Source: Cheilinus undulatus
Lineage: Eukaryota > Chordata > Actinopteri > Labriformes > Labridae
Assembly: GCF_018320785.1 (NCBI RefSeq)
Contig: NC_054877.1
Location: 10,683,030-10,747,029, forward strand
Length of the DNA stretch: 64,000 nt
Direction of reading: 5' to 3'
The notes under the pieces were generated by a model, which saw nothing but the letters and a program-made list of their open reading frames with translations, made no database searches and was not told the DNA's origin. The position numbers and the translations under genes were made by a program. The first letter of the stretch is position 1; every line of letters begins with the position of its first letter. This document shows, piece after piece, positions 1-64,000 of the stretch.

Positions 1-99
1 AGCAAACAAACGTAACAAGCATACCCCAAATCAATAACACAACCAACTGTATGTTCAATTAAAACACATGTACATACACACAAAAGTAAAACAGAGGTG

Positions 100-420
100 G
101 GTAGAGATTATAAAAAAAGCTTATCTATAAAAATGAGTTTTTAGCAGCTTTTTAAAAGAAACTACAGATTCGGCAGACCTGATGTTACCAGGAAGATTGT
201 TCCAAAGTTTAGGAGCTGCCACTGTAAATGCAAAATGCACGATCGCCTCTGGAACTAAAATTTGAATGAGGAACTGTTAGAAGACCCTGATCAGATGACT
301 GAAGATAATCAAAGAGGAAACTGCTGATCAGGAGATGACAATATGCTGAGGTGGAAGAACACGTAGCTGGTAGGCGAAGCTTGCATTGCAAAGTAGTGCC
401 AAACAGAGGCTTTCTAGATG
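100..420. repeat. Possible teleost LINE-tail repeat
   Basis: The stretch resembles a repeat often seen at the 3' side of fish non-LTR retrotransposons, with phrases such as a failed-to-fuse 'ttccaaagtttaggagc' segment. I recognise it from memory only. No reading frame of note is present and no ends or target-site duplication could be fixed. Confidence 0.3.
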
Positions 421-1689
421 AAAAATAAAATGATTCTCAATTGGTGTACAATGAGACAGCACTGATTTTTGGCCCATTGTTAACTAAAACCCACTAAATT
501 ACACTGAGAAACCAAACCCCTCTGTTACGCTGTATAAACTAGTTTTCCCACTAGTTTTCAAAAATACAGAAATTTCCTTTTAAGATGAAACTGCATCATT
601 TTTGCCAAAATGCAATGCTGATTTGTTGGTATATCAAATCTAAATCTGTATTTTACATTTCTTGAAGAGAGTGCATATAACTGCCTGATGAACAAAAGCC
701 TTCTGGGGAAGCATGTCCCTGGCCTCTCCAAAGTTTGGGCTAAGCCCTAGATATTTAACACTTGTGGTTTGTCTCTTGGCAGGGGTATAAAACAGGTTTT
801 GATATTTCTTCATTTTTACTTGTATTAAATAAAAGTTTCAAATTCTGGAGTTCTAGTGACAGCCCTGTCTACCAATGTTAGACAAAGTTGCTCTGAGGTT
901 AACTTTTTTATACCATCCATTTATACTCATTGTAACATAAGTGACTGAAATAGGTTTAAATTTGTATATCAGTAATGTAAAACTACTAATGCTAATATTA
1001 AAGGTCATTTATAAGTGAAGGACTAAAATATTCAGAGTGGTTTTTGGCTGTTGCTTTTTCATTTCAGGTTCTGAGCCCATAACTGCTACAGTAGCTGTCA
1101 GAGAAATTTGTCACATCTCCGGTATGTCTGTGTGAGACTGCAGGAATGTGAGCGACGACAGCACTGAACAAAGTTTCTCTGAAGGCACAGCAGTAAAATA
1201 TAAACTGAAATCTTTTTCACTCTGAGAGCTTCAGCTCTGGGCTTTTCCACAATTCCCCATTTCTCGTAAGCATTCCTGTCAGAGACTTGTATGAACTGGT
1301 GTGTTTTTCCTTGGTGTGTGTGATCTGCATGCATGTTTGCGCTTGTGTGCTCAGCATTGATGACATGGGATGATTGTTCAAGAATCTGAATCACCTATAG
1401 TCCTTTCTTTCTTAGATTACGACACAGTTTACTCAGAGGAAAAGTGCCTCCGGACACAGAAAATATGCATTTAAATTTGTGACACTGGGATTTTATTCCC
1501 TAGAGAGAATACATGTCTGTTTATCAAAAAAAAAAAAAAAAAAAGTTTTTTGTTTACAGTGTTTAAGCACATCTTTTCTCCCACATTAGGACCATACAGA
1601 CTGTATATAGAGATAAATATACAGAGCAAGGCAAATAAGACAAAAAGAGGAAGAGGGAGATTAAGGGACACACCTCTCTGCCTCCCTCT

Positions 1690-1850
1690 CTCTTGCAGCA
1701 TGTTGGAGCCTGTGGGGCAGGATGTGATTCAGTTTATTATGGACTGAGCGAGTTGACTCTGTCGCACAGGAGAAACACTATCAGAGCCGGACCAAGCAGC
1801 AGAGGATTAAATCTGAAAGACAATACAGAGAAACATCAAGTCCTGGAAAG
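1690..1850 (+). other. Candidate noncoding 5' exon of the ltb4r-like gene
   Basis: The stretch ends in a good splice donor (GGAAAG followed by gtcagt at 1851). The next strong acceptor on this strand that precedes a coding exon is at 10515-10516, only 19 bases before the receptor's start codon. A 5' untranslated exon here would give an 8.7-kb first intron. The upstream edge is unknown. This is inferred from splice signals alone; transcript data would settle it. Confidence 0.3.
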
Positions 1851-4800
1851 GTCAGTCACTCTTACTGGAAAACTCTCATCACTTTGATTTTTGGACAAGT
1901 TTTTCCTTCAAAGTCTCTGTCAGATTTTTACAAATATCTGCTTCTTTTCTCATCTTTCCTTCATCTTAAAACAATAATTTACTTTTCGTGACTTGATTAT
2001 TTACACTTAGCAGATATATTACAAACTTATGACTCATTATTTCAAAACTTTGGACTGCGACTTAATCCGTTGCTCTTACTTTACTGGAAACACTGGCAGT
2101 CTTGTGTGGTTTGCAGTGTTTTGGAGATTTTCTGTTTTTTTAACATTTCTCAGGTTTTCTTTTGTTGTTTTTCAACCAAATTACAGCTTGAAATGATCAA
2201 AACCAAATTATTACTTTCTTTTTTCTTATTTCACTCTTTCTCTGTGGTTTTCAGCATTAATAACAGCAGACTTTTCTTAGATTTGTTGAAGATTATACAC
2301 TACTTGTCTCTCTTCGTCATTTTAAACATAGATAACACCAGACCATTTCACCTCATAAACTAAGGTTGTCGAAATGTTCCAATCCTTTTTGATACCACAA
2401 GTTATAGAAGAACAAAAACAGTTATTTTAATCAGAAACAGTGTTGGAAAGTACCAGATCTTTAAATTGACACAGACGATCTTCATATTCTTACCAAAACT
2501 GCTGTAAGCAAAAGAGAGAGCACTGTTTGATTTTCGGAAATATGCTGGCAGCACTTCATCTAGTCTATTTCTGGGATTAAGACACTGAAATTTCCAAGTA
2601 ATTAGTGAAAATATGGTTTAAAAAGCCCATCGCAGTTTAAATCTCAGTTCATTACACTGGTACAGGGTTGGTTCGTGGTTTAACCAAACACAGCCTTAGG
2701 CGCTGAAAAATGAAGTCAATGAGCAAGTGCAAAAATCTAGTGTCCTCTGGAGGCAGGCTTCAGAAGTACCCGAAGTCGCATTTACACCCATGTTAAAATC
2801 TAGTCTTTTACAGCCAGAAATAAACGTGTTTACTGCCTGGTACAAAAAATAATAGTTCATGTCTTTATGGGCTTTAGATCAGATACAAGATATTTGTGTC
2901 TTTAACTTATTAAATAAAAAAAAGTTTTGTATTCAAACCAGTAGGAGAGTTCCTTGATACCAGTATTTCCCTGACATTTTGTACTACTGAAAAATCATAT
3001 TCATCAAAACTGTCTAGATAGAAACTTTTGGAAACCTCATCCACCCTATTTGAGTCTTGAGGTATAAAATTAAGGACTTGGCTGCCTTTTGGAGACAATT
3101 TATACAATTAAAAAATAATAATACAGTTTGTTGTGCCATTATTGGCATTAACAGATCACCAAAAAGTCTGTGATCAATTTCTGTGTTGTTAATTGGCCAG
3201 GAGTGGTTTCAACACTCCTCATATCTGGCTATTAAGGTATCATATTTTCTTTATCTACTCAAGATTGTCTTCTGGATCCATAGATTAGTTGATAATATCA
3301 GTTTTTCTCACTACTCCTGATGTACAGGCTGCAATATCATAACCTGCAAAGCAGATGGGCCAGATTCCATGTCTGTCATCAGCCAGATCCGACTTGCAAA
3401 TCTCCAATCCAAAAAGTTTGTGCCAGGTCTGAGAATGGATTGGATCAATCAGTGTCAGAATGAGGTGGTAGCTATGGATGGGGTTAGTTGTACTGGAAGC
3501 TGGTAGCAATTGACTTGGATGTAGCTATAGTACAGTGGCATTTTACACCCATGTAGCCTGTTGAACCAGCTATGCGTAAGTTCTGCCTTAAGTTATGGTG
3601 TTAAGTCCACACTAAATCCTACATTGAAACTGGTTAAGTTCTAGCTTAAGTTGTGTCACTGTTCTGTTGCACCACAGATATAAGGTTGATCTTAACTAGT
3701 AGAGATTTACGTCCAAACTAACCAAAATATTGTTGCAGATGTGACGCATTCTCTTACTTTAACCAATTACTAAAAAGCATTTTTTAACCCAGTGTTTACT
3801 ACAGATGCTAATGGCTAAAAATAACTTATGCTGACCGTCATTAATCCTCACACAGCATTCAGCGTGCATGAAAAACATGACAAGGCATTTTGCATATGTG
3901 AGTATTGAAGCCTACAGCCTAAACCTAGAGCCAATACAAAATAACAACACTGACATCGAGAGGTGAAATTCCTAATAACACGAGATAATTTAACAGTGGA
4001 CAGCAGAAATTACCTCCGCTCATGGAAAACAACCGTGTTATTGATCATGGACAACGCAGTGCAGACACCAAATTGCAGGTAAAATCCTAAACTCCTCTAA
4101 CCTTGAACCACTTGTGCCCGGTTAGAAAGTGACAGGACCAATTAGCGACAAGGGGCAGCGAAGTCGTGACGTAAGCAAGCAGCGACAAGAGGCCGTTGCA
4201 GTTATGCTGGAAGACGTTAGCATGGATGCTGCTAAAGTGCCAGTTTTATCAGAACTTGACGACATGTCTTTGTTAAAAGAAGAACAAAGAACAACAGTGA
4301 GTTGCTTTCTTTCACGTGTTTTGTTTTAACACGTAAAGATGTGACGGACAGAACGTTCATCCAATCACCCTCAAGGCTCTGCCGTTTCCCAAACGCTGTC
4401 TGTGAGTGGTTTTCTAGGTTAATTTCTCTCTAATAAAGACAAAAAACATCAAAATAAATCTTTAAACAAAACACAAACAAAGAAAAGGACCACACTCAAA
4501 GCTTTTCATGATGCAGAACATGTTTTTGCCCTTAGCAGTAGTTACTGGCAGGGTTTAGCTTTACTATGAGCCTGTGTGTACAATGGCTGCTGTTGGAGCA
4601 GTTAGCTCAGATGTAGCCATAGCAGAAGTTTTAGCTGAACTGACCCTTACTACCAGCCTCAGGATGAGTTTTATCCAATAACATTTAGCTATTGGTAAAT
4701 AACGTAAGTTAAGTAAGTGTCTTACTGCTAAACTTACATTTCTTATCAGCGCTGTGCATGCCTACTAATCCATTTTGTCTTGTTGCTCATAATAATGTTT

Positions 4801-7800
4801 ATAGCTTACAATTAAATAGTTTCCATCTTTGCCATTCAAGTTTAATGTTTAGAAATATTCAACGGCCCATCTTGTATTACCACCTGTCCTATATAAAGAC
4901 ATTATAATATAGATTGCAGAAGATAAAATCCCAGACAATGAATTCAAGTTTTACAGCAAAAAAAAACCAATATTGCTTTCTCAAGACTTTTATAATCACT
5001 TCCATGATAACACAACCACTATCAATATCATTTGACTTTCACTGGGATCAACCAAAGTTTAAAAGCTGCTATCAAGACAGCCCTGAACTGTCATAAAGCA
5101 TTGTTGCCTGTAGCAGGGCTGTAACAGCTTCAAGATCCTGTTGTTGTTTAAAAAAGTTGTACTTTTTGTAAAGAATCTGCCATTTCACAGAATCATTGAC
5201 TCCACTTGACATCCTTTCTGAGTTGTACAGTCTCTTCTTTCCAACATCATTTTAACAGTGATGTACATCTGGCTTTGATTGTTTACCCGTACACTCTCAT
5301 TTAAAGCCACCAGGGGAAAATAAACAGTTTGTTTTAGTGGGACAGAGAAAGGAAACTAGGACTTTATCAGGAAATAAGGACTTGTAAGGACGTCTTTTCA
5401 CATGCGAGAATGTGGCTTTGCAGAGATCTTATAATATCTGAACCAATTACTGTCTTTCCACATCATCAGTGTTTGATTTTTAAATTTAGCATATATAAAT
5501 CAGGGTCAGTATTACAGGTCAGTCCTCTGTGAGCTTTGCCCTGTGGGGTGCCTTTCTCCATGTGAACGGGCAGTGGGAAAGAATCCAAAGATGAGAAAAT
5601 ATGACTCTAAATGAATCAAAGTTTGTGTCTTAATAATGCTCTTTTTCATACAGCACTGCTCGTGCTTGGCATGTTTTAGCACGCTGACTCTGAGTTTGAG
5701 CGTGGCTGTTTGCCACAGGGTCTGATGTGAATACTTTAGAGGCTGCGTCAGGGCGGCAGACATCCTCTTGAAACAGTCTGTGTACCATTAATGAATACTA
5801 TTTTGTTAGGTTTATTCAGTTGCTTGGGGACTGTTTCTGCCAGACCATCAGTACTGACATCAAGTGGAGAAATACAACAATTAACTTACCATAATATGAA
5901 TAAAGGTGCAGAAAAAATGAAGATATGGTAATCAACTGTCATCATAAGTTATATGATAAGATCATAAAATTGATTATTTATTAAAAGGTTTGACTTATCT
6001 TAAAGAAAAGCTCAACAGCTGTTTTGGGAAGAAATATGGAATCAATCTCTTGCTATGTGCTACTGACTGACTGGTCGCTTTCATGTTGTTGGTGGAAAGC
6101 TTGAGCCTCCTTGTTGTGGCTTTTAGTGTTGATTTTTTTACTCAGAACTCAGTACTTTTTAAAATGTTAAGCACAATACTTCACTCAAAATATACTTAAA
6201 TAAAAGTAGTGATTTTAAACTACTCAAAAAAGTACAAGTACACAAAAAAGCTACTCATTTGAACTAAAATCATGATGAAAAGCTGATATAATAGTTTATA
6301 TTAAGCACTTTTGGGAAGAAATATTGTGTGGAGACACACTTTTTTCATAGAAATGCATCACTTTTGTTTTCCTGTTGGTCTATCATAACCTAACATGCCA
6401 GATAGAGCGTTTCACATATCCATTCATCTGGAAAACCTCCAGTAAAAAGCGTTTGAGAAGGGGGTACTTTACAAAACTTCCTGGAAGCTGACTGGACAAA
6501 CTTTCTGAACGTTCCTTAATACAGGCCAATCACATCAACTAGACAAAAGGAGGTAGTCGGCATGCCCAGCTCTGGTAAGTAGCATGAGCTTGGCAGACAT
6601 GCATTGTCATAGTTTACCATTAATAGAGCTTGTTGTTTGGCAACATCTTGTCCACGCTTTTGAAATTATGGTATACAAATGACACTATCTATGAAATAAG
6701 CCAGACTGGGGCTGAAGCTTCACTTTAATTTAGTTGCAGCAAGTAACAAGCAGACACAGAGAGTCTGATGGGGAGTCTTGAAGAGTTGGAGCGTTTATTG
6801 TTTGCACTCTGTTACCCACTCCACAGCCATGCATGCACACTGAGCGATTCACTAAAAGGCACTCATTAAGAATGATCCTGGAACGGGGGGTGGACCATCT
6901 CTTTCAGCACCTTTTAACTGTCTCATAGTATTGCTATCAGTATAAACCATTTCCTTGAAGAGGAAGTTCATATTTGCAACTTGTTCCTGTTATTGCTTTA
7001 AATACAATGACAGTACATGACACGCAAACATGCTGACATTTACAGCGAGGAGATGTTTTATCAAAAAAGATGTCTAAAGCACGTTTTGAGAGAGCAAAGA
7101 TCCTTCACAGATATTTCTCAGAAGTAAAAGTAGTGCACAAGCATCTGACTTCGCTTTTCAGTTTCAGTGTCGATGCTTTTGAAAAAAGTGAGAGATATTC
7201 ACGCAAACATCTGCTGAGTGACTTTAATGATAAGGTAGGATGGAGCACGCTGCAGCAGAGATTTGATCAGCTTTAAAAGCAGGTGTTCATCATGTACTGA
7301 CACAGACAAGAAAAACACATTTGTGCCTATAACAAGGGCTGCAAAAACAGATTTCTATCTCTATAACTGCCGACTAACACGCAGTCAGCAGTGAAAACGC
7401 GACTGAGTGCAGGAGGAAGTTAAAACATCAGTCTTTCTATGCAAAATACTGACAAAAGCAGTACAATACAAGAAGATTATTCACCAGGATAAGAATCAAA
7501 TACTGAATAAAAATGATAAATTAGGATAAAGCTTCTTTTATTTTTTAGATTGAGGGAATATGAATATAATATATACATAAGAAATATATTAAATAGAAAT
7601 AAATATATCAAATAAAACCTAAAATATGATGATATAATAGTTAAATAAATTTATGTGTATAAACTTGTAGAATTCCAAACTTTTATTTTGTAGGAGTCAT
7701 GCACAAAAGACTCTTACTAACACAAGAAAATTAAGATGTATTGTAGAGACGTGTCAGCTGCACAAATCAGGACTGATACAGATGTTTAAAATAACATTTC

Positions 7801-8190
7801 AGCTAAATACCGACACAGTGCCAATGCCTTTTTAGTTATTTCTGTGTAATTCTTCTATTCTGTTTTTAGTAGAGTATGTCCAGTACAGACTGTTTGTTGC
7901 TGATCTTCCTCAGAAATGCTGTGAGCTCAACATTTTCTTTCATATTTGTGATTCCATCTTCTTCCTGACACAAACCTTTTTTCTGAATCACCAGTTATGT
8001 GTACTAACTTGCCAACATTAAATTCATGTGAAAAACAGATACAAACCAGTAAGTGACATCACTGCATGCCACACCATTGTACATAGGTGGATGTCTGTCG
8101 ACAGAGCAGCTGATACCAGTGTTTAACTGATACATGAATCATCCCGAGTGTATTCAGGAGTGTCCTGTTAACAAGTAAACAAAAATGATC
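1851..8190. other. Long stretch without a recognised gene (probable first intron)
   Basis: This AT-rich region holds no reading frame that I recognise as a protein family. Short open frames near 5512-5763 (minus) and 7070-7276 (plus) show no known motif. Interspersed pieces include a short repeat at about 6130-6260 rich in 'acttaaataaaagtag' type wording, common in fish genomes, and a strongly AT-rich patch at about 7540-7680. If the candidate 5' exon near 1850 is real, the whole stretch is intron 1 of the receptor gene. Confidence 0.5.
4129..4302 (+). pseudogene. Possible fragment of a RecQ-like helicase first exon
   Basis: An open frame from an ATG at 4129 includes residues LLKEEQRTT and is followed by a donor-like gtgagt at 4303. 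The LKxEQ phrase is typical of the start of the RecQ-type helicase domain, where it precedes the Walker A exon. No matching second exon is visible nearby, so if the resemblance is real this is a stranded fragment, perhaps carried by a transposon. The resemblance is short and could be chance. Confidence 0.18.
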
Positions 8191-8194
8191 TTAA

Positions 8195-8450
8195 TGGTTG
8201 CCATCCATCCTTCCATCTTCTACACGCATATCCAGTTTGAGGTCTTGGAGAGGTGGAGCCTATCCCAGCTGCCATTGGGCAAGTGGCAGGGTACACCCTG
8301 GACTGGTCGCCAGCCAATCACAGGGCAGACAATCACACCTATGGCCGATTTAGAGTCACCATTCAACCTAACAAGCATATTTTTTGGTAGTGCGAGGACT
8401 GGAGGAGTGCTGTGAGGCAAAAGCGCTTACCCCCTGCACTGCTGCACAGC
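8195..8450. repeat. High-copy teleost interspersed repeat
   Basis: The sequence contains the well-known fish repeat wording 'gagcctatcccagctg', then 'gggtacaccctggac', 'ggtcgccag', 'caatcacagggc' and 'tttagagtcaccattcaacctaac', and ends with 'gctgtgaggcaa'. The order matches the common repeat, but the copy is shortened in its second half. The apparent open frames on both strands here are artefacts of this repeat. Confidence 0.65.
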
Positions 8451-8717
8451 CCATAATATTAACCAGTATTTTAAAAAAAGAAACAGAAGAAATCATCTTC
8501 ATGCTTGAAAAAAAAATCTTCTTAAAAGCCATGGTGACTTAGAAAAGTGACCTGAAATTTTACAAATAACTGAAGCTTGGAAAGTCTCTTAAAAACTCAT
8601 TTAAAAGATAAATGAAGCTAATAAGGGGTTAACAGACTAAATATGTATATCAAGCTCTGAATGTATTGCACTACATTTTGGTAGGAGATAATTCTGCAGT
8701 TTCTTTGCAGTTAAAAG

Positions 8718-10233
8718 CAGTGCCTACAAAAAATGTTCATCCCACTGGATGTTTTACCCTTCTCTTGATTCTATAGATCAATTATGATCAATATAATTTG
8801 CCATTTTTGACAAAGGAAAAAAAAAGATTTCATGTCCAAGTGAAAACAAATTAGTACAAAGTAAAGTCAATTAAATAAAAACATGTAGTGTAAAATAAGT
8901 GACTGCATAAATATTCAGCTCCTTTAAAGTGACTGACCTAATTCAACAGAGGTCCAGTGAACTGGTGCTTTAGCCTCATAATTTGTGAAATGGGGAACAC
9001 CTGAGTGTGATTGTAGTATAAAGACACCTGTGCCTGGAAGGTCCAATCACTGGTTAATCAGTATTCCTGGCTACCATTACACCATGAAGGCAAAAGAACA
9101 CTCCAAACAGCTCAGTAAAAGGTTATTAAAAAGCACAATCTTCCCCTGGAGCTCAGTTAAATCCATCATCAAGAGATAGAAAGAATTTAGCACATGTGTA
9201 ATTCTGCCTTGATCAGACCGTCCTCACAAACAGAACGACCGTGCAAGAAGACTAGTGAGAGAGGCCACCAAGACACCTATGACTACTCTGAGGGAGTTCC
9301 AAGCTTCAGCAGCTGAGATGAGAGAAAGGCTCTGCATACAACAACTGCTGTCTGGGTTCTTCACCAGTCAAAGCTTTATGTGAGAGTGGAAAAGATAAAG
9401 TCACTATTGAAGAAAAACTCATGCCAAATCCCAACAAGAGTTCACCAAAAGGCATGTGGGAGACTCCATGGTCTAAGTGGAAGAAACTTCTTTGGTCTGA
9501 TTAGACCGAAATGGTGCTTTTTGGCCATCAGACAAGATGCTTTGTTTGGAGGACAACAAACACTGAGCATCACCATAAACACACCATTCCCTCTGTGAAG
9601 CACATGGTGGCAGCATCATCTTGTGGGGATGCTTTTTGGCAGCTGGCCCCCGAAGGGTTGCAAAGGTAGCAGGTAAAATGAATGCAGCAAGATACAGGAA
9701 AATCTTGGAGGGCATTCTTATTTAACTGTATGAGAACTATGGCTTAGGAGAAGCGTACAATGAAAAGCTACACAGAAATGGTTTAAGACAACATGGTGAA
9801 TGTCCCAGAGTGGCCGAGCCAAAGCTCAGACCTCAGTCCAACAGAGAATGTGTGGCTGAACTTCAAAAAGACTGTTCATGCTTGATCCCAGTGCAACCTG
9901 ACAGAGCTTGAGCAGTTCATAAAGAAAACTGGTGTAAAATTGCTGTACAGATGTGTAAGCCTAAGACCTATCAACACAGACTCAGAGCTGTGATTGCAGC
10001 CAAAGGTGTATCTACAACATTCTAACTTGAAGGGGGTGAATATTAATGCAGACACTTATTTTATATCACATATTTTTATCCAATTGACACCACTTATAGA
10101 AATCTGTTTTCACTTTGACATTAAATAGTTTTGTGTTTTTTTGACAAAAAAAAATTTTATTCACCGTAATGGATTTATAATATTAATAAAAAGGTAAAAC
10201 ATCCAAGAAGGTGAATACTTTTTAAAGGTACTG
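8718..10233 (+). mobile_element. Degraded Tc1/mariner transposon with both terminal repeats
   Basis: The left end starts CAGTGCCTACAAAAAATG and the right end is the reverse complement of CAGTACCTTTAAAAAGTA, followed inwards on both sides by 'ggatgttttac' wording. Inside, on the plus strand, translated pieces read like a DD34E transposase: GGSIILWG near 9610 and EWPSQSSDLSPTENVW near 9820. No single frame covers them, so the gene is inactive through several stops and frameshifts. A 598-bp internally deleted relative lies at 42227-42824. Expected TA duplications are not intact. Confidence 0.8.
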
Positions 10234-10535
10234 TGCAAACACCAATGATACAACTGAAATTAATACAAATTTAGGCCAAAATACCAAACCCAATTACCAA
10301 TCTAGACACTAAAAGGCACCCTGGATTGTTATCTTTGAAGGTGAGAGACTGAGTGATGTTCTGGAAAAGTGTTGTTTTAGATCAGTCAGTTGTTTCACTT
10401 GAGTTTAAATGGTTAAAACTGTCTGTTTTTTTTATTATTTTGCAAGTAAAGGTAATAGAAACGGAAGATCCAAACATACTTTATTAACTTTATATTATTT
10501 CATCTCTCATCCTCAGGTTCATCTCTCCTCCCAGC

Positions 10536-13500
10536 ATGAACAACTCCTTGAATCCTTCCCTCTTGACCGCTCTAACAGGCCAGAATGACTCAAACCCAGA
10601 GAGTGAGAGTGTAGTGAGCAATGACTTCTCCACCGCACTGGGCGCCCTCATCCTCAGCCTGGTCTTCCTACTGGGTGTCCCTGGAAACCTCTTCATCGTC
10701 TGGAGCATCCTGGCACGCACTCGGCAACGCTCGGTCACCACCCTCCTCATCCTCAACCTGGCATGTGCAGACGGCTTCCTTATGGCACTCACTATCTTCT
10801 TCATCATCTACCTGGCCAAGCAGACGTGGGTGTTTGGTGACATCATGTGCAAAGGCCTCTTCTACCTGTGCAACTCCAACATGTATGCCTCCATCTTCCT
10901 GATCACACTGATGAGTGTACACAGGTTTGTGGCCGTGGTGTTTCCCAGAAAAGCTCCGTCTCTGGTCAGCAAGAAGATCATTAGGAGGGTGCTGGTGGGC
11001 ATGTGGGTGCTAGTGATGGTGATCGCTATCCCATCGCTGGTGTTTCGAGATGTGAGAGAGGACAAAGATGAGAGGAATAAAACAAGATTGGTGTGTGCCC
11101 CCAATCACACCTTGCCTCGACACGTAAGTAAACTCAGAATAAGAACCATTATCTGGTGTTAATCTGAATATACTAAAGCACCAACATGAAGACAGTAATT
11201 ACTTGGTATCTGAGCAGATATCTGAACTGCTGAGGAAACAGGAAGTAACTCTGCTTGAAAGGAAAAAGTTTTAATCAAACCCATGTCAGGTCATTATTCA
11301 AACTACTAACAAGTCCATTTGCCTATTTTGTTCAAAAGACCAAAATTAGATAAGAGAAGATTAAAAATGATTCCCATAGCTGAAGTAAACCATCAACTCA
11401 AGAATGAAATTCATTTAAGCATCTAAAGAAGTGCAATTGAACTCTGAAGAGCTGATTAGAGGTGGAAATCCTTGGCTAATAATGATAAAATCTCAGTGTA
11501 CCAGGCCTATTTCCATTACTAATTTATTGCCAGACAATCATACAGGACTACATAATGATTTCAAATACTTGCAATCCAGTGTAGGATTAATGCAGCCTGT
11601 ATACTCACTGAAATTTGATGTCAGTACCAGCTTTCATAGGGCCTCATCCACCAATCTCTTCTAAAGACCTTTCTTATATTTGTATAAAAAAGTCTCCCAG
11701 AGAAACCTACATGGGATTTATGACATGTTCTTAAACTTCTACATTGTTCTTAAATTGATGGATGCCAGATGATCCTAAGGTGGTAGCACACACACATTTT
11801 CTGTAGCTAGCTTAGAAATCACCAGTGCAAACATAGAAGGTACATAGGAATGAGAAAAGAAGTAAGATATCAGTATTATCCAAATTGAAATAAACTGTTA
11901 AAACAATAACAATATTTTGAAATATTTTTAAAAGCTCTGAAGTGGATTTAGTGCTGGTCTAAATGACCAAGACAGTCTGGCTGGAGACCATTTAACTCTG
12001 ACTGCCAATCTCCCAGACCGTTTATCCGAGTTGTGTATATTTGAAAATGGAAATACATTCTGCAACTTTCAAAATAAAGTCAGGTTAAACATCTGTTTAG
12101 GTTTGGGTAAGGGTTAAAGGGATATTTCAGGATTTTTTAAGTTGGGTCATATGAGGTACTTGGCTATAGTTGTGGTATTAGCCTCCAGTGATTTCCGTGA
12201 AAGTTGCTACTGTTGTTATTACGAGCTCAGAGATTCGTGACATAATGGCTAAAGATGGGAATGTATAATCCACGTAGTTTAACCAGTTTTATGTAAAAAC
12301 GGACTAAGAAAGTATGTTGGCTCGCCTGTGTCAAAAATATACAGTTTCGTATAGCTGTATAGCCATTATGCCGCAGATCTCTCTGAGCTTGCAGTAACCA
12401 CTGGAGCAACTTTAACAGAAATCACTGGAGCCTAATGCCACTACTATAGCCAAGTAACTCACATGACACAACTTCAAAAATTCCAAAATATCCCTTTACG
12501 GTAATGGTTAGGAAACCAAAAATAAAAAGTCCAAAACATGACCTGCAAAATCTGATTACAAAACACTTAATAAAGCTGAGTAAATAGTCTGCTTACAAGA
12601 AAAACATTATAACACAGCTAGCATACTTTATCTATATAGCTATGTAGATAAAGTAGCTGCTTAGCTATGTAGATAAATTAGCTATGTAGCTAACATAGCT
12701 GCATAACTAACGGAGCTAAAGCAAGGCCCATAAAGCAGCCACATAAACTGCTTATCTAGGTATCTAAGTTAGATCTAGCTACATTTGCTAAAGCTCACAT
12801 TGCTAAAGCTAACTTAGCTATAGATAATGTAGCTAGCTACATTGCTAACTTAGCTAGGTAGCTGATGCTAAGCTCAAAAAGCAGCCTGTAAGCTATGTAG
12901 GTATGTTAGCTAAGTAGCTATGTTAGAATTGTAGCTCTATTACCTATAGTTAAGTTAGCTTTAGCAATGTGAGCTATAGCAAATGAGCAGTCTGTGAGAG
13001 TGGCCTTCACAAATGTACAGTCTACAGCCAGATCCTTCTCCAAATGACACCGAAGGGGAGGATTTGGTCACAGTATCTTTAGCAAAAGTAGTGGGTATTA
13101 AATATGTTCTACAAACACATTAACGGGTGAAATCATTAGTTCAATCAGTGCTTTTACCAGAAATGGCAGTCATCATACTGTACCAAAAAAGGATGTATCC
13201 TAGATGAGTAGAGAAATAGTCCTATTGAGAGTGTGGGTTCTTTTTTTTAAGTTTGTTTTGATTAAAACATACATTTGTTCTAAAACCTGTTGCTTAAAAA
13301 TACTATTAAGAATACTATTATGTTGATGCAGACATACTTCTTGGTGAAGTTAGGTATTAATTGTTTTAAACAAGTGTCTAAAAGCCTTTACATGTGCTAA
13401 ATTTATATCCATAATTTAACATTTTGAAGCTCAGATCAAACACTGCATGTTTACATAAATCCCATATTCAAGTCATATACGCTTTTTAAATGATATAAAA

Positions 13501-16500
13501 GCATCCAATTTTAAGCAATTATATATATATATAATTTTTTTTTTTCAAATTGTGCCATTCTTAATCTAGCCCATTTGAGGGCTGAGTATAAAATTAAACA
13601 TTTTATCCTATCATATAAGCTCTCAAACAACTGGAGTGTTCTTAGATGTTGTTCTTACCTGAGAACAAATCAGAGATAATAAAAATTTGGAGAGCATCGG
13701 AGTCTTCTCCAAAACTGCATAAGGGAGGTAAAGAGCAAATTTCCTCTTAAGAACAGTTGGTGAATGAGGCCCATTGTGCTTCATCTCTTAAAGGGATACT
13801 TATGTATTTCAGAAGTGGGGTTGTATGAGGTACTTGTCATTAGTAGACGTATTAGTCAGCTTAAGGTCATATAAAAAAAAATTGAGAAACCACAGCAAAA
13901 TGATCACTTTCTCTGATTTTAAAGTTCATGGGTATGTGTTTGAGTAAAATGAACAGTTGTGTTTTATTCTACCAGCTACTGACAACATTTTCCCCAAATT
14001 CCAAATAAAAATAATGTCATTCAGAGCATTTATTTGCCAAAAAGGAAAAATGGTTAAAATGTCAAAAAGATGCAGTTTTTTCAGACCTCAAATAATGCAA
14101 AGAAAACAAGTTCATATTCATTTATAAACAACACAACACTTATATTTTACCTTAGGAAGACTTCATAAATCAGTATTTGGTGGAATAACCCTGATTTTTA
14201 ATCACAGCTTTCATGCGTCGTGGCATGCTCTCAAATTAGCTGATGGTCATCCTGGTCACTGGAGAGTCATTTTCGCCCCCTGCCAGGCTGTAGATTTGTT
14301 TTCCCCATTGTCTGCTGCTTGACCTTGTTCTTATGAACCACTGTCTTAGAATTTTAAAGATGGAAGCAGCCTGAGGCTCACTGTATCCCTCTGCCAGTAA
14401 TGCCAGAATTAAATCTTTCTGTCCCTCACGCAAACTTCTTTTCAACTGCTCCAATTCCAGTTACTTTTGAGGTACTACTAGCACTGTTTTGTGCCATCTA
14501 GCTGGTCCTATTGCAAGAGGATAGTGATGACCACAGCAGTGGTTTTTCTACTTTACCTCTTGTTGAATAATATTTGGTTCAGGTGATCCTCTCATCAGTA
14601 TCTCATTAAGTAGAATGAAGTGTGCTTGTGTTGAAATTCAACAGACGCTGGAGTGGAATGGCTGTCATACATGTAGGGATGCTGATCTCAGAAAAAAATG
14701 CAGTGGTCTTAATTTTTTTGAGGGCTGTATTGACCTCAATGTGTTTTTTTGGCTTGGTTTTAGTGTTGGCATCCTGGTTAGTCTCTTCTTTCAGTAGCCT
14801 CACTGACAGATCCTTTGGTTAGTGTATATACTCCTGACAATTACCTCATACAACCCTACTTTAAAAATACAAAACCCTCCCTTTAACTTATCATCACCAC
14901 TGTCTAAAACTGCTGTCACTTTTCAGTTTCTGCAGTTTGCTTCCATTCATGTAACCTTTAACCATGTCAGTAGTGCCACCTTGTGGAGTCTCACAGTAGT
15001 GATTTTGTAAGTCAAATGGTCATTGAAACCTATGTAGAGCATTTTTATTATTAAAATATCAGTATCTGACACATGTGATTGAACAAATATATTATGAGTG
15101 AAGATGACAGTACATTCCTGTACTGATCCCCTTCTGCTGAGTAATGTGCAAGCATACGCAAAGTTAAATGTAACAGGTAGGCTTTAGTATATTCAATAAT
15201 AAGGAGCAGATACAGAATTAAGGCTAATAAACAGACTTGTACTGATATAATGTTCTCAAAGCCACCTTTGTTATTAGGGGCATTATAAACAAGCTCTAGA
15301 CCAGTGTTACTCAACCCTGCTTAACCAAAGAGCCACATTGTTGAAAAATACCTTTGCAAGAGCCACAATCTAAGTGGTAAAAAGTGGCAAAAATGGGTTA
15401 ATGTAGCAATAAAGATAATTTAGAAGTGGCAAATATGGTCAAAAAGTGGCAAAGAAGTGGCAAAAAATGGGCGAAAATTGGCAAAGTGGGTTTAAAACGG
15501 ACAAAATTAGGTAAAAAGTGGAAATAAAAAAAACACTCCAGCACTTCAGAGCTGTCACTTGAGTTAGCCGAGCTACTAACTAGCTAACAGCTAGCAAGCA
15601 ACAACCCTTTACTCAAAGCAACCACGTCATTAATAATGCATTTTACGTCCATCTAATTACTACAAAGGGAAGTGATAGGAATAAAAAGTTCCAGATATGG
15701 TTGTCATGAATAAAGAAAAAAAGTCGCAGCATCACAAACACTTAGAATAGCAGCCTTTTAGCAAGTTAAGTTGTGCTAAAGCTAGTAATTCATGTGGTGT
15801 CTGTAGTTGACCTACTCTTGAAAATGAGCTGTATGCATTAATATATCTATTTAGAAATTACCAAAATAAGAAGGATGTTGTGTGTAACATAAATACATTT
15901 ATGAACCAAAAACACTTGTTTTTAATTTCTGACTGGCTTTTCCCAGAAGTGATGTAAGATTCAAAGACCAAAAGAAAAACAATTTTAGTAAAAAACAAAC
16001 AGAAAATTACTTCAACATTTTCTTTTCTACTTTAAGGTTTTTATCTTTGTTTGAAAAAAGATCACTTTTGTGCATTCTTCCTTCTTATAATTTACTCTGC
16101 CTTGTTTTTTTTTTTGACTATTCTCTATCAGTGTGTTCAGACACACATATTTTTATCCCAGTGATAACGTATGCTTTGTATGCTCTTTGTATGCAGGTGA
16201 GGTTTCAGTACGCCTTCGAGACTGTAGCTGGATTCATTCTTCCTTACGCGGTCATTATAACGTGCTACGTCCTCATCCTGAGACGCCTCAGACAGACAAA
16301 GTTTCGCAGAAAGGTCCGCAGTGAAAAACTGATCCTCGCTATTGTGGTGATGTTTGGCCTCTTCTGGCTGCCGTACCACGTTATCAACATGATACAGGTG
16401 ATTGAGAACATGGTGGAGGTATTATTTATTAAATTAATGCTCAGTTTAGTTTAAGGATGAAGGCTCTGATCTCTTACATGAAACTGATGTTATTTTTATT

Positions 16501-17345
16501 TTGTCTAAGGTGGCAACTGAGTGGTACGGCGATAAATCACCCACAAGAGAAGTGTAAGTAAAAAAAATATTTAAATTTGTTAATTTTCACCCACAATCTC
16601 AAACTAAATTCAACATTTTTTCATTTTGACATAAGACCTTTAATTGGAGTTGCAAATACATAAAATAACTGCAACATAAATAGGGCAAATGTATTTGAAA
16701 GATACAAAAGTTTGGTGTTGTTTTTTTTTTTATCTCTTATCAAGTTTTTAGGTATTTATAGTTGATTTGGATTTTTTTATTTTTTTACAGTTATGTAGCA
16801 CTTCAGTGTTGGTTCATGTCTGTCATGTCAGACAGCTCAGTAACCTTTAAAGCCACAGACACAGAAACAGCTCGTTCTGAGCAAGGCTGAAACAGAGAGG
16901 TTTTCAGACATACAAAAATCCAACACTGGCGTGCTTTTGCAGCAACAGACCTCTGACCAACATAAACTTGTCTTAAAAAAGTGAAATATGTCCCCTTTAA
17001 GTGGCAGTTATTTGTGTTGGAATACCAGATTCTTCAATCAAATATAACAGTATTTTTAACATTCTTTACATCTACAGTCTGGACGATATTGCTAAATCCA
17101 GCCGTGCCGTGACGTCAGCTCTGGCCTTCATCAGCAGCTGTGCGAATCCCGTCCTTTACACCTTTGCTGGGAAATCCTACATAAAGAAGAACGGCCTCGC
17201 ATTCATGGCCCGGCTCTTTGAGGGAACGTCTATGGATCAAGTAGGGACCAAAAAAAGTCGAGACCAGAGTAAAGACTCTGCTGGAGCCAGTAATTTAAAT
17301 TCAACACACAGCACGGGGACGCCTCCTTTGAGAAATGGGAGATGA
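10536..17345 (+). CDS. ltb4r: Leukotriene B4 receptor-like class A GPCR, 4 coding exons
   Basis: Coding exons are 10536-11123, 16197-16418, 16510-16553 and 17078-17345, giving 373 aa; frames join cleanly with GT-AG introns. The product is a seven-helix receptor. TM1 has GVPGNLFIVWSIL, TM2 has LNLACADGFLM, and TM3 ends in SVHRF, where most class A receptors have DRY. TM6 has FWLPYHVINM and TM7 has SSCANPVLYTF (NPxxY variant). The loop after TM3 and the FWLPYHV motif match LTB4 receptors best, and so does the C-terminal FxARLFEGT. N-glycosylation sites occur near the N terminus (NNS, NDS). LTB4 receptors couple to Gi/Gq and drive leukocyte chemotaxis. Mammalian LTB4R coding regions are intronless, so the three coding introns are unusual; a related chemoattractant receptor is the alternative. 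The subtype (ltb4r versus ltb4r2) is not resolved. Confidence 0.8.
12116..12498. mobile_element. Fold-back MITE with about 110-bp inverted repeats
   Basis: The left arm starts TAAAGGGATATTTCAGG and runs through 'catatgaggtacttggctatag' to about 12215. The right arm, read in reverse complement from 12498, gives TAAAGGGATATTTTGG and 'catgtgagttacttggctatag'. The centre is unrelated. It lies in the receptor's second intron. The first 50 bases resemble the ends of the element at 13792-14885, so the two belong to one family. Confidence 0.75.
12600..12990. repeat. AGCTA-rich low-complexity block with an inverted repeat
   Basis: The block is built from variants of TAGCTA, GCTAAC and TAGCTATG. Inside it the segment at about 12781-12823 is repeated almost perfectly in inverted orientation at about 12943-12985 (catttgctaaagctcac against its reverse complement), so the block can form a stem of roughly 42 bp. 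Confidence 0.7.
13792..14885. mobile_element. MITE-ended element with a Tc1-like interior
   Basis: The left end reads AAAGGGATACTTATG followed by 'gggttgtatgaggtacttgtc'. The right end in reverse complement reads TAAAGGGAGGGTTTTG followed by 'gggttgtatgaggtaattgtc'. Between them, 14170-14235 has the phrase 'ggtggaataaccctg', 'catgcgtcgtggcatgctctc', familiar from fish Tc1-like elements. A 72-aa minus-strand frame (14236-14454) may be a relic of an N-terminal coding part. Either the interior is the element's own deleted body, or a second element inserted into a MITE. Confidence 0.6.
15306..15530. repeat. hAT-like end followed by a degenerate AAGTGGCAAAAA array
   Basis: The left edge CAGTGTTACTCAACCC resembles hAT terminal repeats (CAGTGGTTCTCAAC type). 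From about 15375 the sequence is a degenerate tandem array of units like AAAAGTGGCAAAAATGGG. The same arrangement, on the other strand and longer, lies at 26243-27190. No right end was identified. Confidence 0.55.
16840..17002. repeat. Remnant of a dispersed teleost MITE
   Basis: The wording 'agccacagacacagaaacagctcg' and the right end 'gtcccctttaa' match a common fish repeat whose other end reads 'ttaaaggggacata'. It sits about 75 bases upstream of the receptor's last exon, which it does not disturb. Confidence 0.4.
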
Positions 17346-17711
17346 GCATCAAATGAACTTTGTGCATTACCAATGGCACTGTGACAGAGAAAATATATAA
17401 AACTACATGTTGATTGTATAGATTTGAGAAAAACTTTAGAAATAAGTTCTTAAGAAGAACTTAGGGATATGATCCACCATCTTAAAGCTGGCCATAAAAA
17501 ATAAAAATTAATTGTAAATAATTTATGCTGAAAGTGCCAGTTTGACTGCTTACCTGTGGGGCTGGTAATGGAAATCTGGTTGTTTTTTTTCTTTTTACCT
17601 TCTCCATACATAAGGACTGTAAGAAAGATCTTGCTGGGGTTTTTTTGTGACTTTTTATGTCTGTAAGAATTTCACTTTCCTAATGAAAACATAATAAATA
17701 TTGATTTGTCC

Positions 17712-17717
17712 AATAAA
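17712..17717 (+). terminator. Polyadenylation signal of the receptor gene
   Basis: AATAAA lies about 370 bases after the stop codon of the ltb4r-like gene in an AT-rich 3' stretch. It is the best-placed signal, but an earlier 'ataataaa' at about 17691 could also serve. Confidence 0.5.
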
Positions 17718-18117
17718 GAGTTGCATTTAGGTAATTAATACAACTTCTCTTAAAGTCCTATGTAGCATTTATGTGATTTTTCTAATGAAATAGGTAATAA
17801 ATAAATAGTAGTCTAATATCAGTGGTTATATTTTCTCCTTTTCACCTCCTTGTATTCTAATATTGTCATACAAACCCAAACCTACTGTAATTTATATCCA
17901 GGCCACTGTAAAAACTAACATGAATTTTATTCAGAAATACTGAGTTCTATGTCGAAATGAACAGGTTAAATCCACTGACCCTTTCTTTTTCAAAACATTT
18001 TCATAAATCATCTCTTCATTTCACATGAAGCTTTGAAACAACATCATTGGAGTGACCCACATTTTTGTCAGGGAATTATACAAAAATGAATTAAACACTG
18101 ACTAAATTGCATATTTT

Positions 18118-18982
18118 TATGTTAAATTATCAGTGACTGTGGAAACTTCACACTGGACTTCAAGCAACATGGATTCTGTGCTTCTCCACTCCTCCTCCAG
18201 ACTCTGGGACCTAGAAGAGTGGAGAGGCACAGAATCCATGTTGCTTGTAGTCCAGTGTGAAGTTTCCACAGTCAGTGATGATTTGGCATCTGCTGGTGTT
18301 GGTTCACTGTATTTTCTGAAGTCCACAGTCAACGCAGTCATCTACCAGGACATTTTAGAGCACTTCATGCTTCCTTCTGCTGTCAAGCTTCATGGAGATG
18401 CTGATTTCATTTTCCAGCAGGACTTGGCACCTGCCCACATTGCCAAAGGTACCAAAAGCTGGTTCAATAACCATGGTGTTACTGTGTTTGATTGGCCTGC
18501 AAACTGGCCTGACCTGAACCCCATAGAGAATCTATGGAGTATTGTCAAGAGGAAGATGAGAGACACCAGACCCAACAATGCAGATGACCTGAAGGCCGCT
18601 ATCAAAGCAACCTGGGCTTCCATTACACCTGAGCACCTGACTGCCTCCGTGCTACACTGCATTGATGCAGTAATTCATGCAAAAGGAGGTCCAACCGAGT
18701 ATTGAAGGCATAGAAATGAACATATTTTCCAGAAGCCTGACATTTCTGTTTAAAACATCCTTTTTTTAATTGATCTTATATAGTATTCTAATTTTTTGAG
18801 ACACTGAATTTTGAGTTTTCTTATCTGTAAGCCATAATGATCAACATTTCAAGAAATAAAGGCTTGAAATATTTCACTCTACGTGCAACAAGTCTAAATA
18901 ATATATGGGTTTCACTTTCAGAAAAGAGTGACAAAAAATATTGAACTTTTTCATGATATTCTAATTTTTTGAGATGCACCTG
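18118..18982 (+). mobile_element. Tc1-like transposon, left part replaced by an inverted duplication
   Basis: The right end is the reverse complement of CAGGTGCATCTCAAAAAA, a well-known fish Tc1 terminal repeat. A frame to 18705 encodes the second half of a DD34E transposase, with FQQDLAPAHIAKG (second Asp) and DWPANWPDLNPIENLW (Glu). No left terminal repeat exists. Instead 18118-18193 is an inverted copy of 18215-18290, with a loop of about 20 bases. The inverted copy happens to stay open, so it lends a false N terminus to the 190-aa frame beginning at 18133. The element cannot be active by itself. Confidence 0.8.
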
Positions 18983-19930
18983 AATGGTTTGATTTGTATG
19001 AGCCTTTCTGTAAAATGTTTTATTCCTGAAATGTCACTGGTGTTTATTTCCTCAGATGCAACACCAATATGTGTGTAGTGAAAATCAGTAAAACCAGTGA
19101 TTGAGTGCAGAGATGAAAAAGAGCAGTGATGATGGAGGAATCGGTCATTTCGTTGTCCGTAATGCAGATAAAATGCATTTTTAATCTGTTTAAATGAACT
19201 TCACTGAGTGGTTTCACTCACTGGAAATTCTGAGTTTTATACCAATAGTACAATTTTGAGTTATGTAGATGTAGATTAAGAAGAAAGAGGGAATGTTGCA
19301 CTTATGCCACTAGTGTTGCTCTACTGGCGTTTTCCCCTTTGTTTCATGTTATTCAATTCCAGCATGCTTGTTACATATCCACTGAACTCCATCAAGTCAG
19401 ACTAAAGATGTATAAAAATAAAAGTCCCACCACTGTATGACTGAACACGCTCAACAGCCGGAGATTGTCTTCATAAAAGTCTATTGCTGATGGGATAAGG
19501 TAGTGACAAAAATATGGTGCATTTTCATAAATGCCACAAATCTAAATAGGCAGTAATTAAGCCTTCATTTCTGCACATGCATCAAGCTAATAAGCTATGA
19601 TCATTCTGGATACATTAAAGTGTATGCATTTTGCAACCCTCAAAGTGCACATTTCAGGAAAATTACCCATAAACATGTTGTGTTCATATGAAGTTGACCA
19701 TAAAGCACCAATGTGAACGGTGCCAACAGTGAGAGACTTAATCTTAAATCTGGCTTTAATAAAAATTTTTAAATGATACCTTCTTACCAGAGTTTCCAAG
19801 CTTCAAGTGTTTGATTCTTGCCAGAAATCAATGGTTCTTGATCATCTCAATGTAGTTTCTTAGATTTAAGTGTCAAGCTTCATAGATATTCCTTAACAGT
19901 CCTGTTATGGTTTGCAAAATAAAGGGACAG
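18983..19930. other. Intergenic stretch with nothing recognised
   Basis: I see no gene, RNA or clear repeat here. A 70-codon minus-strand frame at 19587-19799 has no recognisable motif and looks like chance. Confidence 0.5.
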
Positions 19931-19939
19931 TACACATCT

Positions 19940-21460
19940 TAATACAACATTTGGCTTTATTCTTTAGTGAAATTCACAGTTCATATACAATTCAGACAAT
20001 TTCAATCTATGAATTATTACCCAGTACAGGTGCTCATATTCTGTTTGAGCAGTAAATAATTTCAAATCTTAATGCAATTTAACTCTGCATGAATGACACT
20101 CATTAAAGTACATTTCTAAATATGCATGCTGAAAATCAGAGACAGCCAACTGTAAGTGCCGAGATCACAAGTTACCTGTTCATGGGGGGAAAAAAAAACA
20201 GGAGTAAGCATCTTGGTTGTTCAACCTATTTCAGACATTAGACTTGTTAATTGGTGGCTGCAGATAGTAAACATGGGTAGCTAAATATTAAACACATTTC
20301 AGAGTTGAGAGCATTTTAACTATAGCCTCAAAAAAATATATATAATTCCAATCTATTACAGTGCTGTAATGATGCCATTTACTCACTCAACATAGATACC
20401 ATAATAAAGAATTTAAATACCAAGAAATAAAAACATTGCTACAAACCTTAAGGTTATTTGTCCATGCCAGGCTCTGAAATCTAAAGAGAAAACATAGACG
20501 GGTTAGCCTTTGTATACAGTGAACAAATAGCATCACTATCAACTGCATGTCAAACCCATCAGTGCAGTGAAAGAGTAATCATGAGGTTCAGGTGAAACAC
20601 GGACTCACATGCAAATCATCATTAAGGTTTGACATCGATGCAGAGCTCATGCATTCTGTGGGTTTATTACAGATACAGATAATGGGGGATTTTGACAGAA
20701 GTAAGAAAATTCCTATTTCCTCAAACTGACTTCAGTCTCCAGTCTTCACAAAAATTGGAAGACTGAGAACGCGAGTTGGGTGCACCAATACAGCCCTACC
20801 AGAAAGACACTAGGTTATTCTTTTAAAATGACCAGTTAATAGCCTTATTAACAGCTTATAGAAAGTTGGCATTTCAAACGCCAATAACCGAGGACTAATG
20901 TTGCTATAGTGTGACAAAAGGAAACCCAAATAAGTATACAGGAATTTAAGTTATTTAACGTTGAGCACAGTCAGTTAAAGATGAGCTGATATATTTGATA
21001 GCACAATTCATTCATGCTTGCAACAACGTGCTGTAATGCACAATCATAGCACAAGTTTTAAGAATTACAAATATGACCTCATTTCATCATGCTGTTAGTT
21101 CACTTTGATTTATACATAAATATTTATTAAACTCTATTGCAGCCTCTAAACGTGAGTAATCTGCTGAGCAAGGCCTCATCAGCAGACCATGAGGTCGTTT
21201 TGGCGCTAACTACTGAAGCAGCGGGCTAACAATAAATCAGTGCGGAAGTAACCACAACAAACGACCTAGAGCAGAGATATTAAAACATCAGCTCAGACAA
21301 TGAGAGAGTAAGCAGATAAAAATATTAACATTTACCCTTTATGAAGCTTCACATGTGCTGGTAACATGCTCAACCACCATCGCCACAACAAGGAGGAGAG
21401 AGAGAGCGTTAATGAGGCTGCGGCTCTATTTATGTCTTTATCACAACCACGTGTTAGCTC
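19940..21460 (-). ncRNA. Unrecognised spliced transcription unit with a tiny possible ORF
   Basis: Splice signals on the minus strand outline four exons: about 21460-21336 (donor gtaaat), 20655-20609 (ag acceptor, donor gtgagt), 20480-20447 (acceptor ctttag, donor gtttgt) and 20175 to about 19940 (acceptor aacag). An AATAAA sits at 19961-19956. Exons 2 and 3 join into a 22-codon frame from an ATG in exon 2, beginning MSSASMSNLNDDLH and ending EPGMDK then stop. Exon 1 carries a separate short frame. I do not recognise the peptide. It could be the end of a protein whose other exons I missed, a microprotein, or a noncoding RNA. The promoter-like motifs at its 5' end support real transcription. 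Confidence 0.4.
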
Positions 21461-21495
21461 TCCTCCGTCACTTCACGTGCAGCTTCCGGGTCTGG
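21445..21495 (-). promoter_or_regulatory. Promoter-like motif cluster for the minus-strand transcript
   Basis: Two CACGTG E-boxes (near 21449 and 21474) and an ETS-type CTTCCGG (near 21483) cluster just upstream of the candidate first exon of the minus-strand transcript. Such clusters mark housekeeping promoters in vertebrates. Activity is inferred from the motifs only. Confidence 0.4.
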
Positions 21496-22189
21496 CTAAT
21501 GAAATATAACATTTTCTTTATAAAAATTGAAGACGCTACAAACAATATCTGCTCTTGCAAGTCCTGTAAAGATATATTTTAATCAGAAAATCCATGATTT
21601 ATCAACAAACAAAAATAAGTAATATAACATGAAGCTCGAGCTGATTGTTAGTTTTAATAAATTTAAAAGTCTCCAAATAAACACACAAATGTGACCAAAA
21701 TAATTTATTTGCTACAAAATTGTATTTTTAAATCATCCATATTATTGAAATCTTAAATTTAATGTTATATCTAATATTTCAGATGTGTTTTTTGTATAAT
21801 TTAGTCTGTCCCTTCCTTTTTAGTGTAAAGAGACTGTCAAAATAAACGGGAAAATAAACAAACGAAACATTTATCAAAGCTTTTCGGATCATTTTATTTT
21901 ATTTTAACACGTTAAAATATCACAAATTAGAATTTATTTGAACCAAATAGAAGACAGTTTAACAGTGATATTTAAATAAAACCAGAAGTACCCAAACATG
22001 AAACTGAAAATCCCAAATTACTCGCAACATTTACGCATATTTATCTTAAAAACTGTTAATAAAGTGACGTTGTTGAAATAACATCCTTTCCGAAACATAC
22101 AGTTATCAAAATTCAGATTTGTGGTCTTTTCACTCACGTCGTTTCAGTAAACAAACGCTGAATAGATAACTGTGTTTGAAGAAGTCGTG

Positions 22190-22401
22190 ATTGAATTCCA
22201 CCTGTTCCTACTGAAACACTTTCCCAGCAGTCGTCACTCTTTAAAACTACAAAGTGACGCATGTGCCTGCCTACCTACGGAAGCGCCATTGGTCCAAATA
22301 TGATGTGAGCGACTTACTGGCATCCCCTCAGACGCTTGAAACGTTTTTACCTTCAGCCAAGTCACGGACTGACTTCTTCACAGGAGTGTTATCGAGTCAA
22401 C
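22190..22401 (+). promoter_or_regulatory. Probable promoter and 5' UTR of sdr39u1
   Basis: The stretch just before the sdr39u1 start codon has GCGCCATTGG near 22285 (inverted CCAAT box) and GTGACGCATG near 22253 (CRE-like), with no TATA box that I can place. A palindromic NRF1-type site, TGCGCATGCGCA, lies inside intron 1 at 22691-22702 and may also contribute. Confidence 0.4.
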
Positions 22402-25400
22402 ATGAGAGTTCTTATAGGTATGTACATTTTATAAGAAATAAATTGTTTTTATAAATCGCTTGGAAAGGTCAATGTGACATAACGATACCGGCTAACTGTT
22501 AGCTAATGTTAGCAGACGTACATATTTGTGCTATTAAACTGCGTATGCGACTTGTGCGAATGGAAAGTACATGTGGAAAATAGCGTCTCAATGTGTGGTT
22601 TAAACTATTAAACTGTCTTCTAGTTTAAAAGTTGCTTTCACAAGCTAAGTTTGCTAAAGTTATGCAGTCTTGTTTTGTAAGCGTGTAAACTGCGCATGCG
22701 CACAGACCTGGCAGTCTTATTTATTGACTTAAATGAAATAAATTCAAGTAGTCTGCTTCATTTTATTCAGCTCACACAACCTTATAAAGGCCTTTTCAGG
22801 GGAGTTGGTTTGGCGCATCCAGCACATAAAAATAGATATACATTCATGTAAGATAAAGAGCAAACAGGACCAAAGCTGAGTATTGGTTAAAATCAGACTG
22901 ATTTATGGATAGAGTGAATAAAGATCGGTGCCGGATTTAGCAATTTTTGGGCCCCAGGCGAACACAGGCATGGGGCCTCCGCATCCATTACTCCCCATTT
23001 TAAATGTTTATTCATCAAAGAAAGTCCTTCCTGTAACTTCATGTAATACCAACCAAAAATGACTGTCAAGCAAGATTTTTAGTATAGAAATGTCCAGGTA
23101 GATTTTAAATCTAAGAGTCCACAAACCCGCCTCGTGATACCATCATGTTGTTCTTTTGTCATGTGATGGCATACAATCAAAGTGACATTTTGAACTGCAA
23201 TCACTTGGTGTGAAAAGTGCAATTTTTAATTTTTGGTGTCAAAAGGCCAAGTAAAACAAGAAATATGATCCTTTTCATTTTAAATAAAAAATACTTTAAC
23301 ATATGGGGTACACTGCTCCATACTGTACAGGACTGGCACTGGTCATTTTTTCATAACTTTGGCATTTTATGTTTTTTTTTTTTTTTTTTTTTTTAAGGAA
23401 AATAATAGTATATTTTACTATGTGCTAATCACTGATATATCCATCTTTTTATGTTTGTATTTGTATGACCTTATAATTTCCACATTTTTATTACAAATGA
23501 TGCAATCCATGGCTGTCCCGCCTTTACTTCTAAAATCAGTTTTATGATATAGTTAAAGGTCTTGTGCCTGTAGTGTGACAACCATAAATGCATTCATTGC
23601 AGATGATTGCATCACATATTCTGTTTGCACAGAAATCAAAAAGACACATGATCTATTGTATAATAAACAGGGGAAAATGTTTTAATTGTACTTTCTCACA
23701 TAAATCTGCTCTTTCTTCCATACTTATTCTGACTGATAAATGATGGTTTAGTGATGTTGGTCTTTTTTTTTTAGCTGTTTTGGTGATTTCTCTATGTTGT
23801 CTTACTTGTAGGAGGTGGGTCTGGCTTTGTGGGTCGTGAACTGACTCGCCTTCTCAGATCAAAAGGTCATGAGGTTACCATTATATCTCGCCAGCCTGGT
23901 CCAGGAAAAATAACATGGGTAAGATGTCAGATTAATTCAAAGTTGTACGCACAGAGCAGGGACTAAGCATCCTGAAATGGTTGCTCTAATTTTTGAACGT
24001 TTTAAATAATACTACAATCTACATTCATGTACCTTTCTTTTTAAACTTCTACAGGGTGAGTTGGAGTCAAAAGGCCTCCCACCATGTGAGGGCGCTGTCA
24101 ACTTGGCTGGAGAGAATCTGATGAACCCGCTACGATGGTGAGAGTGACGACAATTAACCAGATCTTTTCACTAATATCAAACGTTATATATCAAAAGCCA
24201 GTAGTCTGTGGACACCCTTCAAGGCCGGTTCCCTTGAGGAATGTTTTTCTGAGATTGGTGTAGAAGAGGATACAGTGCATTCAGAAAGTATTCAGATCAC
24301 CTTCACCTTTTACTATTATGTTATGTTGCAGCCTGATGCTACAGTCAAAAGAAAAAAAAAAAAGATTTATATTCTCATTAACCTACACTCAGTACTCCAT
24401 TGCGACAAAGTGGAAACAGAATTTTTGAAAAAAAAATATATGTGTTTGTTTGTGGTTTCAGGTGGAACGAAAGCTATAAAAAGGATCTGTTCTCCAGTCG
24501 TATTGACACAACTAAAACTCTGGCACAAGCTATCGCTGCTTCCCCCACTCCTCCTCATTCCTGGGTGCTGGTATCAGGAGTAGGCAAGTGTCTGTCTGAT
24601 GTCTGTTCTGTTTTTGTGAAATCAGACTGGATACACTTATTGATTATATAAAAAATTGAAGCTATGTTTTACTTTTGTTTTGTCCCACAGCTTGTTATCA
24701 GCCCAGTCAGACAGCAGAGTACACAGAGGACAGTGAATGGACACCGTTTGACCTCCTCTCCAGACTTGTGAAAGAGTGGGAGGCCTCTGCACTTCTTCCT
24801 GAGAGTGTGGCAAAAACCACCAAACAAGTCGTCATCAGACCTGGTTTGTAAAAGAGGCTTCATAGTAGAGGACATCATGATAGAACTGTTGTATTGGGAT
24901 GAATTAGATTGCTGGTGTTATGGCTGATGAGAGTCTATAAATAGAAACTTTACTTTCATGTACCTTATTTTGACAAGTATTGTGCAGTAACTTTGTTTGC
25001 TGAGTATCCACTCTTCCTTTCCTCCATCAGGGGCAGTACTGGGTCGTGATGGAGGTGCCATGAAGCAGATGTGGCTTCCCTTCTGGCTCGGCCTCGGGGG
25101 CACTCTGGGTTCAGGAAGACAGCCATTTCCGTGGATCCACGTCGCCGACCTGGCAGGAATCATCGCTCACGCCCTGGAGCCCCCTGCCGACACGCCGCCA
25201 ACACCTTCACAACAGGTGTTCAACGGAGTCGCACCTGCTCTGAACACCAACTACGAGTTCACTAAAGAGCTGGGCCGCGTCATGAGGAGGCCCACCATTT
25301 TCCCTGTACCTGGTTTTGTTATGAACACTCTGATGGGCTCTGAGAGGGCGATCGTTCTCACGCAGGGTCAGAAAGTCATACCGCAGAGGACTCAAGAGGC

Positions 25401-25461
25401 TGGATATCAGTACAAATACCCGGACTTGACCTCAGCACTGAAAGAGATTGTAGGCAGTTAA
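22402..25461 (+). CDS. sdr39u1: Epimerase family protein SDR39U1, 6 exons
   Basis: Exons are 22402-22417, 23812-23918, 24055-24137, 24462-24583, 24691-24843 and 25031-25461, giving 303 aa. This is a short-chain dehydrogenase/reductase of the atypical epimerase type. The N-terminal nucleotide-binding loop GGGSGFVG (residues 6-13) is split by intron 1. Later family landmarks follow in the human order: EGAVNLAGEN-like segment, SWVLVSGV, RPGAVLGRDGGAM, FPWIHVADLAG, NGVAP and GQKVIPQRT. The C-terminal part is the DUF1731-type tail. Its substrate is not established. Intron 4 begins with gcaagt at 24584, not GT; only this junction keeps the frame (GV to ACYQP), so it is a GC-AG intron. Length matches the vertebrate protein. 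Intron 3 holds a Tc1 end fragment. Confidence 0.95.
24271..24430. mobile_element. Lone terminal fragment of a Tc1-like transposon
   Basis: The wording 'acagtgcattcagaaagtattcagatc', with later 'tatgttgcagcctgatgc' and 'aaagtggaaacagaatt', is the left end of a common fish Tc1 family. The body and right end are missing. It lies in sdr39u1 intron 3, ending about 30 bases before exon 4. Confidence 0.6.
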
Positions 25462-26242
25462 CAAGAGAAGAAAATGAGCTGAGATTTTGGAAGTTCTGTG
25501 CTGATATTTACTGTTTTATGGAAATTAAAGCATTAAATCCAAGGGTGGAGAGAGATTCAGGATCATAGATGATTGTTATGCTTAACCAGTTTATGGACCT
25601 TTTTTTTCTTCAGAGAGCCTGATTATATTAAGAACTAAAGCTTCTGTGAGGAGCTTTTAAAGTCTGATAAAAAAAAATCAATAAAATTAATAGAAATGCC
25701 TCTTTATAACCCACAAAAGAAGACATGAGTATCATCACCAAGATTGACTTTTTCTTTAAAGTAATTTGTAATGTTGGTAACCATTTCAACAAGGTAGGCA
25801 TTGCATGAGAAAAATTTAAGCATGCTGAAGAAAAGCCTTTAATCTATATTCTTAAGAAAATTAAAATTAGTGATATATTTAACCATTAGAGGAATGGAGG
25901 TTCAGATCTTTTTTGTCAGAAATCACCACCTATACGTGCACAGGGAAAGATTAACAAAGGTTTGTCCACAGGGGGCGCCAGAATGAACACAAACCTGAAG
26001 TTCCTCACAGGAGCTTTAAAATAGATCAGAAAATCAACATTATCATCAGACTTTATTTTGTGGGTGAATTTTTCAAGATTGCTTTTTAATGTTAAGAGTT
26101 GTTTCAGAAGACTTTCCAAAATAGAGATCTTCTTGTGCCAAATTACTTGAATAAACTTTGAAGTTCCTTTCACAGCAGTCCACTTTTTCTCCCAGTAAAT
26201 AGAACCATGGACGAAGTCTTTCATTCAATGTTCTTCCTTGAG
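25462..26242. other. 3' flank of sdr39u1
   Basis: Possible polyadenylation signals are an ATTAAA near 25525 and AATAAA at 25680-25685. The rest shows no gene; a 102-codon minus-strand frame at 25916-26224 has no recognised motif. Confidence 0.4.
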
Positions 26243-27190
26243 CAGTGGTTCTCAACTGGTGGGTCGGGATTCAAAAGTGAGTTGCAACTGTATGCCTAGA
26301 AAAAATAGAGCCAAAGTCTATGATGTACAGAAGCTCTAAGGTTGGCCACACACTCGACCATTTGCCTCCCTCAATCATCATGGGAGGTGTACAGTGAGTG
26401 GAAGCTTGTCTGAATAATCCCTGAGTGTGTGGTATCAACAGGTCTGCCCACAGAATCAGCTGGGCCCCTGAAAACCCCAAGAATGGGCCTTCCCCAGATT
26501 TGATTTATTGGTGATTTTAATGTATGTGTGCTGGATCAGTAGCATTGGTGCTAAAATCCTGGCTAACAGTTACCTCATTTTGGAGCTAAAAACTATTAAT
26601 GGGTTCTGATGTTGGAAAAATATATTAGTGGTACATAACCACTTTCACCACATTTGCACATCCACATCACATCTTTTTTCCCAGTTTTTGCCAATTTTTT
26701 TGCCACTTTTATCCAATTTCTCCCCCTTTTTACCCATTTCTGCCACTACTGAAGCACTTTTTTTCCCATATCTGCAACATCTATTTGTTCCTTTTTCTTT
26801 CTTTAGCCACCTGATGCCATTTTTTATTTTTGCAATTTTTTGTTGCTTTCTACCCATGGTTTTTGCCACTTTTATCGAGTTTTTGCTCTTTTTTCACCCA
26901 TTTCTGCCCCCCACCTTTTATTTAAAAATAACTTTTGCCCTTTTTTGGCCATTTTTTTCAACATCTTTTTGCAACTGTTTGCCTACTTTACACTTCTTAC
27001 CACTTTTTGTCTGTTCTTGCCCGTTTTTGCTGCATTTAATCCGTTTTTGCTGCCTTCTGCCAATTTCTAGCATTTTTTTGGCCAATTTTTGGCCACTTTT
27101 CATCCATTTCATCACTTATAGCCTACTTTGCTAATTTATGCCACTTTTTGCCCATTTATTTTTTACTATTTTAACCCATTCTTTCCATTT
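26243..27190. repeat. hAT-like end with a long degenerate minisatellite
   Basis: The left edge CAGTGGTTCTCAACTGG and 'gtgggtcgggattcaaaag' match the end of a widespread hAT-type repeat. From about 26640 to 27190 the plus strand is a degenerate array of units like TTTTTGCCACTTTT and CCCATTTTTGCC. The 168-codon frame at 26628-27134 (Phe- and Pro-rich) is a product of this array and not a gene. The array is the reverse complement of the one near 15375-15530. Confidence 0.6.
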
Positions 27191-27942
27191 TCATCCATTT
27201 TTAAATTTCTTTCAAAATTACTAAATTATTCACTATGTTTCCAAAAAGTTTTCTCAGTTTTTTCTACTTTATTTTCTGTCATCCTGACATTTGTTCACAT
27301 CATGGCCTAGCTTTAAAGTCTGACATCACTTTCTTAATAGTTAAGTGTGTCCATCCACATTGTTAACATTACTAATAAAAAAGTAATTCTCTTTTAATAA
27401 AAAGGATTAACATTTTTTAAAAAAAGGCAATATTCTTCTACAGCATACATAAATAAAATTCATGTTCTGTTGCTTTCATTAGATCAGTTATTTTTTTTCA
27501 GGATAAAAAAAAAATTGATATCACAGCTTAACCTAACATTGGAACCTCCATAGGTCCCCAGTTATGACATTTGGTATTGATTATTTAATGCTCCAAAAGG
27601 CACCACAGCCTCCCAGATCTCGAATCATAAATATCAAGCATGTTTGATATTTACAATTCAAGACCTTAATGCTTTTGAGAGAAAACCCTCAACAACCAAT
27701 ATGAGCTGGTAGCGGACACTCAAACACAACTCATCAATATTTTTTCCTGGTTTTGTTATTTTTTGCTGTAACTGTAATGCATGCAAACCAACCAAGGATA
27801 TTGATAGATGTCCATGTTCATTTTTATTCTGGTCACATTTGTTCTCATAAGAATATAAAATCCTGTGTGTGTCATTAATCTTTAATGTGAGGTTGTTGGC
27901 AGGTGTGTGCCCTCCATTGGCCTGACAGTCTGGCTATATATA

Positions 27943-27947
<5 letters not shown>

Positions 27948-27983
<36 letters not shown>

Positions 27984-27996
27984 ATATATATATATC
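27948..27996. repeat. TA dinucleotide microsatellite
   Basis: About 24 TA units with one interruption lie in unit A. The matching place in unit B reads only 'ggctatataagatt', so the array expanded after the duplication or was lost from B. Confidence 0.9.
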
Positions 27997-29114
27997 AAAA
28001 TAGATTATGTTATACAAGTCTAATACTGAACATTTGAACATTATGTATATTTTATATAATGTGTGTGTAATTCAAAGAGTAAGATTTAATGGAAGCTCAC
28101 AATAATGGTAATTTTTAGGAAAATAACCTTAATAATAATACTATTACAAACAATACATTTTATTCATAGAGCACTCTTCTAAATCAAAGTTACCAAAATT
28201 GAGCCATCACATTGATCAGATCAAACTGTTTTTCTTTAATGGTTGTGTTTTTGTCTGAAGGACTAATGATGAGCAGTTAAATAAAGAAACTCAGGGACAG
28301 ATGCTTTTACACGTTTTATTTTCCTATAGATCACAAAGCTGCTAAACCCTCATGAACATTTTATTGTCAAAATATACTGAAACTATACATGTTTAACAAA
28401 GCACACACAAGATAATTCATAAAACTTCACACAGCATTTTTAACCAAGACACTTGAGTAGGTATTGGATTTATACAGACTAAAAAAATCCTTATAATTAT
28501 AGTGCATTTATATGTAAAAAGGAGTTTCCTAAAGGGTTTGTGAAAAAGTCTCCTCATGTGTTGAGAACATAGAAACTCTTCCTCTTTCCCTCTCTGCACT
28601 GTGCACAAAGTTTCAGCATGAAGCATTTTAATCAATACCTTCATTTAAACAGATGAAAAAGAAACATTAAGGACACTTTTAAGTAAAACTAAACATACTG
28701 AAACAAAAAATTAACTGAATTGTCAAAGACAAATAATTTCTTGTTTCTTGAAATCCATTAAAGATAGTGAATCAAAGCCTGTACATTTAAACTGATCGAT
28801 ATTTAAAGATTGTAGCTAAACAGATAATAAGTCACCAAATGAAAAAAAAGAAGGAAATGATATAAAAGGAATAAATGTGATTTGTTTTAATTGTCAAAGC
28901 TTCCTCAGTGCTCTTTGAATATCTTTGATTTTTCATTTCAACATTTTTGCAACTTTAAACAAAACAGAGAGAAAAAATGACTGGAAGTTTCTTTTAGATC
29001 AAATCTGATGATTTCTTCTGTTGATCTCAACTCTGTGTTAACGACAACCAGCAGGCTGACATTAAGATGAGAACATCTGAAAATAACGAGAGTGATGCTC
29101 TTCATCATCGTGGT

Positions 29115-30029
29115 TTATTTTGGCTCCACAGTCACAGAGACCTTCTCTGGTAAAATCTTCAGGAAGATTGCACCCATATTGTTAATGAGTGGAAACATCC
29201 TCTCTGTGAAAGTGTGTTTAAAGGTATGGATGTGTGTGTTAGCATCAGGATCAGAGAACGACAGCTCTCCTCTGTCATAGTCCAGATTCACTCTGATCCT
29301 TCTTGGATATGTCTTCACCGAGAGAACAGTGAATTCATATGGTGGTGAGAGTGCCTGGTATCCATCAGCCAACCCTATTCCCCAGAAACCAGACCATGTC
29401 TTTCCCTTCCTCTCAGCAGACTCTGCTGAAACACCCAGTGCCCAGTCTACATGGTTTCTAACCTCAATGTCCCAGCTGTGAGTCCCTGAGTTAAAGCCCT
29501 CTGAGCCCAGGACAGAGCAGTTATAAAATCTCTCTGGATTATCAGGAAGTCGCTGCCATTCTCCTGTTTCCACAGTGGTCAAATCCTCAGACAGGATGAG
29601 GTTTCGTCCAGCAGTGTTTGGGTCTAGAATGATGGGCGTGTAGGAAACCAGGTCCTTCATCTTGTTCCAGATGTTGAAGCCCAGGTTGCCCAGGTGTTTG
29701 GCCTGGTCTATCAGAGCTCCAGCCTTGTAGTTTTTCAGGAAGGGGACGTCTTGGGCTACCAGCTCGTGCTCTGTCACCATGCCTGTGTGTGAAAGAGCTG
29801 CTATCTGCTCCTTCATCCTCTGCTTTTTCTGCTCCTCTTCCTCCCTCAGTACACGCAGCCGTTCCTCCTCTTCCTCTGCTAGAAACTGGTGAAGCTTCTC
29901 AAACTGCTCCTTAATCTGCTTTTCCGTGTGTCGGGCCTGGACCTCGATGTGATTTAAAGCTTGATCAAACTCTATTTTAACCCTTTGATCAACCATTAAC
30001 TTTTCCTTCTCCATTACCTTGGATGCCAT
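29115..30029 (-). CDS. RING-less, B-box-less TRIM35-like paralogue
   Basis: An intact 304-aa single-exon frame. It opens with MASKV, as its neighbour does with MASKL, but then jumps directly into the coiled coil ([18 protein letters not shown]). The RING and B-box, about 110 residues in the neighbour, are gone. A second in-frame loss of about 25 residues lies between KNYKA and GALIDQ. The PRY-SPRY (B30.2) domain is complete, from [12 protein letters not shown] to the C-terminal VSVTVEPK, and differs from the neighbour by almost nothing. Without RING it cannot act as an E3 ligase of the usual kind, but it could dimerise through the coiled coil and bind targets through B30.2. It may be a decoy or a decaying copy that is still open. 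Confidence 0.75.
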
Positions 30030-30844
30030 TTTGTCTCAGAGTGGTGCTGTAGATTAAACAGACAAACAGGAAGTTGCTTCTCATCACTGAAAGTTATTTT
30101 CACTTAGATTCTTTTAAATGCTCCTTCAGTACCTTGTTAAAGTGGTGGTGTTCCCAGTGTCCCAGTCTAACCAGTATCCCTGGGCTCTGTCTTTCTGTCC
30201 TCTTTCAGTGGATGTCAGCAGGTTTGATCCTGTAGGCTTGTCTCTCCGTGTGCCTCTTGAGCAAGTGAACCAGGGTGAGGGGGCTGCGCTTGCTTCAGAA
30301 CAGGAATAGGAAAACAGGAAAAGAGAGAGGGCGGATCCATCGTCAGTCATTTCCTGTCCATGTTTTGAGATTTTACATATGACAGAGGGTGACTGTGTGT
30401 TTAAAAAACAATTCACCATTTATGGAAAACAAAATGTGCATCTCAATACCTTCTCTGTCTTGTTTAGTGCAGCTGATTAAACATGAAAACAGTCAAAAAT
30501 ATGAGCTTTATATAAAGGCCTCCTCAGAATGAGGCAGCGTGTGGCCGCTGTGACGATCAGGACAGTCTATGGAAGAAGTTAATGTAGTTTTTTTTGTTTT
30601 GTTAATGTATTTTTTTTAGTTATTATAGTTTTGACAGAACAGCTGTTTGAATAAACAGAATAATACCTCCTTCTGCACTACAAGGTCACTGAGGTAAAAC
30701 GGAGCTGTCCACGCCCTGCAGGGCTGATTCTCCGTAGCTTATAAGATATTATCAGAAGAGTTTCCTTTGGTTCTACAAAGAAACAATGGCTTCTTCTTCT
30801 GAAAACAGTTTACAGAACAAGAGGGAAATTTGTTTTTTTGTATC

Positions 30845-33800
30845 ACATTTTTTCCTGGTTTTATGACTTTTTGCTGTAACTGTAATGCATGCAAACCAAC
30901 CAAGGATATTGATAGATGTCCATGTTCATTTTTATTCTGGTCACATTTGATCTCATGAGAATATGAAATCCTGTGTGTGCGGGTAATCGTCAATGTGAGG
31001 TTGTTGGCAGGTGTGTGCTCTCCAATGGTCTAACAGTCTGGCTATATAAGATTATGTTATACAAGTCTGAACATTTGAACATTATGTATATTTTATATAA
31101 TGTGTGTGTAATTCAAAGAGTAAGATTTAATGGAAGCTCACAATAATGGTAATTTTTAGGAAAAAAACCTTAATAATAATACTATTACAAACAATACATT
31201 TTATTCATAGAGCACTCTTCTAAATCAAAGTTACCAAAATTGAGCCATCACATTGATCAGATCAAACTGTTTTTCTTTAATGGTTGTGTTTTTGTCTGAA
31301 GGACTAATGATGAGCAGTTAAATAAAGAAACTCAGGGACAGATGCTTTTACACGTTTTATTTTCCTATAGATCACAAAGCTGCTAAACCCTCATGAACAT
31401 TTTATTGTCAAAATATACTGAAACTATACATGTTTAACAAAGCACACACAAGATAATTCATAAAACTTCACACAGCATTTTTAACCAAGACACTTGAGTA
31501 GGTATTGGATTTATACAGACTAAAAAAATCCTTATAATTATAGTGCATTTATATGTAAAAAGGAGTTTCCTAAAGGGTTTGTGAAAAAGTCTCCTCATGT
31601 GTTGAGAACATAGAAACTCTTCCTCTTTCCCTCTCTGCACTGTGCACAAAGTTTCAGCATGAAGCATTTTAATCAATACCTTCATTTAAACAGATGAAAA
31701 AGAAACATTAAGGACACTTTTAAGTAAAACTAAACATAATGAAACAAAAAATAAACTGAATTGTCAAAAACAAATATTTTCTTGTTTTTTGAAATCCATT
31801 AAAGATAGTGAATCAAAGCCTGTACATTTAAACTGATCGATATTTAAAGATTGTAGCTAAACAGATAATAAGTCACCAAATGAAAAAAAAGAAGGAAATG
31901 ATATAAAAGGAATAAATGTGATTTGTTTTAATTGTCAAAGCTTCCTCAGTGCTCTTTGAATATCTTTGATTTTTCATTTAAACATTTTTGCAACTTTAAA
32001 CAAAACAGAGAGAAAAAATGACTGGAAGTTTCTTTTAGATCAAATCTGATGTTTTCTTCTGTTGATCTCAACTCTGTGTTAACGACAACCAGCAGGCTGA
32101 CATTAAGATGAGAACATCTGAAAATAACGAGAGTGATGCTCTTCATCATCGTGGTTTATTTTGGCTCCACAGTCACAGAGACCTTCTCTGGTAAAATCTT
32201 CAGGAAGATTGCACCCATATTGTTAATGAGTGGAAACATCCTCTCTGTGAAAGTGTGTTTAAAGGTATGGATGTGTGTGTTAGCATCAGGATCAGAGAAC
32301 GACAGCTCTCCTCTGTCATAGTCCAGATTCACTCTGATCCTTCTTGGATATGTCTTCACCGAGAGAACAGTGAATTCATATGGTGGTGAGAGTGCCTGGT
32401 ATCCATCAGCCAACCCTATTCCCCAGAAACCAGACCATGTCTTTCCCTTCCTCTCAGCAGACTCTGCTGAAACACCCAGTGCCCAGTCTACATGGTTTCT
32501 AACCTCAATGTCCCAGCTGTGAGTCCCTGAGTTAAAGCCCTCTGAGCCCAGGACAGAGCAGTTATAAAATCTCTCTGGATTATCAGGAAGTCGCTGCCAT
32601 TCTCCTGTTTCCACAGTGGTCAAATCCTCAGACAGGATGAGGTTTCGTCCAGCAGTGTTTGGGTCTAGAATGATGGGCTTGTAGGAAACCAGGTCCTTCA
32701 TCTTGTTCCAGATGTTGAAGCCCAGGTTGCCCAGGTGTTTGGCCTGGTCTATCAGAGCTCCTGAGGGCAGCTGTGGATCCTCTAGCAGGGGGCACTTCTG
32801 GACTCTTTCCACTGCAGCCTTGTAGTTTTTCAGGAAGGGGATGTCTTGGGCTATCAGCTCGTACTCTGTCGCCCTGACTGTGAGTGAAAGAGCTTTTATC
32901 TCTGCTATCTGCTCCATCATCCTCTGCCTTTTCTGCTCTTCTTCCTCCCTCAGTACACGCAGCCTTTCCTCCTCTTCCTCTGCTAGAAACTGGTGAAGCT
33001 TCTCAAACTGCTCCTTAATCTGCTTTTCCGTGTGTCGGGCCTGGACCTCGATGTGATTAAAAGCTTGATCAAACTCGATGTTAGCCCTTTGATTAACTCT
33101 TAAATTCTCTATTAAGGGCTGCAGAGTTTCCTGAAGTTCCTTCTTGTGTTGTTGAGCAGCTTCATCAACGGGTTTAAATCTGTGGTTGGCATGCTTTTCT
33201 GAATCTCGGCAAATGAGACACACCAGCTCCTGATGGTCCAGACAGAAGAGTTTGAGTCTCTCATTGTGCAGACTGCAGAGATTCTCTGGAGATCTCTTTT
33301 CTTCCTCACAATGGATCTGTAATGGCAAGTCAGGATCTAACGGACCCCAGTGTCTGCACTTACAAACAGGACACTCCCTCTTATTCTTTTTGTTCTTCTT
33401 CACACACGCTCTACAGACATTGTGACCACAGGACAGGATGACAGGATCATTAAAGATGTCGTGGCAGACCGGACAGCTCAGATTATACATTAACTTGGAC
33501 GCCATTTTGTCTCAGAGTGGTGCTGTAGATTAAACAGACAAACAAAAAGTCGCTCCTCATCCCTGAAAGATATTTTCACTTTGATTCTTTTAAATGCCCC
33601 TTCAGTACCTTGTTAAAGTGGTGGTGTTCCCAGTGTCCCAGTCTAACCAGTATCCCTGGGCTCTGTCTTTCTGTCCTCTTTCAGTAGATGCCAGGCAGGT
33701 TTGATCCTGTAGGCTTGTCTCTCCGTGTGCCTCTTGAGCAAGTGAACCAGGGTGAGGGGGCTGCGCTTGCTTCAGAACAGGAATAGGAAAACAGGAAAAG

Positions 33801-34350
33801 AGAGAGGGCGGATCCATCGTCAGTCATTTCCTGTCCATGTTTTGAGATTCTACATATGACAGAGGGTGACTGTGTGTTTAAAAAACAATTCACCATTTAT
33901 GGAAAATAAAATGTGCATCTCAGTCCCTTCTCTGTCTTGTTTAGTGCAGCTGATTAAACATGAAAACAGTCAAAAATATGAGCTTTATATAAAGGCCTCC
34001 TCAGAATGAGGCAGCGTGTGGCCGCTGTGACGATCAGGACAGTCTATGGAAGAGGTTAATATAGTTTTTTTGTTTTGTTAATGTATTTTTTTAGTTATTA
34101 TAGTTTTGACAGGACAGCTGTTTGAATAAACAGAATAATACCCCCTTCTGCACTACGAGGTCACTGAGGTAAAACGGAGCTGTCTACTCCCTGCAGGGCT
34201 GATTCTCCGTAGTTTGTAAGATATTATCAGAAGAGTTTCCTTTGGCTCTACAAAGAAACGATGGCTTTTTTCTTTTGTTTGATGTTATTTAAATCTTCTG
34301 AAAATAGTTTACAAAAGATAGAACAGGAGGGCAATTAGGTGTTTTTTTGT
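30845..34350. repeat. Tandem segmental duplication, unit B
   Basis: This is the second copy of unit A, about 3.5 kb long. The 400-bp difference is mostly the RING/B-box part of the TRIM gene that unit A lacks. Identity in the 3' flank is so high that short frames such as the 75-codon one at 31458-31685 recur unchanged in unit A, which points to a recent duplication or gene conversion. Confidence 0.9.
32156..33505 (-). CDS. TRIM35-like E3 ubiquitin ligase, intronless
   Basis: A 449-aa single-exon protein with full TRIM order. The RING lies at about residues 10-50 ([20 protein letters not shown], then C-x2-C and CPVCKC). The B-box2 lies at about 75-115 ([20 protein letters not shown] to HANHRF). 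A long coiled coil at about 120-215 has an acidic run of Glu. The PRY-SPRY covers about 260-449 and contains LDPNTA and WDIEV. Members of this group (TRIM35, NF7, zinc-binding protein A33 types) are E3 ligases in the cytoplasm or nucleus, several in innate immunity. Teleosts have many intronless copies. The start [14 protein letters not shown] is the only ATG ahead of the RING. The target and exact orthologue are unknown. Confidence 0.9.
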
Positions 34351-34689
34351 GACACTCACCTCTCAGTGTTAAGGTGAGCCTTGTGGGAACAAGTCTTACG
34401 TCGAAAATAGGAGATAGGACCGTCTTGGGTGTTCTTACACCTGGAGTCTGTCGTATTTATGTCAGTGGGACAGTGGGGTCAGGTGACGCTGTAGGCTTCT
34501 CCCTGCTCATAAATTTGACTGCATCAGGTTGCAATGGTTACTCCTATCAACTAACAGCTGCTGCACATTAATTTGATTTTTTGACCGGAACTACTTTTAA
34601 AGTTCCATAGGACAATGGAATTTCCAGAGCCAATCAGAATCGAGTTTTCACCAAGACCATGGTATAACCATTGACATAATATACCTATA

Positions 34690-35040
34690 TTATGTCATGG
34701 GCGTAGCACGGGGGGGGGGGAGACTGATTACCCAGGCCCACAGTAGGAAGAGGCCATTAAGAAGCCTGCAATGAAAAGTCATACATATGTGTTGTCTTTG
34801 AATCAAAAGCAACTAAATGAATTGGTCACTAGATCAAATAGAGTAAAAAGAAAACTTAATTTAACCATAGTAAAATATTGCTCATAAATTTTAATTTAAA
34901 AAAAACATTAAAATGCATAGATATTTGTAAAAATAAAAATAAACATTCATTGTCTGGCTAGCGGGCTAAGGAGGGCCCTGAGCAATATTCTTTCTGGGGG
35001 CCCAAAATCCATAGTTACACCTGTGTGTCTATGGATATAA
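34690..35040. repeat. Dispersed repeat with a G-run
   Basis: The segment starts 'catgggcgtagcacgg' with a run of ten or more G near 34711, and ends 'gggggcccaaaatccatag'. Both phrases are familiar from teleost interspersed repeats. Terminal repeats and duplications were not resolved. Confidence 0.35.
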
Positions 35041-35160
35041 CTCTCTTTATTCGAACTCAATCAATAAGTGAGCTGCAATTGAATGAGTACATTGAAATTT
35101 TCTATTTCATGTATTTTGTAATGAAATTGTCTTGTCGTTGAGTCTTGTTTTGTCCTCTTT

Positions 35161-35420
35161 CTACAACCCGAATTCCAAATAAGTTGAGGCACTGTGTAAA
35201 ACAAATAAAAACAGAGGTCAATGACAGTAAAATCTCATAAACCCATATATTATTCACAGTAGAACATAAACAACATATCAGACGTTGATGAGACCTTTGC
35301 CCTTTCATGAAAATTTTTTGCTCATTTTGAATTTAATGGCAGGAACATCTCAAAGGAATAGGGATGGGGTAACAAAAGCCTGCAAGAGTAAGTGGTACTA
35401 ATGAGAAACACCTGGAGGAG
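35161..35420. mobile_element. Fragment of a common teleost DNA-transposon repeat
   Basis: The start 'ctacaacccgaattccaaataagttg' and the later 'aatctcataaacccatat', 'ttcacagtagaacataaa' and 'agtaagtggtactaa' follow the order of a very common fish repeat. Only its left 250 bases are here. Confidence 0.6.
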
Positions 35421-35593
35421 CATTTTGCTGCTAGTTTTAGTGACTGACACTATCTAAAATAGCATGCATGCTTCCTGTCAGAGCTCTGGATACTGTGTTG
35501 TGTGGACCTTTGAGGTTCATTACTAACGTTTTAGACCTCACTCATCATTGTTTATTGCATGCATTGTTGGATGGTCTTCTCTGTCTACATGTT

Positions 35594-36099
35594 CAGTTGC
35601 ATTCAAAATTATTCAACCCACATTGCAAATCAGGTTTATTGTGAAAATGAACAGATTTTTTGCTGTTTGCAGTGAACAAATTAAACAAAAGAAAATGAAA
35701 TAGCTCAACAAAACTAATGCTTCAAATGTTTTCCCTAAATTTAACTGAAAATGCAGCTTATAGCGAGTTCTCCAGCCTCAGAGTTATTAAACCCCTTAGT
35801 AGCAGCCATCTTCAGGACTTAGTAGAGCACCCTGCTGCAGCAAGGTTGCCTTCTCAGATATCTGGTTGCAGCCACTGATAGCTTCCTTTTTCTTTTGGGG
35901 GTTTAATAACTTTTAGACTGGAGAAGTCATTAATAGTGGCATTTTCAGTTGGATTTAGGGAAAGCACTTGAAGCATTTGTTGTGTTACGCATTTTTCATT
36001 CCTTTTCTTTGCTTTGTTCATTGCAAACAGCTGAAAGTCTGTAACTTTTCACAATAAACCTGATTTGAAATGGAGGTTGAATAATTTAGACTGCAAGTG
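35594..36099. mobile_element. Fold-back MITE with about 165-bp inverted repeats
   Basis: The left arm begins CAGTTGCATTCAAAATTATT and runs to 'aactgaaaatgc' near 35755. The right arm in reverse complement begins CACTTGCAGTCTAAATTATT and ends in the same 'aactgaaaatgc'. This is the Tc1/mariner-type terminal pattern, with a TA just outside the right end. The middle, about 180 bp, has no coding capacity. Confidence 0.8.
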
Positions 36100-36583
36100 T
36101 AGACTAAAACACTGGCTGATCCTTAATTTTGAGGCTATTCTCAGCAGACTTCCTTCATATTTCCTGACCTACATCAGTCAGAAGAGTACAGGAACTTTTT
36201 AATCTTCTGTGTCCTTTCTTGCTCTCTGTCCAGAGGTCAGAACAGAGCTTTCAAAAAAGTTTAATTTGTTGCTTCTATTACCTGGAATTAATTATAAAAA
36301 AAAAAACTTAAACTTAATGGAAATTCCCACATACTCTAAATTGGAGAAATACCAAATTAAATTGCTATATAACCAATTTGTCATGTTTAGACAGTGTGTA
36401 GGAGTTTGCTTGCACTTTTTAAATAACTAACACAAAGAAAGTTCTAGTGGAAGGTAAAAATGAGATTCTTTCAGGCACCAGAAATCGTTGCCAAAATAAG
36501 TACTACGCCAAAAAGTACTATGGGCTATTGCAGATGTTGCACAATAAAGCTGGGTGAATTGCCAGTAAGGCATGATGTGTTTT

Positions 36584-36589
36584 TTTATT
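36584..36589 (-). terminator. Polyadenylation signal of mettl17
   Basis: The minus strand reads AATAAA here, about 150 bases beyond the mettl17 stop codon, which is a normal distance for a short 3' UTR. Confidence 0.6.
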
Positions 36590-36740
36590 GAAGTAATCAG
36601 TTCATAAAGGAGTCCAGTAAGGAAAGGAGAATGTTCTTTTGAACTAAAATTGATGAGTCCTTGAACAGCAGTCTGATTTCATGTTCCCATCATGTCAACA
36701 GTCTAAAGAGCGAGTCTATTTCCTCTTTGGTGGCGAATCA

Positions 36741-39700
36741 TCATTCTGAATCAGTCTGGGTGTCTTCATCAGATTTCTGAATGATTGGAACTTGATCTCC
36801 CCAGTCGCTGATCCGAGCACAGCGGTACACGTCTCTGAGAGAAAAAAAAACATCCGTCAGAAAAGTGATGATAATTGGATCCACATTGAGCTTACCTCTG
36901 TCAAATTAAAACAAACAGCATAATATATACTAAAACCTAACACTTCCCTGTGAGCAACTGAACCACGTTTTGAATAAATCAAACCCAGCCTAGTTTAAAT
37001 CAGTAAGTTGAAAGTGTTTTAAACAAGTTAAGGATCACGTCACTATGATACATATCCTCTCCACCTGCTGTGTTTCCGTGCCGTCACCACCAGGTGTTGT
37101 AGTTTTCCATCAGGGCAGCACATTCGACAGTGCACGTGTCTTGTTCTGCGCTGCACTGGTGCGATCAGTCTGGCCCAGTCTACACCTTCAGTTTCTGACC
37201 TCACTGGCTCAGTACGAGACAAAATCACGAAGCTGAACTTCTCCCTCAGCTGGTCAGTACGCTGAAATTGAAAACATAGAAGTCATGGTTAGACACAAGA
37301 GAAAATGCCAGTACAGTGGGAGTTTCACACAACATCAGCGCTATCAACATCAGCATAGGGTGAATTATTCTTCTAAACATTAGTATCAGCCCTTATTTTC
37401 ACAATAGGTGAATCTCTAATTATTATTTCTGAGGTCAAAAGTAAACTTTAGACCACAATTGGCTGTTAACTGACTCTGTGCTCTAGAAATGTAATCCAGA
37501 TATGAATCTCACCCCAGCCAGAGGCAGAGATTGGTATAATTGCTGGAAGTTGCAGGGTGTGATGGGTTCTCCAGCCAGTTTAGGGCACATCAATTCATGA
37601 GGACACTTGAAATAAAGAAAGGGAGGTTAAAGAGTATAAGACTGCTGAAAGCCTGGCAGGGATTTTTAAAAATCAGATGTGAGTCAAACATACCGGAGCA
37701 AACACTGAAGCCGGTCGGGTGTCGTGGGCGACCTTGTCTTGTTTCTGGAAACAGAGAACTAAACGTCATCAGATATGTCCAGTAATTAGCACAAAAACAC
37801 CAACAGAAGTAATAAATAGATCTGTCTACAGTATTTTGAATACCTTCAATAAAGAGTCCCTGGCCTCCATAAGCATCTGATGACCCTCTTTGGTCCCATT
37901 TTCCACAAGCACCTTCGCCAGCAGATATAAAATGTAAACAATCAACAAGCAGTGAGACTTTTAAACACAAATACCTCAAATAAATCTACTACACCGTGTC
38001 CCAAAAGTTTGTGCACCACAGAAAAAGTCAACTCAGACTATGAACATCCAACAGAATGTATTCATTCAAAAATCATTGTGTCCCTGTTGCATCTAAACTT
38101 ACTGCCCTAAGCCTGTCGGGCACAGAATGAGCTAAATTCTTTAGAACAGAAGGCTCAATGTTGCCCCACTCCCACACAGCCCCCGCAATCGAGCTGCTTC
38201 ATGGTGGTAGGGGGTGGGCTGTGGAAGACCCACCTGTTCAGGATACCAAGGTAGTTCTCAATCAGGTCGAGGTCCGGGGAGTTGGATGGTCATTCCTCTT
38301 TGCTCAGAAAGCCAGGGAGCTGCTCAGAACACCACTGTTGAGTTGTACAAGCAGTATGTGTGGGGGCACCATCTTGCATGAAGACCATTTCCACACGCCT
38401 CTTGAACATCTTCCTAGCAGTGACAGGGCCCTATTTCCTCTTTCTGGTGAGTATGGGAAGTAGCTCTGGCTGGAGAATGCTCTTGACATAACACTAAGCA
38501 TTGATGGTGGTGCCCTGGAGTAAAACATGCTATTCAGACAGCCCCGAAGACGACATCGACCCCCCAGACAATGCAATGCACACTGAACTTGACTTCTTCA
38601 GAAGGTGGCACTTTCATCATCATTGTAGATGTGGTCGTTTTGGCTTTTGGGAGTTGGAAATAAGTAGAGTGGGCACTCATCTGAGAAAGCCCAGTTTTCC
38701 CAGTCTCTTGGGGTCACCGTGGCATACAATTTTGCAAAAGCCAGTCACTTCTCCTTTTGCAGTTTGGTAAGGTGAGGCATCCACTGTCTTCTGTAAGCTC
38801 TCAGACCCAGTTTCTTAGTCAGAAAATGATGGATAGTACTCTAAGAGACTGCTTCCCCATGATTCTTTAGTCTGCAGCAGGATTGGTGTCTCTTTCCCTG
38901 GGCCTTTTAGATAAGGTCCTTGGCCTTCGAACTCAGGACTGAGGGGCGACCTGCACAGGGCTTGTCTTCAAGGGAGTTACAACTCTGGTGTCAATGCCAC
39001 CACTTCCTCACCCATCATGTGCTTCTACCAAGGTCCTGAGTAACCTCCTTACAAGTTTTCTCTGCCCTGCGCAAGGCAATGGCTTGAGCACGGACCTGAG
39101 GCTCTGAGAGAGCAGCCTTTCCAGATTTTTGTTTGGCCATCGTGGCAGCACTACCAAAAAGGTTCTGTCAGTGACATGCTCCTTGGCCAAACAAGAAATT
39201 TATAGGCGTCTTGCAAACAGATTAACTAATTTAGTTAAACAGCCTCACAACAACTGGCTGACCAGGTGCAACCCATTTTGGAGACAGACAAAAATGTTGC
39301 CCATTGGGGTGCATGACCTTTTAGGACACAGTGTATAGGTGAAGTTTAGGGACTACTTTGGCGCTATGGTTACCAGATACGAGCTTGTTTTCCTCCACAG
39401 AGTCATGACGGCCTCTTCTCTGTCTGTCTTGTTCTTCAGCTCTGACAGAGTGAACGCTGCAGTCACCAGGTCGAACTGCACCTGGAGAGAGAAACAGGGA
39501 ACATTTAGCTTCTTCATCTTTTATAAGGTTGAAACCTCTCATTAAATAGAGGCACAACAAAGATGGCTTCACAGAATACAAAAAGGAAACCCTAACTTGC
39601 TCATTTAATACCAAGAATCCATTTCATCACTAACACACGAGTCCTAACTTCTCTAGATTAAGTTTCACTTTTTCTACTGTGTCTTGTAGGTGTATTTTAT

Positions 39701-42700
39701 ATACAGCACTTAACAAATGTATTAGACCACCTGTCATATTTGTCTCGGAGACCATCCAGCATCATAAAGTGCTTTAATGCAGACTCTTTCATTTTCAGTG
39801 AGCTCTCCACATTCTACCATTTTGAACAGGAATGAGGAATTTTAAAAAACTGAATTCACCTTTTTATACCCAAATTTGAGCCGGGTAACTGGACTTCTCG
39901 GAGAAGTCAGAAATTAATCAAGCATAACATTCAACCACTAAAACTATTTTTTCTGTTCAAGAATGCAAGTAAATAACTATAATTTGACATATTAATCAAG
40001 AAATAATAATGTGCTTTACTATTTTTTCATTTTTTTGTGAATCAGTAAATTTGAAAATTCATGGATAACAATAATAATTATATTTTAGCATTAAAAATAT
40101 CATTTCAGTTAAAGAGCTTCAACATATTGGTGTATTAACCATTGCAGAAACATAAAAAATGATTTTGGTTATGCCAATGCTGTTAATTTAGGGCAGCTGT
40201 GGCATAAACCTTACTTTGGGTGGTGGTCTAATAAATTTGTTAGGCACTGCATTATAAATATAAATTACTTTATCATGATTTTTTAAATGTCCTTATATAG
40301 TCACCAGCTCATGTCATGGGACAGACTGTGTTTATCAAGGAGACTGTTGGTTATGGGAAACAGATTTTTCCCCATCTAAAGTGCCATGTGGTAGAACCAC
40401 ATGGCATAAGAAGACCTTTGATAAGCTCCCTAATGGCACACTGTTTCTTTTTTTGTCTTTTTTTAATAAGCATCCGCAGAGAGCCAAAAAATGTGTTTGG
40501 TAACACATGCACACACCCACACATATTATATGCACGAAATCATTCAAGGGTATAAGAGGGGACTGTGCAGGGAGATCGGCGTTTGTGCTTTCAATAAATG
40601 TTGCCCTGGTTCATTTGATTCCTGTCTCATCTTGTTAGTGTAATTAGTTTCTCCCAAACATATCGGCGTCACAAACAGGATACGGATTGAATGTCGGAAA
40701 ATTGTGCTGTGTCCACATTTAGTCCTATTCTACCCATGTACTATCCCAGTACTCCTACTCTATTTACAAAAGCTTTTTTGAACCATTCAGAAAGTCATGT
40801 AGTCTTATTAGTGCAGTTGTCTGAGCTTTTATACATATTTATATAAATACTTGAGTGCGATTTTGAGCCGTTTATCAAGTTATTGTCAATCATTTAATGA
40901 AGCATACTGCACAATGTGTACAGTTATTTCTGTGCTTTCAATGACACCATTGCCTTGTTCATAAGCGTACTTCTTTCCAGTTAACAAGACACTTTGCTCT
41001 GCCTGTATAGTTGCCACTGGACCCTATTGCTCGAAGCTCTGCTGAGGAGTTTACCAAACTGTTTTACGGTATTACTTATTTTACCTTATTATCAGCATTT
41101 GGAGAGTTTAGCATATTTCAATTATAATGCTGGCTTCAATGAAGCAGTGAGATTAAAGCACATTAGATAAGATTGAGTTGACGTTATGAGCTTGTGAAGG
41201 GTTAGAGACTGGGAAACTGTGATAGCGCTGTAGTACCTGTGATAGGACTGTGTTGAGGTACGTTGCCAGAGAGTTAAAGAAGTGAAAAAATAGTCGAGGT
41301 GAAGTTGATAAGACTGTGACACAGTTTAAAATAAAGCTTGGAAAGGGTGTGGCATTGTGCTGTTTAGGAGATCTTCTCTTGTCGGCAGTCTGAGAGAGAC
41401 TGAAGAGACTAGGAAATATCTTACAGAGAGCGGGCTGAATTTACATAGTAGGAGGAAACTTTCACCTGGATGGCTCTCTCTCAACTTTCTCACTCTTGCG
41501 CGTGGAGTGAGCCGCCCAACCCACCACCCATTTCAAATATTGACTGTGAGCCTAAAGCTTATGGTTTTTCTTTTTTGTAAGTTATTCGGTGGCCTGATGG
41601 GGCCCATGTGTTCTGAGGCATACAATGAAAAGAACTCATGAAGACAATTAATAAGCAAACAGAGTGATAGCTAAAGGGCTGCTAAGGTATAGAAAAAGAA
41701 TTTTAAGGCGCTTTTGACAAAATAACCATAATACTAAAAGTAGGTTAGGAGGCCAAGGAGCATATAAAGTAAAATAAAACATTTCAGTCAATTATTAAAA
41801 AAGATCAAAACATTTTTGCCCAGTGGAAACCTAGAGAGTTATCCATAATTAAATAAAGCCAAAACCATTGTCTACAGTAAAATGTAATGAAACAAAGTGC
41901 TTTAAATAAATATCATCCAGGCTGCAATCAACTCATTTGACTCCTGTCTAGTCTTGTTAGTGCAATTAGTTTCCCCAACAGTCTCTGTTTAACCACACAG
42001 GCCAAAACTTAAACAATCAAATATGTCATTCTACTGTTAATAAACAGAAATGCTTCTGTCTGATACTGTCTTTTTCAGAAACAGACAGAAACAAAAGCAG
42101 CTGATGAAAAAAGGGAGGTTTTACCTTGGGAGAGACCGGCAGGAACTGTCTGAAATATACGTGTTTGATGTGAGGTTCAGCGTTTTCATTATCACCTGGT
42201 GAAGGAGAGGATTAGATTGTCTGACACAGTACCTACAAATAGTAATCACCCCCTTGGATGTTTTACCTTTTTATTGATTTTATAAATCAATCACGGAATA
42301 AATAATTCAGCTTTTTGGACAAAAAACAGTAACTTTCATGTCAAAGTGAAAACAGATTTCTACAAAGTAATGCCAGTTACATAAAAGTACGTAATGCAAA
42401 GTAAGTGATTATAGTATAAAGACATCTGTGCCTGGGAGGTCCAGTCACTAGTTAATCAGTATTCCTGGCTACTATTACACCATGAGGACAAAAGAACACT
42501 CCAAGCAACTCAGAGAAAAGGTTATTGAAAAGTTTAAGTCAGAGGATGGAGGACCTTTCCACAGACTCAGACTCAATGCTGTGATTGCAGCCAAAGGAAC
42601 ATCTACTAAACACCAATTTGAAGGAGGAGAATATTTATGCTGTCACTTATTTTACATTACATATTTTAACTAAATTGACATTACTGTGTAGAAATCTGTT

Positions 42701-44399
42701 TTCACTTTGACATGAAAGTTAAAAAGGTTTTTGTCAAAAAAGTGAAATTCTGTTGACCATAATTAATATATAAAATCAATAAAACCTAAAACATCCAAGG
42801 GGTGAATACTTTTTATAGGCACTGAAAACAACTTAAAAAACACCAAAAGATGATAAAAAACAAACGGAAGAAGAGAAAGACCTTTGAGAAGTCTTTCAGC
42901 GAGGATGTTCATGGGTCCAGAGCCGTCCACACACACCATCTCCTTTAATGTGTCGCCCCAGCATGAATGTGACGCCCTGCAGGACAGAAAGAGAGAGCGA
43001 CTAATTTCCACGTCTTATTTTATATTTAAAGGCTCTCTTTTTGATGCAGTTTTTAGACTTACCAAACAACTGTTCCAAGCCCTGAACCAAAGTCGAGCAG
43101 AGACTGTGGAGCAAAAGAGGGATCCTTCTTCTTTATCTGAAATGATGAGATAAGAAAAAACATAATTGGCCAGGATAACATTTGTTTCTTTATGAATTTT
43201 CCATGGTTTCTGACAAAAAGTGAAAAATGTGAACTTATTGTCCATGCATACCTCATTTAAAGCTCTCTTTACTGCTGCATAACCTCCAGCTAGTCGGGCT
43301 GCCATGTACACAACACCCATCTCTTCATCGAACCTAAAACACAGAGAACAGCTGGTAAACATGATTCAACTTCAATTAAGAATTAACACAGAAGAAACTG
43401 GGCTTCTGCATTTCTAACTATATTAAATGAGGTAATGTCTGTCATTATAAATAAACTTCTAATGTCATTAGAAAAAAATCTTTCTCTTAAAAAGGACCTT
43501 AATTTTAAATCGGGTCTTTCAAGTAAAACTCAAAAATGCAATTTACAAGAAGGTTTAAAAACATCTCAGGGTCTTAAGTTTTCCCACACACCAGAATGTA
43601 AATATTGAAGCGAGTATTACTTGATTGGAGTCCAGTGGTATGTGGTCCTCTTGAGCTCTGAAATCACTTTCCTCCTGACTCGGTCTTCCATTGCTTGTTC
43701 ATCTAAATCTGTAATGTCAAACACACTATCTTTACTCAAGCTGCTACATTGTATAAGGTTGTTTTGCAGTTATTATTCAACCATTTTTCCTTCATATGTC
43801 ACACACCTCCTCTCTTCTCTATGGCCTTCTCCCAAAACTCTTTCTCCAGGCTCACAGCTTTCTTCCTGAGTGCTGAATCCTCGACCGCCCGTTTTCTGCT
43901 CCACAGGAAGTTTGTTAGACTCTGAGCGCGGTCAGTCAGCCGGGGCAACTCTGCTCCTACATGTGAAGATTAAAAGTTTGCATTTTTACTCATTCAAGGT
44001 CCAGTAAAGCTATCAAGTGATAGACAGACTCTTAATTTACCTACCAGCAATAATGGACTGTGCAGCTGCCTGCAGCTCCACAGGAAGGTGCACAGTTTTC
44101 AGGTTGGTCACCCCTGGGTGCTTCCTGTGTAGTTCACCTTTGAGGAAATCCACCTGAGACTGTAAGTGTGCAGCTGCGCTCATTCTCTGAGGGTGAAATA
44201 TAAAAAGTGAATTAATTTGTTTAAAAGCCTTTTCAAAACGTTATCTTGGTCTTGTTTAAAAAACTCTCCAATCTGTCTGACCTCCACAGTAAAAACGATG
44301 TGCTCAATGACACCAAGAAAATTCACTCACCCTGAACATCTTCTTCACAACAAAGACCTTCTGACAAAGAAAACAGGCCCCATAACTACGGGCTGCCAT
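36741..44399 (-). CDS. mettl17: Methyltransferase-like protein 17 (mitochondrial), 14 exons
   Basis: Exons in transcript order are 44399-44331, 44186-44045, 43956-43807, 43708-43621, 43333-43252, 43136-43063, 42976-42882, 42195-42125, 39481-39374, 37912-37844, 37744-37694, 37605-37513, 37261-37065 and 36834-36741. They join in frame to 460 aa, the length of the human protein. Residues 190-202 ([13 protein letters not shown]) form the SAM-binding glycine loop of an Rsm22-like fold. Cysteines at 334, 340, 351 and 409/412/413 ([20 protein letters not shown]) correspond to those reported to hold an iron-sulfur cluster in human METTL17. The protein assists assembly of the mitochondrial small ribosomal subunit. 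The N terminus ([10 protein letters not shown], then KK and RR) is compatible with mitochondrial import. The gene is head-to-head with parp2. A Tc1/mariner copy and MITEs enlarge two introns. Confidence 0.96.
37992..39333 (-). mobile_element. Tc1/mariner transposon in a mettl17 intron
   Basis: Terminal repeats are CACCGTGTCCCAAAAG on the left and CACTGTGTCCTAAAAG (reverse complement) on the right, each flanked by TA. The minus strand carries transposase remnants: [11 protein letters not shown] near 38375 (second catalytic Asp) and [15 protein letters not shown] near 38270-38300 (Glu). The frame is broken more than once, so it is inactive. It is transcribed in the same sense as mettl17. Confidence 0.85.
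39714..40249. mobile_element. Tc1/mariner-type MITE
   Basis: The left end CAGCACTTAACAAATGTATT preceded by TA and the right end in reverse complement CAGTGCCTAACAAATTTATT form terminal repeats followed by 'agaccacc' on both sides. The 500-bp interior is AT-rich and noncoding. It lies in the mettl17 intron between 39481 and 42125. Confidence 0.8.
40310..41990. mobile_element. Possible LTR-retroelement fossil
   Basis: A segment at about 40590-40660 (with 'aataaatgttgccctgg', 'cctgtctcatcttgttag' and 'gtaattagtttctcc') recurs in direct orientation at about 41905-41985. The first copy is followed by 'cggcgtcacaaacagg', which resembles a primer-binding-site region. This suggests LTR-type ends around a short, non-coding, decayed interior of about 1.2 kb. 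Neither full LTRs nor a family could be established. It is old and broken. Confidence 0.35.
42227..42824. mobile_element. Internally deleted Tc1/mariner element (MITE)
   Basis: Left end CAGTACCTACAAATAGTAATC and right end in reverse complement CAGTGCCTATAAAAAGTATT, both followed by 'cttggatgttttac' wording, mirror the 1.5-kb element at 8718-10233. Internal blocks also match ('ggtccagtcactagttaatcag', 'gctgtgattgcagccaaagg') but the transposase middle is gone. It is a 598-bp nonautonomous derivative, located between mettl17 exons 7 and 8. Confidence 0.8.
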
Positions 44400-44914
44400 A
44401 TCTACGGAGTTTAAACTGTGTCTTACTATTTTTTAATGCCTGACAATTAGAATTTTTTCCACGCGACGGTGATACCAGCGCGGAAGCACGTTTGGATGTC
44501 CAACAATCCGCCACCAAAATAAGCTCGACTTATTGGTAGGGCGGAACCCTTCTTTCAAATGTTCTGTTCCTTGTCAGATTTGCCCTCGTTTCCGGTACAA
44601 CCTATACTGCTTACTTCTCAGAAAAAAATGTGATTTGAAAAAAACGAGGAAAAAAAATTATTAACGCTTGAATAGCAGCTGAAACCTGAAATAACAAGAT
44701 TCAGATTCTCTGTCAGTTATCTTCGCTGCGTTCTAACGTCGTTGCCAAGGTAACCGCACAAGCCTCCTGGTTTGGGAGTACAGTGCGCATGCGTCCAGAT
44801 CCAGAGCGCCACCGCCAGTCAGGAAATAGTGCTGGTGAAAGTTTTCCGCCTTCTGTAGTGTCACTATCTCCCTCTTTTACAACAGCTACCTGGTTGCTGT
44901 AACTGTAAACCAAC
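44400..44914. promoter_or_regulatory. Head-to-head promoter region of mettl17 and parp2
   Basis: Only 515 bp separate the two start codons, which point away from each other. The region has CpG-containing patches (44460-44500, 44760-44820), an NRF1-type palindrome TGCGCATGCG at 44784-44793 and no clear TATA box. NRF1 commonly drives nuclear genes for mitochondrial proteins, which would suit mettl17. Two back-to-back promoters are the alternative to a truly bidirectional one. Confidence 0.6.
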
Positions 44915-47900
44915 ATGAGACGAACGAGAGCTTCCAGAAATAAAAGTCAGAGTGCAGAAGAAAATGGTGGAGACCAGTCTAAAACAGGTTGGTGAATTGA
45001 TTATTTACCACTGGAAGGTTAACTTAACAGTGTAGCTGGTTAGCTGCTAACATTACGTCACATGTGGACATGTCAGGGCAGAGGAGGGAAGGACAATGCA
45101 TGTTTATGTTTGTTTATTTCAAGACGACTTTTCCGTAGTTATGAAATATTGACAACATATTTGTTAAAATTGATGTGTAGTTCACAAGGTATAAGCAAAA
45201 AGTAAAGCAGTTTAATATAAAAGCCTTGTAATGTAACCTAAAACATCTTATAGTTTCTTTTATTCACTGCGTAAGACGTGATAAACCAGATTGTTTTGTA
45301 ATTATGGAAGCTGTAAATATCAGTATCGTTATTTGGAATAATAAATCATAAGACTTAGAATAATGTTGGGCTAATTAGAATTTACATTTAACGACAGTGT
45401 TTGGCAACACAGGTTTTCCTAATAAGTAGTTACATTACATCTCAACAGAACTACTTTGCACCATTATTTATTAGTGTAGTTATTCTCGGATTTATTTTAG
45501 GGATGCACCAATTCTGATACCAGTATCTGGTATTGATTTGAAGTACTTACCAAAATTACAGACACTGTGTTCTCACTGTTTGAGTAGTTAAGCCAAGTTA
45601 GAGCCATGTCTGCAGTTTAAGGGGAACCTTTAACACAGGTGGCAGTGCAAAGAAGTGAAGCCCACTTAAAACTATGCACTGATATGCTGTCAAGAGGAAG
45701 AATGAGGAACATCTAGTAAAAGTAAAACAAAAAACTATTCAGTAACTATTCATTTTTTTGTCCTTCAAAATAATAACTAATAAAGTTAAAAGTTCTAAAT
45801 TAGATAAATAAGACGGGAAAAAAACAAACTTTATTAACCCCCAAGGAGAAATTCTGTTTTTATTTTATCAGCCATGCTGCATACTTTTCTTGTTATTAAT
45901 ACACACACAATCACAAACCTATGATTATGCACTAAAGGAGAGATATCAGAGTGAGGGGCTGCACTCAGAAGAGCTCCCAAGCAGGGCTTTGTTGCCATGC
46001 TCAAGAGCAGTAACTATTTCCATACTTTGATTAGCACTGGGACTGGAACCAGTAACCCTTCAGTTCCCAACCCAAGTGCTAACAGGCCTGAGCTACTGCC
46101 AACCAATGGTATTTGGATCACCGTGCACAGTGAGAATAAAACATGACAAACTGTTCTCTCTCTGTTTGTGTGGTGTGTCTAGTGTGGCAGTGGAAAGGAG
46201 ATCAAGGTCAGTGGGTACCATACTCGCCTTCAGACTGTGCTTTGTTGGACTCTGCGGTCTCTTCAGGACAGACCTCCGTCACTCTGACCCTTGGGCCTGG
46301 GAAGTCCTATGAGGTTGACCTGAAGAAAATGGTCCAGATAAATCCAGTTACAAAATTCAAGAGGAAGATTCGCTCTCAGACAGTAAAAACAGGTATTGTT
46401 GTTTTTTTAATGTCAGATTTCTTTATTTCCTGCTTTTTTCCTTGAGAAATCCCTTGCTTGAACTTTTACGATCACAATTCATTCTTTACATAAAAGTCAT
46501 ATATCTGTGATAGAGCTGGACAATAAACTAACTTTCAGTGTCAATTATTGTAGAATGGCTTTATTCTGTAAAAGTCTTATTTTTCATTTTTCAGAAAGTG
46601 CAAATGACGCTGGGGACTTAACAGCTCCTAATGGCACAACAGTTGAAGTAAAAGAGGAAGAGGAGGACACGAATGAGCAACCTGCAGCAAAAAGGAGAAA
46701 GGCACAAAGCAAACAGGAAAGTCAGATGAAAGTAGAAGAAATAAAAAGTGAAGGTAATCTCACATTCGTAAACGTCTGGTTATGCCCTAAGTAAATGAAA
46801 TGTGATTTTAAAGATGTGATGTAATGGCAATCTCATAAGCACAGTATCTTTGGCTTTAATTTAAAACTTTTTTTTCTGATTAAAGGATATGTTGTCACCT
46901 GCGATATAAACTGGATGTCAGTTGTACTCATTAGGTCTGTCTTGTCTCTGTATTCATTGAACAGAGGTTGTAAAGATGGTGGTTATGAAAGGAAAAGCTC
47001 CAGTGGACTCTGAATGTAAAGCCAAACTCGGAAAGGTACGCTGTCTTCAATATTTCCTCACTAATCATATGGTTTGAGACCTCTTGAAAGATCTTTGCTC
47101 CCCATTCAGTTACAGTTCCTCTTTTAGCTTAACCTTCAAGTCTGTTTCATACTGGGCGTGTGGCAGCTGCATATCAGCAGCATCACTGCTCGATTTTTAA
47201 TGTGGCTTGAATTTTAACAAGTCGGGGCTTTCAGACTGCAAGTGTAAGTACAGTGTCTTACACGGAGAGAGTCTAGAGTATAGAGGGCGTGCCTGATTTA
47301 TACACGTAATGTATGTAATCCATATGTCCAGATTGGTAGAACACGTTTGCAATGTGTTTCTTGATGACCCTGACTAAAGCCTGGTACACAATGTGTGATT
47401 TTGGCCTGTCCCAGATGAGAGATGACCAACTGCAGTGATATCTTTGGTCGTGGCTCTGAAATGGTGGTCCTTCGTTGCGCTGTGGGACAGGTTCACAGAC
47501 CGCTGTTGTCATATTCGTACGACCAAAGGTAGCCTGGGATAAAATTCTGAAAGCATCAGAAATTTAGGATGACCATCTCACAATGTGATTGATGCTATGA
47601 TCTACGTTGACTTACCAATCAATGGGAATGCAAGAAGAAATGACAAAATGATAAACACAACACTGGCACTAACAAACATTTAGCATTAGAATGGAGACGA
47701 TGCCAGAATGCAGAAGTTGGTGGGATTTCAACTAGGAGGAAAATTTCATTGTACAGTCTACACACATCAAACTACATGTCGTGTCAGATTCATGGCACAC
47801 AGTGTAGCATGCCAGAAACATATAAGATTGTAGGAGGCTTAAGACCACAAGTCAAAATGCACTAGTCTAATAAAGTTGTTCTTGAAACTTCAGCTGCTGC

Positions 47901-50900
47901 AGGCACGTTGTTTCCACAGTAGAAAAACAAAAAACAAAGTAAAATTTCACTTACAGATTGTAGTTTTCAAAGTAAAAGCCTGGTTTAGCATTTCTGTGGA
48001 GAAACTCTCCTCCTTTGTGCAGAACGCTAATATGCAGAATTTTTCCTGCCTCAGTTTCACAATGAATGAAGTCACTTATGGGGAGATTTATAGAGGGGAA
48101 ACCTTTGAAAAAGACAGGGTTGTAACAGTAGGGAGAAAGTTACACATAGCCTACACTCTTATAGTATGAAAGCTGTGACAGCGCGATCTGGAGGGGACAC
48201 ATTTGGCAGGCATATGACATATACCAACATGCAACTCAGAAATGAGTGTTAAATGCAGTCTTAGATCAGTCAAAAAGTTATCTTATTTTAGTTAAAATTG
48301 GAAATGTTAAAGTTTAATTTTTCCAGAAGTCAAAAAGTCAAAATATAGGCAAAAGTTAGTGAAATAAACACTGACACTGATAACTGCTTTTGGCAACAAT
48401 TAAGTATGTCAAATGCTTAGGTTTGAGAGTGGCTCCAGCAAGTTTCAAATCTAATAGGAAAAAGAGATTAGATGGCTGATGGAGGTACTGTGGCTCAATA
48501 AGTAGAGTCAGTCAGCTCTCAACCTGGAGGTCATGAGTTCAGTCTCCAGCTCCTGCAGTCACATGTCGATGTGCTCTTTGTCAAGACACTTCACCCCAAT
48601 TTGGTCCCACTGCTGCATCAGTGGTGTGTGAATGTGTATGGATGCATATGAATAGGACTGACTAACTCTCTACATAGCAGCCTCTGCTATCAGTGTGTGA
48701 ATGTGGAGTGAATGAGTAGCTGTGGCTTGTGGTATAAAAGGCACCGAGTAGTCAGATGACTATTCAAGCTCAAATCCATTTACCATTTTAATGAAAATTA
48801 TAAGTTGCAGGCAGCTATATGTACAATAACTTTTTGTGCTGATTTGGTCTTGTGCTTTTTAGTTTTTTTCACCTTTGTGTGATGTTCTACTCTGTGTTAT
48901 GTGCAGATCATTTAAGTTTTGTAGAAATGCTTTCATAAAACATATTTGTCTTGAGAAACTAACCTAAAACTAACTAAGTCATACATAGTTAATTTGATGT
49001 CCTGTACATTAGTAACTGTTCCAACTCTCTTTTAGGCTCATGTTTACAATGAAGGAAATGAAGTTTATGACGTGATGCTCAATCAGGTAAAATATCTAGT
49101 AACATTTAATTACAAGTTGAATCACATGGATCTGCAAAGTAACAAATATATCCTAGAAATGTTTGCCTACTTTGCTAAGTGTATATGTGACATGTTTCAT
49201 CATAGCAGTTTATGTATTGTTTCTTTCTTTCTCTGTCCTATTGTGTAGACAAACCTTCAGTTTAACAACAACAAATACTACCTGATCCAGCTGTTGGAGG
49301 ACGATAACGCCAAGGCTTACAGTGTGTGGATGAGATGGGGCAGAGGTGAGTTTATGTGCCCATATATATTATTATGGTGGAATGTTTATTTTTTTTTTAT
49401 ACATTTCTGAAATTAGAAGGAAATTAATAAAAGTCTGCTGAAAGTATAGTGTCATGGATTTTCTGGGTTTTGTTTTGATTTTAGTTGGAAAAGTGGGTCA
49501 GAATAGTCTGACAGCCTGTGGCGGAGACTTGATGAAAGCCAAAGACGTCTTCAAGAAGAAGTGAGTTTGTGCAATCAAAAAGTGTGTATGTGGATGTCAA
49601 ACATTGATTTAACAACATTTTACAACTTATTTGTTGTTATTTACAGATTCTTAGACAAGACCAAGAATGAGTGGGAAAACCGAGCGTTATTTGAGAAAGT
49701 GGCGGGAAAATATGACATGGTGTTCATGGACTACAGCACAGACCAAAAGGCAAAGAACAACATCTCCTGTAGATAATATAACATGCATTTTCATAACTGA
49801 AAATCATTATTATGAAAATATTGATTTTGAAGTGAAGTCTGACATAGATGTTCTTCACTGTTTCAGGAGGAGAACCAGACCACAGTGGATGCAGCACCCA
49901 AAAAGAGAATCTCAAAGCTGGATATGAAGGTCCAGTCGCTCCTGGAGATGATCTGTGACCTCAAAGCCATGGAGGAGTGTGTGTTGGAGATGAAGTTTGA
50001 CACTAAAAAAGCTCCTCTTGGTTAGTCTGATAGTAGCAGACCTCTACGGGAATTTACCCGGACTTCTACCTTTTAAATCTTTTAGTTTCAACAACATAAG
50101 ATTCAAAAATTGACAATATTTTTAGATTCATATACAACAAAAACATTCAAAGTTGTCCCCAATCTCTCAAAGTTGCTATTTTAAATTAAAATATCCACCT
50201 GAATACATGAGCCAACTCATCTCAGTTCTAAACAAGCTGGTTTTATTGATTTGCGTCATATTTTAAGTTCAAAATTTCTTTTATGTTTTCAGGAAAGCTG
50301 ACCACAGAGCAGATCCGTGCGGGCTACACGGCACTGAAGAAAATCGAGGACTGTTTGAAGAAGAAGGGCAGCAACAAAGACCTGCTGGAAGCCTGCAACC
50401 AGTTCTACACTCGAATCCCCCATGACTTTGGGTAGGGAAAATGTGACTGTACAGCTAAAGAGATGCACTAAAGTAACTGGAAAACTAAAGGCTATAGAGT
50501 CTTAAGAGTTTAAAAACTAAAATCTTGAATTCTCCAGGTTGAGAGTGCCTCCAATCATTCGCACAGAAGATGAGCTGAAGGAGAAAATTGCACTATTAGA
50601 GGTAAAGATTCTTCTTTAATTGAAGTCTACTGTTCCTATTTTTCTGTTTCAATCAAGTCTTCAGTCCAGACCTTAATATCTTTATTTTTATTCCATTTTG
50701 ATTCTGTTTTCAGGCTCTGAGTGATATCCAGATAGCAGTGAAAATGGTTCAGTCCAGTGAGGACAGTGACGAACATCCTCTGGACAGACAGTATAAATCC
50801 CTCAGATGCCAGCTGCAGCCTCTGGACTCTGGCTGTGAAGAGTACAAGGTTTGATTTACTACCAACAATCTTTAACATTTAAAAATAGTGTGTTAATTTG

Positions 50901-53900
50901 CAAGATCACTACTACAGGCGTACAACAGGACAATCTGAGATTGTAAAGAAAAATAATATTTCGGCAAGCCGCCAAAGCACAGAAATCCCCTTATTGCCTG
51001 CTGCGACTTTGCAGTTCTGTACTTACCCTTTCCCCTCTGCTTTCTTGAGGAGCAGAGATTCATGGCTGTAAAACAAAACTTACCATGAATTTCACAAAGA
51101 AACCTTTGATTGGCCTATATGGAACTGCTCCATGGTTTTCTAAAATGCCAAAACTGGCACAAAATTTGCAAAATTTTTTGACAATCTTGAGCAATCCTAA
51201 ATAATAAGAGCCAAACAGCCTTACTATAGTCAGTGGAGGCTAGTCTGGCAGAGGCAGATGCAATCCTGTTAAAATAGTCACAGTGGGCAATACAACAGTA
51301 AATATAGACAGTAGGAAATAACACTGGCACACAGCTGATCATTTCAAAGGCCAATGGCAGCAGGGACAAATGAGCCTTTTGTTTCTGACTCCAATGATTG
51401 CATTAAGTCCCCCCTCTTAAAAGTAGCACAACATTATGGCATGAAATCCTGAGAAATGTAACATTACCAAAAATCTAAACCTTTTGTGACAGATCAGCAA
51501 TGTCCAGTTAAAATGTTGATGTTGTCCTTTGACTATATTGACTCTGCGTCTTTGCTCAGCCATGTTTATAGCATGTTATCCTTAACTCTGCAGCCTATAG
51601 AAGCCATGACATAACCTTTACAGCTCTTTATTATGCCAAAAATCTGATAACAATATTCAAAGAGGTTTATGGTGTTAGACACAGCGCTTGGTGCTTGAAC
51701 TGACTTTGAGCTGTGATCTTGCTCAACCCTATGGGAATATCTCCAAGAAGTAAATGCTGTCTCCTTTGCCATCTTACTAATTAACCTGGCTACTTCTGTA
51801 TGCACACTGACACCGTTCACCTTCCTCTGGAACGCAGCTACATAGAAACAGAGAGTGCACATAATTTTGGGATTTTCTTAGTTTTATGAAACAGGGAAAT
51901 ATGCATTTTTTTTCAGAAATTGATTACTTTTATTGAAAAATGAACAGATTACTCAAATTACAGCAAAAGTGTGTTTTAGTTGCTCAAGACAAAAAAGTAA
52001 TATGAGTACCCTAACACCACCTTTCTCCACCATTTTTCTGCAAGGCACCCTTAAAAATTTGGAAAAATCTTAGATCACCCCTATCAAAAATGTAAGAAAA
52101 TGTACATTTTAGATCCCTATGACTGCTGGGAGATATATGCAGTAACAGACTCAGTAAGATTAACCTCTAAAGCAGTGGTTCCCAGCCTTTTATACATGGA
52201 GCCCCCTTTCTGTTCCTGGTCAGTGCTGAGCCCCCACGACCCTCATGGAAGCAAAAAAAAGATGCCATGCTGTCAAAAACAGCACAAATTTGAACTCTTT
52301 CCTGAACAAAACCCAAAAAGAGGGTGTTATTCTTTCCAAGAGACCTTTGAACACACTACATATTACGTGTTTTATCTTGACTTTAATTCACATGGTGCTA
52401 AGATGATTTTGACAACCTCAGAGTGGACGGACCCCCTGGTCGGGAACCAAGGCTCTAAAGCACTCTTGTGAAATTATTAAGATGCCTTGGACGAAATGCA
52501 TTGTGGTCGTGTAGACCTTAAAAACCCACTTTAATGGGTTTCTCATTGAATGAATGTCTGCCCCCAACATTGTTATGATTTCAGGTGTATATGAGACAAT
52601 TTTGGTTATTTGTGCAGGGATAGCTACATGATAATTTGTGGTTACATATTGAACATTTTGAAGGCACCCCAGGGTGCCACGGCGCCCCGTTGAGAAAGGC
52701 TGCCCTCACTGACTACTTTATAATGTGTTACCCCAACACTGTTTTTAAGAATCCTATGATGCACTCATGACCATACGTCGCAGAAACGTTATCCCTGTTG
52801 TCAAAGTCTGAAAGGCCTGTCTTAGTCAGAAAAGACTTCTAAAACCACTCAGCCTGCTCTTGGCTTATGTTGTGGTTATTTCTGTAACAACAGAAGCACA
52901 AGATCAGGCCTCAGGGGACCCACTTTACATGGGCTTGATGGTATTTGCAAATCAAATTGAGCACAGCAGGGAGGTGCACAGTCTTCTTGCTCAACCACAG
53001 GGTTTTTCTTGAGTTGTTCTTTTATACACAGTCACCAAAGTCAAATTCATAACTGTAAGTTTTACATTGCTTCTGGTTTAAACAGTAAATACTCACCCAT
53101 GTTCATATAGGCAGCTAATTCAGGCAGCTAATTGTGTTTGTTAGACTCAAATAACAAACCAGGAAGTAAAGAACACCTGTCATATGTGCTGTGTTGTACC
53201 TAGTAGTCCAGCCAGCACAGCCATTTTAAACCAATGTCATAAGTGCATTTGTTAGTGATCGTACTACACCAAAACATGTTTATTCAGTTAATTGCTCCAA
53301 TAATCTTGTATTTTACTGAACTTTTATGTGAACAAATAAAACCTTTACATGAAAAATTAACCCCAAAATATATAGAGGGAACTTCACCAGTGAGGTAGCC
53401 TGCATAATACTGTTTTATTTATTTAATTCCATTGGTGCTTAGTCAAGTGTGCCTCAGTTGCTTTAATTATCAATCATAAATGTTTACCTTAGCTCCAAAA
53501 AAAGTCCCACAGGCTGGGTTTGAACCCCTGGGATGCACCACTAGGCTACTGCCCCATTACTCTAATTTTGTACAATGCTAAATATTCTCTCTGGTGAAAT
53601 TTCACAGTTTTATGGTCTCTCTCATGCTTGTTATGCTCAAGTTTTCTTGAAAATAAATCATGACCCGTTTTGTTCTGATGCCTGCCCCGTATTAAGGCAG
53701 GGTCATTTCATGACTAAAATCATGTACTGATAGATGAAGTTTTACAGTGACCCAAAATAGTTAGCTGAATGAAGCCAGAGTTGCAGTAATCTGGTGATTG
53801 TTTGTGAATATGAAGTTACTTTTATGCAAACCTTTGTCCTGTCTGTGTAAAGGTGATAGAAAAATATCTTCAGTCGACTCATGCACCCACCCACTCTGAC

Positions 53901-56900
53901 TACACCATGACCATCCTCGACATCTTCTCAGTGGACAGAGACAGCGAGAGCAGCAACTTCCAGTCACAGATGCACAACAGGTAAATCACAAATACCACAT
54001 ACAGTTCTTCAAAACTTCATTTGTTTAATGAACTAGATAAGATGTGGTATTTATTGTTTGTTATTCACCGCTTGGGTCTGTCTGTCTTTCAGGACTCTAT
54101 TGTGGCACGGCTCCCGCCTGTCTAACTGGGTTGGCATCCTCAGTAAGGGGCTCCGAGTGGCCCCACCTGAAGCCCCCGTCACTGGTTACATGGTAGGACA
54201 GATGGACAGAAAAACATACTCTAGTCCTATCTTCACTTTTTATTTGTTTCAGAATTACTCCTAAAATTTGGCAGTATTTTATGGAATCATGTTTCTTTGG
54301 TTAAAAAGAAGCTGACAATTTAATATGAGAGTGCTATATGATATAATAGTGCTATAATCACTCAAGACTTTTAGCAGCTGACATCAAAACATCTGTCTTG
54401 CCTTGGGTTCAGTGGCATAAGGAACATATTTCTTAATGTCAGTGCTAAATACACACTCTTGTCCACAAATTCCCTGAAGTAATATTAAACTATTGATATA
54501 TTTATATATTCTCCTGTTGTGCTGTGGGTTGCACTAAGAGGCAAGACTTAGTGATTAGTGATAGTTTATTGTTGTCTTAATAAGGTAATCACTGTGCTCC
54601 CTACTGCCACCCACTGACATGGAGGAGTATTACTCTACCAGCCACTACATTGCTGGCACCAGCTGAACAATAATGTGCAGCTACTAAATTATATTTTTTT
54701 AACCTACTATGTGAAATTAGATAATTTTCCTCAGCACACCTGGCAACCTCACGGCACAGTGGTTGAAAAACACTGCTTTAGTACATAACTGCAGTAAAAC
54801 AATAAGAAATCTCTCATCTCTCTCTGATGAACCTCAATTTCTGTCACCCACTGCTGCATGCTCTCTCTCTTTCTCTGTTTTTTACTGGATGATGGCAGCG
54901 CTTTTGGATAAAATATTACAAATATGAATATATTTTGTTCACTGAAAATGCCCCTGTTTCTCTTCCATATAGTTTGGGAAAGGTATCTATTTTGCTGACA
55001 TGTCTTCAAAGAGTGCCAACTACTGCTTTGCCAGTCAGAGCAACCAAGTTGGGCTTCTGCTTCTGAGTGAGGTTAGTTGATTTATAAAGTTTCCATATCT
55101 TTTTTCTTTCTTCACCTATTCATACCTGTAAAATATCTGACAAGGTAAATTTATAAAGTTAGCTGCATAACCTTGTCCTACTGTATTTCTGGGTGTGATG
55201 TGGATCTCTTAAGGCTTTATATTTCTAAGTATGCATGTAGTTTAGTTAACGCTAGCGCTTTCCTAGAAATACCTCGTAATTATTATTTTTCGGTTTCTCT
55301 GACATAATCATGGTTAGCAGGTTAAAAAGTTGTCTTTAGATTATTTCTGTGGGTGTTTGGTAAAGTTGTTCCTGTTGGTTCAACTGGTAGATTAAATTTT
55401 TGCAGTCCCTTTCATTTTTGATCTTAAAGATATAAAATGACCAATACTTTTAACGCTAAATTAGATCTCATGTACTGTTGTAAAATTAAGAATATTCCAG
55501 CTTTGGCTGAAACTTGTGTGCAGAAGTGAACAGAAATATTAGCCGAAAAGAGGCTTGTCCTCAAAACTTCCACAATAAGGTAAACAAAAAAATGTTCTTT
55601 TTGCAGGTTCAAACCTTCCTGTTATAACATTGAACCATTAGATTTTATTTCTAGCCAATTTAAACAGTGTAATTATTTAAATATTGGTTGTATCTGTTTG
55701 AGTTGCTGACAAAGTTAGCAGGAGAAACTTGAAGACTTTTGCTGTTAAGATGATTTGTGCCAGTAGTCGGTGCTAAGAGTTTGTTTATCTCAGCTTCTGC
55801 AGACTTGCCAAGCTTAGAGCCCACATAAACATTAAAACCAACCTGGTTTGAGTATAACACGACATGCTGGCCCCAGATGTGATGCAGTGCTGTTGAATGT
55901 CCTCGTTCTCTCTGTGTCTGCGTGGTCACAGGTCGCTCTGGGTGACTGTAATGAGCTGCTGGACGCCGACTACGAGGCCAATAATCTGCCGACTGGAAAA
56001 CACAGCACCAAAGGTCTCGGACAGACCGGACCTGACCCCAAAAACTCAGTCACTCTGTGAGTCTGTCACATCACGCTCACACATTTCATACAGGCTGAAC
56101 ATTGATTTAACTGTGCTTACACAATGAAAATCATTACATTATCTGAGCATGAGGGTTTACATTAGGAACGAAAATGCATGTTCATCAGCACGGAAATACT
56201 ACAGATGTTTGCTTTTATCAAAGTATAATTTGATATTACCCCTTCCTTTCATGTTAACAGTCCATATATCAAATGTCTTAAAGGTTTGTGTTTGTCAAGG
56301 ATTTAAAGTGAGTTAAATCAAAGACGTTTTTTTCTATTTCATCAAACTAAAAGTTTGTTAAAATGATTTAGAATATTACATGGAGCTCAGAGACCCCAGT
56401 ACCCCTGCAGTGTTTGGCTAAATTGCTCAAATTATTCATTAAATCTGTGCAGACCTTTTCATTTAGGTCTGTTTTCAAGCACTTTATAGGCATGTTTGAT
56501 GGTTTAATAACACCAAGAGGCGATTCAAAGTGAAAGCACTAAAACGAAAGTCCAAATACTAAACGCTGACCTCTGTTTGCTCTTCACTGAGTCATACATT
56601 AATGGACCGGCCTCCCTTTGCTCTCGTTTGTTCTCTGCCCTCTCTCCCGCTCTGCTGCCTCTTCTCTGTGGATCTCACAATTTGAAATAATAATGTTTTA
56701 TTACATAACAGTCATCTGAGTGGGAAACACCGTTAATTTCAACAAGTGATGTCCTCCAAATCTCAATCTAATGGACCATATTTGATGGGTGCTCTGTTTT
56801 TGGCTGCAAAGACATTATTTGGTCAAAAAACAATGTTTAGAGACAAATGACTTGCATATCATGGCCCCAGGCTCTCAGATTTTATGAGACTTGTATAGGA

Positions 56901-59900
56901 TTAAACAGAGTGTTTTAAAGGGATTTAAGTTCATCATTGTTGGCAGATGTAAAATTTCTGCCGTTATTTAAGTGACAATTTTAGCGGTGAATTTAAGCAG
57001 AATGTAGGGTAGGTTTTAGCAGAACCAACAGACTGTCACCAGTTTAGGTTCTATTGTTGTCCATCTTCATCTTTAAAGTGGGGGTATTATGCCTTTTTTT
57101 TAAGGCTTTACATATCTCTCTGATACCCACGTAGTAGCTTCACATGGTTCACAGCTCAAAAAACTCCTCATGTTTCTCACACTGGCGTCCTGAAAAACCC
57201 TTAGTCTGCCCCAATCACTGTGTTTCCTAATATTTTTCTGGAGTTTTATGTTTAGTGGTTTAACAGCAGTGATTTAGCTCATCATTTTTCTCAGTGCTAT
57301 TAGAAACAGGGGCTTTTTAGTTTGGGCTTATTTCCATTCTTTTGGGGTATAGGGGATATTATCTTTTATTTAAATCTATGTAACCAGGAAAGCCTCATTG
57401 AGATCAAGAATCTCTTTTGCAAGAGAGTCCTGGCCAAGATCGGCAGCAGCACAACTAACAGAGTTACAGACATAAAACATAGCAATTACAAATACAGATC
57501 AACCAACGCTAAGTCACAGAGCAAAAAGTCCTAACCTGATGCATCTTCCTCCAACACCTTTAAGCTGCATTAAAAAGATTTAAAGAGACCAACTCCCCCA
57601 GACACAGAGTCTCCTGCTGCAGATTTCAGGCTGCAGCAGGATTGTATCTGAAACTTCTACCCGTTTCATGATGGATTTTGGGAACAGATGAGCAAAAATG
57701 AGTCTACAAACTTAGTCACAGAGTGAAGACTGTAGCTTCCAGCACTTTTCAATAGAGTTGTTCCGATTCTGATACCAGTATATGTCCAATAATACGTCCG
57801 ATACGGCTTAAAATGCAGGTATTGGTATCAGCGAGTACTCAAGTTAATGCAACGATCCGATACCGTTCGGTTTAACTTTATATTTGACTCAGTTTAGCCA
57901 TGCTAAATGTTAGCGCTATAAACCGGAAAACACTGCCAGGAAACACTGCATACGTGAGCTACCCTTTTTGGAGCAGTGAAGAAGAACCAAAGAACCCACT
58001 GCAGCAGCAGTGCAGCTAGCTGTTGTGCCTTTCCACTGACACTATTGATGCCTTTGGATCCTTTGCAGCAGCATTTTCAGGGAGGCTGGAACTCGTGTGA
58101 CTTTTTGGGTCTTAAATGATTAAATCCAAACCAGTAAACCTGATATTGAACGTCTTTTTATCCATTTTAATCCAGGTACAATCATTTATTACCACTAGCC
58201 TGCTAACCGTCGTATTGTTTACTCTTTGTTAGGGTCTGTCAGCCATTAGCAGGCTGTTCTGTAATCACATCATGCTGCCGGAATAGAGCATAATGGAGAG
58301 AGAGAGATAGAGAGAGCCTGTGATGCAGCTCCCTGTATTCTTATTTTAATATTTAGCAGTAAAACTCAATAATCAGCAGAAAAACAAGTTCAGGGTTACA
58401 GTGATGCTGTACACTAACAATTCTATTTGTTCAGCCATGTTCTGAGTCAAATATACAATAGGTCTAAAATAATTTGCTAGTCTGCACAGTCAGTCCAGAA
58501 AGTTCACACTAGTATCGGATCGGTACTCGGTATCAGCCAATACCCAACATCTTGGTATCAGAATCGGTATCAAGAAGTAAAACATGGTATCGGAACATCT
58601 TTACTTTTCACGTGATTAAAATCACACAAGTTTGATGGAAGCAGATTTAGTATAGCCTTGTTAACTAGGACATGCCAGTGATTTAGCCTACTGGTTGTCA
58701 AAGAAGACCACCTGACTTGGTCATAAAGAGTACAATGATGAGTTAAGATTTGTTAAAAACCTCAGTACCCCATGGCATACAGTATCCAAAGATTTAAGTC
58801 CTTGAGTAGATGCATCCATGTATAAAACATCACTGTAATCAATCTGAGGCATAAAAGTGACAGAGACAAGTCTTTTTTAGCAGTAAATGAATAACAGAAC
58901 TTATCCCTGAAATAAAAACCGAGCCACAACTTAAACTTCTTTACAAGTTGCTCAATAAGAAGCATAGAATTTAAAGAATAATCAATCAAGAACCCAAGGT
59001 ATTTATAAAAAGACACAGACTCAATCACATCACTCTGAGATGTGGTAATACCACACAGGTTCAGAGGTTTTGTCTTTGAGCTTGAAAACATCATGAGTTT
59101 GCAGGAGCAGAACAGTAAATGACCGTGTCATCCACATACAAATGAAGATATGCATTCGGTAAATTTTGACCGATACTGTTGATAGAAAGTGTAAATAACA
59201 GCGGTTCCACTAATGAGCCCTGAGGCACTCCATTTTTAACTTCAAGACATTTAGAAGTGAAGCCTTCAGCCCCCACACACTGTGATCTGTTTGATAAATA
59301 ACCAAACCAACAAACAGATTGTTCTGACTGACCGATACAGCGTCACTTGTCTTTCAAAATGACCTAGTCAACAGTATCAAAGGCTTCTGACACATCACTG
59401 TGTTTTTCTCCCTCTCCCAGTTAATTATCAGTGAGTTTACTGGTTATTCTTCCGAGTTAACTTTAAAGACCAGTTCAGCCCAGTGATTTAGGAAGAGAGG
59501 AGCTGAAACTCTTGGTTGCTTTAATAATTCACAAGCTACAACTAAAGAGTGCATTTAAGAAGGGTTTAATAAACATATCAGGATTTTTTTCAGTATTGCA
59601 GTACAGAGATAAAGGTGACCTTTTAGCACTTTTTATCTTTAAAAAACCTGTGCTAATTTCCCTGTTAGCAAATCATTTTCACTTTGTTCCAACAAGAAAA
59701 ACAGTCTTTCAGCTAAGGCTAACTGCCTTTTTTTCCCATCCCTCTCTTTCTCAGGGATGGAGTGACGGTTCCGATGGGGCCAGGGGTAAAGACCAAGGTG
59801 GCGAGACAAAACGCTTACTCCCTCCTCTACAACGAGTTCATTGTTTATAACCCAGCACAGACTCGCATGAGGTACCTGCTGCGAATCAAGTTCAACTACT

Positions 59901-59914
59901 CATCTCTGTGGTGA
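44915..59914 (+). CDS. parp2: Poly(ADP-ribose) polymerase 2 with an added WWE domain, 17 exons
   Basis: Exons are 44915-44987, 46183-46392, 46595-46753, 46965-47035, 49036-49086, 49249-49345, 49485-49560, 49647-49749, 49867-50020, 50293-50431, 50538-50601, 50714-50848, 53853-53980, 54093-54192, 54973-55071, 55932-56056 and 59755-59914, giving 647 aa. It uses NAD to add ADP-ribose chains at DNA breaks in the nucleus. Order: short basic N terminus; a WWE-like domain (residues 25-94, exon 2); an acidic linker with the nuclear signal KRRK; WGR (about 165-275, RWGRVG); helical regulatory domain (about 290-420); and ADP-ribosyltransferase domain with the H-Y-E triad at His492 (LLWHGSR), Tyr526 (GKGIYFADM) and Glu622 (YNEFIVYN). 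Human PARP2 is 583 aa and has no WWE. Intron 8 starts with gcaaag (GC-AG). Confidence 0.95.
45499..45560. mobile_element. hAT-like terminal fragment
   Basis: AGGGATGCACCAATTCTGATACC resembles the ends of a common hAT family in vertebrates (AGGGATGCACCGAT type) when shortened to its first 15 bases. No partner end is visible, so this is a remnant in parp2 intron 1. Confidence 0.4.
45820..46100. repeat. Probable retroposon-derived repeat
   Basis: Phrases such as 'ttattaacccccaaggagaaattc' and 'gggactggaaccagtaacccttcagttcccaa' cut down from a common fish repeat that ends in 'gagctactgcc'. It occupies the end of parp2 intron 1, about 80 bases before the WWE exon. Confidence 0.4.
48485..48785 (+). 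mobile_element. tRNA-derived SINE
   Basis: The head contains an A-box-like TGGCTCAATAAGTAG (about 48491) and a B-box-like GAGTTCAGTCTCC (about 48535), both for RNA polymerase III. The body 'ctcctgcagtcacatgtcgatgtg' and the tail 'caaatccatttaccatttt' are typical of a widespread teleost SINE. It lies in parp2 intron 4 in the sense orientation and is moderately diverged. Confidence 0.7.
52173..52452. mobile_element. Short hAT-type MITE with 8-bp target duplication
   Basis: The left end CAGTGGTTCCCAGCC and the right end (reverse complement CCTTGGTTCCCGACC) are flanked by exact 8-bp direct repeats CTCTAAAG at 52165-52172 and 52453-52460, the hallmark of hAT insertion. The 280-bp element is noncoding. 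The 123-codon frame across 52100-52471 is an artefact. A further hAT-like right end ('gttgagaaaggctg') follows at about 52690. Confidence 0.8.
57060..57330. repeat. MITE-like teleost repeat
   Basis: The left edge 'aaagtgggggtattatgcc' and the interior 'gttcacagctcaaaaaactcctcatgtttctc' are wording of a common fish MITE. The ends are not resolved. Confidence 0.35.
57370..59400 (-). mobile_element. Non-LTR retrotransposon (LINE) remnant with reverse transcriptase pieces
   Basis: On the minus strand, 59400-59280 holds a degraded SEAFDTVD motif, 59276-59091 holds [14 protein letters not shown] and YVDDTVIYC (core RT motifs), and 59094-58762 holds the thumb-like [13 protein letters not shown]. 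Wording at 57376-57540 ('aagcctcattgagatcaag') belongs to the 3' part of such elements. The group is the jockey/CR1/L2/Rex1 cluster; the exact family is not certain. The 5' half is missing, the frame is broken by several stops, and a hAT-like element splits it at 57752-58602. It lies in parp2 intron 16 in antisense. Confidence 0.75.
57752..58602. mobile_element. hAT-like element inserted in the LINE
   Basis: The ends AGAGTTGTTCCGATTCTG and AAAGATGTTCCGATACC (reverse complement) are flanked by exact 8-bp repeats ACTTTTCA at 57744-57751 and 58603-58610. Near each end, imperfect 'ggtatcggatcggtactcgg' wording recurs. The interior is noncoding. The size and the 8-bp duplication indicate a nonautonomous hAT. 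Confidence 0.75.
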
Positions 59915-61840
59915 GCTTGGCCCAGTCTGGAGGATCAGAGGTTATGCTGTCAGTCCGTCTCTCTTCGTATAAAATTAGATGCTGGTTAGCTCTTGGTTTT
60001 TGGTATAACATCTTTAACTGTTGCTCTGTTTGATAAAAGACATCTGTACTTTTCAGTGACACTGATCCGTAAGAATAATTTGAAAAAATGACAATATACA
60101 GAAAAAAGAAAAAAAACCTGGCGACTTTTTTGATGAAAAATGAGTAAACAAGGTTATGCATTTATAAATTCTCCTCTGGGTGCTTCTAAAATGAAATGAC
60201 ATCTTTTTACCTTGGTTATATGTTAGTTAAGCTGTTGGTTGAAGATTTCCTCTTTTCTCTGGTGTTTAATGGACAAAAGGATTCATGGATTATTTGGAAA
60301 TTTAAATAGTTTTTGTATGCAGCCTCCATCGAGGTCCACAGCAGGATTTGACTAATTCAATGCTAAACTGTAAATAGTAGGCTTGGTCGTTGTACTGAAT
60401 TTTTGGGATATATCAACATTTTTTCAAGTTATACCTAGGGTAACCCATTACGGTATACATTACTAAAGTTTTTGTTAATTTTGATTGGGAAAAAATAGAT
60501 GCCAAAAAAAACATTGTTTACAGTAAGAACCACTACAGTTATTTGCTTATTGACCACAAGATAATCCATTTAAGCTGTTTAGGCTGAATGGGAAACTTTT
60601 GTTTTGTAGCGGTGTAACAGTCTGAACAGTCACAGTTCAGGGTTCGCAGTTTGATGCATGTAGTCGCATGACAAATACGTCTGAATAAAAGAAAGAAAAA
60701 AAGACAAACACATGACAGAATTTACATACCTATTTAGGAGGCAGTAACACTCGAAACAGTTTGCTAACAGAGAACAAAGAAGAGGAAGAAGCAGGCACAA
60801 CTAAACACAGGAAGATGAGAAGGTAGATTCAGTAGAAAGAGCAGCAGTGCTCCGAGACCCGCCAGTTTTTTTTATCCCACTCCTGAACTTTTCTACACTG
60901 TTTATTAAAAGCCTCTGGATGGGAGAGTAGAGAGGGATGACGACACAGCCAGTGCGAATATGTTTTAAAGTCTATATGTATATATGCAGCAGTAGAGTGC
61001 ACTTGCTTTAAGTGAGTATTCAAGTGCTCTGCTCAGGCTCCAGTACAATATCCCACCCTGTTAGCTAGTCTAGGGCCTTTCACTAACTTACACAAGTCAT
61101 GATACTGTACAAGTGACCACTGCACCATGAAACACTTCATAAATCAAGATAATCACAGGCCATACCAAGTATCAGAGGTTGTTCTACATAACACTAGATG
61201 GACACTGTTAACTACACTACTGTCAACGTAGAATGAATAAATGAGCTAAACCTAGAATTGTAAATCCAGAAATTTAGGTTGCTTTTACTTTCCCATTGAA
61301 TCAAACGCAAACCGGACCATGACCCCAAGGTACAAACTGAGCTGTGACCTCTGTAAACTGTTACACCCCTAATTACTTGTTAAAATCAACCTGTTTGATA
61401 CCACTATACAACACAATAGTCATAGACAGACAATATTGGGTACATTCTTGTTTTTATTGATCAAAAAATAATGGGCAAACTCCTGCACACTGTCTAAATT
61501 GCTCAAATACATCAGCAATATTTAGAAAAGCGAGTGCTGCTCACGAGTACTTATGGGGGTTCCCTCACTCCCCGCCAGTTTCAGCCACTTTTACCAATGT
61601 ATATGTGCAAGTTAGACAGTAATCTCTCTCTCTCTCTTTTGATGAGGAATAATAAAAGAAATGAAACTGATGTTACTGAATCCGTAACGGTATTGAAGTG
61701 TAGGGAAAATTTTGACAACATACGAAAATGTTGTGGCTGCCAATATGGCTGTTCAATTTACACAGAGTGTAAGAGTTTGCAATTTTTGATCATTGTACAT
61801 TACTTGGTGGTAGGATTTTTGTTGCTGTGTGTAATCAAAC
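59915..61840. other. parp2 3' flank, no further gene recognised
   Basis: This stretch must contain the parp2 3' UTR. An AATAAA at 60684-60689 is one candidate signal, but none is decisive. A run of CT units sits at 61625-61640. No coding or RNA gene was recognised. Confidence 0.4.
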
Positions 61841-61849
61841 AGGTTTCTT

Positions 61850-62645
61850 GGCCAGACTTTATTACAGTGGGCCCTAAATACCGAGTAATTTTGATAGTAA
61901 TACGTGTTATTATCTATTAATTTCTCAAGAATAAGGTGGTTATTACCCAGTAATAAGCCAAGTAATAAATCAGAAATATGATAATATTAAGGAAGTATTT
62001 ACCTTGTAATAATGTATTGATTGTCAAGTAATTCCTTTTAATATTGAGTTATTCTCTGGTAAATAGTTGGTATTTTATCCTAACTCCTTAAACCTAACTT
62101 TACCCCAGCCCCTTACCCAAACCATAAAAAATACTTAGAAACAATCCAGGAAGGACTTACTGTAATTGTCGCAATAATACAAGGGTTAAGGTTAGAGGGT
62201 TAAAGGGCTAGGGTTAGGGTCAAATACCATCTGATTACCAGAGAATTGCCACACTAATGCAAAATATTACTTGATGATAAATTATTACTGGGTAAATCCT
62301 TTTGGGTTTGTTAGTTTGTTTGTTAGTTTGTTAACAACATAACTCAAAAAGTTATGGACAGATTTTGATGAAATTTTCAGGAAATGTCAGAAATTGCATA
62401 AGGAAGAACTGATTAGATTTTGGGAGTGATCCAGATCACTCCGTCTGGGTTCCAAGAATTTTTAAATGATTCCTTACTATTGGGAGATAGGGCTAATGGC
62501 GGAGGTCTGCGCTCTCCGAGTGTTTTTCTAGTTATTATTTACATCCTTATTCTTGAGAAATTACTTGATTTTTAAACTTATAACTATAGAATTACATGGA
62601 AATTATGGCCCACTAAAATAAAGTGCTACCCGATATATTTTTAAG
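61850..62645. mobile_element. Fold-back element with degenerate telomere-like core
   Basis: The arm at about 61850-61945 ('actttattacagtgggcc' to 'atttctcaagaataagg') matches the reverse complement of about 62545-62645 ('actttattttagtgggcc' to 'atttctcaagaataagg'). The centre has 'ctaactccttaaacctaac' near 62080 and, inverted, 'gggttaaggttagaggg' and 'ctagggttagggt' near 62180-62220. A further unit at about 62300-62533 appears inserted into it. Confidence 0.65.
62300..62533. mobile_element. Inserted repeat with a Helitron-like right end
   Basis: The unit starts with 'tttgttagtttgtttgtt', contains 'cataactcaaaaagttatgg' and ends 'ggcggaggtctgcgctctcc' then 'gagtgtttttctagt'. This wording recurs in many animal genomes. 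The CTAG end next to T after a GC-rich stretch recalls Helitron termini, but I could not confirm a 5' TC end or a clear hairpin. Confidence 0.3.
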
Positions 62646-63390
62646 TTTGAAAACAAAAGAGCATATTTTTCGGTATAGTGACAACCATTTTTATTTGTTA
62701 CAGAAAAGTCGAGATACATATCTACATACTGTGTATCACCTTTCAGCGAAAAATGAATCAGAACATGATTTTTGCTCCTTATTGGCTAACTCTTGTTAAA
62801 AGGAATGTGCATTTTTAATTCCAAGCAAGAAAAAGTCGACAAAACTAGTTCATTTCTTGTTTACAGGGGGTTTTCAATGATTATATCACATTAAATCTCG
62901 TTCTTGATGAGTCGGAAACTGATGTGGGTCCTGCTCAGAGAGACTTTAGGTGCACTGTGCTGCTGATAGAGCTGTGGTCAGGGTAAAATCTAAGGAAGGA
63001 TTTCTGTAATACAGAATGAATATGCAGATTATTTTGCACTATTTTTTATCTTTGTTCTTATCAGTGTAAGCTCTACTGTATTGCATGCTACAAATGATAC
63101 TATTCAGTGCATCTATGCCTTTGCTTTGGTGCTCTATTAAACATAAATGGCCTTATGGATTTATTTTCATCATGGGTTTGACAGATTAAAGCGTTTGTAT
63201 TTCATGGATTTAATTAGGAGGTTCTTAATGCGGGTTTGACGTGAGCATCTAGACTAAATAGTTACCTGAAAGTCTTTAGATGTGTCTCACTAAACTTTAA
63301 AATGAAACTGAATGCTTCTTTTGCTCTGTTTTTTTTTTTTTTTTTTGTAAAATCTTTGAACGTGTAGTCAGCTACCACAAAAATGATACA

Positions 63391-63415
63391 ATTTATTATG
63401 TTCATTTTTTTTATT
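63391..63415 (-). terminator. Polyadenylation signals for the lifeguard gene
   Basis: The minus strand has AATAAA at about 63397-63392 and again near 63414-63409, roughly 165-185 bases after the stop codon of the minus-strand gene at 63577. Confidence 0.45.
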
Positions 63416-63576
63416 GATGTAAAACTGACAAAAAGACAAAACTCTGTCACCAAAGGTGATGAATTCATGAATTTCCTCATAGAATAGGATTCATTTATAA
63501 ATTTCTCATTTGAATAATAAAGAACATTTCCATAGCAGCTATAGACTGGAGTGTCTGCATGTGTGTGTCTGTGGTT

Positions 63577-63723
63577 TCAGCTGTATTGTCCCATTATCTG
63601 AAGGAACCAGATGAAGATGATCACGATGTCCAGGTAAATCAGGAGGGCAGCAAAGACATATTCCTCAGGATCCACACGGTCTTTCATCTTCCCCGTCATC
63701 AGCTGAACGTCGATCAACAAACA
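63577..63723 (-). CDS. Last coding exon of a lifeguard/TMBIM family protein (partial)
   Basis: The minus strand has an acceptor (ccgtctcag) just above 63723 and then an open frame to a TGA at 63579-63577. It reads LLIDVQLMTGKMKD, then DPEEYVFAALLIYLDI, and ends FLQIMGQYS. The pattern Asp-x-Gln-Leu-(6-12 residues)-PEEYxFAALxxYLDI is the C-terminal signature of the Bax inhibitor-1/lifeguard family (TMBIM1, GRINA, FAIM2, TMBIM4). These are multi-pass membrane proteins of the Golgi, ER or plasma membrane that modulate calcium and apoptosis. Upstream exons lie beyond the window, so the member cannot be named. Confidence 0.8.
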   Translation of the reverse strand, partial: CLLIDVQLMTGKMKDRVDPEEYVFAALLIYLDIVIIFIWFLQIMGQYS

Positions 63724-64000
63724 CTGAGACGGACAAGACGAGGCAGTGACAGGGTGAGAGAAATAAGAGGTACAGGTTCACTACTGCTCAGTTACTAGAC
63801 AGAAATGATGCAGATTTACCAAGAAACTTCACAGAGAGATGTCATAATGCCTAAAATATGTGCAAGTAGCCTGCTTGTAAGATAATCTTGCCCATGCTAC
63901 CTCATTTGTTAAATGGCGTTTGTTGTTTTAGGGGAAAGGGATTTATGTAAACTATAAAGGTAAACTTTGTACTTAATGTTGATATATAGTACAGTTAAAT

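What the first reader, a model, noticed from the sequence alone, without database searches (positions are those of the whole stretch)
46183..46392. PARP2 carries a WWE-like domain in a symmetric exon
Exon 2 of parp2 encodes 70 residues with Trp26, Trp28 and Trp35 ([11 protein letters not shown]), Tyr38 (VPYSP), then [12 protein letters not shown] and KFKRKIRSQ. This follows the WWE order seen in RNF146, Deltex and several mono-ART PARPs: W-x-W, G-x-W-x-x-Y, V/I-D-L-x-x-M-x-Q, R/K-K-I/V-R. WWE domains of RNF146 bind iso-ADP-ribose. Human PARP2, from memory, goes from a basic disordered N terminus to WGR with no WWE. The exon is phase 1 at both ends, so it could be skipped or gained without a frameshift. 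A DNA-break-activated PARP with its own PAR reader could bind its own product or anchor on existing chains. I do not know whether this is already described in other fish.
Basis: partly seen in the sequence, partly recalled or inferred. Interest (0 to 1): 0.88.

Follow-up and report, generated by a model that had tools for sequence, protein, structure and literature searches.

The report
Fish PARP2 with a WWE domain
This fish's DNA-repair enzyme PARP2 carries an extra small domain of a type that usually grips ADP-ribose; the domain is real, but its presence in fish PARP2 was reported in 2014, and what it does there still needs a test.

Summary
Window 46183-46392 is a 210-bp, phase 1-1 exon of an intact 17-exon, 647-aa parp2 gene. 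It encodes a near-complete WWE domain: Pfam PF02825, E=3e-19, 69.6 bits against a cut-off of 21.1. The protein reads WWE-WGR-PARP_reg-PARP. Of three WGR-bearing places found in this genome, only this one has a WWE hit nearby.

It is not new. Perina et al. [quoted passage not shown]

The ligand pocket looks intact: 6 of 7 contact residues named for HUWE1 are identical. RNF146's Tyr107, tied to iso-ADP-ribose selectivity, is Trp here, as in HUWE1 and TRIP12, which prefer ADPr. DTX1 also has Trp yet prefers iso-ADPr, so the selectivity call is only a lean.

Most likely function (inferred): a reader that holds PARP2 on existing ADP-ribose and so aids elongation or branching. Human PARP2 binds PAR through its N-terminal region (PMC6089979). 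No fold was obtained (server busy, 14 requests) and no RNA-seq was available.

The parts
44915..44987 (+). parp2 exon 1: start codon and 24 codons of N-terminal leader, ends in phase 1
   Evidence: ATG at 44915, donor GT at 44988
46183..46392 (+). parp2 exon 2: the WWE domain (protein residues 25-88), phase 1 at both ends
   Evidence: Pfam WWE E=3e-19 alone and 5.2e-18 in the full protein; AG/GT borders
46595..46753 (+). parp2 exon 3: acidic then basic linker (PAAKRRK), phase 1 at both ends
   Evidence: the PAAKRRK stretch aligns to PAKKTRR of human PARP2
46965..47035 (+). parp2 exon 4: linker into WGR (KGKAPVD)
   Evidence: aligned to human PARP2
49036..49749 (+). parp2 exons 5-8 (49036-49086, 49249-49345, 49485-49560, 49647-49749): WGR domain and following linker; exon 8 ends at a GC donor
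   Evidence: (WGR E=3.4e-24, residues 182-259)
49867..50848 (+). parp2 exons 9-12: mainly the PARP regulatory helical domain
   Evidence: PARP_reg E=1.8e-46, residues 296-426
53853..59914 (+). parp2 exons 13-17: mainly the ART catalytic domain with WHGS, KGIYFAD, SKSANY and NEFIVYN, stop TGA at 59912-59914
   Evidence: (PARP E=4.8e-78, residues 441-641)

Best explanation
The exon is a genuine WWE domain at the N terminus of an otherwise ordinary, intact PARP2, an architecture already reported for non-mammalian PARP2. Shown here: the exon, its frame, the WWE profile match, the intact four-domain gene and the conserved ligand residues. Inferred: the domain binds an ADP(-ribose) unit of PAR or of mono-ADP-ribosylated targets, probably at chain ends in the manner of HUWE1 and TRIP12; this holds PARP2 where PARP1 or PARP2 has already worked and so favours elongation or branching on existing modifications. 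In mammals, which lack the WWE, the disordered basic N-terminal region alone does the PAR binding.
For: WWE match with E=3e-19 and a full WWE-WGR-PARP_reg-PARP protein. Of seven HUWE1 ligand residues named in PMC11269756 (passages, section 15), six are identical here: W28=W1619, Y67=Y1658, Q76=Q1667, N78=N1669, T81=T1672, R85=R1676; F83 replaces N1674, and HUWE1 N1674T had no effect on PAR 11-mer binding. The comparison is not trivially met: a PARP14-like WWE in the same genome (L018) has H, E and V at the Y1658, Q1667 and R1676 positions, and PMC10450202 calls the PARP14 WWE diverged and devoid of PAR binding (passage). W28 stands where RNF146 has Tyr107; the Trp-bearing HUWE1 and TRIP12 prefer ADPr to iso-ADPr. 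Human PARP2 is activated by PAR and binds it through its N-terminal region, which branched-chain synthesis needs (PMC6089979, section 9). Architecture in fish, frog and others: PMC4245714 section 3.1.1.
Against: No binding, activity or expression data for this domain. No fold model (14 requests, all met a full queue). TRIP12 has nearly the same pocket as HUWE1 but binds PAR 11-mers much more weakly, so pocket conservation does not guarantee PAR binding. DTX1 also has Trp at the selectivity position yet prefers iso-ADPr to ADPr, and this domain has K29-G30-D31 where HUWE1 has F-D-D, so it has one acidic residue there instead of two. The chain-branching role is carried over from human PARP2, which lacks the domain.
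Confidence: 0.5

Rival explanations
1. The WWE domain reads internal iso-ADP-ribose in PAR, as RNF146 does, so PARP2 binds along chains rather than at their ends.
For: The shared core Y, Q and R ligand residues are conserved; DTX1, with the same Trp, prefers iso-ADPr to ADPr.
Against: RNF146 Tyr107 is Trp28 and Arg110 is Asp31 here by the alignment; these positions are credited with the iso-ADPr selectivity in PMC11269756. No RNF146 chain appears among the 12 PDB sequences matched at E up to 1.
Confidence: 0.2
2. The WWE fold is kept as a protein-protein or purely structural module (for instance with a ubiquitin ligase or HPF1), and nucleotide binding is incidental.
For: WWE domains were first proposed as interaction modules (Aravind 2001, cited in PMC4245714 and PMC2964712, seen only as citations), and TRIP12 with an intact pocket binds PAR weakly.
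Against: Six of seven ligand-contact residues are kept, among them the adenine-binding Gln and the phosphate-binding Tyr and Arg, which a purely structural module need not keep.
Confidence: 0.15
3. The exon is an optional cassette: mostly skipped or tissue-specific, so that fish make both a WWE-bearing and a human-like PARP2.
For: Phase 1-1, skip product stays open at 577 aa; its donor CAG|gtattg scores second lowest of 16 and its acceptor pyrimidine fraction, 0.59, ties for lowest of 16, using a donor matrix recalled from memory. A stronger GT candidate sits inside the exon at 46206.
Against: Weak sites are common in this gene (exons 9, 12 and 16 have donors of similar or lower score); the domain's coding integrity implies use; no transcript data.
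Confidence: 0.12
4. Chance open frame or gene-model artefact: intron sequence mistaken for a domain.
For: None found.
Against: E=3e-19 to a curated WWE profile, correct splice borders and frame on both sides, and a published record of WWE in fish PARP2.
Confidence: 0.02

Closest known systems
PARP2 of non-mammalian metazoans with N-terminal WWE domain(s) (Perina et al. 2014, PMC4245714, section 3.1.1 read)
   Same: WWE at the N terminus of a WGR-PARP_reg-PARP protein; fish named among the examples
   Different: No difference seen; the paper's text gives no sequence, exon structure or ligand residues (its figure was not available here)
Human PARP2 (PDB chains 6x0l_P, 6usj_U and others)
   Same: WGR, regulatory and catalytic domains align from query residue 124 to the end (E=1.8e-232)
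   Different: No WWE: nothing in the matched PARP2 chains aligns to residues 25-88; human PARP2 binds PAR through its short N-terminal region instead
HUWE1 and TRIP12 WWE domains (6miw, 9bkr)
   Same: WWE domain with Trp at the adenine-stacking position; 26/61 and 22/63 identical to the fish domain
   Different: They sit in ubiquitin ligases, not in a PARP; F83 in place of N1674/T825; K-G-D in place of F-D-D or R-D-D
RNF146 WWE domain
   Same: WWE domain, with the Tyr, Gln and Arg ligand residues shared (own-genome copies L003, L005)
   Different: Tyr107 and Arg110 of the iso-ADPr site are Trp and Asp here; 19/66 and 18/66 identical
Clade 3 WWE-bearing mono-ART PARPs (PARP7, 11, 12, 13, 14)
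   Same: WWE and ART domains in one protein
   Different: Those lack WGR and the regulatory helical domain and belong to another clade (PMC4245714, PMC2964712, passages)

Membership tests
WWE domain (Pfam PF02825) | Profile score above Pfam's curated cut-off | tested here: met
   69.6 bits against 21.1; positions 2-66 of 67
WWE domain (Pfam PF02825) | Conserved Trp-Trp and ligand-site Tyr, Gln and Arg | tested here: met
   W26, W28, W35, Y67, Q76, R85
WWE domain (Pfam PF02825) | Half-barrel WWE fold | not tested
   Structure prediction asked for 14 times and the queue was full each time (first, last)
WWE domain (Pfam PF02825) | Binds PAR, ADPr or iso-ADPr | not testable with these tools
   Needs purified protein
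PARP2 (clade 1) | WGR, PARP_reg and PARP domains in that order, best match to PARP2 | tested here: met
   best PDB matches are PARP2 chains, 776.7 bits against 459.4 for the best PARP1 chain
PARP2 (clade 1) | Catalytic His-Tyr-Glu residues (recalled definition) | tested here: met
   LLWHGS at 489, SKSANY at 532, NEFIVYN at 621, aligned to human LLWHGS, SKSANY, NEYIVYN
RNF146-type iso-ADP-ribose reader | Tyr107 and the basic residues that contact the distal ribose and phosphate | tested here: not met
   Trp28 and Asp31 at the Tyr107 and Arg110 columns; residue roles from PMC11269756. Lys175 lies outside the domain and was not compared
HUWE1/TRIP12-type terminal ADP(-ribose) reader | Trp at the stacking position with the Tyr, Asn, Thr and Arg phosphate contacts | tested here: met
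   6 of 7 named HUWE1 residues identical; N1674 is F83. Ligand preference itself not testable here

The most novel reading that the evidence does not exclude
Non-mammalian PARP2 is a built-in reader-writer: its WWE domain docks on ADP-ribose ends made by PARP1 or by other PARP2 molecules and thereby primes elongation or branching, with exon-2 skipping giving a second, human-like isoform; mammals lost the domain and rely on a disordered region for the same job.
Probability: 0.25. Interest if true: 0.6.

Novelty: already known. Interest (0 to 1): 0.3.

Why it matters
Fish such as zebrafish are used to model PARP biology and PARP inhibitors. If fish PARP2 carries a folded ADP-ribose reader that human PARP2 lacks, its recruitment, chain branching and trapping may differ from the human enzyme. 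It also makes a direct test possible: does the WWE do the job that the disordered N terminus does in human PARP2?

Tried and rejected
Fold prediction of exon 2: never accepted, queue full each time, so no fold search was run. Dating gain or loss with other vertebrates: no vertebrate genome other than the window's own is held by the tools I had, so I relied on PMC4245714. That paper contradicts itself on birds: one sentence lists bird among WWE-bearing PARP2, another says no PARP2 is found in any sequenced bird; I therefore leave birds out. Origin of the exon: a FastTree of 20 WWE sequences puts the parp2 domain next to a HUWE1/TRIP12/clade-3 group (support 0.878 for the larger group and 0.543 for the group that excludes parp2); with about 65 columns, partial exons and midpoint rooting I draw no conclusion on its source. 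Noncoding RNA near the promoter (the RNase P RNA next to human PARP2 is recalled): no Rfam family reached its gathering score in the window. A search of the L018 peptide against PDB did not return PARP14 at E up to 0.1; its label PARP14-like rests on a PARP catalytic match about 1 kb downstream (C16:31786798) and on my reading of KH-like sequence upstream.

Rows dropped: of 17 WWE places in the genome (one is the window's own exon, L004), 13 others entered the alignment, with L018, L020 and L021 left out; one search added L018 and L021; L020 was never used because its match runs through a stop and looks interrupted. L015 and L019 entered as partial exons, L007 and L016 were cut at their exon ends, and for L015 I kept only the part after the stops. 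Gene labels for the own-genome WWE loci (dtx, huwe1, trip12, rnf146, clade 3) are mine, by likeness to the PDB chains or from recall.

Full report
What is there. The window holds a complete parp2 gene on the + strand. From the sequence I assembled 17 exons from 44915 to 59914 that give one open frame of 647 aa; 15 of the 16 introns are GT-AG and one is GC-AG. Without it the frame stays open and gives 577 aa. Pfam finds WWE at residues 25-88 (5.2e-18), WGR at 182-259 (3.4e-24), PARP_reg at 296-426 (1.8e-46) and PARP at 441-641 (4.8e-78). The exon alone scores 69.6 bits for WWE against a cut-off of 21.1. In the PDB the exon matches DTX1, TRIP12 and HUWE1 WWE domains best (E 5.6e-9, 6.8e-9, 1.8e-8), with Drosophila-type Deltex at 2.3e-4 and ZAP at 0.12; 12 distinct sequences passed E up to 1, the last two of them immunoglobulin or fusion chains that I take for chance.

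Orthology. The best PDB matches of the whole protein are PARP2 chains (E=1.8e-232, 776.7 bits); the best PARP1 chain scores 459.4 bits. The alignment to human PARP2 begins at fish residue 124 and chain residue 55, so the human chain has 54 residues (any tag included) where the fish protein has 123; there is no room for a WWE. Listed WWE matches of the whole protein go to TRIP12, HUWE1 and DTX1, not to PARP chains (best 60 of 70 shown).

The rest of the genome. The window lies in a 1.17-Gb genome held as G000. A WWE search returned 17 places at E up to 0.001, the window's exon being one (the tool calls such counts lower bounds). A WGR search returned 4 matches at three places, on C14, C3 (two exons) and C13, the last being this gene. 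None of the 17 WWE places is on C3, and the only one on C14 is an RNF146-like gene about 3.9 Mb from the WGR match. So, as far as these searches reach, parp2 is the only WGR-bearing PARP of this fish with a WWE. A third search, for the PARP regulatory domain, did not complete.

The ligand site. PMC11269756 (passages, section 15 read) describes the WWE pockets of human E3 ligases: a Gln holds adenine, a Trp (Tyr107 in RNF146) stacks on it, and Tyr and Arg hold the proximal phosphate; for HUWE1 it names Trp1619, Tyr1658, Gln1667, Asn1669, Thr1672, Asn1674 and Arg1676. In the alignment six of these seven are identical in fish PARP2 (W28, Y67, Q76, N78, T81, R85) and Asn1674 is F83. As a contrast, a PARP14-like WWE in the same genome (L018) has H, E and V in the Tyr1658, Gln1667 and Arg1676 columns; [quoted passage not shown]

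Which ADP-ribose unit. RNF146's preference for iso-ADPr is credited to Tyr107 and to basic contacts; HUWE1 and TRIP12, with Trp at that place, prefer ADPr and are thought to read the terminal ADP moiety. Fish PARP2 has Trp28, and Asp31 in the column of Arg110. This leans to the HUWE1/TRIP12 type. Against it: DTX1 also has Trp yet prefers iso-ADPr to ADPr; the two aspartates of HUWE1 and TRIP12 are Gly30 and Asp31 here; and TRIP12 binds PAR 11-mers much more weakly than HUWE1 with nearly the same pocket. So the specificity, and even strong PAR binding, cannot be settled by sequence.

Mechanism. PMC6089979 (passages, section 9) shows that human PARP2 binds PAR through its N-terminal region, is activated by PAR and makes branched chains; removing that region abolishes these. 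In the fish enzyme the same N-terminal place holds a folded WWE, followed by a linker with a basic PAAKRRK stretch. The most economical reading is that the WWE is the ADP-ribose reader of this region and the basic linker is the part that mammals kept. This is inference; no binding or activity has been shown for this domain in anything I read.

Inclusion. By a donor matrix recalled from memory, exon 2's donor (CAG|gtattg) scores second lowest of 16 and its upstream pyrimidine fraction (0.59) ties for lowest of 16 with exons 11 and 16. Skipping is therefore conceivable, but the gene has other weak sites (exons 9, 12, 16) and there are no transcripts here.

Is it known? Yes. Perina et al. [quoted passage not shown] The same section later says that PARP2 cannot be detected in birds. 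PMC2964712 and PMC1266365 (passages) place WWE in clades 2 and 3 or subgroup 4 and do not, in the passages seen, mention it for PARP2. Searches for work on the domain's function in PARP2 listed no title or abstract start about it; most of the listed papers I did not open, preprints are not held and many subscription journals are missing, so absence from print is not claimed.

Verdict. A true observation of an already described architecture. What is added here is the exact exon and gene model in this fish, the lean to HUWE1-type rather than RNF146-type ligand recognition, and a clear set of tests. Interest 0.3.

Noticed in passing
window 49750: parp2 exon 8 appears to end at a GC donor (AAG|gcaaag); using the next GT at 49769 instead would shift the frame and bring a stop at codon 287.
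   Followed up: partly
window 29118-30035 (-) and 32159-33511 (-): Two near-identical TRIM-like genes in tandem; the one at 32159-33511 has RING, B-box and PRY-SPRY, the open frame at 29118-30035 shows only PRY-SPRY, as if one copy had lost its RING and B-box.
   Followed up: partly
window 10488-17342 (+): Exons of a rhodopsin-type GPCR (7tm_1 in two of three open frames tested); from recall it resembles a leukotriene B4 receptor.
   Followed up: partly
window 24991-25458 (+): Open frame with DUF1731 (E=1.6e-18), from recall the C terminus of an SDR39U1-like epimerase.
   Followed up: partly
window 18106-18702 (+): DDE_3 transposase-like open frame, Tc1/mariner-like by recall.
   Followed up: no
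L018 501-671: A WWE next to a PARP catalytic exon (PARP14-like) that has lost the Tyr, Gln and Arg ligand residues.
   Followed up: partly
PMC4245714 section 3.1.1: The paper lists bird among WWE-bearing PARP2 homologues but then says PARP2 is not found in any sequenced bird genome.
   Followed up: no
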